Shown here one piece after another: positions 1-64,000 of a stretch of DNA of 64,000 nucleotides. The position numbers and the translations under genes were made by a program. Position 1 is the stretch's first letter. Each line of letters opens with the position of its first letter. The notes under the pieces are model-generated. The model made no database searches. It saw only the letters and a program-made list of their open reading frames with translations, and was not told the DNA's origin. The DNA is from Coffea arabica (Eukaryota > Streptophyta > Magnoliopsida > Gentianales > Rubiaceae). Location of the stretch: positions 51,407,001 through 51,471,000 of the forward strand of contig NC_092316.1 of assembly GCF_036785885.1 (NCBI RefSeq). Direction: 5' to 3'.

Positions 1-225
1 GACAACCAACACATGCATAAACAGAGCCACAAAACGCGAGGAAACACAGCCATGAGGACAATCATCCCATAAAATTGCTAAAATCAAAGTCATCAAGCTT
101 CACAAGCCACTGAGATGCTCTGAAAATTAAGAGTCTCCAGAGGTCAAACCTGAACAAAATCTAAAACTTGATATTAAACAGGTGGTGTAACTAGTTTTTG
201 CTTCAAGATGAACTTGTGAGGATCA
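1..225 (-). other. HIR 3' untranslated region and downstream flank
   Basis: This stretch lies immediately 3' of the HIR stop codon on the minus strand. It contains no reading frame of note and is probably 3'UTR. I cannot fix the cleavage site. Confidence 0.5.
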
Positions 226-1924
226 CTACAGGTGCTCTGCAGAAGCCTGAAGTAGTCCATCACGAATCTGGGTTGCCACATCACGAACAGCACCAGGTCC
301 ATGGGGAATAAACACAGCAGACGACTTGGAGGCAGCGCCAATTTCTTTCATGGTATCGAAGTATTGAGTAACAAGAACCATGTCCATGACATCTTTGGCT
401 GTTGTTCCAGGAACATTCACTGAGAAGCCAAGCACGCTGTCTCTCAAACCATCAACAATAGCCTGACGCTGGCGGGCAATACCCATACCCGAGAGGTATT
501 TGGCCTCAGCCTCACCTTCAGCTCGCTTAATTTGTAGGATTTTCTCTGCCTCAGCCTTCTCATTAGCAGCCACCCTCAACCTAGCAGCTGCAAAGTGCAT
601 CATTGTTAACAGGAAATGGTTGTGCAAAAGAGACAAAAAGGAATGTTACTATGGTGAAACAAACCAAATAAATGTGAATTCAAATTGAAAAGGTACGGAT
701 GAAAGAGTTGACAGAGCCAATTGATGGTTCTAATTTGCAAATAAATGAAATGTGCTACTTCCACATGCCAAGTTTGCAACATAGGACTTCGAATAACATC
801 ATAGATTCAAATGACTCAGAAAAAAAACCGTAGAAATTAGCCAGAGGTTGCACTTAGATGAAAACACCCCAGAAATCACAATTAAAGTTCATCTTTTCTG
901 TATGCAGTAACTTGTTTCCACGTAATGCATCATAAACTACCATGCAGTTCGAGCAGGCTCTAATTCTAGGCAGATGCCAGAAGGAACAGTGTGTACTATA
1001 CCTGCATTGATTTCGTTCATTGCTCTCTTCACATGCTCATCTGGCTCAATGTCAACAATCAGTGTCTGAACAATTTCATATCCATAAGCAGACATAGCCT
1101 ACAAGAAATTTTGCGTGAGAACAAGGCTCAACTGGGATGCTTTAATTGCCTTTGTTCATTACGATCATGAAAAACAATTTACCTTCTCAAGTTCTTCTTC
1201 AACAGCTTTGGCAATTTCATTCTTTTGCTCAAAAGCATCATCAAGATTGAGTTTGGGAACACTTGCTCTTATCACTAAATTAAGAGACAACACATACCTT
1301 TTTAGCAATGTAATATTATTATAGCTTATTTAACTTATCCAAACAAGAAGCAACATTGTCCTGGTACAAGTATAAATTTACCATCAAATACATAGGCCTG
1401 AATCTGGGTCCTAGTGTTGCTGAGCCTATAGAAAGCATCATTTGCCTTTTCCACAATAGCACGGTACTGAATTGATGCGACGACATTGACAAAAACATTG
1501 TCCTAAAAACCAGCAATGGTGAAACCAGTACTTCAGTTGAATTACTTTAGGCATGAAAACTCTGACAGACATAATGGTAATTAAACTCATAGCATGTCCT
1601 GTAACACACATAGCAAAAGCATGATGCACAAGGCTCCTCAACATCCAGATTGCACTATTTAAAACAGTTTTAAAGCCCAAAGAATTGCCAAAAAAAAAAG
1701 GCAATTCTGATGAACATCAGATCAAAGGGACAGACCTTAGTCTTTGTCTCACAGCGCACATCCAGTTGCTGGAGCCTCAGAGAGAGATGTCCGGCCACTT
1801 GACTCCCTAGAAACCAAGGCATACAATGGCATCCTGGCTCAAGCACATCCTGAAACTTGCCAAAACGCTCCTTCATAGCAACAGTGGATTGGTCCACTTG
1901 CACACAGCAAAACAGGTTACCCAT
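226..1924 (-). CDS. HIR: Hypersensitive-induced reaction (HIR) protein, SPFH/Band 7 family
   Basis: Five exons read on the minus strand join in frame to 286 aa: 1924-1736, 1502-1382, 1274-1183, 1098-1002, 587-226, each bounded by GT-AG. The usual family length is about 285 aa. The start is the ATG giving [20 protein letters not shown]. Gly2 is a classic N-myristoylation site and Cys6/Cys7 are likely palmitoylation sites, so the protein should sit on the inner face of the plasma membrane. The SPFH/prohibitin-like domain fills the first two thirds (for example [15 protein letters not shown] and [20 protein letters not shown]), followed by the coiled-coil-prone [20 protein letters not shown] and the conserved [20 protein letters not shown] tail. 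Plant HIR proteins oligomerise in membrane microdomains and associate with NLR immune receptors. That role is family knowledge; I infer it here. No defect is visible. Which HIR paralogue it is cannot be told. Confidence 0.96.
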
Positions 1925-1938
1925 TTTCTCCAGAGAAT

Positions 1939-3123
1939 CTGTTGTAATTCAGAAAATTTAGAAGCTTTAGCAAACTGAACTCCATAAACTGGCAATTTAA
2001 CCAGCAATTATGTCAATACAAGAACATACATGCCTCCTTAGTCCTTACCTTCAAAAAAAATTAAAAATAAAAATAAGGGCCTGCTAAAACAGAGGAATAC
2101 TAATGAAATTCGTAAAACACATAAGACAACATCCTATTACAAGTATTAAAAGATTGAAAATTGCTTGCCCCCCAGAAACAGACAAATAGTTAATACACCC
2201 TCTCTCTTTTTACTATTTTTACATATGATTGTGGGGTTACATCATCCCCTCTGAGTTCATCAGACAAAGCAACATCCCTTGATTTCTTAAAGTGTCAAAA
2301 GAGAAAAAGGGCAAATTTCTTGAAGTGGGGGTTAAAAGAACGGGAAGATGATAATTAATACCTCGAAACCTCAATAAAAATTTTCACAAGTTGTTACAAT
2401 CTTATACAAAGTTGACTATCACAAATCCTACCATCGCATGCAAAACAACAAGGCTTCACAATTTTTTACTACTCCATATAGTATGATCATGAGATTCTTC
2501 GGGAAAAACCAAGTAAAAAACCAGAAATTCACACTGAAATCCATGAAACACGTAAACCCACAAACAAAGGACAGGGAAATCTTCAAAATTCTCTTGAATT
2601 TAGCAACTTTTACGGTAATTTTGCTAATTTTTCCGGGGAACATATAAACACTAGTATCTGCAGATTAATCATCAGGGGAGTGAGTATGCCTAGAAATTCT
2701 CAAAAACAAAATTACAAGTTTTCATACTATACACAGCTCTAAATAGCGAAGTCCAAAACTTCAATTTGACATGCAAAACATAAATCTTCCCAAATTTTTG
2801 CTGTACAGCATGATCCTGAAATTCAAGAAAAACCCACATAAAAAAGAGACAAAAATCCCAACTACGAGTATCCATTGGCATGAAAACCCACCAAGAATTC
2901 TTCCACGACAGCAGGGAAAAATGGAATCTTTAAAAAGTTCAGAAAATGGTAGAAGAATGTCAAGAACTGTCAGCCCACGATAAGCCGAAATTAAAGAAAT
3001 TCATGCAGCACATCAGATTAAAAAAGATTCTAACGAAAACCCAGAAAAATTCGAGTACAATTACAGAGAATTTCTCACTCTGACAGCAGGAAAGAGAATG
3101 GACAAGGAAATACACCTACTTAC
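1939..3123 (-). other. Probable 5'UTR intron of the HIR gene
   Basis: Reading the minus strand, a strong donor (TTTG then GTAAGTAG) lies at 3124/3123. An acceptor (TACAACAG) lies at 1939, just 14 nt upstream of the HIR ATG. The 1185 bp between them are AT-rich with no coding signal. A leader intron here would connect the TATA box near 3210 to the coding region. Long leader introns are common in plant genes. The assignment rests on splice consensus only; a weaker alternative donor (GAAG then GTAAGG) exists near 2050. Confidence 0.55.
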
Positions 3124-3206
3124 CAAACAAGGAAAAAAAAAGGACAAAATAGCAGAAAGAAACAAGCCAACTAATAACATATTAATACCAACGCAAACTA
3201 GGCCGC

Positions 3207-3214
3207 TATTTATA
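3207..3214 (-). promoter_or_regulatory. TATA box of the HIR gene
   Basis: The minus strand reads TATAAATA at this position, in a GC-flanked context. It is about 85 nt upstream of the proposed leader-exon donor at 3124, which fits transcription starting near 3175-3180 and a short non-coding first exon. Confidence 0.6.
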
Positions 3215-5596
3215 CTACCTCAATCTCAATGGGCGCTTCTGAGTTCTGACGTGGAATTTTAATTATCTTTTTTTTTTTTCCAAAACGGCAACATCAATGG
3301 AATTTTAATTATCAAGATGTATAAAAATTTTGGAAGAGTGAGTGAGAAAGAATCAAGGTAAAAGTGATAAAGCGCGAGTTCAGCGCGACACCGGTGTACC
3401 TTGATCTTTGAAAGTTGTACCTTTAAAAATGTTGCAAGCAGGAGGGAATCAACGGATTTGATTTCTCCAATGGGTTTTCTCTCCGTATCGCATAATTGCT
3501 TATTTAGATGCATAATATAAATAATCCAAAGTAGAGGAGCCCAGCTCGGAAATAAACTTTAAAGGATAATTTATGTTTTTTTGCATTTGTAAATTTTCTC
3601 TAATTATATATTTTCTATAATTAACTTTAACTTTTCAAAAATCTCACACTCAAAAGACATCTTAACGAGTGGCGAACAGGCAGGCACAGACTCTGTGATT
3701 AACTGAGTCTACTAAGTAATCAAAGTTATAAATAAATGGTACTATGATAGACCGGATTCATGTAAGCGTGCAAGGGATTCATGCATATTTTTTTCTTGGT
3801 AACAAATGTATAATTATTAGTTGAATTAAGGTAGGTTTAGTATCTTTGTTTGGATTGCAGTTTTTCCAACAAAAAAAAAAAATTTAAGTTTTTCGTGATT
3901 ACGTTTCTCAATTATCTTTTTAAATCGACTATATTTTTTATATAAAAACTCCAAAAAAAAAAAATAGCACTCCAAACCAGATATTTTTTATTCATATATA
4001 CATTTCTCCAAGATTTTTTAAAGTTAAACAACGAGATAAATTTTCTTATTTTGCATGGAAAGAAGTATGTAGTTATAATGTGTAGAAAGTAAAGATAGAG
4101 ATAAAAGTGAAAATATTTCAAAAGTTAAACAAACACCAAAAAAATGAAGTAAGAAAATATTTTCAATAAACTAACCAAACAACTGAAAATGATGAAAGGG
4201 AAATGATTTTCATGGAAAATTACTTCCACGGAAAATATTTTTCCAAGGAAAACATTTTACTTCCAACCAAACAGACCCTAAATCAGACGTGATTGGTGAA
4301 TTTTTCTTGTTGGTAACAGAAATATAATCTTACTTATTAGAGAGGTTTGTTAATCAAAAGATTAAATGATGGGATACGCTGTTCATGCCGCAAATATCTT
4401 CTCATTACGCATTTTCCATGCAACTTCGCGTAACGTTTGTGCATATCCACTGTTTTTTTCCCCCCTGTTTTTGGCAAAAGTCAGAAAACACATCCATCAG
4501 AATTCTTCTAAGAGGTGGGGCATCTTAGTTTTTTTCTCAGCAAGTTTTGGAATGAGATTAAATGTTACTAAATTTTAAGGCGGGTCCATCATCTTTATTT
4601 TGGCATATAATAAAGAATTTGTCTAACCTCAGTGGATAAACATGAAGTTAATCTTTTTCGTAAGCGTGAAGTTAATTTTAAAAAAGTATTTCAAGCGTAA
4701 TATATAAATGTCAGCGTGTGCATTAATATGAATATTAAGCATACCGTGTGCACGCTAACAAGTTTCGGACCAATCTTAGAATACAATATCTACGTAATGT
4801 ATAAAATAGTTTTCGAACATGACGACCAACAACATTTTGAATTTTGAAGTATGGTTTATTTTATACATTACGTACATATTCATTCTAGCAAGAGATTCGA
4901 GCTTCTGAACGGGGATACAGTTTAAAAAACAAAATAAATTGAAAGATTTAGATTCAAAATCTCTTACTTACAATCCCTTTTACTTTTATCGCCTATCGCA
5001 ATCCTCCGTCTTTTGTATTATCTGCCATCAGGCGGACCTCCTCCGATCTTAATAAAGTTTCTACACTCTTTCTATCAAAAAAACAAAAAAAAAAAAAGGA
5101 TTTGGTTTGAATAAGTTGCATTGGCTAATGATTTTTCGTCGTAGAAAATGATTGATCGTTTTCTCACGTTAAAATTTAGATCAAGATAAGACTTGCCAAG
5201 TCTTCCAACCAAGATATGAAGTCAACCACAGGATAAGTCAAGACCCAAGAATGATTGGTTCCCACAAAGTAAAATTGATGTTCAAGGAAAAAGCTGGAGC
5301 TAGGAAGGGACTTTGTGGGGGGATAATTTATCAAATTGAAATACAACAGCAAAAATTGAATAGTCGACCATTGGACAAGTCATGAGAGCAATGTAGGACA
5401 TTGTTTTGTTTTCTTCCACGCAGAAAGCAAAAGGCTAGCCAACCAATTATTAACCAATTAAGAAAATGGTTGTTTGAGAATAGATTCTAGGATAAATGTT
5501 GAATTAATGGAATCCTTTTTTGTGTTGGACAGCGACTAGCATTGAAACTTAACGTTCCAACCAAGGATGAAAAGTCTTGGTGGCTTTATCTTTGTG
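3215..5596. other. Gene-free AT-rich spacer
   Basis: No gene is recognisable. The stretch holds many A/T runs, a MITE-like terminus near 4230-4282 (ending in ACCAAACAGACCC), an 18-bp inverted repeat at 4791-4874, and what looks like the 3' end of a retroposon near 5030-5098 (AATAAAG motif, then an A-rich tail). Confidence 0.5.
4791..4874. repeat. Perfect 18-bp inverted repeat
   Basis: TACGTAATGTATAAAATA at 4791-4808 is matched by its exact reverse complement at 4857-4874, leaving a 48-nt loop. No matching transposon termini or target duplication were found, so its origin is unclear. Confidence 0.75.
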
Positions 5597-5604
5597 GTTT
5601 TTAT

Positions 5605-6206
5605 CTATGTTTTCAGAACCGGACCGGATATCGACTCGGCCGAGGTCAGGGGTCAGGGGTCAATGGGTTCGACCGGGGGTCGATAGGGGTCGAACCGGAT
5701 GACGTCATAAATAAAAATTATTTAAAAATTAAATTATTGTATATAAAATATCCAATAACATATTGATATTAATAAAGGTATATTCATATATATTTGATGT
5801 TTCAAATATATTTAACAAGAAAATACAAAGAAATTAGAACAATCAAGTAACAATTTATATTATTTAATAAACATTAACAAGTTTAGAATTAAAATTATGG
5901 ATTTAATTGAAAAATAACATCAAATTTTAGGACAATATTTATAAAGTATGAAATATTTGAGGTATATTAATGAGTTTTCACAATTTAGGGGGCCAAAACA
6001 TAATATTAAAAAAATTTGAACTTTTTTTTACAAAGGCTCCTGTTGGACCGGTTTTTCCGGGTTTGTACCGGTCAAACCCGGTTTTTGACCGGAGTTGACC
6101 GGGTCTTGAATCTCCCGGTTCTGATGACTAACTCGGATCGGATACTTGGCCGGTTCCCGGTTCAACCGGTCGAACCGGCCGGTCCGGTCCGAGTTTGAAA
6201 ACACAG
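5605..6206. mobile_element. GC-rich hAT-like non-autonomous DNA transposon
   Basis: The two ends are inverted: the left begins CTATGTTTTCAGAACCGGAC and the right end, reverse complemented, begins CTGTGTTTTCAAACTCGGAC. Both are followed by degenerate arrays of GGTTCGACCGG-like words, while the centre is strongly AT-rich. An identical 8-bp sequence GTTTTTAT flanks both sides (5597-5604 and 6207-6214). An 8-bp duplication points to the hAT superfamily. No transposase is encoded. A truncated relative lies at 36918. Confidence 0.8.
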
Positions 6207-6931
6207 GTTTTTATAGCATGGAACGGCACGTTACTTCCAACTATATTCCTTCAGCCTGCTTCACAATTTGGTAAACTCATGGATCACTGTGTTTGGATTG
6301 CTAATTTCTTTTTTTTTTTTTCTGAAATTTTTGTAGAAAAATGTACTGTAACAATTTGATATTCTATGTTAGATAAAAAGGTAATTGAAAAAATGTGTTT
6401 ACGGAAAACGTAAAAATTATGCTGGCATCCTGCACTTAATATACTGTGGATTCTTGGCACACAAGATGAAAGATAAAAGGTGGTTTCTATTCAATTTTTT
6501 GTCTCCAAAATTCGAAGATTTAACGCTTTAATTATGGAGTGAAATTGTTAAAATTTTACACTGGGGAAAGCCCAATACTCCATAGGCCAATTGAACACCT
6601 TGTAATTTCACCCTACTTTGTAATTATTGAAAATGGAAATTTCAAGAAAAAAAGCTCATTAGACGGATTGCCATGCAGAAACTAATTTAATAACATTTAT
6701 CTTTGTATCAAATTCCACGCTTTATACATACCAAAATTAATTGGGAGCTAGATTGGTTTGGTTGGCCAGTGTACTTGCAAATAACCACTTGTAATACATC
6801 AATTTGATTGGATACCAAATCAATGAATTGAGAGGGACATTGCACCTTCAGTTGGTTGCCAGGATTTGACTTGTCCTATACAAATAAATGAGCAGGGAAT
6901 TTCTAACTTCCTTCCAAGAAAATCCACATCC

Positions 6932-6970
6932 AACTACTCTTGATCCTAGCCAAAAGGCCGAGAAAGCTAT
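6932..6970 (-). pseudogene. U2 snRNA 5'-end fragment
   Basis: On the minus strand the sequence from 6970 reads ATAGCTTTCTCGGCCTTTTG and continues GCTAGGATCAAGAGTAG. This matches the highly conserved first ~40 nt of spliceosomal U2 snRNA, including the branch-site-pairing neighbourhood upstream region, with only a few substitutions. The match then stops: the rest of U2 is absent, and I see no plant snRNA upstream sequence element before it. It is therefore a truncated pseudogene or a retroposed fragment, not a working U2 gene. Confidence 0.8.
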
Positions 6971-7613
6971 AGAAAAATTGGTGAAATGAGAACTCCAACT
7001 CTTATTTCCTTTGCCTTTTCCGGATGTTCTCCCTTATCTTCTCTTCCCTGAAGACTAAATAAGCAAACTCCATCTTTTCTTTCTTTTGCCTTTTCTCGCA
7101 ATAACACCAAAAAAGAGAATTTTTTGGTGACTTGATTTCTTGTGATATTCCAATCCAATGGATGATGGATGAATGTAGACAGACGCCATTGAAAGCTAGG
7201 CGCAGTTGAAAAAATTCTAACACTTTGTCTAATGGGAACTAGGGTTTTGAGTCTTGCTCCTAGCAATGCATTATATACATATATGTATTGTTGACAAGAG
7301 AATCCGTAATCACGATCTGAAAATGCGCACCGGATAAACCCTGTCCCGTGCATTATATTGGCAACAATGGCAGGTCAGCTATTCGAAATGAGTCCATCAC
7401 TGGTAACTAGCAATTTGGATAGACAACTTGTAAGGATTATAAAATCATATAGAGGCCATCAATGCATTTCAACAAGAACAAGGAGGGGAAAATGATTGTT
7501 CAAGGCCTACAAAATTGTACTAATTAATTTCAATGGATAAACTTGCAGAGTGTGCAAATCCTATCCTTGACCAGGCTTGGTTCAACTATACTATTCTATA
7601 GCATGAAGGTCTA
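6971..7613. other. Spacer 3' of the polygalacturonase gene
   Basis: No recognised gene. A 128-codon frame on the minus strand (6967-7353) has no family resemblance that I can see. The right part should contain the polygalacturonase 3'UTR. Confidence 0.4.
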
Positions 7614-10600
7614 CTACACTTTTGTCAAACACGATGGATTAGGAACCATTCGTCCTTGAATTGTTCCATGAGCGTTTTTGCAATCGGAAGTGGTGGTACT
7701 CTGATCTTCACTTGAAAGAATATAAATATCATTCAGAATTATATTGCTACAGGGAACTGTCTCACTGCAATCTAATTTCACCGCCACCTTATTCTTTGAT
7801 GTTCCAATCACCTGTCTAAATGTGATGTCATGAATTTGCACTGCAGATTCCTACGGCCAAAACATGAATAAAGTGAGATGCAATAAAAAAAAGATACATT
7901 TACACACTGCTATTACATATGAAAAAGTAATAAAAGTTGAAATTTTTTTAAAAAAAAAACTGGTTTTTCAAATATTATAAAAATACTCTAAAAGTAATTT
8001 AAAAATTTTTATAATGTTTACAAATATCCCAAAATATACTTTAAAAACTCTGCTATAGTAAAATTTTTTAAAAACACCCCAAAAAACAGCTAATCTAAAT
8101 GGAGCCAATGAATTTAATATCGCCAGGGTAGACAGAATCAGAAAATTCATATTGAGGGGGTGGATTTTAACATATCTAAATCTAAACATATGACATCTAA
8201 AAAACTTCATGTTTAAATTTCTAAAGAGCATTTTTTTAAAAAAATCTTTAATCTTCTCTGGGAGAACAATCAAATTTCCTAAAACTTGGGCCCCCTTCCC
8301 CTAATATCGAACTTGATGCTTTTATATGGAAGTTATCAAGATTCTGCATTCTAAACAATTTACCATATATTTTCACTAGCAACCAAAGATATGTCAGGGT
8401 TTGGACAATTGACAAATAATTATCATAGGGTATGATATGTCCAAAAATAAAAGATTAAAGCAAAATGTAGAAATTCATAGCAACATCATGAGTGCAAAGT
8501 GGCACTACTACATAAAAAAAAAAAAAAAGACATTATTATTTTTTTATAGAATGATTAATACTTAAATTATATGAAACAATCTAAATACATATTATAAGTA
8601 CAATGATGAATACTAAAAGTATGTGAAACAATCCACAGAAGAAATTGTTAACCTGAGTTTTGCATTTTTCATGGTCACAGTAGAATTGATCAATGATAAT
8701 GGGATTATCTGCATCCTGCAACATTATTCTCTCGTAGATTATATTTCTTGCATAACCCTTGCCACCCTGCTTGAACCCAATTTATATTCATCATGTGTTA
8801 TGTTTCAATATATGAACCCTGATAAGAAAAGATTAAACATGTACTACATAGCAGTAAAAATCACAAAAAAAAAATGCAGTAAAAAAAAAAAGCATCTTAA
8901 TTGGCAAACCATGCATTGAATTTAATCATGGAAAACACAAATTACCTGCCACGACTTAATCCTAGCACCATTCTCTGTGTTTCTGAACACAACATCACTA
9001 ACGTAGATGTTTTCAACTTTGTCTTCTGCACCGTGCTTGCCTAAACTCCCAATACTGTAATGGGATTTGGCCAAAACAAAAAAAAAATGGTCGGATGCAA
9101 ATTTCAGAAGCATTTTCTTTGTAGGTTCCAATATAATTGTTTTCAAAACCACCTTCAAGGATGTTCAAGAATTCAATTTATTCTAGATTAGAGCAAATTC
9201 AAAGTTGACAAGAACACATAACAAACATTTAATTAGCACAAAAAGAAAAAAAAATGGGTGAAATCAATTGACTTTAAGCAATATGTGTTGCTCCAAGAAA
9301 GGAAAAACTGCAAATCGAAAAAACGTAAGGAAATAACTGATTCTTACCTTATGCCATGCCCAGGGCCACAAAAGATGTTGGTAACCCTCACATTTGCAGA
9401 TCCATTTACAATTGAGACGCAATCGTCGCCTGCCCATCATGCATGTACCGTGGCAATCAATTAAATTGCTTTGCATGAATTCGTTTTATAAAGTCAACAA
9501 AAATTTGCCAATTTGCCATTGGATTAATCATCTTTATGCACGTTTTCAAAAAAAAAAAAAAAATCATCTTTATGCACATATTCCTAAGTTATTAAAGTGT
9601 CTTCCTTAAGATCACTAAAGAATATCCCACAATAATCTAGATGAACTAATATAAGATATACTAATTCACACTTGGTAACCAATCTTGCTGGAGCCGAGAG
9701 GGGTTAATTTCACTTTGCATCTTTCAACTTTATCCGAATTCACATTTTAGTTTCTAAATTTTAAAATGAGATACTTTAGTCCCTAAAGTATGAAATATGT
9801 CTTGCTGGAGTTCTTGAAGTATCACATTATAGTTCCTAAAGTATAAAATCTATCATACTTATAAGGCCTGTTTGATAAAACTGAAGTTTAAAATTTGAAA
9901 TTTGAAAATTAAGTGTCGAAAGTATTAAGTTGCTATATTGATTAAATTATATATGTTTAACAACTAATTGAATTCGAAAACTGGATGAGTTGAGTGGTGC
10001 GAAAAAGGGAATGTAACTGTTCAAGACCTCTCAATTATACTGAGAAAAAATTATAAAAAAAAAAAAGTGTCCCATTAAAGTTTATAGGCCAAAGATGAAA
10101 ATTTGGATATAGTTGAAGGATGCAAAGTGGAATTAACCTGAAGTCTAATATTTTGAAGCACATGTAAATGTAAATATTTTGAAGCACATGTAAATGTAAA
10201 TAGAAAAAAAAAAAAAGAAAAGAAAATACCAGTGCCAATTTTGCAACTGTCTATGGTAACATCTGTAGAACCGGTGATATGGATACCATCTGTGTTTTTG
10301 CTATCTGCTGGTGCATCAATATGTATGGTTGAGACAGAAACTGATCTTAGATTGTTGAGGACCAGATGCATTTTGGGATTGTCCTTGAAGTTCAAACTAG
10401 TTATTTGAACATCATCCGAGTCTGAAATCTCCAAAGCCTGCAACCCCAAAAAACAAAAAGAAGAAAAGAAACTTGGGTGATGGTATATAATATTTGTTTT
10501 TCCTGTGAATGTTAAAGAATGGAAACTTACGAGTTTATTGCCAAAATAACACTCTTGTTAAAAAATATTCCCAATGTGATTTACTTTCAAAATTTATTCC

Positions 10601-13600
10601 CATAATGATGTTATTGTTGCCATCTAGTTATCCTGATTACCATGCACGATAACAAGAAAAGAAAGTTCAAATCTAATTTAAAGTATCCAACATGAACTAA
10701 AAATTTAAATTTTTTTTATTATAGAGGCACAAGAAGATTGCATAACTTTTATAATTTCTTTATAATTATTTAAAATAAATTCTACCATTATTGACCTTGC
10801 TATTATTGGGCTCTAATTTTTTTAAAATGTATCAAACCTATTGCATATATATTTTTCAAAAAATAAAATTTAAAAATACAAAAGTTGCAACAAAAATTTC
10901 AACAAAAATTGTAAGCGATTAAAAAACTTCAAGACTATCATATTTATTTATGTTATCATTCCTACTCCTTAAAAAGACATGAGAATAATTTTCATTTGCC
11001 TTGAGATTATCAACTCGAGAAGCATATTTTTTAGATGCTGTTAATATAAATATTGATTTCTTAGAATTACGAGTGTGTTTGGATTGAAGATTATTTCACT
11101 TTATTTACACCTTATTTACACACACTGACTTGCTTATATCATCAACACATTTTTCAATGACCTTTTTTATCTCACATACATCATATCAAAAAAAGTACTA
11201 CCGTAAAAATATCTCAAATATAGGTTTGACAAGGGAAAGATAATGAAACAAAAAAATGCGGGAAGATTTAGAAAGAAAATTGGAGAAGATATTAGATGAA
11301 AAAGAGAAATCGAATGTGCTTTTATCTCCATCCTGACACATATGCTGCCTAAGTGGTAAAAAAAAGATTATAAAGGTAATATATTATAAAAATAGATTAC
11401 TTTGGGTATATGTTTTGGAAGAAGAGTTATTTTGGCAATAAACTCGGAAACTTACAGTTGGCTTCCTGCGACCCTGTGAGGGGAAAAAAAGAAAAAAAAT
11501 TTGCATGAGAAATATTGCGCAATTTGAAAGAAAATATAAGCAACGGCTATACTTAAGAGCTATTTCTTCCTTCACAGCACTTAGAAAATATTCCCTTAGA
11601 AATAAAATTAAAAAAAAAACTTTAACAGGCTTCCAAAATCATACTGGTCAGTGTTAATTTTGTGTTGTAACATGAAAATTTAATTTCTATAGTTGAAAAC
11701 AGTAAAACTTAACCGTGTCATCAAGGTATTTGGGATACCTCTGCCAAAATGCATTGCACTTCTATCTTTGCTAGATACTAGCTAGTATAGCCATAAAACT
11801 TGTTATAACAAATGCAACAAAACAAGAGAACAATCAAGAACACTAGAATAATTTTGGGAGAATCAGATTTTATTAGGGTTTGAAACGAATCAGCGAAACG
11901 CAACATAGTCGAATTGCCATAGGTCGAAGACCTGACTCAAGGCATCCCAACAACACTTCCACATATCAAAATGAACAAAAATAAGGACATAATTGATGGA
12001 TGGTTTTGTCAATTATGTGTGGTTTTCTGACTTAGTTACATATTTAGTAAAGAAGAGAAATGAATCCATTAAAGCTTAAGTTATTTTCCATGGTTTTATT
12101 AAATTGGAGAGTGCATAATGCTTTGCCTTTTCATATTTTATTAGGAGAGGAGGCGGAGAAGGGGGTGGAGATGTTAGACTACACTTGACATAACACTTTC
12201 TATATCAAAAAATAAAATCAAATAAAAAATAACACTTTTTACATCAAGCTAAACAGCAATAAGCATGCTTAATTTCCTTTTTTTTTTTTTTTCTTTTAGT
12301 CTAAAGGAGACTCCGAACCCTATAAAAAGAGAAGGTCAAAGTGAGTGGGTTTAAGAGTTGAATCAAACTCTTATGATCTCCTATCTAATGTCTCTGTCAC
12401 CTGAGCTAGGTTTTGGGGACTATAAAGACATTTAATTTTTTTTAAAAAAAAAGGAGTAATTATTTTCTGTCTTTATGCAAGGTTTGTTATTTATTCCCAT
12501 AATTATTGAAGAGGACATATAAAGTGATTAATTGTTCAAGATAAGAAAAAGAATATTCTTATTATTGTGAGCGTGGCTCTTACAAGCTTTTGCCACCATT
12601 TTTCTCCACGGCCATGAATTCTGCCACCACCATACAGTCTAAGTCCTCTTAAACTTTTGAAGTGGATCCACATCCCACAATACCCACCGATGCACCTCCA
12701 GTCTGTAGGGTTCACAGGTGCTAAAAGTTCTCCACTTATCTGCAGAGAAAATGAGTTTGGAGTAATACAATCAATTGCTACTCATGTTAGGGTTCATACA
12801 ATATACTAACGTTAGGCTGGAGGCTTTTTTTCCTCCTTACCCTAAACCGTCATCGCATATACACTGTCAATTTAATTACTCCCTGCGTCCCAAATTATTT
12901 GTCAATTTTTGAGAATTCAACTTTTTAATGATTTACCGATATTGATACTTATTACTAAAATCTTTTTAAACTTGACAAAGAACATGTCATCCTTGGTGTT
13001 CTTTCTCTTTTGCTAACATAAGTAAGACTGATAGTATTACTACATTGAGCAATTACGCTCTAGATCTTTGGTTGGATGAGGAATGGGTGAATCTCAATCT
13101 TCTTCGGTGCTAGTGCACCAAAATAGCTTGTAGGACTGTTGTCCTTTTTGATTGAACCTTTGTTCAAAAACTGTATTGTTTACACTATATAAATGAAGCT
13201 ATCGTTTCGACAGGAAAAAAAAAAAGAAGACAAAGAACATGTCATCCACCAAACGATAACGAATAAGAGTGAAAAAAAGGGTAAGAATTAAGCTATGACC
13301 TTTTTAATCGAAATATTTTCGGCCTAAACAGGCATAAACATGCAAAGACGAGAACTAAGAGCGTGTATTATTGCCTGTAAGAAATAAAATCAAGCTGAAC
13401 TGAAAAAAGTAAGTCTGAACATAATTCTTTAAACAAGTAAGTCATGCTCTCATTTTAGCAGAAGATTAATTCCATCACAATTACAAAGACACCAAAATCC
13501 AATTTTAGATCCTCTATTCAATTTTCAAATCCAATTCATTGCATTGTGGCGCAAGAAGGATCCACATTTTGCTCCTATATATATATATATGGAACTTATT

Positions 13601-14168
13601 AATATACACACATCTACTTTTGAGTTTTTTAAAACAAAAAATTATAGTAAAAATAAAAGAATTTAATTGTCATTTTAGTTGACTACCTCAACATTGATGA
13701 TTGGCGATCTACAGGGGCCTCTGAAGATCACCGGCTGAATGAAGAAACTTGTATTTGAAGGGATTTGCATGGTTGGAGCAGAAGAAGATGAATCTGGTGT
13801 GGACGTGCATGCTGCTTCCCATGCATGCTTGAAAGCCTTAAAAATCATCATGAAAATGACAAAATTATATCAAATCTTCATCCCCTTTATTTCATTTTTT
13901 TTCCTTTATACTATCTCCTAATATCAGTACTCTTATTTCTCCTGTGCAAAATAATAGCATGAAAACCACTTTGAATACATACATACATATATATATATAT
14001 ATAGAGAGAGAGAAAAAGCTGTGCCAAAAGGTTAAGCATTACGTTGGTATCGTCATTGTAGCCATCTCCAACTGCACCATAATCAAGAACATTGTACACA
14101 AATGATTGTGCCACCACCGAGGAAGGGAGAACAAATGCTGCAAACAGTATCGGGATAAAAACTCCCAT
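7614..14168 (-). CDS. Polygalacturonase, glycoside hydrolase family 28, secreted
   Basis: Nine exons on the minus strand join in frame to 399 aa: 14168-14043, 13836-13687, 12739-12584, 11473-11456 (an 18-nt micro-exon), 10437-10230, 9429-9348, 9054-8946, 8766-8653, 7850-7614. The start is the first in-frame ATG; it opens a hydrophobic signal peptide (MGVFIPILFAAFV) ending near VVAQS, so the enzyme is exported to the cell wall. All four GH28 signatures are present: NTDGI (198-202), GDDC (220-223, the catalytic aspartates), GHG (243-245) and RIK (278-280). The enzyme should hydrolyse alpha-1,4 linkages in homogalacturonan during cell-wall remodelling, ripening or abscission. Endo versus exo action cannot be settled by eye. 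The introns carry several transposon insertions, yet every splice junction and reading phase is intact. Confidence 0.95.
9702..10138. mobile_element. MITE-like inverted-repeat element in the polygalacturonase intron between exons 5 and 6
   Basis: The left end begins GGTTAATTTCACTTTGCATC and the right end, reverse complemented, begins GGTTAATTCCACTTTGCATC; similarity continues for about 45 bp. No clear target duplication was found. It sits wholly within the intron between 10229 and 9430. Confidence 0.6.
10148..10199. repeat. Two perfect 26-bp tandem copies
   Basis: The unit containing TTTTGAAGCACATGTAAATG occurs twice head to tail, at 10148-10173 and 10174-10199. It lies between the MITE and exon 5 of the polygalacturonase gene. 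Confidence 0.8.
11080..11230. mobile_element. Short MITE-family copy in a polygalacturonase intron
   Basis: The stretch containing TTTATCTCACATACATCAT is the reverse complement of a motif found in the copies at 18408-18552 and 32551-32703. The three share an AT-rich core and GTTTGGATT-type ends. This copy is degenerate. Confidence 0.5.
11456..11473 (-). other. 18-nt micro-exon of the polygalacturonase gene
   Basis: On the minus strand, CCCCTCACAG precedes GGTCGCAGGAAGCCAACT, which is followed by GTAAGT. The exon encodes GRRKPT and restores the basic-K-P-T segment that GH28 enzymes carry just before the parallel beta-helix. It is in phase 0 at both sides, so skipping it would drop six residues without a frameshift. 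Confidence 0.85.
12277..12416 (-). mobile_element. tRNA-derived SINE-like element
   Basis: On the minus strand the element opens with a box-A-like TAGCTCAGGTGACAGAG, has a box-B-like GAGTTTGATTCAACTC and ends in a run of about 15 A residues (T-run at 12279-12293). It lies in the polygalacturonase intron between exons 3 and 4. I could not find matching target duplications. A degenerate relative is at 16862. Confidence 0.55.
12877..12992. mobile_element. Left part of a Stowaway-type MITE
   Basis: TACTCCCTGCGTCCCAAATT matches the Stowaway terminus with its TA target site. The matching right terminus is missing. The neighbouring LINE insertion at 12993 may have displaced it or used its sequence as the target. 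Confidence 0.5.
12993..13228 (+). mobile_element. 5'-truncated LINE 3' end with target-site duplication
   Basis: The 236-bp insert ends in a plus-strand A-rich tail (13213-13228) preceded by a TATAAATGAAGCTATCGTTT-type 3' end. It is flanked by an exact 19-bp direct repeat, GACAAAGAACATGTCATCC, at 12974-12992 and 13229-13247. This is the hallmark of target-primed reverse transcription. It lies antisense to the polygalacturonase gene in the intron between exons 2 and 3. A SINE is an alternative, but no box A/B was seen. Confidence 0.75.
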
Positions 14169-14911
14169 AGCAACCCTACTAAGAACCAAATCAAGAAAGA
14201 AAAGAAAAAATTATGCTACACTCGAGTATTCTAATCAACACTAGAAATCAATGACCACATAATTAATCTACTATGATATATCTTATACAGACTAAACTAG
14301 AAAAACAACTTGTAATTTCTATGACTAACTTCAATTCTCATGTCTGTACAAGAATTGCTGGCGTCCAAATTCTTCTTACTCCAAGAACAATTTGGGTTCA
14401 TACAATAACTCAAACAGAAAAAAGGGTTCCTGCATCAAACGAACATTTTCCGGATTTCTATTCTTTGTTTTAGATCAATTAATTGAGACGAGAGAGATAG
14501 ATACCTAAGCAAATTCTATGTCAAGAACTAGTTGAGTCCTTAACAACTACTGCCAACTACCTAGTAATAGGATATGACCAGAAATTATGTTTTTCCGGGT
14601 CCCTATTTTCGAAAACATCGCACTTGAATTCCAATTCAGCTACGAAAAAGACAAAAAAAAAACTGGTAAAACAGGAATTATCTAAAGCTGGCAGAATATG
14701 TCCACGCAAGCAAGAGTGGGGTTTGTCTGGATAGGGCAAGATATCCTATGATTGGTCCGTAATATTTGATCAAAAAGATTGGTTTTATTTGAGTCCACCC
14801 AAAACTCAGACCATATAGGGAAAATTACAAGAAGGGCTCTAAAAAATAGGTTGCAGTTTTTGGGTGGGAAGAAAATTGAGGGAGAAGAATTAGGGACAGA
14901 ATCAGTCCGTA
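14169..14911. promoter_or_regulatory. Divergent promoter region between polygalacturonase and RIQ genes
   Basis: The two genes run away from each other from this 743-bp spacer. Near 14731-14758 there is a GATATCC motif next to ATTGG, resembling I-box and CCAAT elements of light-responsive genes, upstream of the RIQ start. No clear TATA box was pinned for either gene. Confidence 0.4.
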
Positions 14912-16126
14912 ATGGCTGTAACAAGTACTGCTGCTGCTCAGCTGAGATGTTTACGGCCTAATCTCTCTAATCTAAGGCCTCTGTATCGGTTTTCTGGTGA
15001 TTATGCCCCAAGATTTCTAGCCATGGCAACGCCACAAAAGGTAATTAGAGGTCCATTTCCCTTTCTTGTCATGCAAAATTTTAGCAGATTGAATATTCAA
15101 TGTTAATCTTCTTCTTCTTTACACTTTGTAGTTTATACTTTCCCCTGCCAAATTCAGATTAGTATGTAGTAATTTCAATTCTGAAGAAAGATGGAAGGAA
15201 AGAAGAAAATTGTGTACAGCCCAAATGATTTTTTTTAATAACAATGAAATTGGTTTTAATTATTTGCGATTGGTTCTAATCTTCAAGACATCCCATTCAG
15301 GTATCTTGAATTATTAAGCCAACATCATTTTTAAAATTTCATAAGAAAATATATCAATTTCTGGGTAAACCACTGTTTGTAGTGGAAATCATCTTATGAT
15401 TAAAGGAAAACAAATTGTCTTATGATTATTAAACTGTGGTGGAGGTCGTGGCAATTCTATAATAACTTGCTAAAATGGTAATTAAAGAAAAAGAAGAAGC
15501 TTGAAAAAGATAAGAATAAAGTAGTTTAATTGGTAAACAAATGTTTTTGATCCTAAATTATTATATGAACAAAGCCTAATTAGTAAGTACTCATATTACA
15601 ATACATGTTCAAATTACTAAAAAAAAAATTTGAAAATACAAGAAGTTATGCATTTCAGATTGGGAATGTGATTGATTTTCAGGTAAACAAATACGATAGC
15701 AAATGGGAAAAAAAATGGTTTGGTGCAGGCATCTTCTATGAAGGCAGCGAAGAAGTCGAATTTGATGTGTACAAGAAGTTGGAAAAGAGCAAAGTCCTAA
15801 GCAATGTGGAAAAGGCGGGATTGTTGTCAAAGGCTGAGGAATTTGGCATCACGCTTTCATCCATAGAGAAACTGGGCTTATTTTCCAAAGCAGAGGATTT
15901 GGGCCTGCTTAGCTTACTGGAAAAGGCTGCCGGGTCTTCGCCGTCCGACTTAGCCTCGGCGGCACTGCCGATTTTGGTGGCCGCCATTGTGGCCATTGTG
16001 GTGATTCCCGATGATTCCGCAGGCCTCGTGGCGGTGCAAGCGGTGGTGGCCGGTGCACTTGGGGTTGCTAGTGCTGGGCTTTTCATTGGAGCCGTACTTT
16101 TGGGTGGGTTACAAGAGGCCGAGTGA
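14912..16126 (+). CDS. RIQ: RIQ-like thylakoid protein (DUF1118)
   Basis: Two exons, 14912-15040 and 15683-16126, join in phase 0 to a 190-aa protein. The first ~38 residues look like a chloroplast transit peptide: basic, rich in Ala, Ser and Leu, no acidic residues before Asp30. Exon 2 opens with VNKYDSKWEKKWFGAGIFYE, the DUF1118 signature, then two related helices (VLSNVEKAGLLSKAEEFG and LSSIEKLGLFSKAEDLGLL). Two hydrophobic segments follow (ALPILVAAIVAIVVIP and the Gly/Ala-rich VAGALGVASAGLFIGAVLL), ending GGLQEAE. Arabidopsis RIQ1 and RIQ2 of this family reside in grana thylakoids and affect light-harvesting-complex organisation and non-photochemical quenching. Function here is by family membership. 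RIQ1 versus RIQ2 is not decided. Confidence 0.88.
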
Positions 16127-18407
16127 GAACTTCTCTAATGTACGTAACTTACAACTATTATATTATTTTGGGATAGGAGAAAAAAAAAAAAAAAGAGGAG
16201 TTCCCCCGGGGGGCTTGAAGGTAAAAAATGAAGAATATGCTTGGTTTTGGTAATTTACTTTGTCATATTTTCATCTTTGGCCAAATACAATTAATTCCCT
16301 TTAGGGGCTGCCTTTAGGGTCAATTGAGATCCAATTTGTTAATACTTGCACAATTCAAGGAGTAATTCGCCATTGTTTTTGAGTTGCATCATCGTCATGT
16401 CTCTTCTATTTTATTCCTTTTTCTTTTTACTTTTAGAGTTAAAAGTAGAAAAAACAACCCAAGGCGAACATTTAAGTTATTTTCAATAGATTTATTGACG
16501 TTTCAAAAAGCTTCTTCTTTTTTTTTCTTTCTCCGGCCAAAGCGGTGGGGTAGATGCATAGACGAGATGGAGAAAGAGGGGCACGGACTCAGTATAATTG
16601 TATTCTGTGCGGTTTCGTCCAATTATTGTATATGTTCAAAATTTTAATGTACAAATACATCAAGATGTTGTATTGAATATATGTTAAATATTTTATTCAA
16701 GTACAATTGTATGCTACTTTTATTTTGAATATAACAATTTAATATAATTATGCATCAAGTAACATAAAAAGTATAACAATCGAACTGATTCGTATCAAAC
16801 TCCAACCGCACTAGATCCTTTTCTCCAAAATGAACATCGATAAGGACATTTCATTTCATTTTGGTTAAAGGAGATTTGGACTCTACAAAGGAAAAGAAAA
16901 AGGAGAAGGCCTGAGATTCTAATCGAGAAATCTCATTCTCACAGTTACCTGTCCAATATTTTCTTATGATATAAGCACGATAAGTGAAAACTCATTTGCT
17001 TTCGAATCCTTAATTTTGATAAATATTTTTTTTAACCAAACGATAACAGAATTCATCGATGTTAAAAAATCGAGAAACTACGGAGGTTGAGCAAGAGCAA
17101 AAGCAAAATTTACACATTGAAAAATTCACACATATGAAGAGATTATTTTGGTTTTCAATACAACTTAAACTGTATCATGAATTAAAACATATTTTCCCAA
17201 AATATATCTTGACTTCCTTAATTGTAACTTAACTATGCATAAAATTTTTTAAGGTATTAATTATGCACCAAAATCCTCCTAAGTGGTTGATCTTGATTAA
17301 GTTTAATTTATCTACGTCATTTGATATTCTGCCATGACCCCAATATAAAGAAATATGAACCATTATTAGCTAGCAACTTATTTTTTTTTAATTTACAATT
17401 TTTGGTTTCAAAATTTTATTTTGTTTTGGCTTTGTGGTTAAATAGTTATTAAGAGCAAGAGCAATGTTATCAATTTTTGACATTTGATAGAAATATTTAG
17501 TTTTGTCAAGTTGATAAGGGAGGTAAGTGCGAATTTAAAAATTTTAAGGAAACTGAATGATATTATGACCAATCTCAAGGAGGTTTTTGAAATTATCCCT
17601 TAAAATAATGCATCGTTGAAAAGATCTTTGAAAATAATGCACCAAACCTTTACTGGCACTGGCTTTTGCACAGCCCTACTCAACGCCAACTAGGACATGG
17701 GTCCAAACCGTTGTCAGGAAACGGGTCGATTTTAAGCAAAATGTATAAAATGTAATTTATTTTTAATAATATATAATTATAAAATAAAATTTTATAAATT
17801 CTACACATGATATACAAGATATAATTTGAACCTTACAATTTTTTTTTTTTTTTTTTTACCAAATCTTGATCTTGAATTTTTAAGAAAGGTTGCTTCCTGC
17901 CACTCCTCCAACCAAGCCCTAGCAACCTCTAATTAACTCGAGTTGATAAAAACTTTTTTGCCCTTGGTCCAACATGCAATGAGTAGAGTCAGGATGCCAA
18001 TATAAGGACGAATTTCTAAGAATATTGCTAAAATAAAAAATTGTTCGAAAAGTGGTGTGATTTGAGGTATTGTTCCGATTTAAGGATCGCCGCAATTACA
18101 AAATGCAGCTATCAATAAAAGTACTATTAATTTGTGTTTATTTTGGCTGCCTTTATTTTAGCCAATTTTCTCCTTTTTTTTTTTTTCAATGTTTCGCCGC
18201 TCATCAGATGAGTGCGAATGAGTGCGAAGCATTTGTACTTTTTGTTCAATTTTTTTTTTCCTGACGCCTTTTGTTCAGAGATGTTCCGTCGTCAAGTGCT
18301 GCCCTGCCAATTATTCGGCCCGCCCTAGAACAGCAGAATTCAATGTCTGACAGATCAAAAGTAGCAATGCAATGCGACTTGAATCACTTTCTTAGGAACA
18401 TGGATGG
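16127..18407. other. Gene-free spacer
   Basis: AT-rich sequence with poly-T and poly-A runs, and no recognised gene. It holds a degenerate SINE-like copy at about 16862-16975. A GCCGCTCATCAGATGAG motif at 18196 recurs near 20.8-20.9 kb. Confidence 0.5.
16862..16975 (-). mobile_element. Degenerate SINE-like copy
   Basis: The minus strand carries ACAGGTAACTGTGAGAATG, a box-B-like block and GAGTCCAAATCTCCTTTAA. This matches the layout of the element at 12277-12416. It is diverged and lacks an obvious tail. Confidence 0.35.
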
Positions 18408-18552
18408 GATAGGAATTTATTTGGATGATTTATTTGAAATAATTATTATAATATTTTTTATAACATGATGTATCATATATGTGAGATAAAAAAGTGATTA
18501 AAATTTATAAAATAAATTATTTTATCTGAAATCATTTCAAACCAAACAAAGT
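18408..18552. mobile_element. Short AT-rich MITE
   Basis: The core TTATTTGAAATAATTATTAT and the following block match the element at 32551-32703 over about 110 bp. The right end reads CAAACCAAACAAAG, an imperfect complement of the left end. Confidence 0.55.
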
Positions 18553-18760
18553 AAATTCCGGGGGGTATGCAGAGTCTTACGCTGGAATTTTTGTTTTAGA
18601 TTTGCTTGTAAGATAGTGTAGGAACTTTTGTTACAATCTAGTTCGAGTGGTCCGCTCCCCCTCTTTAGGGTATGGCGATCTTCCTGACAATCAGGGTTCG
18701 AGTCCCGCTGTTAATGTGTTCGGAGGATGGGGCCTCTCCATCCGGGTCGGAGTGGGATTA

Positions 18761-19707
18761 GTGCCTGTTTGATAACATAAAAAAGTGCTGAAACTGAATT
18801 CATTCAAACATTCAGATGTTGTGGGTGTTTGATAAATAAAAATTCACCTGCTGAACTTATTAAGTGGTGCTGAATTTGTATGTATTTTTTTCAGCACAAG
18901 AATCGTAGCTGAATGCTTAATTTGATAAGAATCAAGAGATTTATTTCAATTATTTTATCTTATCTACCAAATATATTCCTATTTGTTAATTACATTCAAA
19001 ATCCTTATCTAATTAAACAACCTAATATTCCCTATTCAAAATCCTTATCTAATTAGACAAAACAACCTGATATTCTCTATTCAAAATTTTTTTTTAACAA
19101 TAGTATTTTTTTTGCAGTAATTTTCATCCACAAACATTTTTATTTTGATATATTTTTTTTTGTGCAAATAAATATTATTTATGTGATGCAGCTTATCCAC
19201 ACACACGTGGCTTTATGACACCATATCGAAATATTAAATAATGGTTGTCTAATTTTCGAAATCCTTCTCGTCCAAGATCAAAAGAAGAACGGTTTAACCA
19301 AGCACATGCAAGATTGAGAAATGTAATTGAACGTGCTTTTGGAGTATTAAAAATTTGTTTTCCCATTCTCAAAATGATGAAACCGTACTCTTTTCCCATA
19401 CAAAGAAACATTGTCATTGTATGCATTGCTCTTCACAATCATTGTCATTTTCATACCTAACAATTTTAAGTTAATTAAATCATAAGTTCTATTTCCTTTT
19501 TGGATTAAAAGATAGAAGGGCAAAATTGTACAATTTAGTTTATTAAGCATTAAGTTATGAATATTTATCAAATACTATAAATAGGTTCAGCATTATGATT
19601 CAAACATTCATATATCTCTTTTCAGTGTTTAAAATTCAACAAATTAATTATTTCAGTATTCAGTATTCAGAATTCAGAATTCAGATTCAGTGTTATCAAA
19701 CGGAGCC
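18761..19707. mobile_element. PIF/Harbinger DNA transposon, internally deleted
   Basis: The ends are inverted: GTGCCTGTTTGATAACA on the left and GGCTCCGTTTGATAACA on the right after reverse complementing (13 of 17 identical). TTA flanks both sides (18758-18760, 19708-19710), the PIF/Harbinger target duplication. Inside is a fragment of a PIF transposase (see 19187-19457). At 947 bp it is too short to be autonomous. Confidence 0.88.
19187..19457 (+). pseudogene. PIF/Harbinger transposase (DDE nuclease) fragment
   Basis: The frame reads AYPHTRGFMTPYRNIK, then a stop codon, then WLSNFRNPSRPRSKEERFN. Next come the family signature ARLRNVIERAFGVLK, which holds the third catalytic acidic residue, and MMKPYSFPIQRNIVIVCIAL. 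The in-frame stop and the lack of the two upstream aspartate blocks show it is inactive. It lies centrally in the element 18761-19707. Confidence 0.85.
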
Positions 19708-20290
19708 TTAGTCAGGCCCCGTAAGAATTGACCTGGACACCCACTCCGTCAGAAAAAAAGATAAAAAAAAATAATAATTAGCACACTTTGTTTTCTTTAA
19801 TGTTCATATTTTCATCCTTAGAATTTAGCAACTAAAGTGTTTTCTATGCATGTGTGCCTGCACCAAGAGCATGAGACAATAGCTTGACCCGGTAAATGAA
19901 ATTTGCGGCGTCCACTTTTTGTTTGCGGCGTCTACTTTTCTTCAATTCATTTGCGGCGTCAAAAAAATTTTTTTTTTTTTCCTGATTTGCGGCGTCAATT
20001 TTTCTTTTAACGCAGATTGCGGCCAAAAAAAAAAAATTTTAGTGAAAAAGCAATTTTTTTAAAAGTGGAACAGTGTATTTTTTTTAAAGTAAAACTGCAG
20101 ATACCAATTGCGGTGATAGTTTTCCTACCATACATTCTACCTAACCATCTAACGAACGGTTGTAATTATGGCTCTAATTATTTTTTTAATTAAAAAAAAG
20201 CACTGAAGCCTATTATTTTTTTTATAAAAAATTATTTTCCTGACCGTCAATTTTTTTTTTAGATTTTTAAGGGTTACATTGTTTATATTA

Positions 20291-20700
20291 AAGGTTACAC
20301 TGTGAGGGTTTGGAAATTATGGTTTCATGTTAGGTAAAATGTTAAACGCTAAATCTTGATTAAGCCTAATTTATTATCATTATTACATTCTATAAATATT
20401 GCTCAATGCTATATTATTTATTATTATTTAAATTAACATTAACATTAAAAATTTCAAAAATACGACTTAGTCAAATTTTATTAGTGATTTAAGAGCAATT
20501 TGATTATCATCTAAATTTATAAAATTAACATAATTCTAATATTATATATTAAATTTTTGATAATTCTGGTTTATAATAGAATTTTAATAATACGATTTAG
20601 GAATTTTGATTTTAAAATTAGGGTGACAAGGTTACACTGTGAGGGCTTGAAAATTAGGGTTTCATGTAAAATGTTAAACTCTAAACCCTAATTAAGCAAG
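20291..20700. repeat. Direct repeat, two ~75-bp copies
   Basis: Copies at 20291-20369 and 20628-20700 share GGTTACACTGTGAGGG, then TTTCATGT and AAAATGTTAAAC, with roughly 85 percent identity. About 260 bp of AT-rich sequence separates them. Confidence 0.65.
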
Positions 20701-20904
20701 GTTTTCTGAAAAAAATTACTTTTGTCGCGGTTATGCTTTATTAAAAAAATAAAAGAAATGTATCTCTGCTCATGAGATGAGTGGCGATGCGGAAAAACAA
20801 AAGATAAAAAACTTTGGAAAGAAGATAAGTTCCTTCGCCGCTCATGAATGGAAAAAAGATAAAACATTAGCGGCGAAGTTTTTGTAAAATAAAAAAAAAA
20901 AGTC

Positions 20905-20925
20905 ACCGCTCATGTGATGAGCGGT
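20905..20925. repeat. Perfect short palindrome with GTG loop
   Basis: ACCGCTCAT and ATGAGCGGT flank GTG. Related palindromes occur at 18196-18216, 20768-20786 and 20836-20852, set in otherwise AT-rich DNA. Confidence 0.7.
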
Positions 20926-21408
20926 GAAGCTATTGAAAAAAACAAAAAAAAACTAAAGCAATCCCAAAATAAATGAAAAATAAAAGTATTTTTATTAGAA
21001 GTCGCACGTTAATAATGCGGCGACCCCTAATTCCGAACCCATCTTCGAAGGACACCAATTTTCTGACAATTTTCAATTTTAACAATATTCTAAGAAATTA
21101 GCCCAATATAAGTTGATTTAATTTGACAAATATAGGTCACTTTCTTTTTTTATAAAATATTCGTGAGTCTCATTTTCGATGGGAGGTCTGAGTGACCTAT
21201 AGTTCGTATTGAACTTTTTTCTACCGAAAACAAAAAAGTTAAGAGTTATCGTAATGAAAATTAAATTTCGTTGCTGATGTGTGAGATAAGTAGTCTATGG
21301 TCCCACTCAAACTTTTTTCTACTCAAAAAAAGAGGTTACTGTGATGGGAAAGTGGGAACAAGCTCAATAGCTATCACTAAAGTTGATGGGGTGGGCGGTC
21401 AAGGGACT

Positions 21409-21653
21409 CGGGGCAGGGACGGTTGCAGGTGCAACCTGCAACCGTCCCTGACAAATTTCCTCTTCATCAACAACGCGTAACTTCTTTTGTTCACCGTGTA
21501 ACTTTTTTTCCATAGGTTGTATTTTCACAACAGATAGTGGTGGGTCCCACACTTGGCGCGAAAATCGAGTTACCACTTGTTATTTGAGCCGCACATTTTT
21601 TTGAAATTCAATCTGGACCATGAACCGTGCTGTATGACCGTCCCTGCCCCAAA
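21409..21653. repeat. Inverted-repeat element with internal perfect hairpin
   Basis: GGGGCAGGGACGGT near 21410 is repeated in inverse orientation ending near 21653, so the region looks like a small foldback MITE. Next to the left end lies a perfect hairpin: arm CAGGGACGGTTGCAGGT (21414-21430), loop GCA, and the complementary arm (21434-21450). No target duplication was seen. Confidence 0.6.
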
Positions 21654-22199
21654 TCCGCGGTCAAGGAATCAAATCTTGCCTCCTATCATTGATTATAAAA
21701 ATGGGGCAGGTCATTTTAAAGTAGCTTTGCACTTATCTGGGTCGATAAATGGTTGAATCCCTCCGATTTTCTCTATCTCTTCGGATCTCCTCTCAGTAGC
21801 ATAGAATAATTGGACGTCTATCTATCGTATTGAAACAAAAAAAAAAAAGTGATGGAAAAGTGGGGCCAGCATTATGTCAGTTCTTTAACGGGACCCTCCC
21901 AAGGAAATGACTCTCTTGGATCTAATGTCTGGCTTTACTTTTACAGACTTGCACCACTTTAGCTCAAAAAAACCACCTGCACCACAATTCCACAGACGGA
22001 GCCTTCATTGCCCGTAGATCTCAACTTCTGTAGGGAGTGAAAATTGAAAGTGCAGCATGAGAAGGGTTTTTTTTTTTTTTTTTTGTCTTTTGGGTAAATA
22101 TTTACTAGTGAAATTTTAGTGAAAAAGCTGATAAAGAGTAATTGAGTCTGAAGCACGACAACCGCCTTTGGCGGGGTGGTTTCTTTTTCTGGGCTTTGT

Positions 22200-22321
22200 G
22201 AGTGGGGCCTCTATGGCTTAGTGGAAGAAGTGAAGAACCGCCATAGTTTAGAAGTTTACCGACTCTTGAACTTCCCCAGCCTTCACGTTCTTGATCAAGA
22301 TCACCATACCCAGAAGTTCAA
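22200..22321 (+). other. Probable non-coding first exon of SRA/YDG copy A
   Basis: This segment ends in a good splice donor, TTCAA then GTAAGTTTA, at 22321/22322. The next suitable acceptor, TTTCTGTCAG at 23862, lies two bases before the proposed start codon of copy A. The 1.54-kb region between is T-rich as expected of an intron. The transcription start is unknown. Confidence 0.45.
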
Positions 22322-23239
22322 GTAAGTTTATGGCTACAAACCCTTTTTGTTTTGTTGCAATTTTGGAGGTTGTGGTTGCAAATTGTTCGTGCATTGTATT
22401 GTATATGCTGTAGTAGAGAGTAGAGACCCCTTTCTTTTTTTTAAGCTTAGACTAGCATTTTTCGTCTTCTTTGGGGTACGTTTTTGGTTTGTTTTTACAA
22501 CCCTTTTCCTGTTACTCTGTGTCTTCTACGTTCACCGGTAATTTTTCTTGGGAAATTTCTTTTGCTCTGCAATTTTAACTCTCTTGGTTATAAGTTGGCA
22601 TTTTTTGTAGTTGTTGTTTCTGGGTCTTTGGGCATTTTCACACTAGTTACTTCCTTGGTCCATTTTTTTGTTCTTTTACAACCCTTTTCTTATTCCTCTG
22701 TAATTTTGCCCTTTTCCTGTAATTTTCTTGGGAAATTTCGTTTTTTGCTCTGCAGTTTTCTTGGTTCTAACTTGTAAGTTGCTCCCAGTAAAATTTTCTG
22801 ATTTTGTTCTTTTCGTTTTTTTCCTTTTTTCTGGGTCCCTGTAGTTCTTGTCTTCTTGGTGATTCCTTGGTCCCTGTAGTTGGTTTCAGTATATTTTTGT
22901 ACAAGTACCATGTTGATTGAAAAGTCATTTTAGTGTGTGTGGCAGTCAATTTGTCTTGATAGTGACTTAGTTTTTGAATTTGTGTGTTACTACGTGTTTG
23001 TGGCAGAATTATGAGAATCCAACCTTGGTCCTAATTTGTGGAAAATTTTTGGAAACTGAAAACTAGTGGAGTCAGTTAACTATCAAACCAAAATGTCCCA
23101 TCTTAGAACAGAGAAAGAGAAGGTTCTCAGCTTCTTTTCTTTTTACTAATGCTCTTTATTTCTTTTCCAATTTGGATGACGGAATTTGGGATTGTCTTGT
23201 TTATTTTTTTGGGGCTGGGGGATTTTTTCGCCCGCGCCC

Positions 23240-23255
23240 GGGGGGGGGGGGGGGG
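23240..23255 (+). repeat. Run of 16 G residues
   Basis: An uninterrupted G tract follows CGCCCGCGCCC within the presumed leader intron of copy A. Such a tract can form a G-quadruplex and is a common assembly and polymerase-slippage site, so its exact length is uncertain. Confidence 0.8.
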
Positions 23256-23275
23256 TTAGGTTGTAGGATAGTTTA

Positions 23276-23331
23276 AGATTCTTAGTGTGGTCTTCTTGAA
23301 ATGAGATTCTTAGTGTGGTCTTCTTGAAATG
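23276..23331. repeat. Perfect 28-bp tandem duplication
   Basis: The unit beginning AGATTCTTAGTGTGG occurs twice without mismatch at 23276-23303 and 23304-23331, within the leader intron of copy A. It is a recent slippage or duplication. Confidence 0.85.
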
Positions 23332-23864
23332 TAACAGGATAAATTGTTTGATTTTTCACTTTTTGAGAATTTTGTGGCCTGAGATTAATGGGATACTGGT
23401 TGGTAAAGTCCTGATTTTGCATTTTTTTGTTTTGATTAAAAAAGAAATACAAACTGTTAATTTGAGTGCAAAGCTATGAGTAGGTGAAGATGTTTTCTCT
23501 GTTTTGACCCTCTCCAAAAACAATCATTTGTGTTCAATCTTTTTGAAGCTAGACATATTTTTATCTGGACAAATTGTTATTGGATAACTCTTTGATCTAG
23601 GAGACCTTGTCGGTAGTTTATTTTTTGCTTTTAATACTTTGTAATTTGGTGGTAAAATATGATCTTTTTGGAAAGAGCAACGCATTCAACTGGCCTGATT
23701 GCATTCAATTAAACTTTCTAATATATCTTCATATGCTGTAATTGTGTTGGTTACTATTTTGAATGTCATTGATTGTGTTTTCCTTTTTTGGGCTAAAGTT
23801 CTTGCACAGTTGCCATCCTGTTAGTGAGAAATTTTTGGAAGATTGGCATAGATTTCTGTCAGCC

Positions 23865-25352
23865 ATGACAAGCATTTTAGCTTATAGAAATCCTCAGAAA
23901 TCGTACCTGGGAAGAGAGCAAGTGGCTGAAAGTGGCAGTTATCACTATCAGGGAAATCCTCCCCTCTTTAAGAGTACTAAGCTTGATGTCTCTCATCTCC
24001 AGGGCACTGAAGTTGGCTCTTTAAATCCTCAACACAGGCCTCTGCAGATCATGAAAAATTCCAAAACTCCATGTGCTGTGGCTCTACCAGCTAAACCTTC
24101 AAGAGTTGTTGGAAAAGATAATTTGAAAGCTGCTTGTAAGAAACCAATTCTGTCTGGTAAGGCTTATGCTCGTCTTTTACAATTGTCTTCAACCAATATG
24201 AAAGTCCTTGGGAAGGAAGCTAAGTCACAAAATTTGAATGCAAGTGGTGCAAGTGCAACAACATCATGCCACCCTATGCCGAGTAGTCATCCACTTGAGA
24301 AGGTCGGAAAAGAGATTTCTGAATCTGAGTATTTGCCAGGAGGCAATCGAGGCCTGCATGGTTTCTCTTCTTCTCAGTCAAGGCTTTTGACTGATAGAAG
24401 TGCTCGGGTAGAACCAAAGTCATTGACTTGGAAAATTAAGATTCTGGAGGGGGAGAGCAAACATAAAGTTCAGGAAAGGAATGCCACTTCGGGAGAAGTG
24501 CATAAGGATGTCTGTCTTGAAAATGTGGTCAAAGGTCAATACCAACTTAGTCAGGTAAACAGAGATAAAAGAGGTGGGGGATCTGAGTTTATGGAATTGA
24601 GTAAAAGTAAAGCTGCATTAAAAATGGCTAGAGCTGGATTTAGAGATTTGGAACTGAATTTGACTGCATGTGTATCTCCTGCTTCAGGTTCTAGTAGTGT
24701 CTCTGGTAGTCAGTACAAAGTGTTGGAGGCACTGAAGCAGTTTGAAAAGTTATACTTACAACTTCGGCGAGAAGAAAACCAAGGGTTGAAGGGCCGAGCG
24801 TATGCTACTGCTCGTAATTGCATAAAGGCAGCAATGATTCTGAGGAGAGAAGGAAAGTGGATCAACACTGATCAACATATTGGAAATGTATCTGGTATTG
24901 AAATTGGTGCTAAATTTCAGTTTAGGGCTGAACTTGCTGTAGTTGGCCTACATCACCAACTTTTTCGTGGTATTTCATATGCTAGATTTGGCAGCAAAAC
25001 TTATGCAATTAGCATTGTGGACTCGGGTCGTTATGAAAATGTCACCAAGTCTTCTGATGTATTCATCTACACAGGTGAAGGGGGGAATCCAAATGTTACA
25101 AATAAGAAGCCCAGGGACCAAAAAATGGTTATGGGGAACCTTGCTTTGAAGAACAACATGGTTGACAATTTTCCTGTGAGGGTCATTCATTGTCGTAAAA
25201 CTCTTAAAGCATTTGATACCTTAGGAATTAACAATGGGAAGGGTCTCGCATATGTCTACGATGGGCTGTACACCGTCGTTGGTTGCTGGGAGGTGAGAGA
25301 TCAACTTGGTAAGCTGGCATTCAAGTTTGAAATGAAAAGGCTGGTAGAATGA
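23865..25352 (+). CDS. SRA/YDG-domain protein, SET-less, SUVH5/6-related (copy A)
   Basis: A single open frame of 495 aa. I start at 23865 because AG at 23861-23862 is a good acceptor just before it and copy B starts at the equivalent place; the frame is open a further 34 codons upstream to another ATG. Residues 1-285 are low-complexity Ser/Lys-rich linker. Residues 289-304 form the helix (ALKQFEKLYLQLRREE) that precedes the SRA fold in SUVH5/6. The SRA/YDG domain spans about 344-492, with GIEIGAKFQFRAELAVVGLH, SGRY (387-390), YTGEGG (402-407), GNLALKN and the signature YDGLY (465-469). The protein stops right after KFEMKR, where a SUVH would continue into pre-SET and SET. SRA domains bind methylated cytosine, so a nuclear methyl-DNA reader is likely. 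SET-less YDG proteins are known in Arabidopsis. The target preference is unknown. Confidence 0.9.
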   Translation: MTSILAYRNPQKSYLGREQVAESGSYHYQGNPPLFKSTKLDVSHLQGTEVGSLNPQHRPLQIMKNSKTPCAVALPAKPSRVVGKDNLKAACKKPILSGKAYARLLQLSSTNMKVLGKEAKSQNLNASGASATTSCHPMPSSHPLEKVGKEISESEYLPGGNRGLHGFSSSQSRLLTDRSARVEPKSLTWKIKILEGESKHKVQERNATSGEVHKDVCLENVVKGQYQLSQVNRDKRGGGSEFMELSKSKAALKMARAGFRDLELNLTACVSPASGSSSVSGSQYKVLEALKQFEKLYLQLRREENQGLKGRAYATARNCIKAAMILRREGKWINTDQHIGNVSGIEIGAKFQFRAELAVVGLHHQLFRGISYARFGSKTYAISIVDSGRYENVTKSSDVFIYTGEGGNPNVTNKKPRDQKMVMGNLALKNNMVDNFPVRVIHCRKTLKAFDTLGINNGKGLAYVYDGLYTVVGCWEVRDQLGKLAFKFEMKRLVE

Positions 25353-26672
25353 ACAGTTCTAAAACGAGCAGATGCCTTTTGCAAGAACCCGAATTGTCCA
25401 GATACCTTCACATTTTGCTACTCAGGCTCATAATCGCAGTACCAGCCTCCAGGAGAGGATAATCAGACAACATAGCTGTAGTCTTTCTCTACGTTTGTAA
25501 ATGCGGGATCTATCATCTGTAGCAATTAGTATAGAATAGCCAATGCAGAAAAGGCTTTTAGTGATAGTCTTTTCCTGTTGTCCCACTTTTGATCTACTTG
25601 AAGGGATGCTGTGTAAAGGTAGATGGTCTACTTGAATTTGGTGTGCTGCCAGTGACAGGAACTATGATGTTTAGCTAACTAGCTAAGGATTTTGCTAGCA
25701 TTAGCAGATGAATGCTTTTATGGTTCTTATTTTGCAGAGTGTTTTACTTCTGTTACTGTGTTAGCTGTTCTGCAAGATCCCATAACAAATTGGGTTCTTG
25801 ATTATGCATATTGAAGCCTTAACAGAATAAATATGTTACATATGGACATAGGTACGTGTATAGATGCATGTATGCATAGGATGAAAGTGTAAGTGACACA
25901 AGATTTAATTAGGGAGGCAAATTATTCTTTATGGTGAGAGAAAAAAAAAATTGCAAGTCATATTCCAACCCTAAATCTTGTGTATGAACTCTTGCTTAAA
26001 GACAAGGGAGTGAATTCCCTGACGCATTTTGTATAATGTATATGGATTTATTTATAGAGTAAAATAAAGTTTAATCATTTCTGAGCAATGAATTGACGAT
26101 TTATCCCCTATTTAAGGGGCTCAATAAAAGAGTTGGTGGACCAAGTTGATTCAACAATAAAAGTTAAAGAACGACAATGTCTCAAATTAAAATAGAGGGA
26201 TCGAAACGGCCTTTTTTTTTTTTTTTTTTTTTTTTTTAAAGGATGATACTATTCCAATTAAAGTTGAAAGGTCAACGCCCCCATCGACTACTTGTTTATG
26301 TACATTTTCCTATTAATAATCGTGAAGATGAAATGGCTGGCTAGAGGAAGATACCAAGGACTCGTGCAAATTGGAAGTTCAGTTTGGACTGGAATTTTGT
26401 TCCTAAGATCTTTCTTAGAATCAGTTTGTGCCCCTATTATGATGCATACAATTCTAAAAAATTTTCAGTTGTACCCCCCATTATATATGTTGTTTAGAAG
26501 TAAATGTAAGTATGATTATTTGTAATTTAATGGAAATGAACTATTACAAAATTCAAAACAATGGCCTTCTACATCAGCAAAATGAATTTTGTGAATTTTT
26601 TTAAACAAAAGTAAAACTATGGAGGAATTGTGCTGTTTAGTTAATATAAAGTAAATCTAATTTTTTCTAATA
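25353..26672. other. 3' flank of copy A and spacer
   Basis: It should contain the copy A 3'UTR. No further gene is seen. A T-run of about 27 residues lies at 26211-26237. Confidence 0.45.
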
Positions 26673-27034
26673 AAGTGGCGGGTGACTTTTTTTAAAAAAA
26701 AAATAAAATAATAAATTTTATATCTGTGGTTGCTCTAAAAGGTTTCTTACATTTTCTAAAAGGTCAGAATTATTGTGTTATTATGTGATTTTATGTTATA
26801 TTACTCATCAAATGAAAATTTTTATGTTAATTCAGAGCAACTACTTGGCAGGCCTAATAGTTGCTCGAAATTCAATGAAAAAGTTCCACATGAACATACA
26901 GTGCCCCCAGTAAATAAATGTAATGAAATTTATGTGAATATTATATTGTTATGTACTACTTTTAGGAAAGACAAGGATGAAAATTTGATATTATTTTTTG
27001 CCCCACTAAGAATTATTTCTAGCTCCACCACTGG
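26673..27034. mobile_element. Old hAT-type MITE copy
   Basis: The left end AGTGGCGGGTG and the right end CTAGCTCCACCACTG match the ends of the element at 27897-28231. The subterminal CCCCACTAAGAATT also corresponds to CCCCACTGAGAATT there. The target duplication is no longer recognisable. A 127-codon frame inside has no family resemblance. Confidence 0.6.
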
Positions 27035-27896
27035 CCAATACGGCTACACTAATCATATCCTAAGAATATTGCATGCCCAAAAAAGTGACTTTCTCCATGC
27101 ATTTTGTAGGATGTCAATCCGACCATCTGTATGGACTACGAAGAGTAACATTTCATGATCATATTCAAGAAATTGCAGCTTAACTCGAACGACTATGAAA
27201 TTTTTCAAAAAAAATAAAATAAAATCTAACAACTTGGAAATCTACTACAAAATTCTAACATTGACTAGAAAACCTGTTAACTAATGCTCCGCGTAAATTT
27301 GTTACTTACCGAAGCAAAAAAGAAACAAAAGCAAAACGATATGGAGATGTAAATTGATGGAAACTTTCACAGTTTCCCATGTCCATAATAGCATGTTGTG
27401 GTCGGATTAGCACTAGCCAAAGTAAAGCCTTTGATAATTCGTCAGCCACCTTTTAATTAATGTTTCACCAAAGAAAATAGGATAAGAATTTAAAGGAGAG
27501 ATGTAACTTTCAGTTTTTGTTCCCTCCAAAAAAAAAAAAAAAAGGTTTCAGGATTTCTAATTAAATTTCTCAGGATACGCATAAGTACTTTTGGAATAAA
27601 GATGACAATTTATTACCTTTTTTTTTAATGAAATAAAAAATAAGAATCTGTTTGATTTAAACTTCTTTACCGTGATAATGTGGTCGTTGATAGTAAACAA
27701 TACACCATTTCTCATGCACATCATCACTTTACATTTTGACAACACTTCAAAATTTTGTGGTTTTTAGAAGAAAATAATGATAGTAAACAACTTCAGACAC
27801 TTAATTTGTTGTCCAAATGCTCAAAAAGAATGTTCACGTTTAGCAAAGGAAAATGATTAATTAGCTATTAAAAAATTTCTCTACTTTGATATATAA

Positions 27897-28231
27897 CAGT
27901 GGCGGATTTAAGGTGGGGGCGCAGGTCCCCCACTGCCCTCCCTTAAATTCCTATAATATCTATAGAACTTTGATATAATTTCAAGTGTGTCTCCAGAGTT
28001 TTTTTATGAAGGAAATGAAAGAAGTACGTGGTCCTCTAACTTAATTCATGAACTAATATTCGAAAAGGATATGTGAGTCACAAAGTTCTATTTGAAATAA
28101 GTTAAAAAAAACCCTTTTCATTTCAACTTGTTGGTGAATTTTTTTGGTTTAAAAAACTTAAAAAAAAAGAGTAAATAAAAAATTTTAGTGTTGTTTTTAC
28201 CCCACTGAGAATTTTTCTAGCTCCGCCACTG
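27897..28231. mobile_element. hAT-type MITE with 8-bp target duplication
   Basis: The termini are CAGTGGCGGATTTAAGG on the left and CTAGCTCCGCCACTG on the right, inverted over about 10 bp. ATATATAA is duplicated exactly at 27889-27896 and 28232-28239. An 8-bp duplication with CAGTGGCGGA ends is typical of hAT elements. It is 335 bp and non-coding. Confidence 0.88.
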
Positions 28232-28528
28232 ATATATAATTGTATACTAATTAATGTAAATTATTGTGAGATCATTAGGCAACTTCGCTCACTTATTTTA
28301 CGCTTGAATTAAGATTTAAATATTAGTAGCATTTTGAGCCAAAGTGAAAAAAAAAGGTTAATGCCGAACCCACCCGCCCCCCACCCACCTAAATTTTAGG
28401 TCTCGCTATCCTTTTTCCTTCTTCCTTGTCACCAAAATTCGTTCATTATACTCTTTCTTCTTGTTTTCCCAATTGGAACGCTCAGCCCCCATTAGTTGTT
28501 CATTAATTAAGTGAAAGGAAATGGTCTT

Positions 28529-28903
28529 GGGAAAATTTCACGAACTGCCGTTGAGGTTTTTAATAATTTTGGAGAATTCTCCTCAAGTTTCAAAAATTAT
28601 ACATACCTTCCTAGCTTTTACTGTTCATCTAACACTGTAGAGGAAAGAGGGAACATATGAGGGAGAGAGATGGAATCGTTAGTTGTGAACACGAAATGTA
28701 GGATTATTTTATCCTTTTTTTTTTCTTTTTATTAGTTGTATATATATATATATATCTCGTAGCAATATAGAGTAAATTACATATTTAATGAAGGCCAATA
28801 TAATCATTTTCCTATGCTAAGGAAGATAGGTTTAATTTTTATAATCTAAGAGAAGCTAAGCAAAATTGTTAGATATCTTAGAATAGGTTTCTGGAATTAT
28901 CCC
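28529..28903. mobile_element. Mutator-type MITE, short relative of 39317-40662
   Basis: The left end begins GGGAAAATTTCACGAACTGC and the right end, reverse complemented, begins GGGATAATTCCAGAAACC. The flanks AATGGTCTT (28520-28528) and AATTGTCTT (28904-28912) differ at one of nine positions, as expected of an aged 9-bp Mutator target duplication. The subterminal sequence resembles the larger element at 39317. Confidence 0.7.
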
Positions 28904-29049
28904 AATTGTCTTTGATGCAGTTGTCATTGTACACGGAATCCAGGGCCGTGGTAAAACTTGTGCTATGTCATTAACCCTACTTGTTTTCTAGTCACATGCT
29001 CGTGAGAAAGACTCATCTTATCTTATTGCATGCAAAACTTAGTCCAGCA

Positions 29050-29860
29050 TTTTGGTTTTGTTTGTAGTCAGACCATCCTTGGTTTCTCTTGACAACCCTT
29101 TTCTTTGAGCTTTGTAATTTTAACTTTTTTTTTTTTAATGAGAACCCTTTTCCTTTTACTCTGTAAATTTAATTTTCTTGGTCGTATATTGCAGATAGTA
29201 GGTTTTCTAATTCTGGCTTTTCATATGTTGTTGTATTTTTAGTTTATTAATGATAAGTCAGTGGTACTTAATTACTTTTGGTCCACTTTGCATGCATAAA
29301 TCGTTGTTTATTTGCTGATTGAAAAATCATTTTAGTGTGAATAGTCAATTTGTGCTGGAAGTAGCTAGGTCTCCAAAATATGGAGTTGTCTACAAATTTA
29401 AGTGTGGGAGCTGATAACACAAAAAATTAATATAGTGAGAATCAAACCCTCGATCGTCCTAATTTACACAAAACTTTTGCAAACATCAAAGTATTTGAAT
29501 CAACTATTTATCTGCAAAACAAATCTGTCATAAGTTGGAACAGAGAAAGAAAAGTTTCTTACCTTTATTCTTTTTACATTTGTCCTTCTCCAATCTCAAA
29601 CTTTTTGGATTTTGCGTTTTCAGAAAACTATGATGATGGACTTTGGGATTTCCTTTTGCTTTTTCCCCTTTTTGTGGTATGCTATGTATTGTTCAAATGT
29701 ATCCGGAGCTAGGATTGAACTACTTTACCAGTGCTTATAAATGAATTGATCAATGGGATATTATTGAATATTGGTTGGTAGTGAGATTATTGCCTGCGAT
29801 TGGAATATTCATAATTTTTGGGATATTGTGGTGCATCATTTGTCCATTAATTGACTAAAC
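29050..29860 (+). pseudogene. Leader-only fragment of SRA copy A (A')
   Basis: This region resembles the leader intron of copy A in the same order: CCCTTTTCCTTTTACTCTGT, then TTAATTTTCTTGG, GATTGAAAAATCATTTTAG and ATTGGTTGGTA correspond to sites at about 22500, 22575, 22915 and 23395. Downstream, where the coding part would be expected, there is no SRA sequence. It is a partial duplicate without coding capacity. Confidence 0.6.
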
Positions 29861-29984
29861 GGAAATGACCAGTGTTGCAACAATTGCCAAATGTGCCAAA
29901 ATCTATTTGCCATATTGAGACATAATTAATGCAAGGAGATATGAAAATGCAAATTATTTGAGTCATAACCAATAATGGATTGAA

Positions 29985-30525
29985 AAATCGCTCAAAATGT
30001 GCCTCGCATTTTATTAAACAAAATTTTTCGTTTTTCACTTTTAAAATGATAACTTTACATCTCTTGTAAAATTAAGTCTATAAAATTTGAACTCAACTTA
30101 AGTGTTCGACCACATTTTATCCTAAACCCATCATATGACCTATACGTTGTCTTGTTTTAAGGGTAAAAAGATTAGATCCTATTTATAGTTAAATAAATGA
30201 TCTGATCCATATTTATTTTTGTCCCTAAAATGGTAGAATATGACCCCAATAGTATTTTTTTTCCTTAAAAAAAAGTGAGATTTGACACAATCTACGTTCA
30301 TTTTTGTCACTAAAAAAAAGTGATATTTGATCTTTTGTACATAAAAAATGACTGCAATGAGGGTCACATGGTGATTTCAAGTTAAAAAGAGATAAAAAAC
30401 TTAAGTTGGGATAAATTTTGTTAATTTGAATTTATAAAGGATGTAAAGTTAACATTTTAAAAATAAAGGACAAAAAAATTTTATTAATGAAATATGAGGG
30501 ACATTTTGAATGGTTTTTTTTCATA
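29985..30525. mobile_element. MITE-like long inverted repeat
   Basis: The left arm contains TCAAAATGTGCCTCGCATTT and, reverse complemented, the right arm contains TCAAAATGTCCCTCATATTT. Similarity of the arms extends more than 100 bp inward, past GATAACTTTACATC and AACTTAAGT. The centre holds two short repeats around ATTTTTGTC. No clear target duplication was found. Confidence 0.6.
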
Positions 30526-31804
30526 ATGGACACATGAAACACAAATATATAGTCTTACATTTACACAAATATATAGTCATTTCTTCCATTCGATTAGTGT
30601 AGATTTAGTAAAAGCATAATTTCTTATTAAAAGGTAACATTATAATCGTTGTGTCCAATAAACAAAAGTTTTGAAGATTTCGGAGAACCATTTTGTTAAA
30701 TATTTCACCAAAAAAACTAGATCAATTATCATTGTTCAGTTCTGCACTTCTATTTTATTTTCCCCCCCAAGTTTCATAGCTTGTAGTTTTCACTGGTGTG
30801 GTGTTGCTGCTTCATTCCATTGCAATTATTCTCATTTAGTCAAATTTCCAAAAGTATAATATAATGGCTGCTCCTAGTCTCCTAGATACTCCTTAATGAG
30901 CATCTTTATATTCATTACTTTCCTTATATTCAGATAATTTTCCAAAATAGTCACATTTAAAAAAAAAAAATAGTTCCTCGCCCTGTAAAGCACTTGCTAG
31001 AAAAACCTTTGGCCACTAAAAAACAAATCAGTTAATAAATTAAAATCTATTCTTAATTAAAGGTAAAGTGTGGCACAACTTGCACATCCAAAGAAGCTTT
31101 GGGTTAGACTCTAACTATTTTTAATATTTTCTCGTCATTTACTAATACCAAATCTTCCAATAAACTTTATTTGTAATTTAGTAGAATAATAAATTTGGTA
31201 AGAAATGAATATCAGTTCAAGCCAAATATGGTAATTGAAAATTAACGTGCTGGAAAATCGGGAGAGGCACGTCGGGAACATATATATTGGAAGTGTACTA
31301 GCGCAGCTTAGCTCACTAGATCTTAAAGAAAGTTCAAGAAAATTTTTTCAAAGGTTAGTAGAGTTTTTCAATGATGGTTCCATTTTAGCTCTTGAATTAT
31401 GTAAAGAACTAGTTTTTTCTTTTTTACTCACAGGCAAATATCTCAACGCCTGTTACTCTTTCCCCCGTTCTTGTCAATTTCATGATGGAGCGTTCATATT
31501 TTGGTAAGTCTTATATTTCAAGAATTTGTACGCGATCATGGTATTTAGATGCCTTCATTTGTGTTTTGTCTTACATAAGCTGCATTCAGATGTGGGGTTC
31601 ATGGAACGTGATCCTAAATTGTTTTCTCGATTTAAGGGAGGGAGAGCGTAACTGTTAAAAGAGTAAACGAGGAAGGGGAAAAAGTATGAAATTCAAATTA
31701 AAAATCTCATGATCATCTAACTAATATCCTTGTTACTGTATCTGAGTAACTAAACGTTTCTGCTTTAAAACACGGCTGCATGATTTTTGTGGATGAACAT
31801 AGCC
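30526..31804. other. Gene-free spacer
   Basis: AT-rich. A 90-codon plus-strand frame at 31235-31507 resembles no family I recognise. Nothing else is evident. Confidence 0.4.
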
Positions 31805-31819
31805 CGCATCCGAGCCATA

Positions 31820-32018
31820 CCTTCTTTTTTTTTTTTTTTTTTTCGGAGGGAGGGAGTATTCGAGCCATCGGGCAAATCGAACCTGACTAATTCCCTCGGC
31901 CTGAAAGGAGAGGCCCCTTTTCCTCGAACACGTTAATCCTGGGATTCGATCCCTGGTAGAAAAGATGGACAATGATCGCTGAGGAGCTTCCATGACCATA
32001 CGAGCTGATCAGGTGGGG
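31820..32018 (-). mobile_element. tRNA-derived SINE with target duplication
   Basis: On the minus strand a box-B-like GGATCGAATCCCAGG is followed by GTGTTCGAGG, GGGCCTCTCC and GGAATTAGTCAGG, then a long A tail (T-run at 31826-31844). The body matches the SINE at 18632. CGCATCCGAGCCATA at 31805-31819 and CGCATCGAGCCATA at 32019-32032 form a target duplication differing by one base. Confidence 0.78.
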
Positions 32019-32324
32019 CGCATCGAGCCATAACTGAGGTGGTTCGATTTGGGCAATCGATTTCAATTTCAAAGTTTTTCTAGCTAAAGCACTTAGTTCC
32101 ATGGTATAGAAAAGTATTTTATGAAATGACACAGTTACCGTCTCCAGAATACTTTCAACCTTTGACTAGTAAAGAGCACGATTGTCATTTCATAAGAAAT
32201 CTGCTATGAAACTAAAATTTTAGCTGTGTCAATGTCATTTGCTCTACTCGTTTTGTAGAAGCATGCTGACGAGAGACTCACTTATCCTGATTGGAAGAAG
32301 GATAAGTGAAACTAAATTTGTTTG

Positions 32325-32449
32325 GGAGAGGTGCTCTTGATCTAGTGGTCAAGATTGAAACTCCAGAATTTAAAGATTTCGAGTTCAAATCTCATTCTAT
32401 CTCTTTATTTTTTTTAAATCTCACTTCTTTCTTGTCAAAAAAAAAAAGA
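32325..32449 (+). mobile_element. SINE-like element within the duplication
   Basis: Box-A-like TCTAGTGGTCAAG and box-B-like GAGTTCAAATCTC precede a T-rich part and an 11-A tail. The sister locus in the right duplication is about 35735-35860 (TTAGTTTAGTGGCG and AAGTTTAAATCCC). Confidence 0.5.
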
Positions 32450-32550
32450 GAAAGAAACTATATTTATTTTCTTTCACGTGCCAATCCTACTATGGACTTA
32501 CCTCACAATAAAGGCATCATACACTTGAAAAGCCGAATTCTATTATGAGA

Positions 32551-32703
32551 TATTGTTTGGATAGGAAGTTATTTGAAATAATTATTGTAATATTTTTTGT
32601 GACGTGATGTATGTGATATAAAAAGACGATTGAAAATTATGTATATAATACAAGCAAAATAAAATCTGAAATTTTTATTTGAAAATCTTGCAATCCAAAC
32701 AAT
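32551..32703. mobile_element. MITE with TTGTTTGGAT ends
   Basis: TTGTTTGGAT at the left and ATCCAAACAA at the right are exact complements. The 153-bp body matches 18408-18552. The other copy of the host duplication (near 35955) lacks this sequence, giving an empty site. Confidence 0.75.
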
Positions 32704-32879
32704 CCTAGTACTGTCTACTATATGTTGGTCCATGATAGGAACTCTGAAGTAGGATTCACTTGTGCAGCTAGTTCGGTTATGACTTATGAGACGCTCTCCA
32801 CTGAACCATAGTCCGCAGCAAAAAAAAGTCTTTAAGGTGTGAATCACTTTTGGAGCCAATTTTTTTACCAGTCATATTT

Positions 32880-33508
32880 AGGCATGGCCATGGTTCCATT
32901 TGGAACCGGGAACCGGATCGGGACCGGACCGTTTGGAACCGGACCAGAACCGGAACCAGAACCGTGGAACCAGAACCGTAGTAGAACCTTGGATAAAGGT
33001 TCCGGTTCTGGTTCTTTAAAAAATAGAACCAGAACCAGAACCGCCGGTTCCAGAACCGTTAAAAAAATTAAAAATAATTAATATAAAAAATAATAAAAGT
33101 AGAGACATCATGATGATCATCATGATCCACCACAACCTTTTGACCAAGCTCTCAACGGATCCAAGAGGAAAAAATTGCAAAGAAGGGCTCGGAAGAAAAA
33201 GCTTGTATTCGAAGAGAAAAAGGGAGCTTCTTCAAATTTTGCTCTCGGGGGCTCCTGACTTGCACAGAGGTCCTCGGGCTCTCAACGGAAGAAAGAAACA
33301 ACCATACGGAACTGGAACCGGAACCAGAACCATAAGGAATCGAAATCAGAACTATGCGGTTCTGGTTCTACCTCTTTGAAGAACCAGAACCGCCGGTTCT
33401 GGAACCAGAACCATCTTATATGGTGCGATTCTGGTTCTACCTCTTTGAAAAACCAGAACCGGCGGTTCTGGAACCAGAACCGTTGGTTCTGGAACCGTGG
33501 CCATGCCT
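32880..33508. mobile_element. GGTTC-repeat inverted-repeat transposon
   Basis: AGGCATGGCCATGGTTCC opens the element and GGAACCGTGGCCATGCCT closes it. Between are arrays of AACCAGAACCGG in both orientations around an AT-rich middle. The flanks AGTCATATT(T)A and AGTCATATTA form an approximate 9-10-bp duplication, suggesting a Mutator-like element. The reading frames inside are products of the repeats, not genes. Confidence 0.7.
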
Positions 33509-33928
33509 AGTCATATTATCCACTAGACCCGTAGACCGCGATTTATTAAAAAATATATATATTCTTGAAGTAGGGTCCACTTGTGAAGCCAATTTTTTTA
33601 TGACTCACTTCCACTAAGTGCGACCTAATACAGAAAGAAAATCTTTTGATGCCTAAGCGTTATGAATATCATATTCATTGACCATTGTATTGTTTTCACT
33701 CCAAGTTTCTTTTGGATACAAATGTCATTTCCGTATGTTTTATTGATTTTTTTTTTCTAATTTGGATCACTGTTATTTGACTCTTGCCATTTTTTGTGTT
33801 AAATTTGAAAACTTTCAATCTAGTTAAAATGATATGGAAGCTTTATAAATTCAATAGATCATCCAAATACTTGTTTAAAATAATTTGATTTTGCTAACTT
33901 AATTTAATTCTTTATTACTAATAAACTA

Positions 33929-34210
33929 CTCCCTCCGTCACATATATTTAGTCATGTTTGGAGATATGTGTTTTTTATGCATAATACACTCCACCAAAAA
34001 GATTTTTCTTTTGTTCTACTTTTGCTCTTAATCATGTGCCGCTCAAAGTAAAAAGTAGAAAACAATCTCATCACGTTTGCCTTTATGCATCATTAATGAA
34101 GGTCATAAAGGGAATTTCAGAGTATAAAGTAGTTAGATATGTCAAATATGACAAATATTTTGGGACAGCCAAAAAAGGAAAATATGCTATTTTCAATGGG
34201 ACGGAGGGAG
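33929..34210. mobile_element. Stowaway MITE
   Basis: CTCCCTCCGT at the left and ACGGAGGGAG at the right are exact inverted ends, each flanked by TA (33927-33928 and 34211-34212). The 282-bp length and ends are diagnostic of Stowaway/Tc1-mariner MITEs. Confidence 0.9.
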
Positions 34211-34439
34211 TAATAATTAATGTATGAAGTTTTTATACACTATCAATATAGAGGTTTCATTTGAATTAGTTGTTTTTGGGGGTGTTTTTGAAATATTTTA
34301 CTGTACCAGTATATATGAAAATTTTTTACTGTAGATATGTTTTATGTTATGTTTTTGGAGGCATTTTAGGAATATAATTTGGGGTAATTTTTAAAATTAA
34401 ATTAATTTTATGTTACTTTTTAAAAATTAATACTACCAC

Positions 34440-34830
34440 CCACAACCACAACCACCACCGCCACCATCCCTACTCATCACTGCCATCACCCCCTCCCTCC
34501 TCCTCGCTCTTCCCTTTCTCTCTTCCTTTTCCCCTTCCCTTCTCTTCATGCCATCTCCTGGCCCTCCCCTTTCTTCTTGATCTGGTCGATATTAGATCCA
34601 GATCAAGGCCTTTGGTCGCGGCCACATTGCGACCAAAAAGTTGCAACCTTTTGATCACAATCTGGCCGCAACCAGAGGCCTTGATCTGGATATGGTTTCG
34701 ACCAAATCAAGGTGGGAGGGGACGACTGGGAGGTGTGGAAGGGCCAGGATGGTGGGGGGAGGGGAGGGGAGGGGAGGAGGAAGAGGGAGGGGTGATGGTA
34801 GTGATGGGTGGTGAGTGATGGTGATAGGTG
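34440..34830. repeat. Large foldback with pyrimidine- and purine-rich arms
   Basis: The left arm (ACCACC..., then CCCTCCCTCC, CCTTGATCTGG-type sequence) is answered by its imperfect complement on the right (GGCCTTGATCTGGAT..., then GGGGAGGGGAGGGGAGG and GTGATGGTAGTGATGG). The arms are about 190 bp and meet near 34640. The G-rich part at 34752-34795 has several runs of four G and could form a G-quadruplex. It may be the core of a larger element spanning about 34257-35000. Confidence 0.65.
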
Positions 34831-35719
34831 AAAAATATTGTAGAACTTTTTTTTATTTTTGTGTATTTTTGTGAGTTAGTTTTGATATATTGTATGGATG
34901 ATGTGTTTTTTGAGTTGTTTTTTTTGTTTGTGTATTATTGTAACATTATATTTGCACAACTAGTTTTTGAAAAATAGGCCAATCCAAACGGAGCTAGAGT
35001 TTTTTATACTACCAGTTATAGACCTATGTCATCTGTGCAAAATCTAAATTTCAAATTTGAAATTAGATGGCATGATATATATCCGATACCGCACATGCAT
35101 GTTTACTTAATTGCTCTAAGCATGACACAAAGTATTTCTTCTTGCATCTTGTTTGACACTAGCATCGTAAGGCAAATGGCTAGGTTTTTTGAGTTTGATT
35201 TGCAACTACACTACTAAGCAAGAATACATTCCTTAGATATTTGATTTAGAGATATATAACTTAATAATAATAATTTTTTAATAACATAAAAATGCAATAG
35301 TTGAATACTAATTTAGCCAAATTGAATATTCAAATTGCATACATGTCAATTCTATGTCCCCTTGATTTGCTTCTATTCGGTCCTCGTACCTATTTGTAAA
35401 CAAAAAGGTATAGTTGTGACTCTCTGGTAGTGTGTGTTTTCCCTTTTTTTAGAGTGCATATGAATATATTTTGGGACATTGTTACTTCTTTTGAGTGGAC
35501 AAATATTATCACATAATCCAATTTTGTAAATAAAAAATGTTAAAATTTTTAATTAAATGTCTCATTTTAGATAGTAAAAAGAGGAAAAAAAATGTTATTA
35601 AGTAATAGAACTTGAATTATTTATGACTAAAATGCAGTAGATGTTGTTAACTCACCAATAACTTAACATTTGACACATATAGAAAAGATAGAGATGCATA
35701 GGAGGGTAAACTTGACCCC

Positions 35720-37170
35720 TATAATTTAGTCGACGACGAGACCTTAGTTTAGTGGCGAAGGTTAAAACTTCAAGACTCAGAGATCCTAAGTTTAAATCCC
35801 TTTCTCCTTTTTTGCTTCTTAAATCTTTGTCTATCCTTGCTAGGTTTTTACTATAAAGAAACTTTAATTATTTATTTTCTTTCATGTGCCAATCCTACAA
35901 ATGACCACACCACACAATAAAGGCATGATGTGCTTATAAGATCGAATTCTATTATGAAATGATGTCCACTGGACCCTGGTCCGTGATAGGAAATGTAGGA
36001 TCTACTTATGGCCCAATTATATTATGGGGCGCTAATCCACTGGATCACGGTCCATAATAAAAAATGCCCTAAGGTGTGAATCACTTTTGATGCCGATGTT
36101 GTTATGGATCATTGTTCATTAGGCTACAGTCCATAACAAAGATTCCTTTTTTTTTTTTAAAAGTGCAGAAAAAATTCTTAAAATAAGGCCCACTTCTGAA
36201 ACCAATTTTGCTATAAACCACTGTCCACTGGAGGGCAACCTAATATCTATGCATTGAAATTAGGACTTAGTAACCAGTCAATCGGGTTTCAGGTCAATGG
36301 ATTCGATTAATTAATTTGGGGTCAAATCAGATTACGTGATAAATATGTCATAAATATATATTAATGATATGCAATCAAAATAATACATGAAATTTTCCCT
36401 TGAATTGCTAGTTATTTGATGGGTTTGGGTTTAGTGCAAAAGGACTTTAGTTAAATAATTTTAAAAGTTACAAGTAGAAATGTAAATGTAGTAGGTTAAT
36501 TTTACACTTAGTTAAAACTATAACGGGGTCAAAATACAATTACGAAATTGTTTCAAAGCATTCAAAGCTTATAAATATCAAACCTAATTCCTACTTGCTA
36601 TTCTCCTTGCTGCGGCAGTCACTGACTTTCTTTTTTCATTTTTGTTTTTACCTTATTTCTTTCCCTTCTTCTTTCTCTAGACTAGACCATAATTCTTTTA
36701 TTACACAATAAACTCACATGAAAACTCTCTCTCTTCTTCATTATTCTCTTTTTCCATCCTCTCTCTTCTTTTCCCTTCTTTGCTCTTTTATTTTTTTAGG
36801 CCTATTGATTGCGAGTATTTCAAGAACTTAGTTGCATGAGAAGTGGGCATAGAGAAATTAGATAATGAAAATTTCTCCTAATCTGGATTTGTCAATTCAT
36901 TTTAGACTAGTTTTTAGCTGTGTTTTTAAACTCGGACCAGACCGGCTGATCCGATTGCTCGAACCAAAAACCGGTCAAATGTCCAGCCCAAATTATTCTA
37001 AAAAATCATATGTATAAAAACTTGGTCAAATATGATAAAAAATCGGGTTTGACCGGCAAATCGAAAGAACCGGTATGAAAAAACGGGTTGACGCCTAAGT
37101 GTTACGAATATCATGTTCATTGACCATTATTTTGTTTGCACTCCCTCCAATTTTCTTATAGATACAAATG
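35720..37170. repeat. Segmental duplication, right copy
   Basis: Homologous to 32210-33740 in direct orientation, about 3.5 kb away. It lacks the two insertions of the left copy and carries its own insertion, the hAT-like fragment at 36918-37088. Confidence 0.7.
36918..37088. mobile_element. Truncated GC-rich hAT-like element
   Basis: CTGTGTTTTTAAACTCGGAC followed by AGACCGG matches the right end of the element at 5605-6206 when that end is reverse complemented. Further ACCGGTCAAA and GGGTTTGACCGG words occur. The second terminus is missing. Confidence 0.65.
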
Positions 37171-37180
37171 TTAGTTTGAA

Positions 37181-38581
37181 GGGTAAAGTACATAAAACCC
37201 CCCTGTGGATAAGGAAATTGACACGAAACCTCCTCATTGTTTAGAAACTCCCACTTAACCCTCCTGTGCTTTGGACTTGTTTGGATTTTACCTGCTAACC
37301 GGCTGGGGAGCTAGCGAGTGATATTTACGCGACTTAATGGTAACTTGTGTCTAGCAGAAACTCATTTCATTCCAATTTTGTCCTCCATGTCTCTTCCAAG
37401 CTTGCACCCACCATAGTTGTAGATCTGCAAATGAAAATTTTCGACAGAGATACAAAACGAAGACCCAAAAACCCCTTTTCCTCCAACACCTCAACATATT
37501 TCCCCAAATACTCCAAATCCCCAAAAAAATAGGCATCATCATTCACGTCGATAATCTTACATCAAAATTGAGTTTTACACAGGGCGGCGGCCATGAACAA
37601 CACGACGACTCTGTTGTTGGGGGTTGTTCTCCTGATGTCAAATTCCTACGCGAATAATGATGCCGCCACGGCCATGGACATCCGGAGGACTAACATTGAG
37701 GTTGCCATAGAAGAGATGCAGAGGGCAAACTACTTCACATTCGTGATGCTCCTCAGAATGGCCCCTCCAGACCTGATGATGATTCTGGAGGGTGGCAACC
37801 TCACCTTCTTCATGCCCAACGACAAGACGCTCTCCCAGGACAGCAACATCGTAAATCTCGCGGCACCGGCCAATCACACCACCACCCCTTCTTCTCTCGC
37901 CCATTTCTTGCTCCGCCATTCCATTCCATCCCCGCTGCTCTTCGAATACCTCCAACATTTCCCCGCGGGTTCCACGGTCCCGACCTCCGAGCCCGACCTG
38001 GTGCTTAGGATCACCAACCACGGGAGGAGGAGCTTCTTTCTCAACAACGTCAGAGTCAGCAGCCCCGACATCTGCACTCGAGGATCCTCCATTAGATGCC
38101 ACGGCATCGATGGAGTCATCCAACCTAATTCAGTGCCTCCTCCACCCGCTGCAGATCATGATTGCCGCCCCCCAATTCCAAATGCTAATAATAATAATAA
38201 TAATAATAATAATGCAACAAGTCCTCCTCCCGCCCTGCAGCCCGCTCCCCAACACCTCAACATCTGTGAAATTCATTCTCAATTGAAAACATTCTTCCAG
38301 CCCCAAGGCACAGGGAAAGTCAATCACAGTTGATGGATCCAAGCTGACATTCTTCAAAGGCTTTCCCAGACTTAAAGAATTGACTCATTGCATATGTAAC
38401 TTTTCACATATTATATATGAGGGTATTTTTGGTATTTCATATTATTATCGGCTCATCAGCCGGTTAGCAGGTAAAATCCAAACAAGTCCAAAGCACAGGG
38501 GGGTTAAGTGAGAGTTTCTAAACAATGAGGAAGTTTCGTGTCAATTTTCTTAACCACAAGGGGGTTTTATGTACTTTACCC
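37181..38581. mobile_element. Pack-MULE-like element carrying a FAS1 reading frame
   Basis: The terminal inverted repeats are 125 bp (37181-37305 and 38457-38581), both starting GGGTAAAGTACATAAAACCC and differing at only a few positions. The exact 9-bp duplication TAGTTTGAA flanks both sides (37172-37180 and 38582-38590), as produced by Mutator-superfamily transposases. Instead of a transposase the 1401-bp element contains an open frame for a fasciclin-domain protein, which makes it a gene-carrying, non-autonomous element. The near-identity of the repeats implies recent movement. Confidence 0.88.
37593..38333 (+). CDS. Fasciclin (FAS1) domain protein inside a Pack-MULE
   Basis: An open frame of 246 aa. 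It starts with a hydrophobic signal peptide (MNNTTTLLLGVVLLMS, cleavage likely after SYA at 20), so a secreted or wall-bound product is expected. One FAS1 domain lies at about 36-178: helix NYFTFVMLLRM, H1 box NLTFFMPNDKTLS (69-81), LAHFLLRHSIP (102-112) and H2 box FFLNNVRVSS to CHGIDGVIQP (148-178). A proline-rich, Asn-rich linker follows, whose run of about nine Asn is encoded by an AAT microsatellite (38188-38214). The end looks broken: after FFQPQGTG, another frame continues as KSITVDGSKLTFFKGFPRLK, suggesting a frameshift in the donor gene's next segment. FAS1 proteins act in cell adhesion and wall structure. Expression of this copy is unproven. Confidence 0.72.
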   Translation: MNNTTTLLLGVVLLMSNSYANNDAATAMDIRRTNIEVAIEEMQRANYFTFVMLLRMAPPDLMMILEGGNLTFFMPNDKTLSQDSNIVNLAAPANHTTTPSSLAHFLLRHSIPSPLLFEYLQHFPAGSTVPTSEPDLVLRITNHGRRSFFLNNVRVSSPDICTRGSSIRCHGIDGVIQPNSVPPPPAADHDCRPPIPNANNNNNNNNNATSPPPALQPAPQHLNICEIHSQLKTFFQPQGTGKVNHS

Positions 38582-38590
38582 TAGTTTGAA

Positions 38591-39307
38591 TCACGAAATA
38601 TACACTATTTATTTTTCTTGTAATTTTAAAGGACCATTCCTATTCATCTATGATTCAACCGTGACTGCTGACACCACTCAATGTTGCTTTTAGTAGGTAA
38701 GCTCATTTAGAACCACATGATTTACAAAAGAGCCTAGCCTTGATTAAAGAATTTTATCCACTTAAGTTATGAGTCTCATTATAGTGCCGAATTAGGTAAT
38801 GGAGAAAACCAATTGTTACTCACTTCATAAACATTCACCATTAGGTAATATCAATCTTCCTTTAAAGACTATCGATTTTACAATTTTGGATACTTTATTC
38901 CTTTTATTGATTTTGGATAGTAGTTGACAGTCGGAAAACACCTACTGGGCACTTGAGAATTTACCTTAAACCATTGTAAGTAGAAATCTGCATATTATGC
39001 ACGCATAAGCAAATTATGTATCGCAATTATGCATGGACAAGTCTCCAATAAGCAAACAGATTTTTATTACAACAAGCAACAAGTTCTTGATAACTTTTTC
39101 TCGCATTATTATTTGTTCTCTCTTTCTCTCCCATAAATATCAAAAACTATGTGAAAATGTGTACTGTTACTACAAGTAGGGAAGACACAGTGGCCACATG
39201 CTTTCTCTTCAAAAACTCAATATTCATATAAGCCTGTTATCCTTTTGATCTTTTAGACTGGTTTTAATTTCTTTTTGGAAAATTATTGTTTGATGTTCTA
39301 GATTGCT
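38591..39307. other. Gene-free spacer
   Basis: AT-rich sequence between two Mutator-type elements. Nothing recognisable. Confidence 0.4.
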
Positions 39308-39316
39308 TTATTTTTT

Positions 39317-40662
39317 GGGATAATTTCAGAAACCTCCCTTGAGGTTTCTGACAATTTCACTCAGCTCCCTCCAATTTTAAAAAATTACATTGACCTTCCT
39401 TACTTTTACTATTTAAGTAACATTATAGGCCCATTAGGCTATAATTATATTTAAGTATCCTAAAATACCCTTATGCAATATCATAACATCAAAAGACAGT
39501 GAAAAAAAAGGTTTAGGGATCAATTTAACCAAAAAAAAAGTAACAAACACTTTTATCCAAAATTACTACACTTCCATGATAATTATAAACCTAAAACCTC
39601 ATCAACCATTCAAGCAAACTCCAATTTAATTCCCAAATTCTATCAAATTTGGTATCACTGAAATCCCAAATTTTACCAAAATCGCACTCCAACTCAATCC
39701 CAAAATGTTATCAATTTCGGCATCATCAAAATCCCAAACTCTACCCGAATCACTTTACAAATAGACCATAACCACCACCACCAACTAAAATACCTTCAAA
39801 AGCTTCTCGCCCTAAATTAACACTACATTTTGTCTATTGGCTAATCTTACACCTCAAATTATGAACCCAACACCTATTGTATATCACCTTCCTTGAACAG
39901 AAGACCTGGCCAACCACTATTGATGTCTTTGCCAAGAGCAATCCCATACTCCAATAGCGTTAGGAACAGAGAAACTAATCTTTATGACAAACCACCACCA
40001 ATACTTGTAAATCAAACAAAAATGAAACTAAATGAAAATATTAGATTCTAGTGTGTAATAGACATAATAGCATAACCCAGTGTCACCCCTTTTTCTCTTC
40101 CAACCGTAGCCCATTAATTTCATTTTTTTCCTCTCTATCACAACCATCTTCATCATCTCCATCTAATTTGACCATGAAATTTTCATTTGCTCCCTCAATT
40201 TGTAATTTTGGAAATTTTGATTCTTTAATATATGCAAATTATAATACGAGAAGAAATAAACAAAGGGGCCAATAGTTAAGTACTACAGAAAGAGAGAAAT
40301 AGACAAGAAATAAACACTTCGGGTATGTTTGCGTGGTGGTGTAGTTGATGGGTGGGAGAGACTGTGGGGTTATAGGTAGGAAGGAGAGAATCATAAGAGA
40401 TAGAAAAAAAGGGAGAGAAAGAGAAAAGAAACTGTTGTTAATTAATGTAGGGTTGGGAAAGATGACGAATTGTTGCAGGTTTTTATATTTTCTTTTACTC
40501 TTGGTTTGGCTTTTGTATCCCACATATGTGGTAAATTATCTATTAAATAGAGGGTATTGTAGTCATTTTATTGAACCAATGGAGGTTAGTGTAATTTTTT
40601 AAAATTGGGGGGAGCTAAGTGAAATTGTTAGAAACCTCAAGGGATGTTCCTGAAATTATCCC
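39317..40662. mobile_element. Mutator-type non-autonomous element, 1346 bp
   Basis: The inverted ends both begin GGGATAATTTCAG and stay similar for about 85 bp, through CCCTTGAGGTTTCT and ACAATTTCACT. The exact 9-bp duplication TTATTTTTT flanks the element (39308-39316 and 40663-40671). No transposase is present. Small frames inside (for example 40051-40275) match nothing I recognise, though the non-repeat centre may hold captured host sequence. Confidence 0.85.
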
Positions 40663-41029
40663 TTATTTTTTCCCTGGATTTTTCATTTTTAATCAAAAGC
40701 CACAAATGACTTGTTTTTGGGACTTTCATTTTGAACATTTCCAAAATCAAATTTTACCCAAATTTTACTTAGCCCTTAACAAGTTAGTTGCAGCTGAGCT
40801 GCCTAACTCTAAGAAGTAAAAAAGCGTCGTAGTCCTCTTTGTCAACCTATGGGCTACTCAGATCACGACCGAGGGGTGCGCATTCCTGTAATTAATGCTT
40901 TTTAATCTGAAGGAGTAGTGGCATTTAGGCATTATTTCTCTTCTGATTAGGCGAGCGACGAAGAGATAAGGGAAAAGCAAGGTGACAAACAAGTAGAAGA
41001 TCATTTAGATGACTTTTCTGATAATCTCT

Positions 41030-41635
41030 CATATTAGATTTTAAAAGAGGGCTACTTCCTGGAAGAAAGAGTTGGTTACGTTTCCTTCACTTTTCGGTGG
41101 GAAGCAGCATTGAGTTCCACCAAATCTTTAATTTATTGAATTTAACCTGGCTGTAACTGATAGAAATCGGAAAAAAAAAATAGGGTTTCTTCATTTTTTT
41201 TGGGTTTTTTGATGCTTTTTTTTTTAATTTTCTTTAATTTTTCTAGATGTGAATTTGACACTCATATATATTCTAGGATTCATTTTTTACCTTCAAAATA
41301 ATTCGGATAAGTGTACTTGTTCTTATGAATTTTTTTTTTCTAATATAAATTACGATCTTAATTTTTATAGTTTGTCATATAAGTCTTGTTGATTTATATA
41401 AACTCACTAAATTTTTATTTAAAATTCTGAAACACATTAGGTTATATAAAATTAAAATATGGGTCAATCTTTTTTTTAACCCTTGCATCCCTTCCAACAA
41501 CCTTCCTACCTTTAACTACTCGTTACAGGATTCTAACTCTGGATCTAATAGTAGAGAAGATTCTAAAAACTGTCCCCTGACCTCTAAATATAAGTTAATA
41601 CTGTATACACTAACTAGATATATACGTGCCACCTA

Positions 41636-41677
<42 letters not shown>

Positions 41678-41735
41678 ATGGTTTAGAAGTAGGTAGCATG
41701 CATTCATATCCATAAATGCACATTGTCAGTATATG
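41030..41735. repeat. Upstream block of SRA copy B, duplicated at 49016-49840
   Basis: Landmarks TTGAGTTCCACCAAATCTT, then ATTTATTGAATTTAAC and ACTAGATATATACGTGCCA, occur in the same order and spacing in both places. The block lies about 0.9 kb upstream of the copy B leader. It includes an AT microsatellite at 41642-41675. Confidence 0.7.
41642..41675. repeat. AT dinucleotide microsatellite
   Basis: About 17 uninterrupted AT units. Confidence 0.9.
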
Positions 41736-42589
41736 TAAGATTACTCATTCATTTGGTTTTTTCATACCACATCCATAAGTGGATTCAAAAGTTCTGACTA
41801 TACATTCATTCATCCAATTTCAAATCAATTCTATCTAGCCATGAATTGTATCTTGAAATTGTTAGCTTAAATAAATGGAAAGAATTTGATCCAATTTAGG
41901 ACGCATGGTCCAAAGAGCTTTGACCATAAAAACATTTGGTCATATAAGCATTTGGTCATTATTAAACTAAACTATTGAAAATAAGAAATAAACTTTTGGT
42001 CATTATAAGATACCATATATAAGCTTTTGATCATTATTAAACTATTGAAAGTAAGATACCATATATTATACATGTATCACACAGACTAGCACACATTAAG
42101 CAAAAAAAAGTCACAAATAATTAATCACTTCTGCCATTCCTTATCTCTCCCTCCTTTCCTAGAAATTTCACATAAGAAATAGGAAAATATCCTTTATTTT
42201 CTTGTTTCAACTAATGCAAATCCATTTTTCATACAAGTAAAATTTACCAAAGAAATACATCATAATTCCTCTGGGAAAAAAAAATTTCCCTAACAAAAAG
42301 ACAAAATTTTGTTTACTAACAAAATGTTTCACTTATCCTTGCCATTCTTTTCTTTGTAGAAGGAATTCAGGACCATTTACACTTCTGTCTATGTGTAATG
42401 CCCATCTACAAGTGCGTATGATCTCAAGCAAAAGAAGCTGCCTCAAAACAATGACCCGTGTAAGCCAAAAATGAGCTAAGTGAACACTGAAACCGACGCA
42501 AACAGTGACGTGTAAGAAAAAAGAGCTAAGTGAACACTGAAGAGTGAAGAAGGAAAGATAGCATGCAATGCAACTCTTTACTCTCGAGT

Positions 42590-43271
42590 GCTGATCCATC
42601 GATCAAGTGAGCTGATCACCGCGCGCCTTTGGTGCTATAAGACAAACTTGTTCAATAGTGGCTGTAACCTCCACCACTATGTAGCTTTGCAAAAACTTCT
42701 CCGTCGGCAAAAATACAATCTCACCATCTCTTCATTTTCTCACAATGCTGATGCTGCTTTAGCCCCTTTTCTCTCAAAACAATTCCAAGAAGTTCACTGA
42801 TTTCGATTTCTGCATCTATTTCTGTTATTATTATTATTATTTTTTTTTTGCATGCAAGGCATAAATGATACAATACAATACAAACCATATTTTTTTCCTT
42901 TTGTTTCAGGATAATCTGGTGGATCTTGGTTGAATCTGTTCAGGACATTTTGTTTTTCTAGGGAATTTCGTAAGTTTTGGTGCTAATATTTGGTGATCAT
43001 TCTTAATTTTGGTGTTTTTTAGACTGATTGTTAAGCAATGTGTTTTGTTTTGAGACTATTTTTTGGGGTTGGGAAGCATTCTATGCGAAACTTGTACTAA
43101 CTCTGTTTTGTACAGATTTTGCTTGTTACTGTGTTGGGATTTCGCAAGTTTGGGCACTAATTTCTTGTGTACAACCTCTCTTTTTTTTTTTTTTTTTTGG
43201 TTTTGTTTCAGGAATCGGGGCGGCTCTTGATTGAATCTGTTCAGAATCCTTCTGTTTTTCTTGGGAATTTT
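42590..43271 (+). other. Leader region of SRA copy B with a duplicated exon-like unit
   Basis: Two 60-bp units, 42910-42969 and 43212-43271, each follow TTTGTTTCAG and end before GTAAGT. They share TTGAATCTGTTCAG and TTTTTCT(A/T)GGGAATTT, so they look like tandemly duplicated 5'UTR exons. A GTGCTATAAGACAA motif near 42634 could serve as TATA box. The same arrangement exists in pseudogene D (about 57550 and 57834), so the duplication is older than the D/B split. Confidence 0.5.
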
Positions 43272-43731
43272 GTAAGTGTCGGTGCTAATTTGTGGTGATG
43301 TTTCTATTTCTTTTAAGTGTATGTTAGGCATTATGGCTTTGTATCGGAACCATCTTTTGCGGGTTAAAGGACCATTCTTTGCTAAAATTGTACCGTCTCT
43401 TTCTTGATTTTGTTTTGATTCTGCTTGTTACTGTGTGAGCAAACGTTACTTTGCGGGTCTCACTATTGTTGTCGATTTGGTCGTTGATTGGTAAATATTT
43501 GTGTAATTTGGGATCCATTTTCAGTAGCTTCCTCTTGATTTTCGTAGGTTCAGTGATTTTGGGATACTGATCCATTTCTGTAGTTGATCCAATAGATTAA
43601 TTGATTGGTGTGTGGTTGGTCTATGATTTAGCATGAATAAGTTTTTACAGTCTTCTTAGTGATGGCAGACGTGTAAGGGGCTTTTGAAGTTTAAAGTTTT
43701 TGGATTTTTTGTTATTGTTTTTAATTTTTTC

Positions 43732-46530
43732 TTTAGGATGGGTAAGCAAGAATTTTAATATCGTCATTATGGCGCCATGGCACAATGAAAGAGGTTTGAA
43801 TCTTTAGTATTGTCGAGTGGAGCACATCTTTTTGGATTTCTTGTTTTATTTTTACTTTTTTTGAGATGCAAGTTTTCTTTAAGGCTTAGTTTTGGAGTTT
43901 ATGAAGGAAGAGAAGAGAAAAGAAAAGAAAAGATAGCTTAGGAAAGAAAGGAAGAGAAGGGAAAAGATGCATATTTCGTTTGGGAGTTTAATGAAAGAAA
44001 AGAAAAGAAACATCTTTCTCTTATTTGAGAGTTGGAGAGATATGGAAAGAAAGGATTTTATGAGAATACAACTTTACATATTTGCCCTTTTTATTTGTTA
44101 TTCAAAGTCCAAAAATTAGCTTTCTTGTTCCCATAAATAGAATATTTGGACAAGACAAATTTCTAAAACAATTGCATATGCTTTTCCACAAGGTGAATAA
44201 TACAACAAATTTCTTGCTGGACTTCGATTCTCTTGCATGCATGTAAATCGCCTCAAGTCCTTGTAGTATCTTTTAGGTATTCTTGACATATGATTTTGAT
44301 ATTGACCGGAAATGCCATTATACATGTTTCAGCTAGTGTTTTTGCTAAGCTGAAACTCAAGTTTATCACTAAATATTCGATTATCTCAATCTTCACTTCT
44401 TCACCACTTGATCCATCCTAATGTTTATAAAATTTTATTTGTTGATGGTTAATGCACTGACAAGCATGACGTTTGGCATTTAATATTGAAAGTTTTCATC
44501 ATTTGATCTTTTTTTTTTGTTTTTTTTAAAGAAAAATCATTCCAATAAACGTATTTGAGAGTCAAATATCAAATAAGAACTTGGGACTCTCAAATAGCCA
44601 ATACGTTCGGGGGAGCCTGGGGACTTTGGCTCAACTCCAGAGTAACCACATCCCAAACAGCCACACGTATTTGAGAGTCCTTACCAAAGTTCTGGCACTC
44701 TAATGCTCTAAGTTTTTCATCAACCATCTGAATTTCAAGAAGACCAATACAATACCAATTATTGTAATTTACATGCTGCATTACTATTTGAAGTAATTAC
44801 TGAATAACTAATGCCCAGTAGTACATATACTAACGCGAGCATCTTCAAGAGTAGAAAATGGCAATGCATACTCTGCAGCACCAGGCACAGATTCAAGCTT
44901 TGCCTGAGCACCTAGTGCAAGTACCAACCTGGCTGCCCAAGCACAAAAAAACTAACAATTTAGTACAGTCCAATTCATTCATCCACACCGCTACCTTTGC
45001 CAGGAACATATAAACATAGATAAAATATTTTGTTTATGGACTCTGTGTTGATCATTTTACACTTTGAAGCTTACACAGGCAAATAAACAAACAGAATGTA
45101 TGCATTTAAATTTCATATTCATGTATCACCACTGAAACTTACATGTACCATAACCATACAAGATATAATCACAAATCAATAATATAAAGATCAAGATTTC
45201 CTGCAGGCAAGAATTTTATACAGAAAATGAACAAAAAAATTTAGAATATAAACAATAACAATCTACACAAAAAAATGCCTTTTCCATAATTTTCTAAAGA
45301 AGATTGAGCAAAGAAAGAAAGAAAGAAAAGATTGAGTCAAAGAAATACCTGTTATTGAATTGTGGGTGTTGAACGGAAGAAAGCCAGGTGAATCCAGTTG
45401 GAAGTATTGAAAGTAAGAGCTGAGAAAATGATGAATCGGTGGTTTTACAAATGACCTTTAGGATATATTGGGAATAATAAATTTTTGTATCAGCTTTTAA
45501 GGGACAAAAATGTCATATTAAAAATACCTTTTGCCGCCCAGCAAGTTTCCGTCCATTTCTTCCCACTTTTGGGTGGAAAAATTTTCACCAATTGGAAGGG
45601 GTCCTATCCGTTCATTTCCTTTCTCTTCTGTCCATGTTAAAACTCTCAAACGAAGGAAATGGTACGGCTTTCTCTGGTCACTTTTTTTTCTGTCCTTTTC
45701 TCTCCATCCAAAGGAAGCACATAAATGAGGATTTTGAAATCGCTGTTATCTTGCCATGGCGCGCACACGAGAATTTTGAAGTTTGCGCTATGCCATCATG
45801 GTGTGAAGACGAGTATTTCAAAATCACCGTTATGGCGCCATGGCATGATGAAAGAAGTTTGGATCTTTACTATCATCGAGTTTGCAATTAGCTCCTTCGC
45901 GAGTCAATGGGGTCCACCTTTTTTTTTTTTTTTTCCCCTTTACGGCTATATATCTGCCTATATTGTGAATTATAGGAACATGTTTTTGGAAATGACATAC
46001 TATATTGTAGCGGCCAATTTTTTTACTATTGCTTTTAATCCTTTGTCTATCTTTAGTCAATTTCATTGTGCGTGCTGCCTTTATTTATATATTCCCAAAA
46101 GTAATATTTTCACCAAAAAAAATGCATATATGAATATATTTTTGAAGGAAATCTTTTCATGAAATTGCATTTAAGAGTACATTTTTTGAAGCAAATCTTT
46201 TCATGAATGTATCTTCAAAGTCATTGACTTTCCACTTTTGAACACAACAATATTGTTGACAATGTTGTAATATGTAATTTACATTCCTTCTATTGGCTAA
46301 TCAGTGTTTTGGTAGTAAAGACTTGCATACTCCCTAGAGCTGAAATTGCATATTGTTAGTTTTTTTTTTTTTTTTTAAATGGGAGGTTTTCTTTAAGGCA
46401 GGCAAGTAAGAATTCTTAAATCGCCATTTTGGCATTATGGTGTGGTGAAAGAGGTCCAGATCCTAGGGTCGTCAAGTGTGCAATTGGCTCCTTAATGAGT
46501 AATTGGAGTCCATCTGTTTTTACCTATATC
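43732..46530. repeat. Three dispersed copies of a ~100-190-bp unit in the copy B leader intron
   Basis: Copies lie at about 43732-43830, 45735-45925 and 46380-46530. They share (G/C)AAG(A/T)ATTTT..., ATGGCGCCATGGCA and GATGAAAGA-like words followed by GGATCTTTA and GTCGAGTG. The NDC1 fragment sits between the first and second copies. Confidence 0.6.
44615..44932 (-). pseudogene. NDC1: NDC1-like type II NAD(P)H dehydrogenase, two-exon fragment
   Basis: Exon one (44932-44835) is bounded by GGGCAG and GTTAGT and reads RLVLALGAQAKLESVPG, then AAEYALPFSTLEDAR, a close match to the NDC1 family. Exon two starts after AAATTCAG at 44727 with MVDEKLRALECQNF, then SQIRVAV. There the frame shifts: the expected GCGYSGVE continues in another frame (about 44665-44630), and homology ends soon after. 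No other NDC1 exons are seen. The parent enzyme is a plastid/mitochondrial NAD(P)H dehydrogenase involved in plastoquinone reduction and vitamin K1/plastochromanol metabolism. This fragment cannot make it. It lies antisense within the leader intron of SRA copy B. Confidence 0.82.
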
Positions 46531-47138
46531 GTAATATATCTACCTATATTTTTTGAAAATGGCACACCATCTTCGCATCCACGTTGTGTTAATTGCCATT
46601 TTTAATTACTTGTCCGCTTTGTTGAATTTCATTGCGCGTCGCCCTTATTTACATATTCCCAAACATACTGCTTTCACAAAAATATTGCATTTTTTATCAT
46701 CTTTTCATGAAATCGTATTATTAGTCATTGTTTTCCCACTGACCTTTGTTACTTTGTGACCTTTTTCCCTTTTGTTTAAAAGAAACTTCGCTGCTTTGCA
46801 ATCCCTATGAAAAGGAAGAAAGGCGATGGAGAAATTTTGTTGGATCTACTTTCAGTAATTGATAGGGCTCTGTCCATCCTAATTAGATTCACCTAGTTTT
46901 GTTGCAAAAATCTCTTAATGCTTGTAATGTGAAATGCTGATTCTATGTTTGTTCTCATTCAAGGTGTAAGTGTTACTACTATTCATATGATTATATGCTA
47001 TCCATCTTAATTCATCACAAGGAATGAATAGTAGCATTTCTGTAGGACTACATATTTTGTGTGCATTAAGCTGTTTAGAGATATGGTCTGATATGTTTTT
47101 GAGTTCCTGCTCAGAAGCTGAATTTGCTTTTGGCAGTG

Positions 47139-48320
47139 ATGAGAAGTCCTCGAAGGATGTCTGACATTGGGCGACTTGCTGGGCATGAGAGTCATCATCA
47201 TTATAAGAGATTTCAGCCCTATCACAAGCGCTCTAAGCTAGATGTCTCCAATGGTGCAGTAGCTAACATGGGCAAAGAGAAAAATGCCCTATCACAGGAG
47301 AAAAATGCCCACTTTGAAAACATGGGCAAAGATCAAAATAGTCGTGGGCAGTTCAGTGGAGATGAAACGATCATGGCAGCACATGCTTTAGTGGACCTGA
47401 GTAGTGCTAAATCTTCACTTGGAACAGATGTTGCTGGATCCAGATTGTCAAAGTTGAACTCCATAGCAGGTTTCTCTCCCTTTCCTCAGTCGAATAGTTC
47501 GCGGAACATGGCCTCTGGTGGATGTCCTGAAGTTGGTAGTCGCAGCCACGTGCTCAAGTCCATCCAGCTGTTTGAGGAGCAATACATGAAGCTTTTGCAA
47601 GAACAGAGCACAAAAGGCAAGAAAAAAAGAGGAGCAAATGAGAGGATTGATATAAAAGCAGCCATGATTCTAAAGAAAGAAGGAAAGTGGGTCAATACCA
47701 CTAGAGAAGTTGGAGAAATCCCTGGTGTTGAAATTGGCGATCAATTTCAGTATAGGGCTGAACTTGCTATTGTTGGGCTCCATACCCAACTTTCTGCTGG
47801 GATCGACTACATAAAAATTGGGAGCAAACTCTTTGCAACATGCATTGTCGATTCTGGTCGCTACAATAATGAGAGGAGATCTCCAGACGTGTTCATCTAC
47901 ACAGGCGAAGGCGGAAATCCAGAGATTTACAAGAAAAAGGCGGAGGACCAAGAACTTAAACGCGGTAACCTGGCCTTGAAGACTAGCATGCTAGCAGATC
48001 TTCCTGTGAGAGTTGTACGTTGTCATCAATCTCCTGAGGCACCTAATCCCTTGGGCGTGAACAATGGGACTGGCCTTAGATACACTTATCTAGGATTGTA
48101 TAAGGTGAGCTCCTGCGATAGGGTGAGAGATGAATATGGAAAGCTGGCGTTCAAGTTCACAATGGTAAGGAACCAAAATCATGGTGGCTCCAGCAGCAGC
48201 TGCAAGAGGGAAAGGTCGCATCCCAAGGCGAATGATTCTACTAGGAGCAAAGGCGGAGGAGGTACTATTACCAAGGCGAGGGGCTCCTATCAGAAAGGAG
48301 CCTCTTTCCCGCAGGCATGA
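47139..48320 (+). CDS. SRA/YDG-domain protein, SET-less, SUVH5/6-related (copy B)
   Basis: A single open frame of 393 aa. The ATG at 47139 comes three bases after a good acceptor (TTTTGGCAG), the arrangement seen in copy A and pseudogene D. The N-terminus MRSPRRMSDIGRLAG ends in KRSKLDVS, a block shared with copy A. Then most of copy A's linker is missing. The helix LFEEQYMKLLQEQ (144-156) precedes the SRA domain (about 196-343): GVEIGDQFQYRAELAIVGLH, SGRY (239-242), YTGEGG (254-259), GNLALKTS. The signature YDG is changed to YLGLY (317-321), although the surrounding fold is conserved. A basic Ser/Lys/Arg-rich tail of about 50 residues replaces pre-SET and SET. It is likely a nuclear DNA-binding protein; whether it still recognises methylcytosine is open. 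Confidence 0.88.
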   Translation: MRSPRRMSDIGRLAGHESHHHYKRFQPYHKRSKLDVSNGAVANMGKEKNALSQEKNAHFENMGKDQNSRGQFSGDETIMAAHALVDLSSAKSSLGTDVAGSRLSKLNSIAGFSPFPQSNSSRNMASGGCPEVGSRSHVLKSIQLFEEQYMKLLQEQSTKGKKKRGANERIDIKAAMILKKEGKWVNTTREVGEIPGVEIGDQFQYRAELAIVGLHTQLSAGIDYIKIGSKLFATCIVDSGRYNNERRSPDVFIYTGEGGNPEIYKKKAEDQELKRGNLALKTSMLADLPVRVVRCHQSPEAPNPLGVNNGTGLRYTYLGLYKVSSCDRVRDEYGKLAFKFTMVRNQNHGGSSSSCKRERSHPKANDSTRSKGGGGTITKARGSYQKGASFPQA

Positions 48321-49015
48321 GATTTGCTGCCAAGACCAAGTTTATCTGCCTTAGATTTGTTGTTAATGAATGTAACATGTACATACACAATCCCTTGTTT
48401 AAGTTGGACTAACCCTTTTTTTAAAAAAAAATTGTAGAGAAGATATCCATTTAAGTTCTTTCGGATTAACTTAATTGTTTCGTCTAGTTTTTGTGTCTTA
48501 TTTTCGATTAATGGTTTTTTCCATTGTGCCAGTACTACTTGAAATCTGACATCATTGCTGTTAGGCACTAGCAACACGATGTTTAAAGAATCTTGAGCCT
48601 CTCTTATGCAAACTTGTAAGTTTGCTGGTGATTTTTATAGATGTTTTCAGTATCTCGTGTGATGAGAAGATTAAAATATTTTGCTTGGTGATTCAAAGTT
48701 CTCTATGGACTTTCAAGAAAAAATGGAGGGAGAGGCTTTGCAGATTTAATAAGAGCAACCAGCAAATTAAACTTCACTATTCCTATACCGATAGAATAGT
48801 GCATACAATGCAAATTTATGCTTAACAGGAAGTTCATTGCCTTGAACAACAATTTCTTACCAGCCAAAGAAAATTCAAATCTGAAGTATTAAATACCTGG
48901 GAAATTTCAGATACAATTTCAGATGCTTAGACCTTCAAAGGACTTCTTTTGTACTTATAATTTCTTTCAGTTTGGAGTCACTCATGTTCTGAAACCATTT
49001 ATATGACTCTTTTGC
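48321..49015. other. 3' flank of copy B
   Basis: It should hold the copy B 3'UTR. No other gene is seen before the duplicated block at 49016. Confidence 0.45.
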
Positions 49016-50490
49016 TAATCCCTCGGATTAGATTTAAAAGAAGAGCTACCTCCAGGAAAAGAGTCAGTGGCATTTCTTTCTCTTCCTGGAAGCAGTATTG
49101 AGTTCCACCAAATCTTCGATTTATTGAATTTAACAAGCAAGGATTTAGTTAAGGTATGATTATATTGGTTGGCAATTGACTGGTCAAACCTAGTCAAAAC
49201 CAGTAGAAAATTAGAAAAAACTGGATTTTTTTGGGATTTTTAATGCTTTTTTCCTTTTTACCTTCTTAAAAGTTTTTTTTAATCTTTTTAGACTTAAATT
49301 TGATACTCAAAAATTTGCTAAGATTTTTTTTTGAACTTCAAAATAATTTGGACAAGTGTACCTGCTTTCATGAATTTTTTTTCTAATTTAAATTACAATG
49401 TTAATTTTTAAGTAATATTGAATTATATAAACTTATCAAATTTTTATTTAAAATTCAAAAACACATTAGGATATATTGTTGTAGGTAGCATTTTCATTTT
49501 GTTATGATATATATAATTAAAATATAGGTTAATCCCTTTTTTGTTTACTATCCTGTCCCTCTCCAGACTCTTCTTGCTACTAACTGTCAGATACAGGATT
49601 TGAACCTTGAATCTAACATCGAGGAAGACTTTAAGAGTTCTTTTCTGACCACTAAATATAGGTTAATCTTGTATACAATAATAATACATACACTAGCTAG
49701 ATATATACGTGCCATATATGTCAAAGAATTAATGGTCAAATTTAATTTAGAATTAGATGGCATGCATTTATATCAATGAATATATATACTGTTGATATAT
49801 GTAAGATTAATTCTTTAAATATATGTTTGAGGTCATTTGGTTCTTTCGGACCGCACACACAAATGAATCCATCTATTTTTGCCTATGTCCTGATATATCC
49901 ACCTACATCAGAAGATAATTGAGCACCATTTTGAATACGACAGGCTTCCGTTGTATTGCCATTATGTTATATTGCTACTTTTAATTACTTTGTCTACTTT
50001 ATTCAATTCCATTGCACGTGTCATCTTTATTTACATATTCCCAAACACACTCCTTTCACAAACCTACTGTATTTTTTGTTATCTTTTTGAAGGAAATCTT
50101 TCCATAAAATTGTGTTTTTAGCCATTGTTTTTCTACTGACCTTTGTTACTCTACGACCTTTTTTTCCTTTTGTTTCAAAGAGACTTGGCTGCATTGCAAT
50201 CCCTTTGAAAGGAAGAAAGACGGGGGAGAAATTTTTTTGGATCTAATTTCAATAATTCGTAGAGCTCTATCTATCTTAATTAGAGTCAACATAGTACAGA
50301 AACATGCTTTTCACCTGGTTTTGTTGCTATAATCTTTTAATGCTTGTAATGTGAAATGCTAATTTTATGTTTTTTTTTTCTCATTCAAGGTGTAAGTGTT
50401 ACCATCATTCATATGATTATCTGTTATCCATCTTCTTTAGTCACAAGGGATGAATAGTAGTATTCCTGTAGGACTACATATTTTATATGC
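49016..50490 (+). pseudogene. Leader-only fragment of the SRA gene family (copy C)
   Basis: The part 49016-49840 matches the block upstream of copy B (41030-41735), and 49858-50490 matches the last part of the copy B leader (about 46505-47075: TTGCAATCCCT, AAGGAAGAAAG, CTTAATTAGA, GGTGTAAGTGTTAC, CTGTAGGACTACATATTTT). The middle of the leader is deleted. No coding sequence follows, because the Copia element at 50491 begins where the start codon would be approached. Confidence 0.7.
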
Positions 50491-53400
50491 TTTTGAGTAA
50501 TGTGTTTAATTAATTAGTTAGTTGGAAAGTCAAGTTAATAAGTTAGTTGGCAATTGACTTGTTTAGAATAATCTTTATCTATTTCAATGAGTCTAGAATG
50601 ACTTACTCACAAGTATAAACGAGTCTTTTAAGTTCTAAGATGATTATGAGATAAATGAATCAATGAATTAGCCTCTACTCAAAATTCTCTTTTCAATTCT
50701 TGGCCTAATATCCAACAAAATTGGAATCAGAACTAAGGTTTCACATCCTTAGGCCATCTCCTAAAATCAGAAAAATTTGAGAGATTTTCAACTACACAAG
50801 ATGGTTAATCATAGTAGTGATGATCCTCCAATTCCCATATTCTTCAATCACTATGTCTATTGGTACGTAAAAATGAGAACAATTTTCAGATCACAAGTTG
50901 TGGGGATACGTAGAGAATGGTTATAGAGAATCGGAAAGTGAGAAGGTCTCGCCAATCAAGAATTAACCGCACGGAATGAGCATAGAAAAAAAAAAGTGAA
51001 AGTTCTTTCATAATCCAGCAAGATGTGAGTTTGAATGTCTTCTCAAGAATCATGGGAGCTGATCATGCCAAAGAAACATGGGATATTCTACAAAATGAGT
51101 TCCAAGGAAACTTCAAGGTAAACAATGTTACTGTTCAAACTCTTAGAAGAGATCTGAAAAATTTGAAGATGAGTGATGTTGAAAGTATTCAAAATTACTA
51201 CACAAAGACCACCAAAATTGTAAATGAAATGAAAACTTTTGGTTAAGAAATTAGTGCCAGTAGAATTTATTGAGAAGATTCTTGATAGTTTGCCCCCAAA
51301 ATTTGATCAAATGGTATGCATAATTGAGGAGACAAAAAATATTTCCTCACTAAGTGTTCAAGAGTTGGTGGGATCTTTGAAGGCTCACAAGAAAACGATG
51401 GTTAGACATGCTAAAAAATCTGTTGAAAGTGCTTTTCAACCAAAATTGAAATTTAGTCCCAAGAACAATGAAGGAGAGACATCTTGCAACTATGGAAGAG
51501 GTGGTAGATATGGCTGTGAAAAATGTACAGACAAAAATTCAAGAAGAAAAGGAAGAAACAACCTTCAAAGAGACTTTAATGGTAAAAATTCATAGCCTTG
51601 CAACTATTATGACAAGAACAATCATATTGAGAAAGACTATTGGCACAAAGGCAAACCAAAGTGCTTCTACTGCAAGAGATTTGGCGATACTGAGTAGGAT
51701 TGCAGGTTCAAGACCAATCAACAAGCATGATTTTCAAAAGAACATCAAGGAGAAGGAAATTTATTCTATACTTTCTACATGGCCAATGAAGTCAAGAATG
51801 ATTTGTGGTACCTTGATAGCAGTTGTAGCAATCACATAATAAGAGATAAATACATTTTTGTTGACTTGGATGAATCTATAAAAACTAAAGAGAAGATGGG
51901 AAATGAAGTCATAGCTCAAGTAGAAGGATTGGGAACCATTGGAGCCCAAACCAAACAAGGTACAAAGTTCATTTGTGATGTTTTATTTATTCCTGATTTT
52001 GACCAAAATTTATTGAGTTTTGGATTGCTTCTTGAGCATAAATATGTACTTACCTTTGATGATTATGAGTGTAGCATCTATGACGAAATGGATGGTAGAT
52101 AGTTTGTTACGAAAATCAAAACGCAAGGCAACCAAAGTTTTCCAATCAACTTCAGCCATTGTGAAAATCAAGCCTTCAAAGCACATGTCAATGGAGTTTC
52201 ATGGCTATGGCCTAAGACGTTTGGCTATTTGAATTTTCACAGTCTCAAAGCGCTTTAACAAAAAAGGATGGCATACGATTTATCAATAATTGAGGAGAAG
52301 GTTGTGCATTTGGAAAACAGCAGCGGCAACTATTTCCTAAAGAAGTTACATGGCACGTTAAGAAAATTTTGGAACTAATTCATACAGATGTTTGTGGGCT
52401 TATGAGAACAACTTCTTAAATAGGTAACAAGTATTTCATCATTTTTATTGATGGTTTTTCAAGAATAACTTGGGTTTATTTTATGAAAGAAAAATCTGAG
52501 GTGTTTTCAATTTTTTAAGAAATTCAAAAGCCTTGTTGAAAAACAAAGTGGCCATTACATCATGATATTGAATAGTGATTGTGACAAGAAGTATACCTCA
52601 AATGCATTTCGAAAATTTAGTGAAGATGAAGGCTTGGAAAGGTAGCTGACCATTGGCTACACACCATAACAAAATGGAGTTTTGGAAAGAAAGAACCAAA
52701 TCGTGGTAGAGATGGCAAAATCTATATTGCATGACAAAGATTTGCCAAAGGAATTTTGGGTTGAATCCGTTTATATAGCTGTATATTTACTCAATTGAAA
52801 TTCTATGAATACCGTGTGGAATCAAACTCCAATTGAAGCATGGAGTGGAAGGAAGCCCTCAATGAAACACCTGAAAGTTTCTGGGAACATTTGCTATACT
52901 CAAATTCCAGAAGAAAGAAGGTACAAAATCCAGAAACACCTGAAATTCTAGGAACATTTGCTATACTCAAATTCTAGAAGAAAGGAGGTACAAATTTGAT
53001 GAAATAAATGAAAAATGTATTTTTGCTGATTATAACTCCAAGTCTAAATGTTATAGATTGTTTAATTTGAAAACTAACAAAGTCATCATTAGTCGAGATG
53101 TTGTGTTTGATGAAAATGCTACTTGGAATTGGGCTGAGAAAAAGATTGTAAAGTAGGTTGTTTGGCATCACGAAAAAGAAGAAAATTCAGCAAATGAAGA
53201 AAAAAGTGATGACCATTCAACTCCAACAAGCAATTCACCTTCATCTTCAAGTTCAAACTCAAGTTCTCCAAGCTCAAATCTAAAAAAAATGAGGAGTTTG
53301 AGTGATTTGTATGCACGATGCAACTTGTGCATTCTTGAATCAGAAAATTTTGAAAAAACATTTGGAGAAAAGATTGAAGGAAGGCAACAGAAGAGGAGAT

Positions 53401-54016
53401 CCGTGCAATTGAAAAGAACAAGATTGGAAACTAGTTGAGAAGCCTCAAGACAAGAAAATCATTAGTGTCAAGTAGATTTATAAAGTCAAACTAAATCTAG
53501 AAGATTCAATCCAAAAGAAGAAGGCAAGACTTGTTGCAAGTGTTATTCACAGCAGCCCAAAATTGATTACAATGAAACTTTTGCACTGACTGCAAGAATT
53601 GATACAATTAGAACTCTCATTGCCATAGTAGCCCAAAAAGTTGGAATATCTATCAACTTGATGTCAAATATGCATTTTTGAATAGAAATTTGAAAGAAAA
53701 GGTGTATATTCAACAACCTCAATGCTTTGTCAAAGAAGAAGAAGACAAAGTTTACAAGTTGAAGAAAGCATTGTATGGATTGAATCAAGCTTCAAGGGCT
53801 TGATATAGTCAAATTGATTCTTACTTCATGGTGGAAGGATTCAAGAAGAGCAAAAATGAGCCAATCTTATATGTGAAAACTCAAGGTAACTCAAATGTTC
53901 TCATTGTTGTTTTATATATTGATGATTTGCTTTACATTGGTAACAAAGAGAAGATAATTGCTAATTTTAAGAAAGACATGATGAAAAGATACGAAATGAA
54001 TGATATGGGACTGTAG
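50491..54016 (+). mobile_element. Truncated, decayed Copia retrotransposon
   Basis: A probable 5' LTR (about 50491-50717, ending CCAACA) is followed by a primer-binding-like TTGGAATCAGAAC. Domains then appear in Copia order on the plus strand, interrupted by stops and frameshifts: gag (MGADHAKETWDILQNEFQG, 51050-51240), protease region (DLWYLDSSCSNHI, near 51800), integrase (IHTDVCGLMRTTS to NGVLERKNQIVVEMAKS, about 52375-52720) and reverse transcriptase with YIDDLLYIG (53914-53940). RNase H and the 3' LTR are missing; the sequence changes abruptly near 54016. Confidence 0.85.
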
Positions 54017-54239
54017 TCATACACTTGAATTGTGCACACTCGACCCTTTTGCTCAATTTTCATATATTTCTCTCACCTATAATACTGGAGTGGGTAGTGA
54101 GTACATCTGATCTTAGGCCATCTTGTGATTTTTTATGAATAGATCCTTGTTTAGTTGAACGTGAAGCAAATACATGCAGTAATTGATAACAAACGAGCAT
54201 CTCTCAGTAAATTATTAAAGCATTTTGCCATGTTTGTAG

Positions 54240-55480
54240 ATGTGTGGCCCTAATGATACCTACCGTCTTTGTACAATGCCCATTATTCGAGTGTATGCAA
54301 GACACCCATCAACCATCCATATGCTTCTGGATTCAAGCTAAAAACCACTTTGATGAATTTCTTGTACTTGTGAGACTGATTTGCCAACCCAACTACCCAT
54401 ACAAAGCCTCTTAAGACTACATAACACTGATATTGCGTCACCAAGGGATTGAACGAACTATTACGCAACATAAAAATATGTACTATAATATATATCCACA
54501 GGGATTATCTTTTGTTCCTAAATTTTTGAGTGAAATTGCTTTGCATATATGCCAAATAGAATTGGTGGACTACTAATGGCTTCATTCACTCTAGAAGTGT
54601 TTGCAATGTATTGATGATTATATGGCATCGATATGAAGTAATGCATATATTCTGTACATTATCGCACGTAAATGCGCAATAGTCTCATGAACCAACTTCA
54701 ATTTCGATTGCTCTCCCCATCTACTAGTGTGAATGATAGAGGAAACATATGGTTGCAAGCATAAAATCTAATGGTTATGGGTAATTTTTCATGGCAATGC
54801 CTTTTCAAAAAGGTACCATTAACATAAATAATGGGTTTTAAATGACCGAAAACTTGGATAGTAGGAGCAAATGCCCAAAATATGTAATCAAAAATCGTAT
54901 TGGAAAGGGTGCCGTGGATAATGGTCGCAAATAACCAACGTGCCCAAATTGGAGCATTGCAACTCCGGCCTATATATCGGTATTTGTGATATAGATGACG
55001 GCAAGTCACCATACATAATATCAATGGCCCTGTGCCGAGCGTACTAATATTTCTTGCACGACACATCATAGTAGGACTCCTTTTTTACCGATGTTTAGAT
55101 TTCTTTGATTTTGAACAATGAACCATTGACGATGTGGGGGATAATATGCTTGGCAGTTATGTTCTTGCTTAACTTACTGTGGTCATTGTTGTTGCACACA
55201 CTAACACATATATACTCATAAGCAAATGTTATAATCATCCACATCTTATAGGAACTATGCAAGGTTGCTCAAAACTGCCAGTTGCATAGAGGTATGGTAT
55301 TGCAGGCCATGTATTAAGCATACCAAGTTGTTAGAGTGATCTTTCGGACTTTGTACTCTCTATGTTTCTTTATGGACCACAACTTCACTTCCCACTTTAC
55401 ATGTTCTTTGGTCTCAAATAACTGTCCCATATCTAGTTTCGTCATGCAATCATTCGACAACTTGAGTTTCTTAACTCCTC
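54240..55480 (-). pseudogene. MuDR/MULE transposase relic
   Basis: Read on the minus strand: an N-terminal block MGQLFETKEHVKWEVKLWSI then KKHREYKVRK (about 55420-55330) resembles the MuDR DNA-binding region. The transposase core follows, DYIFWAFAPTIQVFGHLKP then IIYVNGTFL and PLSFTLVDGES (54900-54700), and lastly NPEAYGWL (about 54320). The blocks are in the expected order but frameshifted. No terminal repeats were identified. Confidence 0.75.
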
Positions 55481-56600
55481 CTGCAGCTAAATGGTTGAAT
55501 TATAATGTAGCATCAATACTAGTTTCATACCACAATTGTGATGCATATCAGTTGTCCACGTTGCATCAGGACTCACGTGTTGGCGGGTTGTCACCAGAGA
55601 ACCTGGGTAACCTGGGTTAAAGCAACGTTTATTACACATTCATAAGACAAAGACTTAATTGCTTTGAAGAGTCTGACTTGCCTCAAGAGAAAGTGACCCA
55701 TTTGGGATTGCAGTAAATTATTGAAAATTACTCCCCCAATTGAGCTTTTAATAAAGTACTTATTAAGTGCTCAAGTACTTTCAATTATACTATTTAGAGA
55801 TATAGTTCACTTAAGTGCTTATTGTATTGGATAATGTGTGATTTGAAAATTTTTAAATATATTTATTTATTTATTTAGTTTATAATAAAAAATAAAATGA
55901 TTAAATTTAATATTTTTTTTAAAATTACAAAAACTATTCTAAAAGCACCAAATTTGAACTTTTGTTAAAAGTGTTTTAATACCAAAAACTCCATTCCTAA
56001 TTTAATGGGATGATATTCACCAAATGCCTTAAAAGTACTTTTAACATCTAAAAGTACTTTTTTACCAAAATTACTGCAACCCCAAACGTGACCTTTGATG
56101 AGAGAACGATTTAAGAAAGAGAAAGAGCCAGAGAATATAGTAGCTGCTTAAAGAAAGAGAAAGAGCTAGATGAAATGAAACGTTATGAATGATTTTTACT
56201 TTTGGTGTCTGCTTATACAGAAGAAAATATGACAGATGTTGATCTAGCTGTTGATCGTAGAGGCTAGATCAACAACGATCATATTTAAAAAAAAATATAT
56301 ATATATATAAAACCCTATTGTGCACAATCAGCACTGTAGGGTTTACACTTTTTTTTTAAAAAAAAAGCAACTAAAAAAAGCTGTTGTTCCTGAAAAAGTT
56401 GTTGCCATTCCAATCAATGGTCATTTTTTTTTTTAAATTATAGTGCTGCCATGAATAGTTAGCACGACAACACTTTAATTTTGTTTAAAAAAAAATGCTT
56501 TTGCCCTACTGTGTATAATCAACACAGCAGGCATATATCTAGAAAGTAATCTTGTCACAACAATAGTTTTGCTATTTTTGACCTATATTTTAAGGAATTA
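55481..56600. other. Gene-free spacer
   Basis: AT-rich. An inverted GTTGATCTAGC / GCTAGATCAAC pair lies at about 56238-56275. Two related stem-like blocks containing CCCTA(T/C)TGTG and its complement lie near 56310-56342 and 56502-56532. No gene. Confidence 0.45.
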
Positions 56601-59600
56601 GCCTCTAGTGAGCTTTCACCATATAAGCATTTAGTCATTATTAAACTAAACTATTGAAAGCGAGATAGCATATATAATTAAGCATTTGGTAATTATTAAA
56701 CTACTAAAAGTAAGATACTATATATTATACATGCATCACACAAATTATATTTCGGAAGTAATAATTAAAAAGCAACTATCTATATAAACTAGCACATGTT
56801 AAGTACAAAAATCACAAATAGTTAATCACTTCTTCCATTCTTATCTCTCCCTCTTTTCCTAGAAATTTCACATAAGTGATAGGAAATTTTCTTTATTTTC
56901 TTGCTTCAACAAAAGTAAATCCATTTTCATACAAGTACAATTTATTGAAGAAATACATCAAAATCCTTTGGTATGCAAAATTTCCCAAACAAAAAGACAA
57001 AATTTTCTTTGCTAAGAAAACGTTTCACTTATCCTTGCCATTCTTTTAATTGCATAAGGAATTCAAAAGCATTTACACTTTTGTATGTGTGTAATCCCAT
57101 CTTCAAGTGTGTGAGATTTGAAACAAAATAAACTATCTCAAAACAGTGACTCGTGTCAGAAAAAGAAGAGCTACGTGGACACTGAAGAGTGAAGAAAGAA
57201 AGTTGGCATGCAATGCAATTCTTTAATCTCAAATGCTGATCCATCGATCAAGTGAGCTAATCATTACTTGTGGCGCTATAAGACAAGCCTATTTAATAGT
57301 AGTAGTAACCTCCACTACTATATAGCTTTGCAAAACTTCTTCATCGCAAAAATACAATCTCACCATCTCTTCATTTTGTCACAATTTTAATGCTACATTA
57401 GCTTCTTTTCTCTCAAAACACTTTCAAGAAGTTCACTATACAGTTGTTTTCAATTTCTTGATCTATTTCTATTAGTTTTTTTTTTTGCATGCATGGCATG
57501 AATGATACAATAAAATATAAATAATATTATTTTTCTTTTTGTTTCAGGAGTTTGGTTGCTCTTGGTCAAATTTGTTCAGAACTCTTGTTTTTCTTAGGAA
57601 TTTTGTAAGTTTTGGTGCCAATATTTGGTAATTATTCTTAATTTTGTGTTTTTAACTAATTATGAAGCATCGCATTTTGTTTTGGGACTATTTTTTTGGG
57701 GGTTGGGAGGCATTCTATATGAAACCTATTCTAACTCTATTTTTTTACAGATTTTGCTTATTACTATGTTGGAATTATGTAAGTTTTGGTGCTAATTTTT
57801 GGTGTACAACTCATTTTGCCATTTTGTTTCAGGAATTCGGGTGGCTCTTGGTTGAATCTGTCTAGAACCCATCTATTTTTCTTGGGAATTTTGTAAGTTG
57901 TGGTGCTAATTTCAATCGATTTTTCTGTTTCTTTAAGTGTATGTTAGGCATTATGACTTTGTTTCGAGACCATCCTTTTGGGGGTCAAAGAGGAATTATG
58001 TGCTAAAACTGTACCAACTCTTTCTTGATTTTGTTTTGATTCTGCTTCTTACTGTGTGATCAAATGTTACTATGGGAGCCTCACTATTGTTGTTGATTTG
58101 GTTATTGATTGGTAACCTGTGTGTAATCAGGGATCTAGTTTTAGTTGCTTGCTATTGGTTTTTGTGGGTTTAGTGATTTTGGGGTATTGATTCATTTCTA
58201 CAATTGATTATCAGTGTGGTTGGGGCATGATTCAGCATGAATAAGTTGTGTAGTCTTTCTTGTCACGCCCCAAAACTAGGACACAACATCACCCTATCTC
58301 GAATCAAATCTAAAATAACTAAAACTTATACTCAGTTCTAAATCTTCATACCTTATGCCTCCATAGTGATTAGCAATAAGCAAGATAGAACTCAAGTTCA
58401 ACCTATCATATAAAATACAACCATTCATTGCCATAGTCTAATTCTATATATAAAAGTTACCAAACAAACAACCAAAGTAAAGCTCATCTAAACAAGCATT
58501 TTGTTTTCTCTAGAAGCTCTCGTACTTGATCATGTATCTTCTCATATAATGCATCCTTTGCTAAAAATATTAACAAATAAAGTGAGTAAATCACTTGCCT
58601 AATAAGTAACTCAGGTACTCATCCACCAGTATGAGTAAGTTAATATCATAATAAATTTTAAAACACAACTGCCATAAGAGTACATAATTATACAAATTCA
58701 ATAGTTAATAATTTATCACAATAAACTCATGAAGTCTCAGTCTCTATCAACGATGGGATATCCAATCCTGACTATTTGTCCCGTCAGGTAGGTCAGACAG
58801 AAGGTTCCTAACTATTTGTCCTGCTAGATAGGCTAGACAGACAGAAAATTCTTTTGTTCCGTTAGATAGGCCAGACAGACAGAAGTGGTGGAACTAGTTT
58901 CAAAGATAATAACCAAGAAACCACAAGTTCATAGCGCAGAACATACATTACATTCATAATTCCAAAACAAATCATATTCATCTTTATCACAATTCTTCTT
59001 ATGTCAAAAGCAATAAATTTACTCTTACCCATGCCGAATTTCATATTAACATAAGCAGTTGAAACTTGTATCTGTCGTTATATTAGATTGCCACTTTTAA
59101 TTACTTTGTCTGCATTATTCAATTCCATTGCATGTGCCACCTTTATTTACATATTCCTAAAATACTCCTTTCACAAAAATATTGCATTTTTTATTATCTT
59201 TTTGAAGGAAATCTTGTAACGAAATTATATTTTCATTCATTGCTTTTCTGCTAACCTTTGCTAATTTGTGACCTTTTACCTTTTGTTTAAAAGAAACTTG
59301 GCTACTTTGCAATCCCTTTGAAAAGAAAGAAAGGTGATAGAGAAATTTTATTGGATATACTATCAGTAATTGATAAAGCTCTATCTATCTTAATTAAATA
59401 CAACGTGGCTTAGAAACATGTTTTTCATCTAATGTTGTTGCTATACTCTCTTAATGCTTGTAATGTGAAATGCTGAGTTTATGTTTTTTTCTCGTTCAAG
59501 ATGTGAGTGTTACTATCATTCATATGATTATTTGTTATCCGTCTTCTTTTATCACTGAGAATGAATATTCATGTGGAACTACATATTTTGTATGCTTCAA

Positions 59601-59743
59601 GCTATTTAGAGATATGGATTGTAATGTGATCTGACAACCTCAAAATATTCTTCTTTTGTATGTTTTGTTGTTTCCCTCAAGTTATTGAATTCCTGTTTAG
59701 AAGTTGAATTTGAAAATAGTAGGATACATTTGCCTTCAGCAGT
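56600..59743 (+). pseudogene. Leader region of SRA pseudogene D
   Basis: The part 56600-58255 is homologous to 41930-43670 upstream of copy B, including both exon-like units after TTTGTTTCAG. From 59070 the match resumes with the last part of the leader (B 46580-47120). Between them lies an unrelated insertion (58260-59065), while the NDC1-containing part of B is absent. This shows that the NDC1 fragment and the 58260 insertion are lineage-specific. Confidence 0.7.
58260..59065. repeat. Insertion in the D leader with TAGGYCAGACAGACAG repeats
   Basis: It starts TGTCACGCCCCAAAACTAGG and contains three tandem variants of a unit with ACTATTTGTCC and TAGATAGGCCAGACAGACAG (58770-58885). It interrupts homology with copy B. 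I see no coding domain; it may be a piece of a retrotransposon. Confidence 0.5.
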
Positions 59744-59887
59744 GATGAAAAGTCCTAGAAAGGTGTTTTACACTGGGAAATGATATGCTGACTATGATAG
59801 TCATCATTATAAGAGATTTCAACACCTATCACAAGCATGTTAAGCTAGATATCTCCAACCAGTAACTGATAGATTTGAGGTTGCACC

Positions 59888-60365
59888 TGTTAGAGTATCA
59901 AGCCAACTATTTGAGATAAAAAAAATCAACAATTTAATAGAAAATAATAACTAACACAAACAATGAGTAACGCACAAAAATTAACGTGGTTCGACTTAAT
60001 TACCAAGCCTACATTCAAGGATGTTTTGAGAGAAAAAAATACTACAAGAGTACAATTTGATTCCCAAGTCTAACTCTTGTACAACCCTCTCATTTACTAA
60101 GAATTCTCTCACCCATTTTCTCGTGTCTTTGTAAAATACCATTCTATCTTATATACAATATTATTGGTCAAGAACCAAATAATAATAGGAAACCAACGTT
60201 AATTCCTAAAGTTATATAGAATAGGAAATAATTTCTAATTCCTAAACAAATACGAAATAGGAAATAACTTGGCAACTACTCCAAGTAACTAAATAATTAA
60301 AAAATTAGTTATTTTCACATAAAATAAGGAACTTAACTAAAAGAAATAAATCTAATTTTCAAACA
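59888..60365 (-). repeat. LTR (3' LTR in element orientation)
   Basis: 478 bp. It is paired with 61901-62378 and bounded by the polypurine tract on its right side. Confidence 0.88.
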
Positions 60366-61900
60366 AATCTCCACCTTGGCAAATATTTCTTTTAGCAAAC
60401 ATAGCAAACCATCCAAAAAATCCCATTTGCCTTTTTATCACCAAATACCTTAGCGCCTAGTTACACACTCGAATCAATACAGCTTTGTTTTCAATTGATT
60501 CAATTGGCAAATGTACATGTTTAGCTAACCAAGTCCAACATCTAGTTGACTCGTGAGAGGGATCTCAATTTACCCTCTCCCACAATAGGATTTTTCCTCT
60601 CACCATCATTTGCAATTTGGAAGTGTTCTTGTAACCTTTTCTTGCGCTACGCTTCCAACCCGTTAAGGTAATCAAATGGTGTACATTACCATACTTTTCC
60701 CCCATGAACAAGATCATCTCGCTACTGTGATTTTCAAGACTCCACCTACAGCCGAAAAGTGGTAGCTCCCGGAGTCTAACTGGTTCAAAGAGATTAGATT
60801 CTTTCATTACTTTGAAACATAAGCCACATCATCCAAAGAGTGAATCTCTCCATTCAACATTTTGATTTTCACTACTTCAATACCTTGGACTTCACAAGTA
60901 GATCCATCACCCATAGATACAAAACCTACATTCTTTCTTTGGAGAATATCAAAACCTGGAGCAAACATGTGAAACACATCCAGAATCCAACCATCAAGAG
61001 AAAAAGTATTATTACCTTTGGAGATTGTGAGAATATCTTCACCTATTACATATCCAGTAACATCATCATGCTCATCATCATTTTTCTTTCGATGAGGGCA
61101 ATATCTTCTGATATAGTCAAACTGATAACAATCAAAACATTAGACTCCACTATTTCTCTTAATTTTTGAACCACTTACCTTAGATTTACTGTCAAATTTT
61201 TTTTTCTCTTTTATTCTCATCTCAAGAAATTAACACAGCTTCTATGTCAAATCCTAGTTTGCCTTTTTTTTTTATTTTTCATGATCCAACAAAGATGATT
61301 GTACATTCTTGAACTCTAAAGTGCCCTTTCCGTACAATATAGTCATCATGACACGTTTGTAAGAATCAGAAACTGAGGTAAGAACTAAAAGAGCCTTATC
61401 TTCTTTCTCAATTTGGACATCAACTTTTTGGAGTTGATCTCAAATTGCGTTGAATGTATTCATGTGATCTATGCAGCTGCCACCCTTCTCCATCTTTAAC
61501 TTATACTGTTGCTACTTCAGATGCAATTAATTGGATAAACTTTTATCCCGATAAAGTTTTTTCAATTTTTTCTAAAGGACTACTGCATAATCTTTCTCGT
61601 CTATCACATTGTTTATAATGTTGTCTGTAACATAGAGCCGAATCATACTCACACACTCTGCGTCCAATTCTTCAAATTCATCATCCTTCATGCTCTCTGG
61701 TTTCTTATTCTTACCGTTCAACATTTTTGCCAAGCCTTGTTAAACTAGAATATCCTTCACTTTTCTTTATCAAAGAGTGAAACTTATAATTCCATTAAAC
61801 GGTTTAGTCGAAAATTTATATTTCCAAACCTCATGGTATACCACCAATCACTCAATCTCAAATAGTTAACCAGAACCCCAACATAGCTCGGATACCACTT

Positions 61901-62378
61901 GTTAGGGCATCAAGTCAACTATTTGAGATAGAAAAAGATCAACAACTTAATAAAAAAATAACAAATAGCGCGAACAATGAGTAATGCAAAAGAATTAATG
62001 TGGTTTGGTTTAATCACCAAACCTACGTCCATGGAAAGTAAAACTTGTTCTTATTATGAGAGAAAAAGTACTACAAGATTACAACTTAATTCCCAAATCC
62101 AACTCTTGTACAACCCTCTCGCCTAATAAAAACTCTCTTACCATTTTCTTGCGTGTCTTTGTAAAATGTCAATCTACTTATTTATAGAGAATATTATTTG
62201 GCCAAGAACCAAATAACAATAGAAAACCAATGCTAATTCTTAGAGTTGTACAGAATAGAAAATAACTTCTAATTCCTAAACAAATACAAAATATGAAATA
62301 ATTTGGCAACTATTCCAAATAACTAAATAATTAGAAATTAGTTATTTCCATAAAAGAAATCAAGCCAAATTCCTAACA
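61901..62378 (-). repeat. LTR (5' LTR in element orientation)
   Basis: 478 bp, adjoining the primer-binding site at about 61887-61900. Confidence 0.88.
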
Positions 62379-63258
62379 GCACCTGCCAAAACTTCTAGAA
62401 TTTTACCATCAAATGATTCAAGAAGCAAAGCAAATTTGGTTGGGTCATGTGCCGAGGAGAATGAGAAATCAAAACATCTGGCTACAAGTGGTAGCAGTGA
62501 TGGCTTTGATAAAGAAAAAACCAAATCTAAACATGTACCAATTACCAATGGACATCCACCTTCATAGCTTGGAAAAGAGGGTTTATATCCCTAAGAAAAT
62601 TCAAAGGACAGGATCAGCCAAACTCGCAGGTTTTCCTTGATAGGAGTTCTCAGATGGAACCAAAGTCATCCATTGGAATGGTTGAAACCCATGACAAGCT
62701 GATTAAGGATGGTTCTTATTTGAACAGGGGAAAACTAGAGAAAAATGCCCACTTTGAAAACATGGGCAAAGATCAAAATAGTCATGGACAGTCAAGTAGA
62801 GATGAAACAATCATGGTGGCACATGCTTTAATGGACTTAAGCAATGCTAAATCTGTACTTGAAATGGATGTTACTGGATCTAGATTGTCAAAGTTGAACT
62901 ATATAGCAAGTTTACCTCCTTTTCCTCAGTCTAATAATTTGTGGAACATGGCCTCTGGTAAATGTCTTGAAATTGATAGTCGCAGCCAAGTACTCAAGTC
63001 CATAGAGTTGTTTGAGGAGGAATACATGAATCTTTTGCAAGAACAGAACAATGAAAGTAGGAAAAGAGAATGAGCAAATCAGAGGATTAATAAAAGTAGC
63101 CACGATTCTAAAGAAAGAAGGAAACTGGCTCAATACTACTAGAGAATTTGGAGAAATCCCTGGTGTTGAAATTGGTGATCGATTTCAATATAGGACTAAA
63201 CTTGCTTTTGTTCAACTCCATACTCAAATTGATTACCAATTTAAACACTAAGAATATC

Positions 63259-64000
63259 CAACTTCTCTAGTAGTACTGAACCACTTTTCTTCTTTCTTTA
63301 GAATCGTGACTGCTTTTACATCAATCATCTGATCTGCTCCTTCTCTTTCCTGATTTCATTGTTCTGTTCTTGCAAAAGATTGATGTATTGCTCCTCAAAT
63401 AGCTCTATGGACTTGAGCACTTGGCTAGGACATTCACTGAGGCCATGTTCCACAAATTATTGGACTGAGGTAAAGGAGATAAACCTACTATAGAGTTCAA
63501 CCTTGACAATCTAGATCTAGCAACATCTGTTTTAAGTGTAGATTTAGCATTGCTCAAGTCCATTAAAGCATGGGCTGCCATGATCATTTTATCTCTACTT
63601 AACTGTCCATGACTGTTTTGATCTTTGTCCATGTTTTCAAACTGGGTATTTTTGTCTTGTTTTCTCCCAGTCAAATAACAACCATCCTTAATCAACTTGT
63701 CTTGCGTCTCAACTATAATGGATGACTTTGGTTTCACCTAAGAACTCCTATCAAGGAAAACCTGAGAGTTCGACTATTCCAGTCCTCTGAACTTTCTTTG
63801 AATTTCCTGGGGGACATAAGCCCCTTTTCCAAGCTGTGAAGATGGATGGACCCATTGGTAACTGGTGCATATTTAGATTTGGTTTTCTCTTTATCAAAGC
63901 TGTGACTGCTACCACCTGCAACAAGATGTTTTGATTCATCCTTCTTTCCACCTTTTCACATTCTTCTCAATCATTTTTAGCTCCAAAGCATCAGGCTTGG
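63259..64000 (-). pseudogene. SRA/YDG pseudogene E, inverted, runs off the window
   Basis: The minus strand carries the same linker and helix region as D: MKPKSSIIVETQDKLIKD, NTQFENMDKDQNSHGQ, MAAHALMDLSNAKST, SRLSRLNSIVG. After a small deletion come KVLKSIELFEEQY-type sequence and a frame-broken KEEKWFSTTREV, where homology stops at 63259. Frameshifts at about 63740 and 63430 disable it. With D it forms a tail-to-tail inverted repeat; the 5' end lies beyond the window. Confidence 0.85.

Follow-up and report, generated by a model that had tools for sequence, protein, structure and literature searches.

An old, nearly symmetric palindrome of truncated SRA gene copies in Coffea arabica and its capacity to form a hairpin

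Background

How do two dead gene copies come to stand tail to tail, and could such a pair still act on itself or on an intact relative? Plant genes for hairpin siRNAs and miRNAs (MIR genes) are widely held to start out from inverted duplications within gene families, and an arrangement of this kind lies at the right-hand end of a 64,000-nucleotide stretch of the Coffea arabica genome (C7:51407001-51471000; hereafter the window). A sequence-only reading of the window had described two SRA pseudogenes, D and E, as a tail-to-tail inverted repeat and a possible source of hairpin siRNAs. The analysis reported here leads us, with slightly better than even confidence, to regard the feature as an old, near-symmetric inverted duplication in a local array of SUVH5/6-like SRA genes without SET, which probably originated in a single fold-back and has the capacity to form a hairpin.

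Results and discussion

Material and features of the locus

The assembly consists of 131 contigs and 1.198 Gb. Sequence comparisons drew on 113 kb of contig C7, beginning at position 1 of the window, and on 100 kb of the homologous contig C8, and C8 served as the second copy of the locus in all contig-to-contig comparisons. At the locus the two contigs are colinear, in blocks that are 89–97% identical; the identity is 97.4% for D, 97.2% for E and 99.0% for the stretch of copy B. A whole-genome DNA search with 62412-64000, in which very common words were skipped, gave 10 matches at 4 candidates, all of which were scored; on each of the two contigs they are the palindrome locus and copy B, and nothing else was found. 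Positions are counted from the window start, also past the window, and the features are as follows.

23763..25352, plus strand: copy A, an open frame matching only SAD_SRA
42670..48320, plus strand: copy B (frame 47139-48320; SAD_SRA, E = 3.4e-42), the nearest intact relative, with the shared block 47298-47792
56620..58263, plus strand: outer 5' flank piece of D, of which 57318-58263 is matched in E and 56620-57317 only in B and F
59066..59887, plus strand: part of D to the left of the LTR element, with intron sequence and the beginning of the exon
59888..62378, minus strand: LTR element of 2.49 kb, recognized by LTR alignment, target-site duplication and the empty site in E
62379..63212, plus strand: inner arm D, an SRA gene copy with linker and helix exon, cut about 20 residues into SRA
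63200..63230, no strand: palindrome centre, in which 63210-63230 is both D forward (B 47772-47792) and E reverse (B 47763-47743)
63213..64000, continuing past the window to about 66.3 kb, minus strand: inner arm E, an SRA gene copy with frameshifts, the same cut point and its own 5' region

Arms and centre of the palindrome

The tail-to-tail inverted repeat was confirmed by a blastn self-match: 62458-63945 aligns with its reverse complement over 1526 positions at 80.9% identity, gaps counted (E = 0), and the palindrome is present also on C8 (C8:47668763-47670370, 96% identical to C7). Among inverted repeats with arms less than 3 kb apart, it is the longest in the 113 kb of C7 and in the 100 kb of C8. 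The similarity of 85–90% that had been estimated for the arms is correct for the five ungapped D–E blocks (I1, I4, I5, I7 and I8; 85–89% each) and too high when gaps are counted, as in the self-match; in aligned letters, arm D is 86.3% identical to arm E on C7 (758 columns) and on C8 (771 columns).

The arms, first described as similar over about 0.7 kb, are larger, E reaching about 66.3 kb and the match in D starting at 57318. In the outer parts, D 57318-58263 matches E 66268-65357 (76% over 975 nt) and D 59568-59889 matches E 64391-64067 (86%), while D 56620-57330 matches B 41941-42689 and F 91255-91978, and D 59066-59597 matches intron pieces of B and C. The D–E match is interrupted twice, by the LTR element (59888-62378) and by about 0.8 kb without alignment (58264-59065). 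Beyond the end of E, patches common to the E side and B reach about 67.6 kb.

The arms had been thought to be separated by a spacer of about 106 bp, which proved to be mostly gene sequence. Homology to B reaches 63230 in D (B 47792) and 63210 in E (B 47763) in local alignments, and the E tail alone scores 52 against B, compared with a maximum of 34 over 500 letter shuffles. D and E join near 63212, each broken off at nearly the same position within the SRA exon, with an overlap of 21 bp; the break lies about 20 residues into SRA, 28 at most.

D and E diverge by 12–13% in the exon block and by 19–20% in the 5' block, and each differs between the contigs by 2.7–4.3% in the exon block; judged by these distances, the divergence of D from E is old. 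In the exon block, the C7 version of D has a stop and a 2-bp deletion; the C8 version has no lesion there and keeps a 240-aa frame open, so that in this block it is dead by truncation and not by decay. E carries two 1-bp deletions on both contigs, to which C7 adds a 15-bp deletion and C8 a stop. Compared with B, D and E have no frame lesion in common in the exon block, and thus the copied gene was probably in frame there. Some 0.4 kb of linker that is retained in both D and E is missing from B (B 47264-47294 versus 62379-62737 and 63660-64072), and lesions in the linker are therefore not polarisable.

The two LTRs of the element inside D (about 59888-60330 and 61900-62378) show a p-distance of 0.183 over 453 aligned positions, and a separation of 18.3% indicates that the insertion is old. 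It is flanked by a 5-bp target-site duplication, GCACC (59883-59887 and 62379-62383), and E has the unoccupied site; the insertion into D thus followed the split of D and E. The element is probably Copia-like and in minus orientation, judged by a primer-site word and by gag-like remnants seen by eye; the primer-site word is on the minus strand and directed away from the arms.

Origin of the inverted duplication

The near-symmetric centre with its overlap of 21 bp suggests a single fold-back duplication, a mechanism that has been described in yeast and human (PMC7467729, PMC3907307). Probably, a single fold-back (template-switch) event broke an SRA gene about 20 residues into the SRA domain; its product would have been two 5' gene copies fused tail to tail, neither with a complete SRA nor with a 3' end, and D and E would later have acquired different lesions, and D the LTR insertion. 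An explanation that we consider unlikely, though far from negligible, is that two separate convergent copies stood here and that one central deletion afterwards took away the 3' side of each. The array of several copies nearby (B, the fragment C, F and an A-like relic) speaks for it, as do the upstream losses, which are not the same in D as in E. The 5' block places E closer to B (0.161–0.165) and F (0.152–0.154) than to D (0.194–0.199). In the intron block (250–310 nt), D is nearest to B (0.154–0.169) and E is 0.27–0.29 from all others, the intron of E being perhaps aligned to the wrong internal repeat. In a separate count with A as outgroup, among 107 columns one site joins D and E and one joins D and B. 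As far as these alignments go, the copy trees disagree between blocks, which counts against the fold-back reading. In the exon block, however, D and E are mutually nearest (0.123–0.131 versus 0.141–0.158), and we reason that a central deletion would rarely end at matching gene positions, to within about 30 bp, on its two sides.

Foldback reads can yield false palindromes, and an assembly error, which the sequence-only reading had allowed for, might in principle account for the feature. We rejected such an error, the chance of which seems practically negligible: 14% of the aligned positions differ between the arms, and C7 and C8, themselves about 3–4% apart there, have the junction in common. 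The single fold-back is the origin that we prefer.

Relatives in the SRA gene array

The frames of A and B are open on both contigs. In a profile match of those frames SAD_SRA was the sole match, with neither SET nor pre-SET, so that the succession of SRA, pre-SET and SET that characterizes SUVH proteins is absent from both frames. The closest solved relatives of the SRA domain of B are SUVH6 (E = 7.6e-39) and SUVH5 (E = 6.1e-30). In Arabidopsis, At5g47160 is SRA-only. It is reported as a further SRA gene of that species (PMC4036127).

Between the contigs, the dN/dS of B ranges from 0.9 (NG86) to 1.4 (YN00) with 21 differences, and that of A is 0.9–1.0 with 27 differences. The frame of B is thus open, and these ratios lend no support to protein constraint on it; open frames with dN/dS near 1 may reflect fast evolution or relaxed constraint in A and B. 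Constraint on D and E before their death was also tried and rejected: once codons containing gaps or stops were removed, there was no codon-position bias, and pairwise dN/dS among the three copies D, E and B lay at 0.53–0.93.

Other members of the array are fragments. Copy C (48992-50493) consists of upstream and intron pieces of the same SRA gene unit, as does copy F past the window (C7 90281-93643; C8:47685670-47688939), which is 4–5% from B in the 5' block and has no exon match within the stretch compared. An A-like SRA relic, also past the window, lies at C7 79479-79722 (91% identical to A over 184 nt) and is longer on C8 (C8:47678019-47678711, 703 nt at 88%). A 246-aa frame at 37593-38333 looks fasciclin-like (FAS1) by eye.

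Hairpin capacity

The long stem that had been proposed for a transcript across the junction is borne out by prediction. Positions 62560-63990 fold into one stem of 590 pairs on the plus strand (-827 kcal/mol) and of 601 pairs on the minus strand (-847 kcal/mol), and on C8 the stems have 601 and 615 pairs, respectively. With the arms placed in direct orientation, the energy was -337 kcal/mol; for comparison, a stretch of B of equal length gave -427 kcal/mol and five block shuffles -324 to -341 kcal/mol. Seven to 11 uninterrupted helices of at least 21 bp are contained in the stem (both strands, both contigs). The palindrome, like the inverted pseudogene pairs defined in rice, comprises two pseudogenes less than 2 kb apart on opposite strands, with a stem longer than 100 bp and a loop shorter than 2 kb (definition from PMC2708354), and its layout is also that of PAI1-PAI4, a tail-to-tail inverted repeat of gene copies. 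In short, it belongs to a known kind of locus, the inverted pseudogene pair with the capacity to fold as a hairpin.

A polymerase crossing the centre, most likely from the kept 5' region of E (minus strand), would produce an imperfect hairpin of about 600 pairs, from which Dicer-like enzymes could cut 21–24-nt siRNAs; these would act chiefly in cis, on the dead arms themselves. On the minus strand, 62300-64300 contains no AATAAA and one ATTAAA (at 62827), which is weak evidence in plants; on the plus strand of C7, an AATAAA occurs in D at 63089, and it is absent on C8, where the alignment is 2 bp different. G:U-compatible differences show no strand bias (34 versus 41, p = 0.49; on C8, 36 versus 42, p = 0.57), so that nothing suggests preserved pairing, a reading that was rejected. 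We put the chance of detectable siRNAs from the palindrome somewhat below even; otherwise, the locus is a relic.

Mutation spectra and possible traces of methylation

Methylated cytosine tends to mutate to T, and lasting methylation should therefore leave a scar. On C7 the CpG observed/expected ratio is 0.17 for each arm; on C8 it is 0.27 for D and 0.16 for E. Elsewhere in the compared DNA, values of 0.17 or less occur in 50 of 1097 overlapping 870-bp windows on C7 (six of 127 non-overlapping ones) and in 25 of 966 on C8; the low CpG of the arms, near the 5% tail, mildly favours the methylated-repeat reading.

Private CG and CHG transitions, counted after omission of gap columns and of columns where the contigs differ, amount to 23/86 in D, 6/46 in E and 5/46 in B when three blocks are pooled and E from C8 is added (D versus E, p = 0.08; D versus B, p = 0.04; E versus B, p = 1.0). 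In a smaller first set, with E from C7 only, CHG transitions were 11/38 in D and 1/29 in E (p = 0.009), and the same comparison with the exon block gave 15/57 and 3/42 (p = 0.018). A methylation scar specific to the repeat was not supported: the excess is clearest in D, and the repeat hypothesis predicts it in both arms. The LTR element lies in D, and spreading from that element is the simpler reading. B shows no excess of methylation-type transitions by its 5/46. One count points in the opposite direction: transitions from A/T to G/C number 46/822 in B where D and E agree, 26/807 in D and 17/782 in E; without a root, those of B may partly be C-to-T changes in the common ancestor of D and E.

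Between the contigs, with 14 of the 18 colinear blocks used, CHG transitions were 12/100 in the inner arms and 136/1728 in the rest (p = 0.18), the arms ranking tenth of 44 windows. The highest share among the 44 (13/54) belongs to a 1.85-kb window starting at 55925, in the region 55000-58700 at the outer end of D, where there is perhaps an unrecognised methylated element. On these counts the mutation spectra are mixed; they are compatible with siRNAs and give no clear sign of them.

Reach of the arms towards B and A

That the arms are homologous to the intact copy B was confirmed, with 85% identity for D and 81% for E (blastn). Of the 1189 21-mers of B, 35 have a perfect match in D, 81 have one with at most one mismatch and 172 one with at most two, and the longest exact run is 46 nt; the numbers for E are 1, 31 and 130. 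On C8, D has 27 exact matches and 178 within two mismatches, and E has one and 179, respectively. As D matches B better, a minus-strand transcript, giving D-antisense siRNAs, would be the better trigger. The claim of a weaker homology to copy A was too generous: none of the 1641 21-mers of A is within two mismatches of D or E, and ten are within three of D. On this basis, A seems too diverged for targeting by arm-derived siRNAs, and B would be the only plausible target in trans.

Judged by sequence, trans-silencing of B is possible. In soybean, CHS4-derived siRNAs are reported to silence CHS7 at 82% identity with no exact run longer than 20 nt (PMC3804491), and by this yardstick the 46-nt run between D and B makes targeting of B plausible. 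The palindrome might thus be an active silencer in which a minus-strand hairpin driven from E yields D-antisense siRNAs that cut or methylate B, as GmIRCHS, which it resembles in layout (PMC13051633), does on soybean CHS genes. Moreover, hairpins with mismatches or G:U pairs, in which about 18–26% of positions were changed (14% here), are described as escaping self-methylation, at least in part, and yet acting in RNAi (PMC9263138). However, the private CG and CHG transitions of B are like those of E, its low CpG in the shared block (0.35 versus 0.56) is mirrored in A (0.34 versus 0.43), which is beyond the reach of the arms, and its frame is open on both contigs; in the rice case that is illustrated, no sRNAs came from the parent gene (PMC2708354). 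We therefore regard an active silencer as improbable, and measurable silencing of B as similarly unlikely.

A more far-reaching proposal was a self-referential loop, in which the hairpin silences SRA genes whose products maintain that same silencing. The kinship of the SRA domain of B with SUVH6 and SUVH5 speaks for it, as does the use of SUVH and CMT3 in PAI silencing in Arabidopsis Ws (PMC3203196). Nevertheless, the frames of A and B match SRA only, and the arms hold the linker and at most the first ~28 residues of SRA. The genome has 38 SRA matches in all, some in frames longer than 700 aa, and the DNA search with the arms, which skipped very common words, found only the palindrome locus and B; CHG transitions between the contigs are not significantly raised in the arms, either. 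The proposal is thus unsupported, and we consider such a loop most improbable. What would be left is a distinctly long shot, namely that a long-lived mismatched hairpin, older than the contig split and perhaps diverged enough to be less methylated itself, makes D-antisense siRNAs from the 5' region of E and tunes B. If that were true, a methylation-pathway gene family would be regulated by a palindrome of its own dead members, with B as an SRA-only methyl-DNA reader or decoy. The probable single fold-back, with a hairpin that would act mainly in cis, is the reading that we carry into the comparison below.

Comparison with known systems

Among the papers listed by a literature search combining SRA domain, pseudogene, inverted repeat and siRNA, none appears to describe such a locus. 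The nearest counterparts are the inverted paralogous pseudogene pairs of rice, 83% and 96% identical, which make hairpin sRNAs (PMC2708354). As in Coffea, two adjacent, opposite pseudogenes of one parent form a predicted RNA hairpin. Unlike in Coffea, the rice stems are 155–185 nt long, the loop of the first case is 1,283 nt, and sRNAs were observed; the Coffea palindrome has about 600 predicted pairs and almost no loop.

Among the known repeats, PAI1-PAI4 and GmIRCHS are the models for action in trans. The targets of the PAI1-PAI4 repeat are near-identical. The arms of the Coffea palindrome are broken and have diverged by 14%, and the divergence of B is about 15%. PAI1-PAI4 and the palindrome are alike in being tail-to-tail inverted repeats of gene copies with homologous single copies elsewhere (PMC3203196), and differ in the heterologous upstream promoter of PAI1-PAI4. 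The degenerate Arabidopsis inverted repeat IR1074, with the same identity of 86%, gives rise to sRNAs and carries methylation that depends partly on Dicer-like enzymes (PMC3203196). For IR1074, methylation at MspI sites, H3K9me2 and the partial Dicer dependence were measured, and sRNAs are cited in that source, whereas any such marks on the palindrome are hypothetical.

GmIRCHS, at the soybean I locus, is a tail-to-tail pseudogene repeat of 1,087 bp with a 78-bp spacer (PMC13051633), closely spaced and situated beside members of its gene family as in Coffea. A DnaJ-gene promoter has been captured at GmIRCHS, dsRNA is reported from it and it causes a phenotype, whereas the 5' regions of the copies themselves are the candidate promoters here. 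With one intact relative within the identity range of soybean CHS silencing, the palindrome offers a clean test of activity in ageing palindromes; if it is inactive, layout alone predicts little.

In the inverted-duplication model of MIR birth (Allen et al. 2004, as cited in PMC3237417), an inverted duplicate of a family member gives a long imperfect hairpin, as it would here, and one Arabidopsis miRNA gene is reported to overlap two adjacent inverted paralogous pseudogenes (PMC3237417). Compared with MIR genes, the palindrome has no mature miRNA known at the locus and a stem that is still hundreds of base pairs long. It is intermediate, with arms 86% identical, a long stem, presence on both contigs and an internal insertion that helps to date it, and is thus a good, datable candidate for a locus of this kind.
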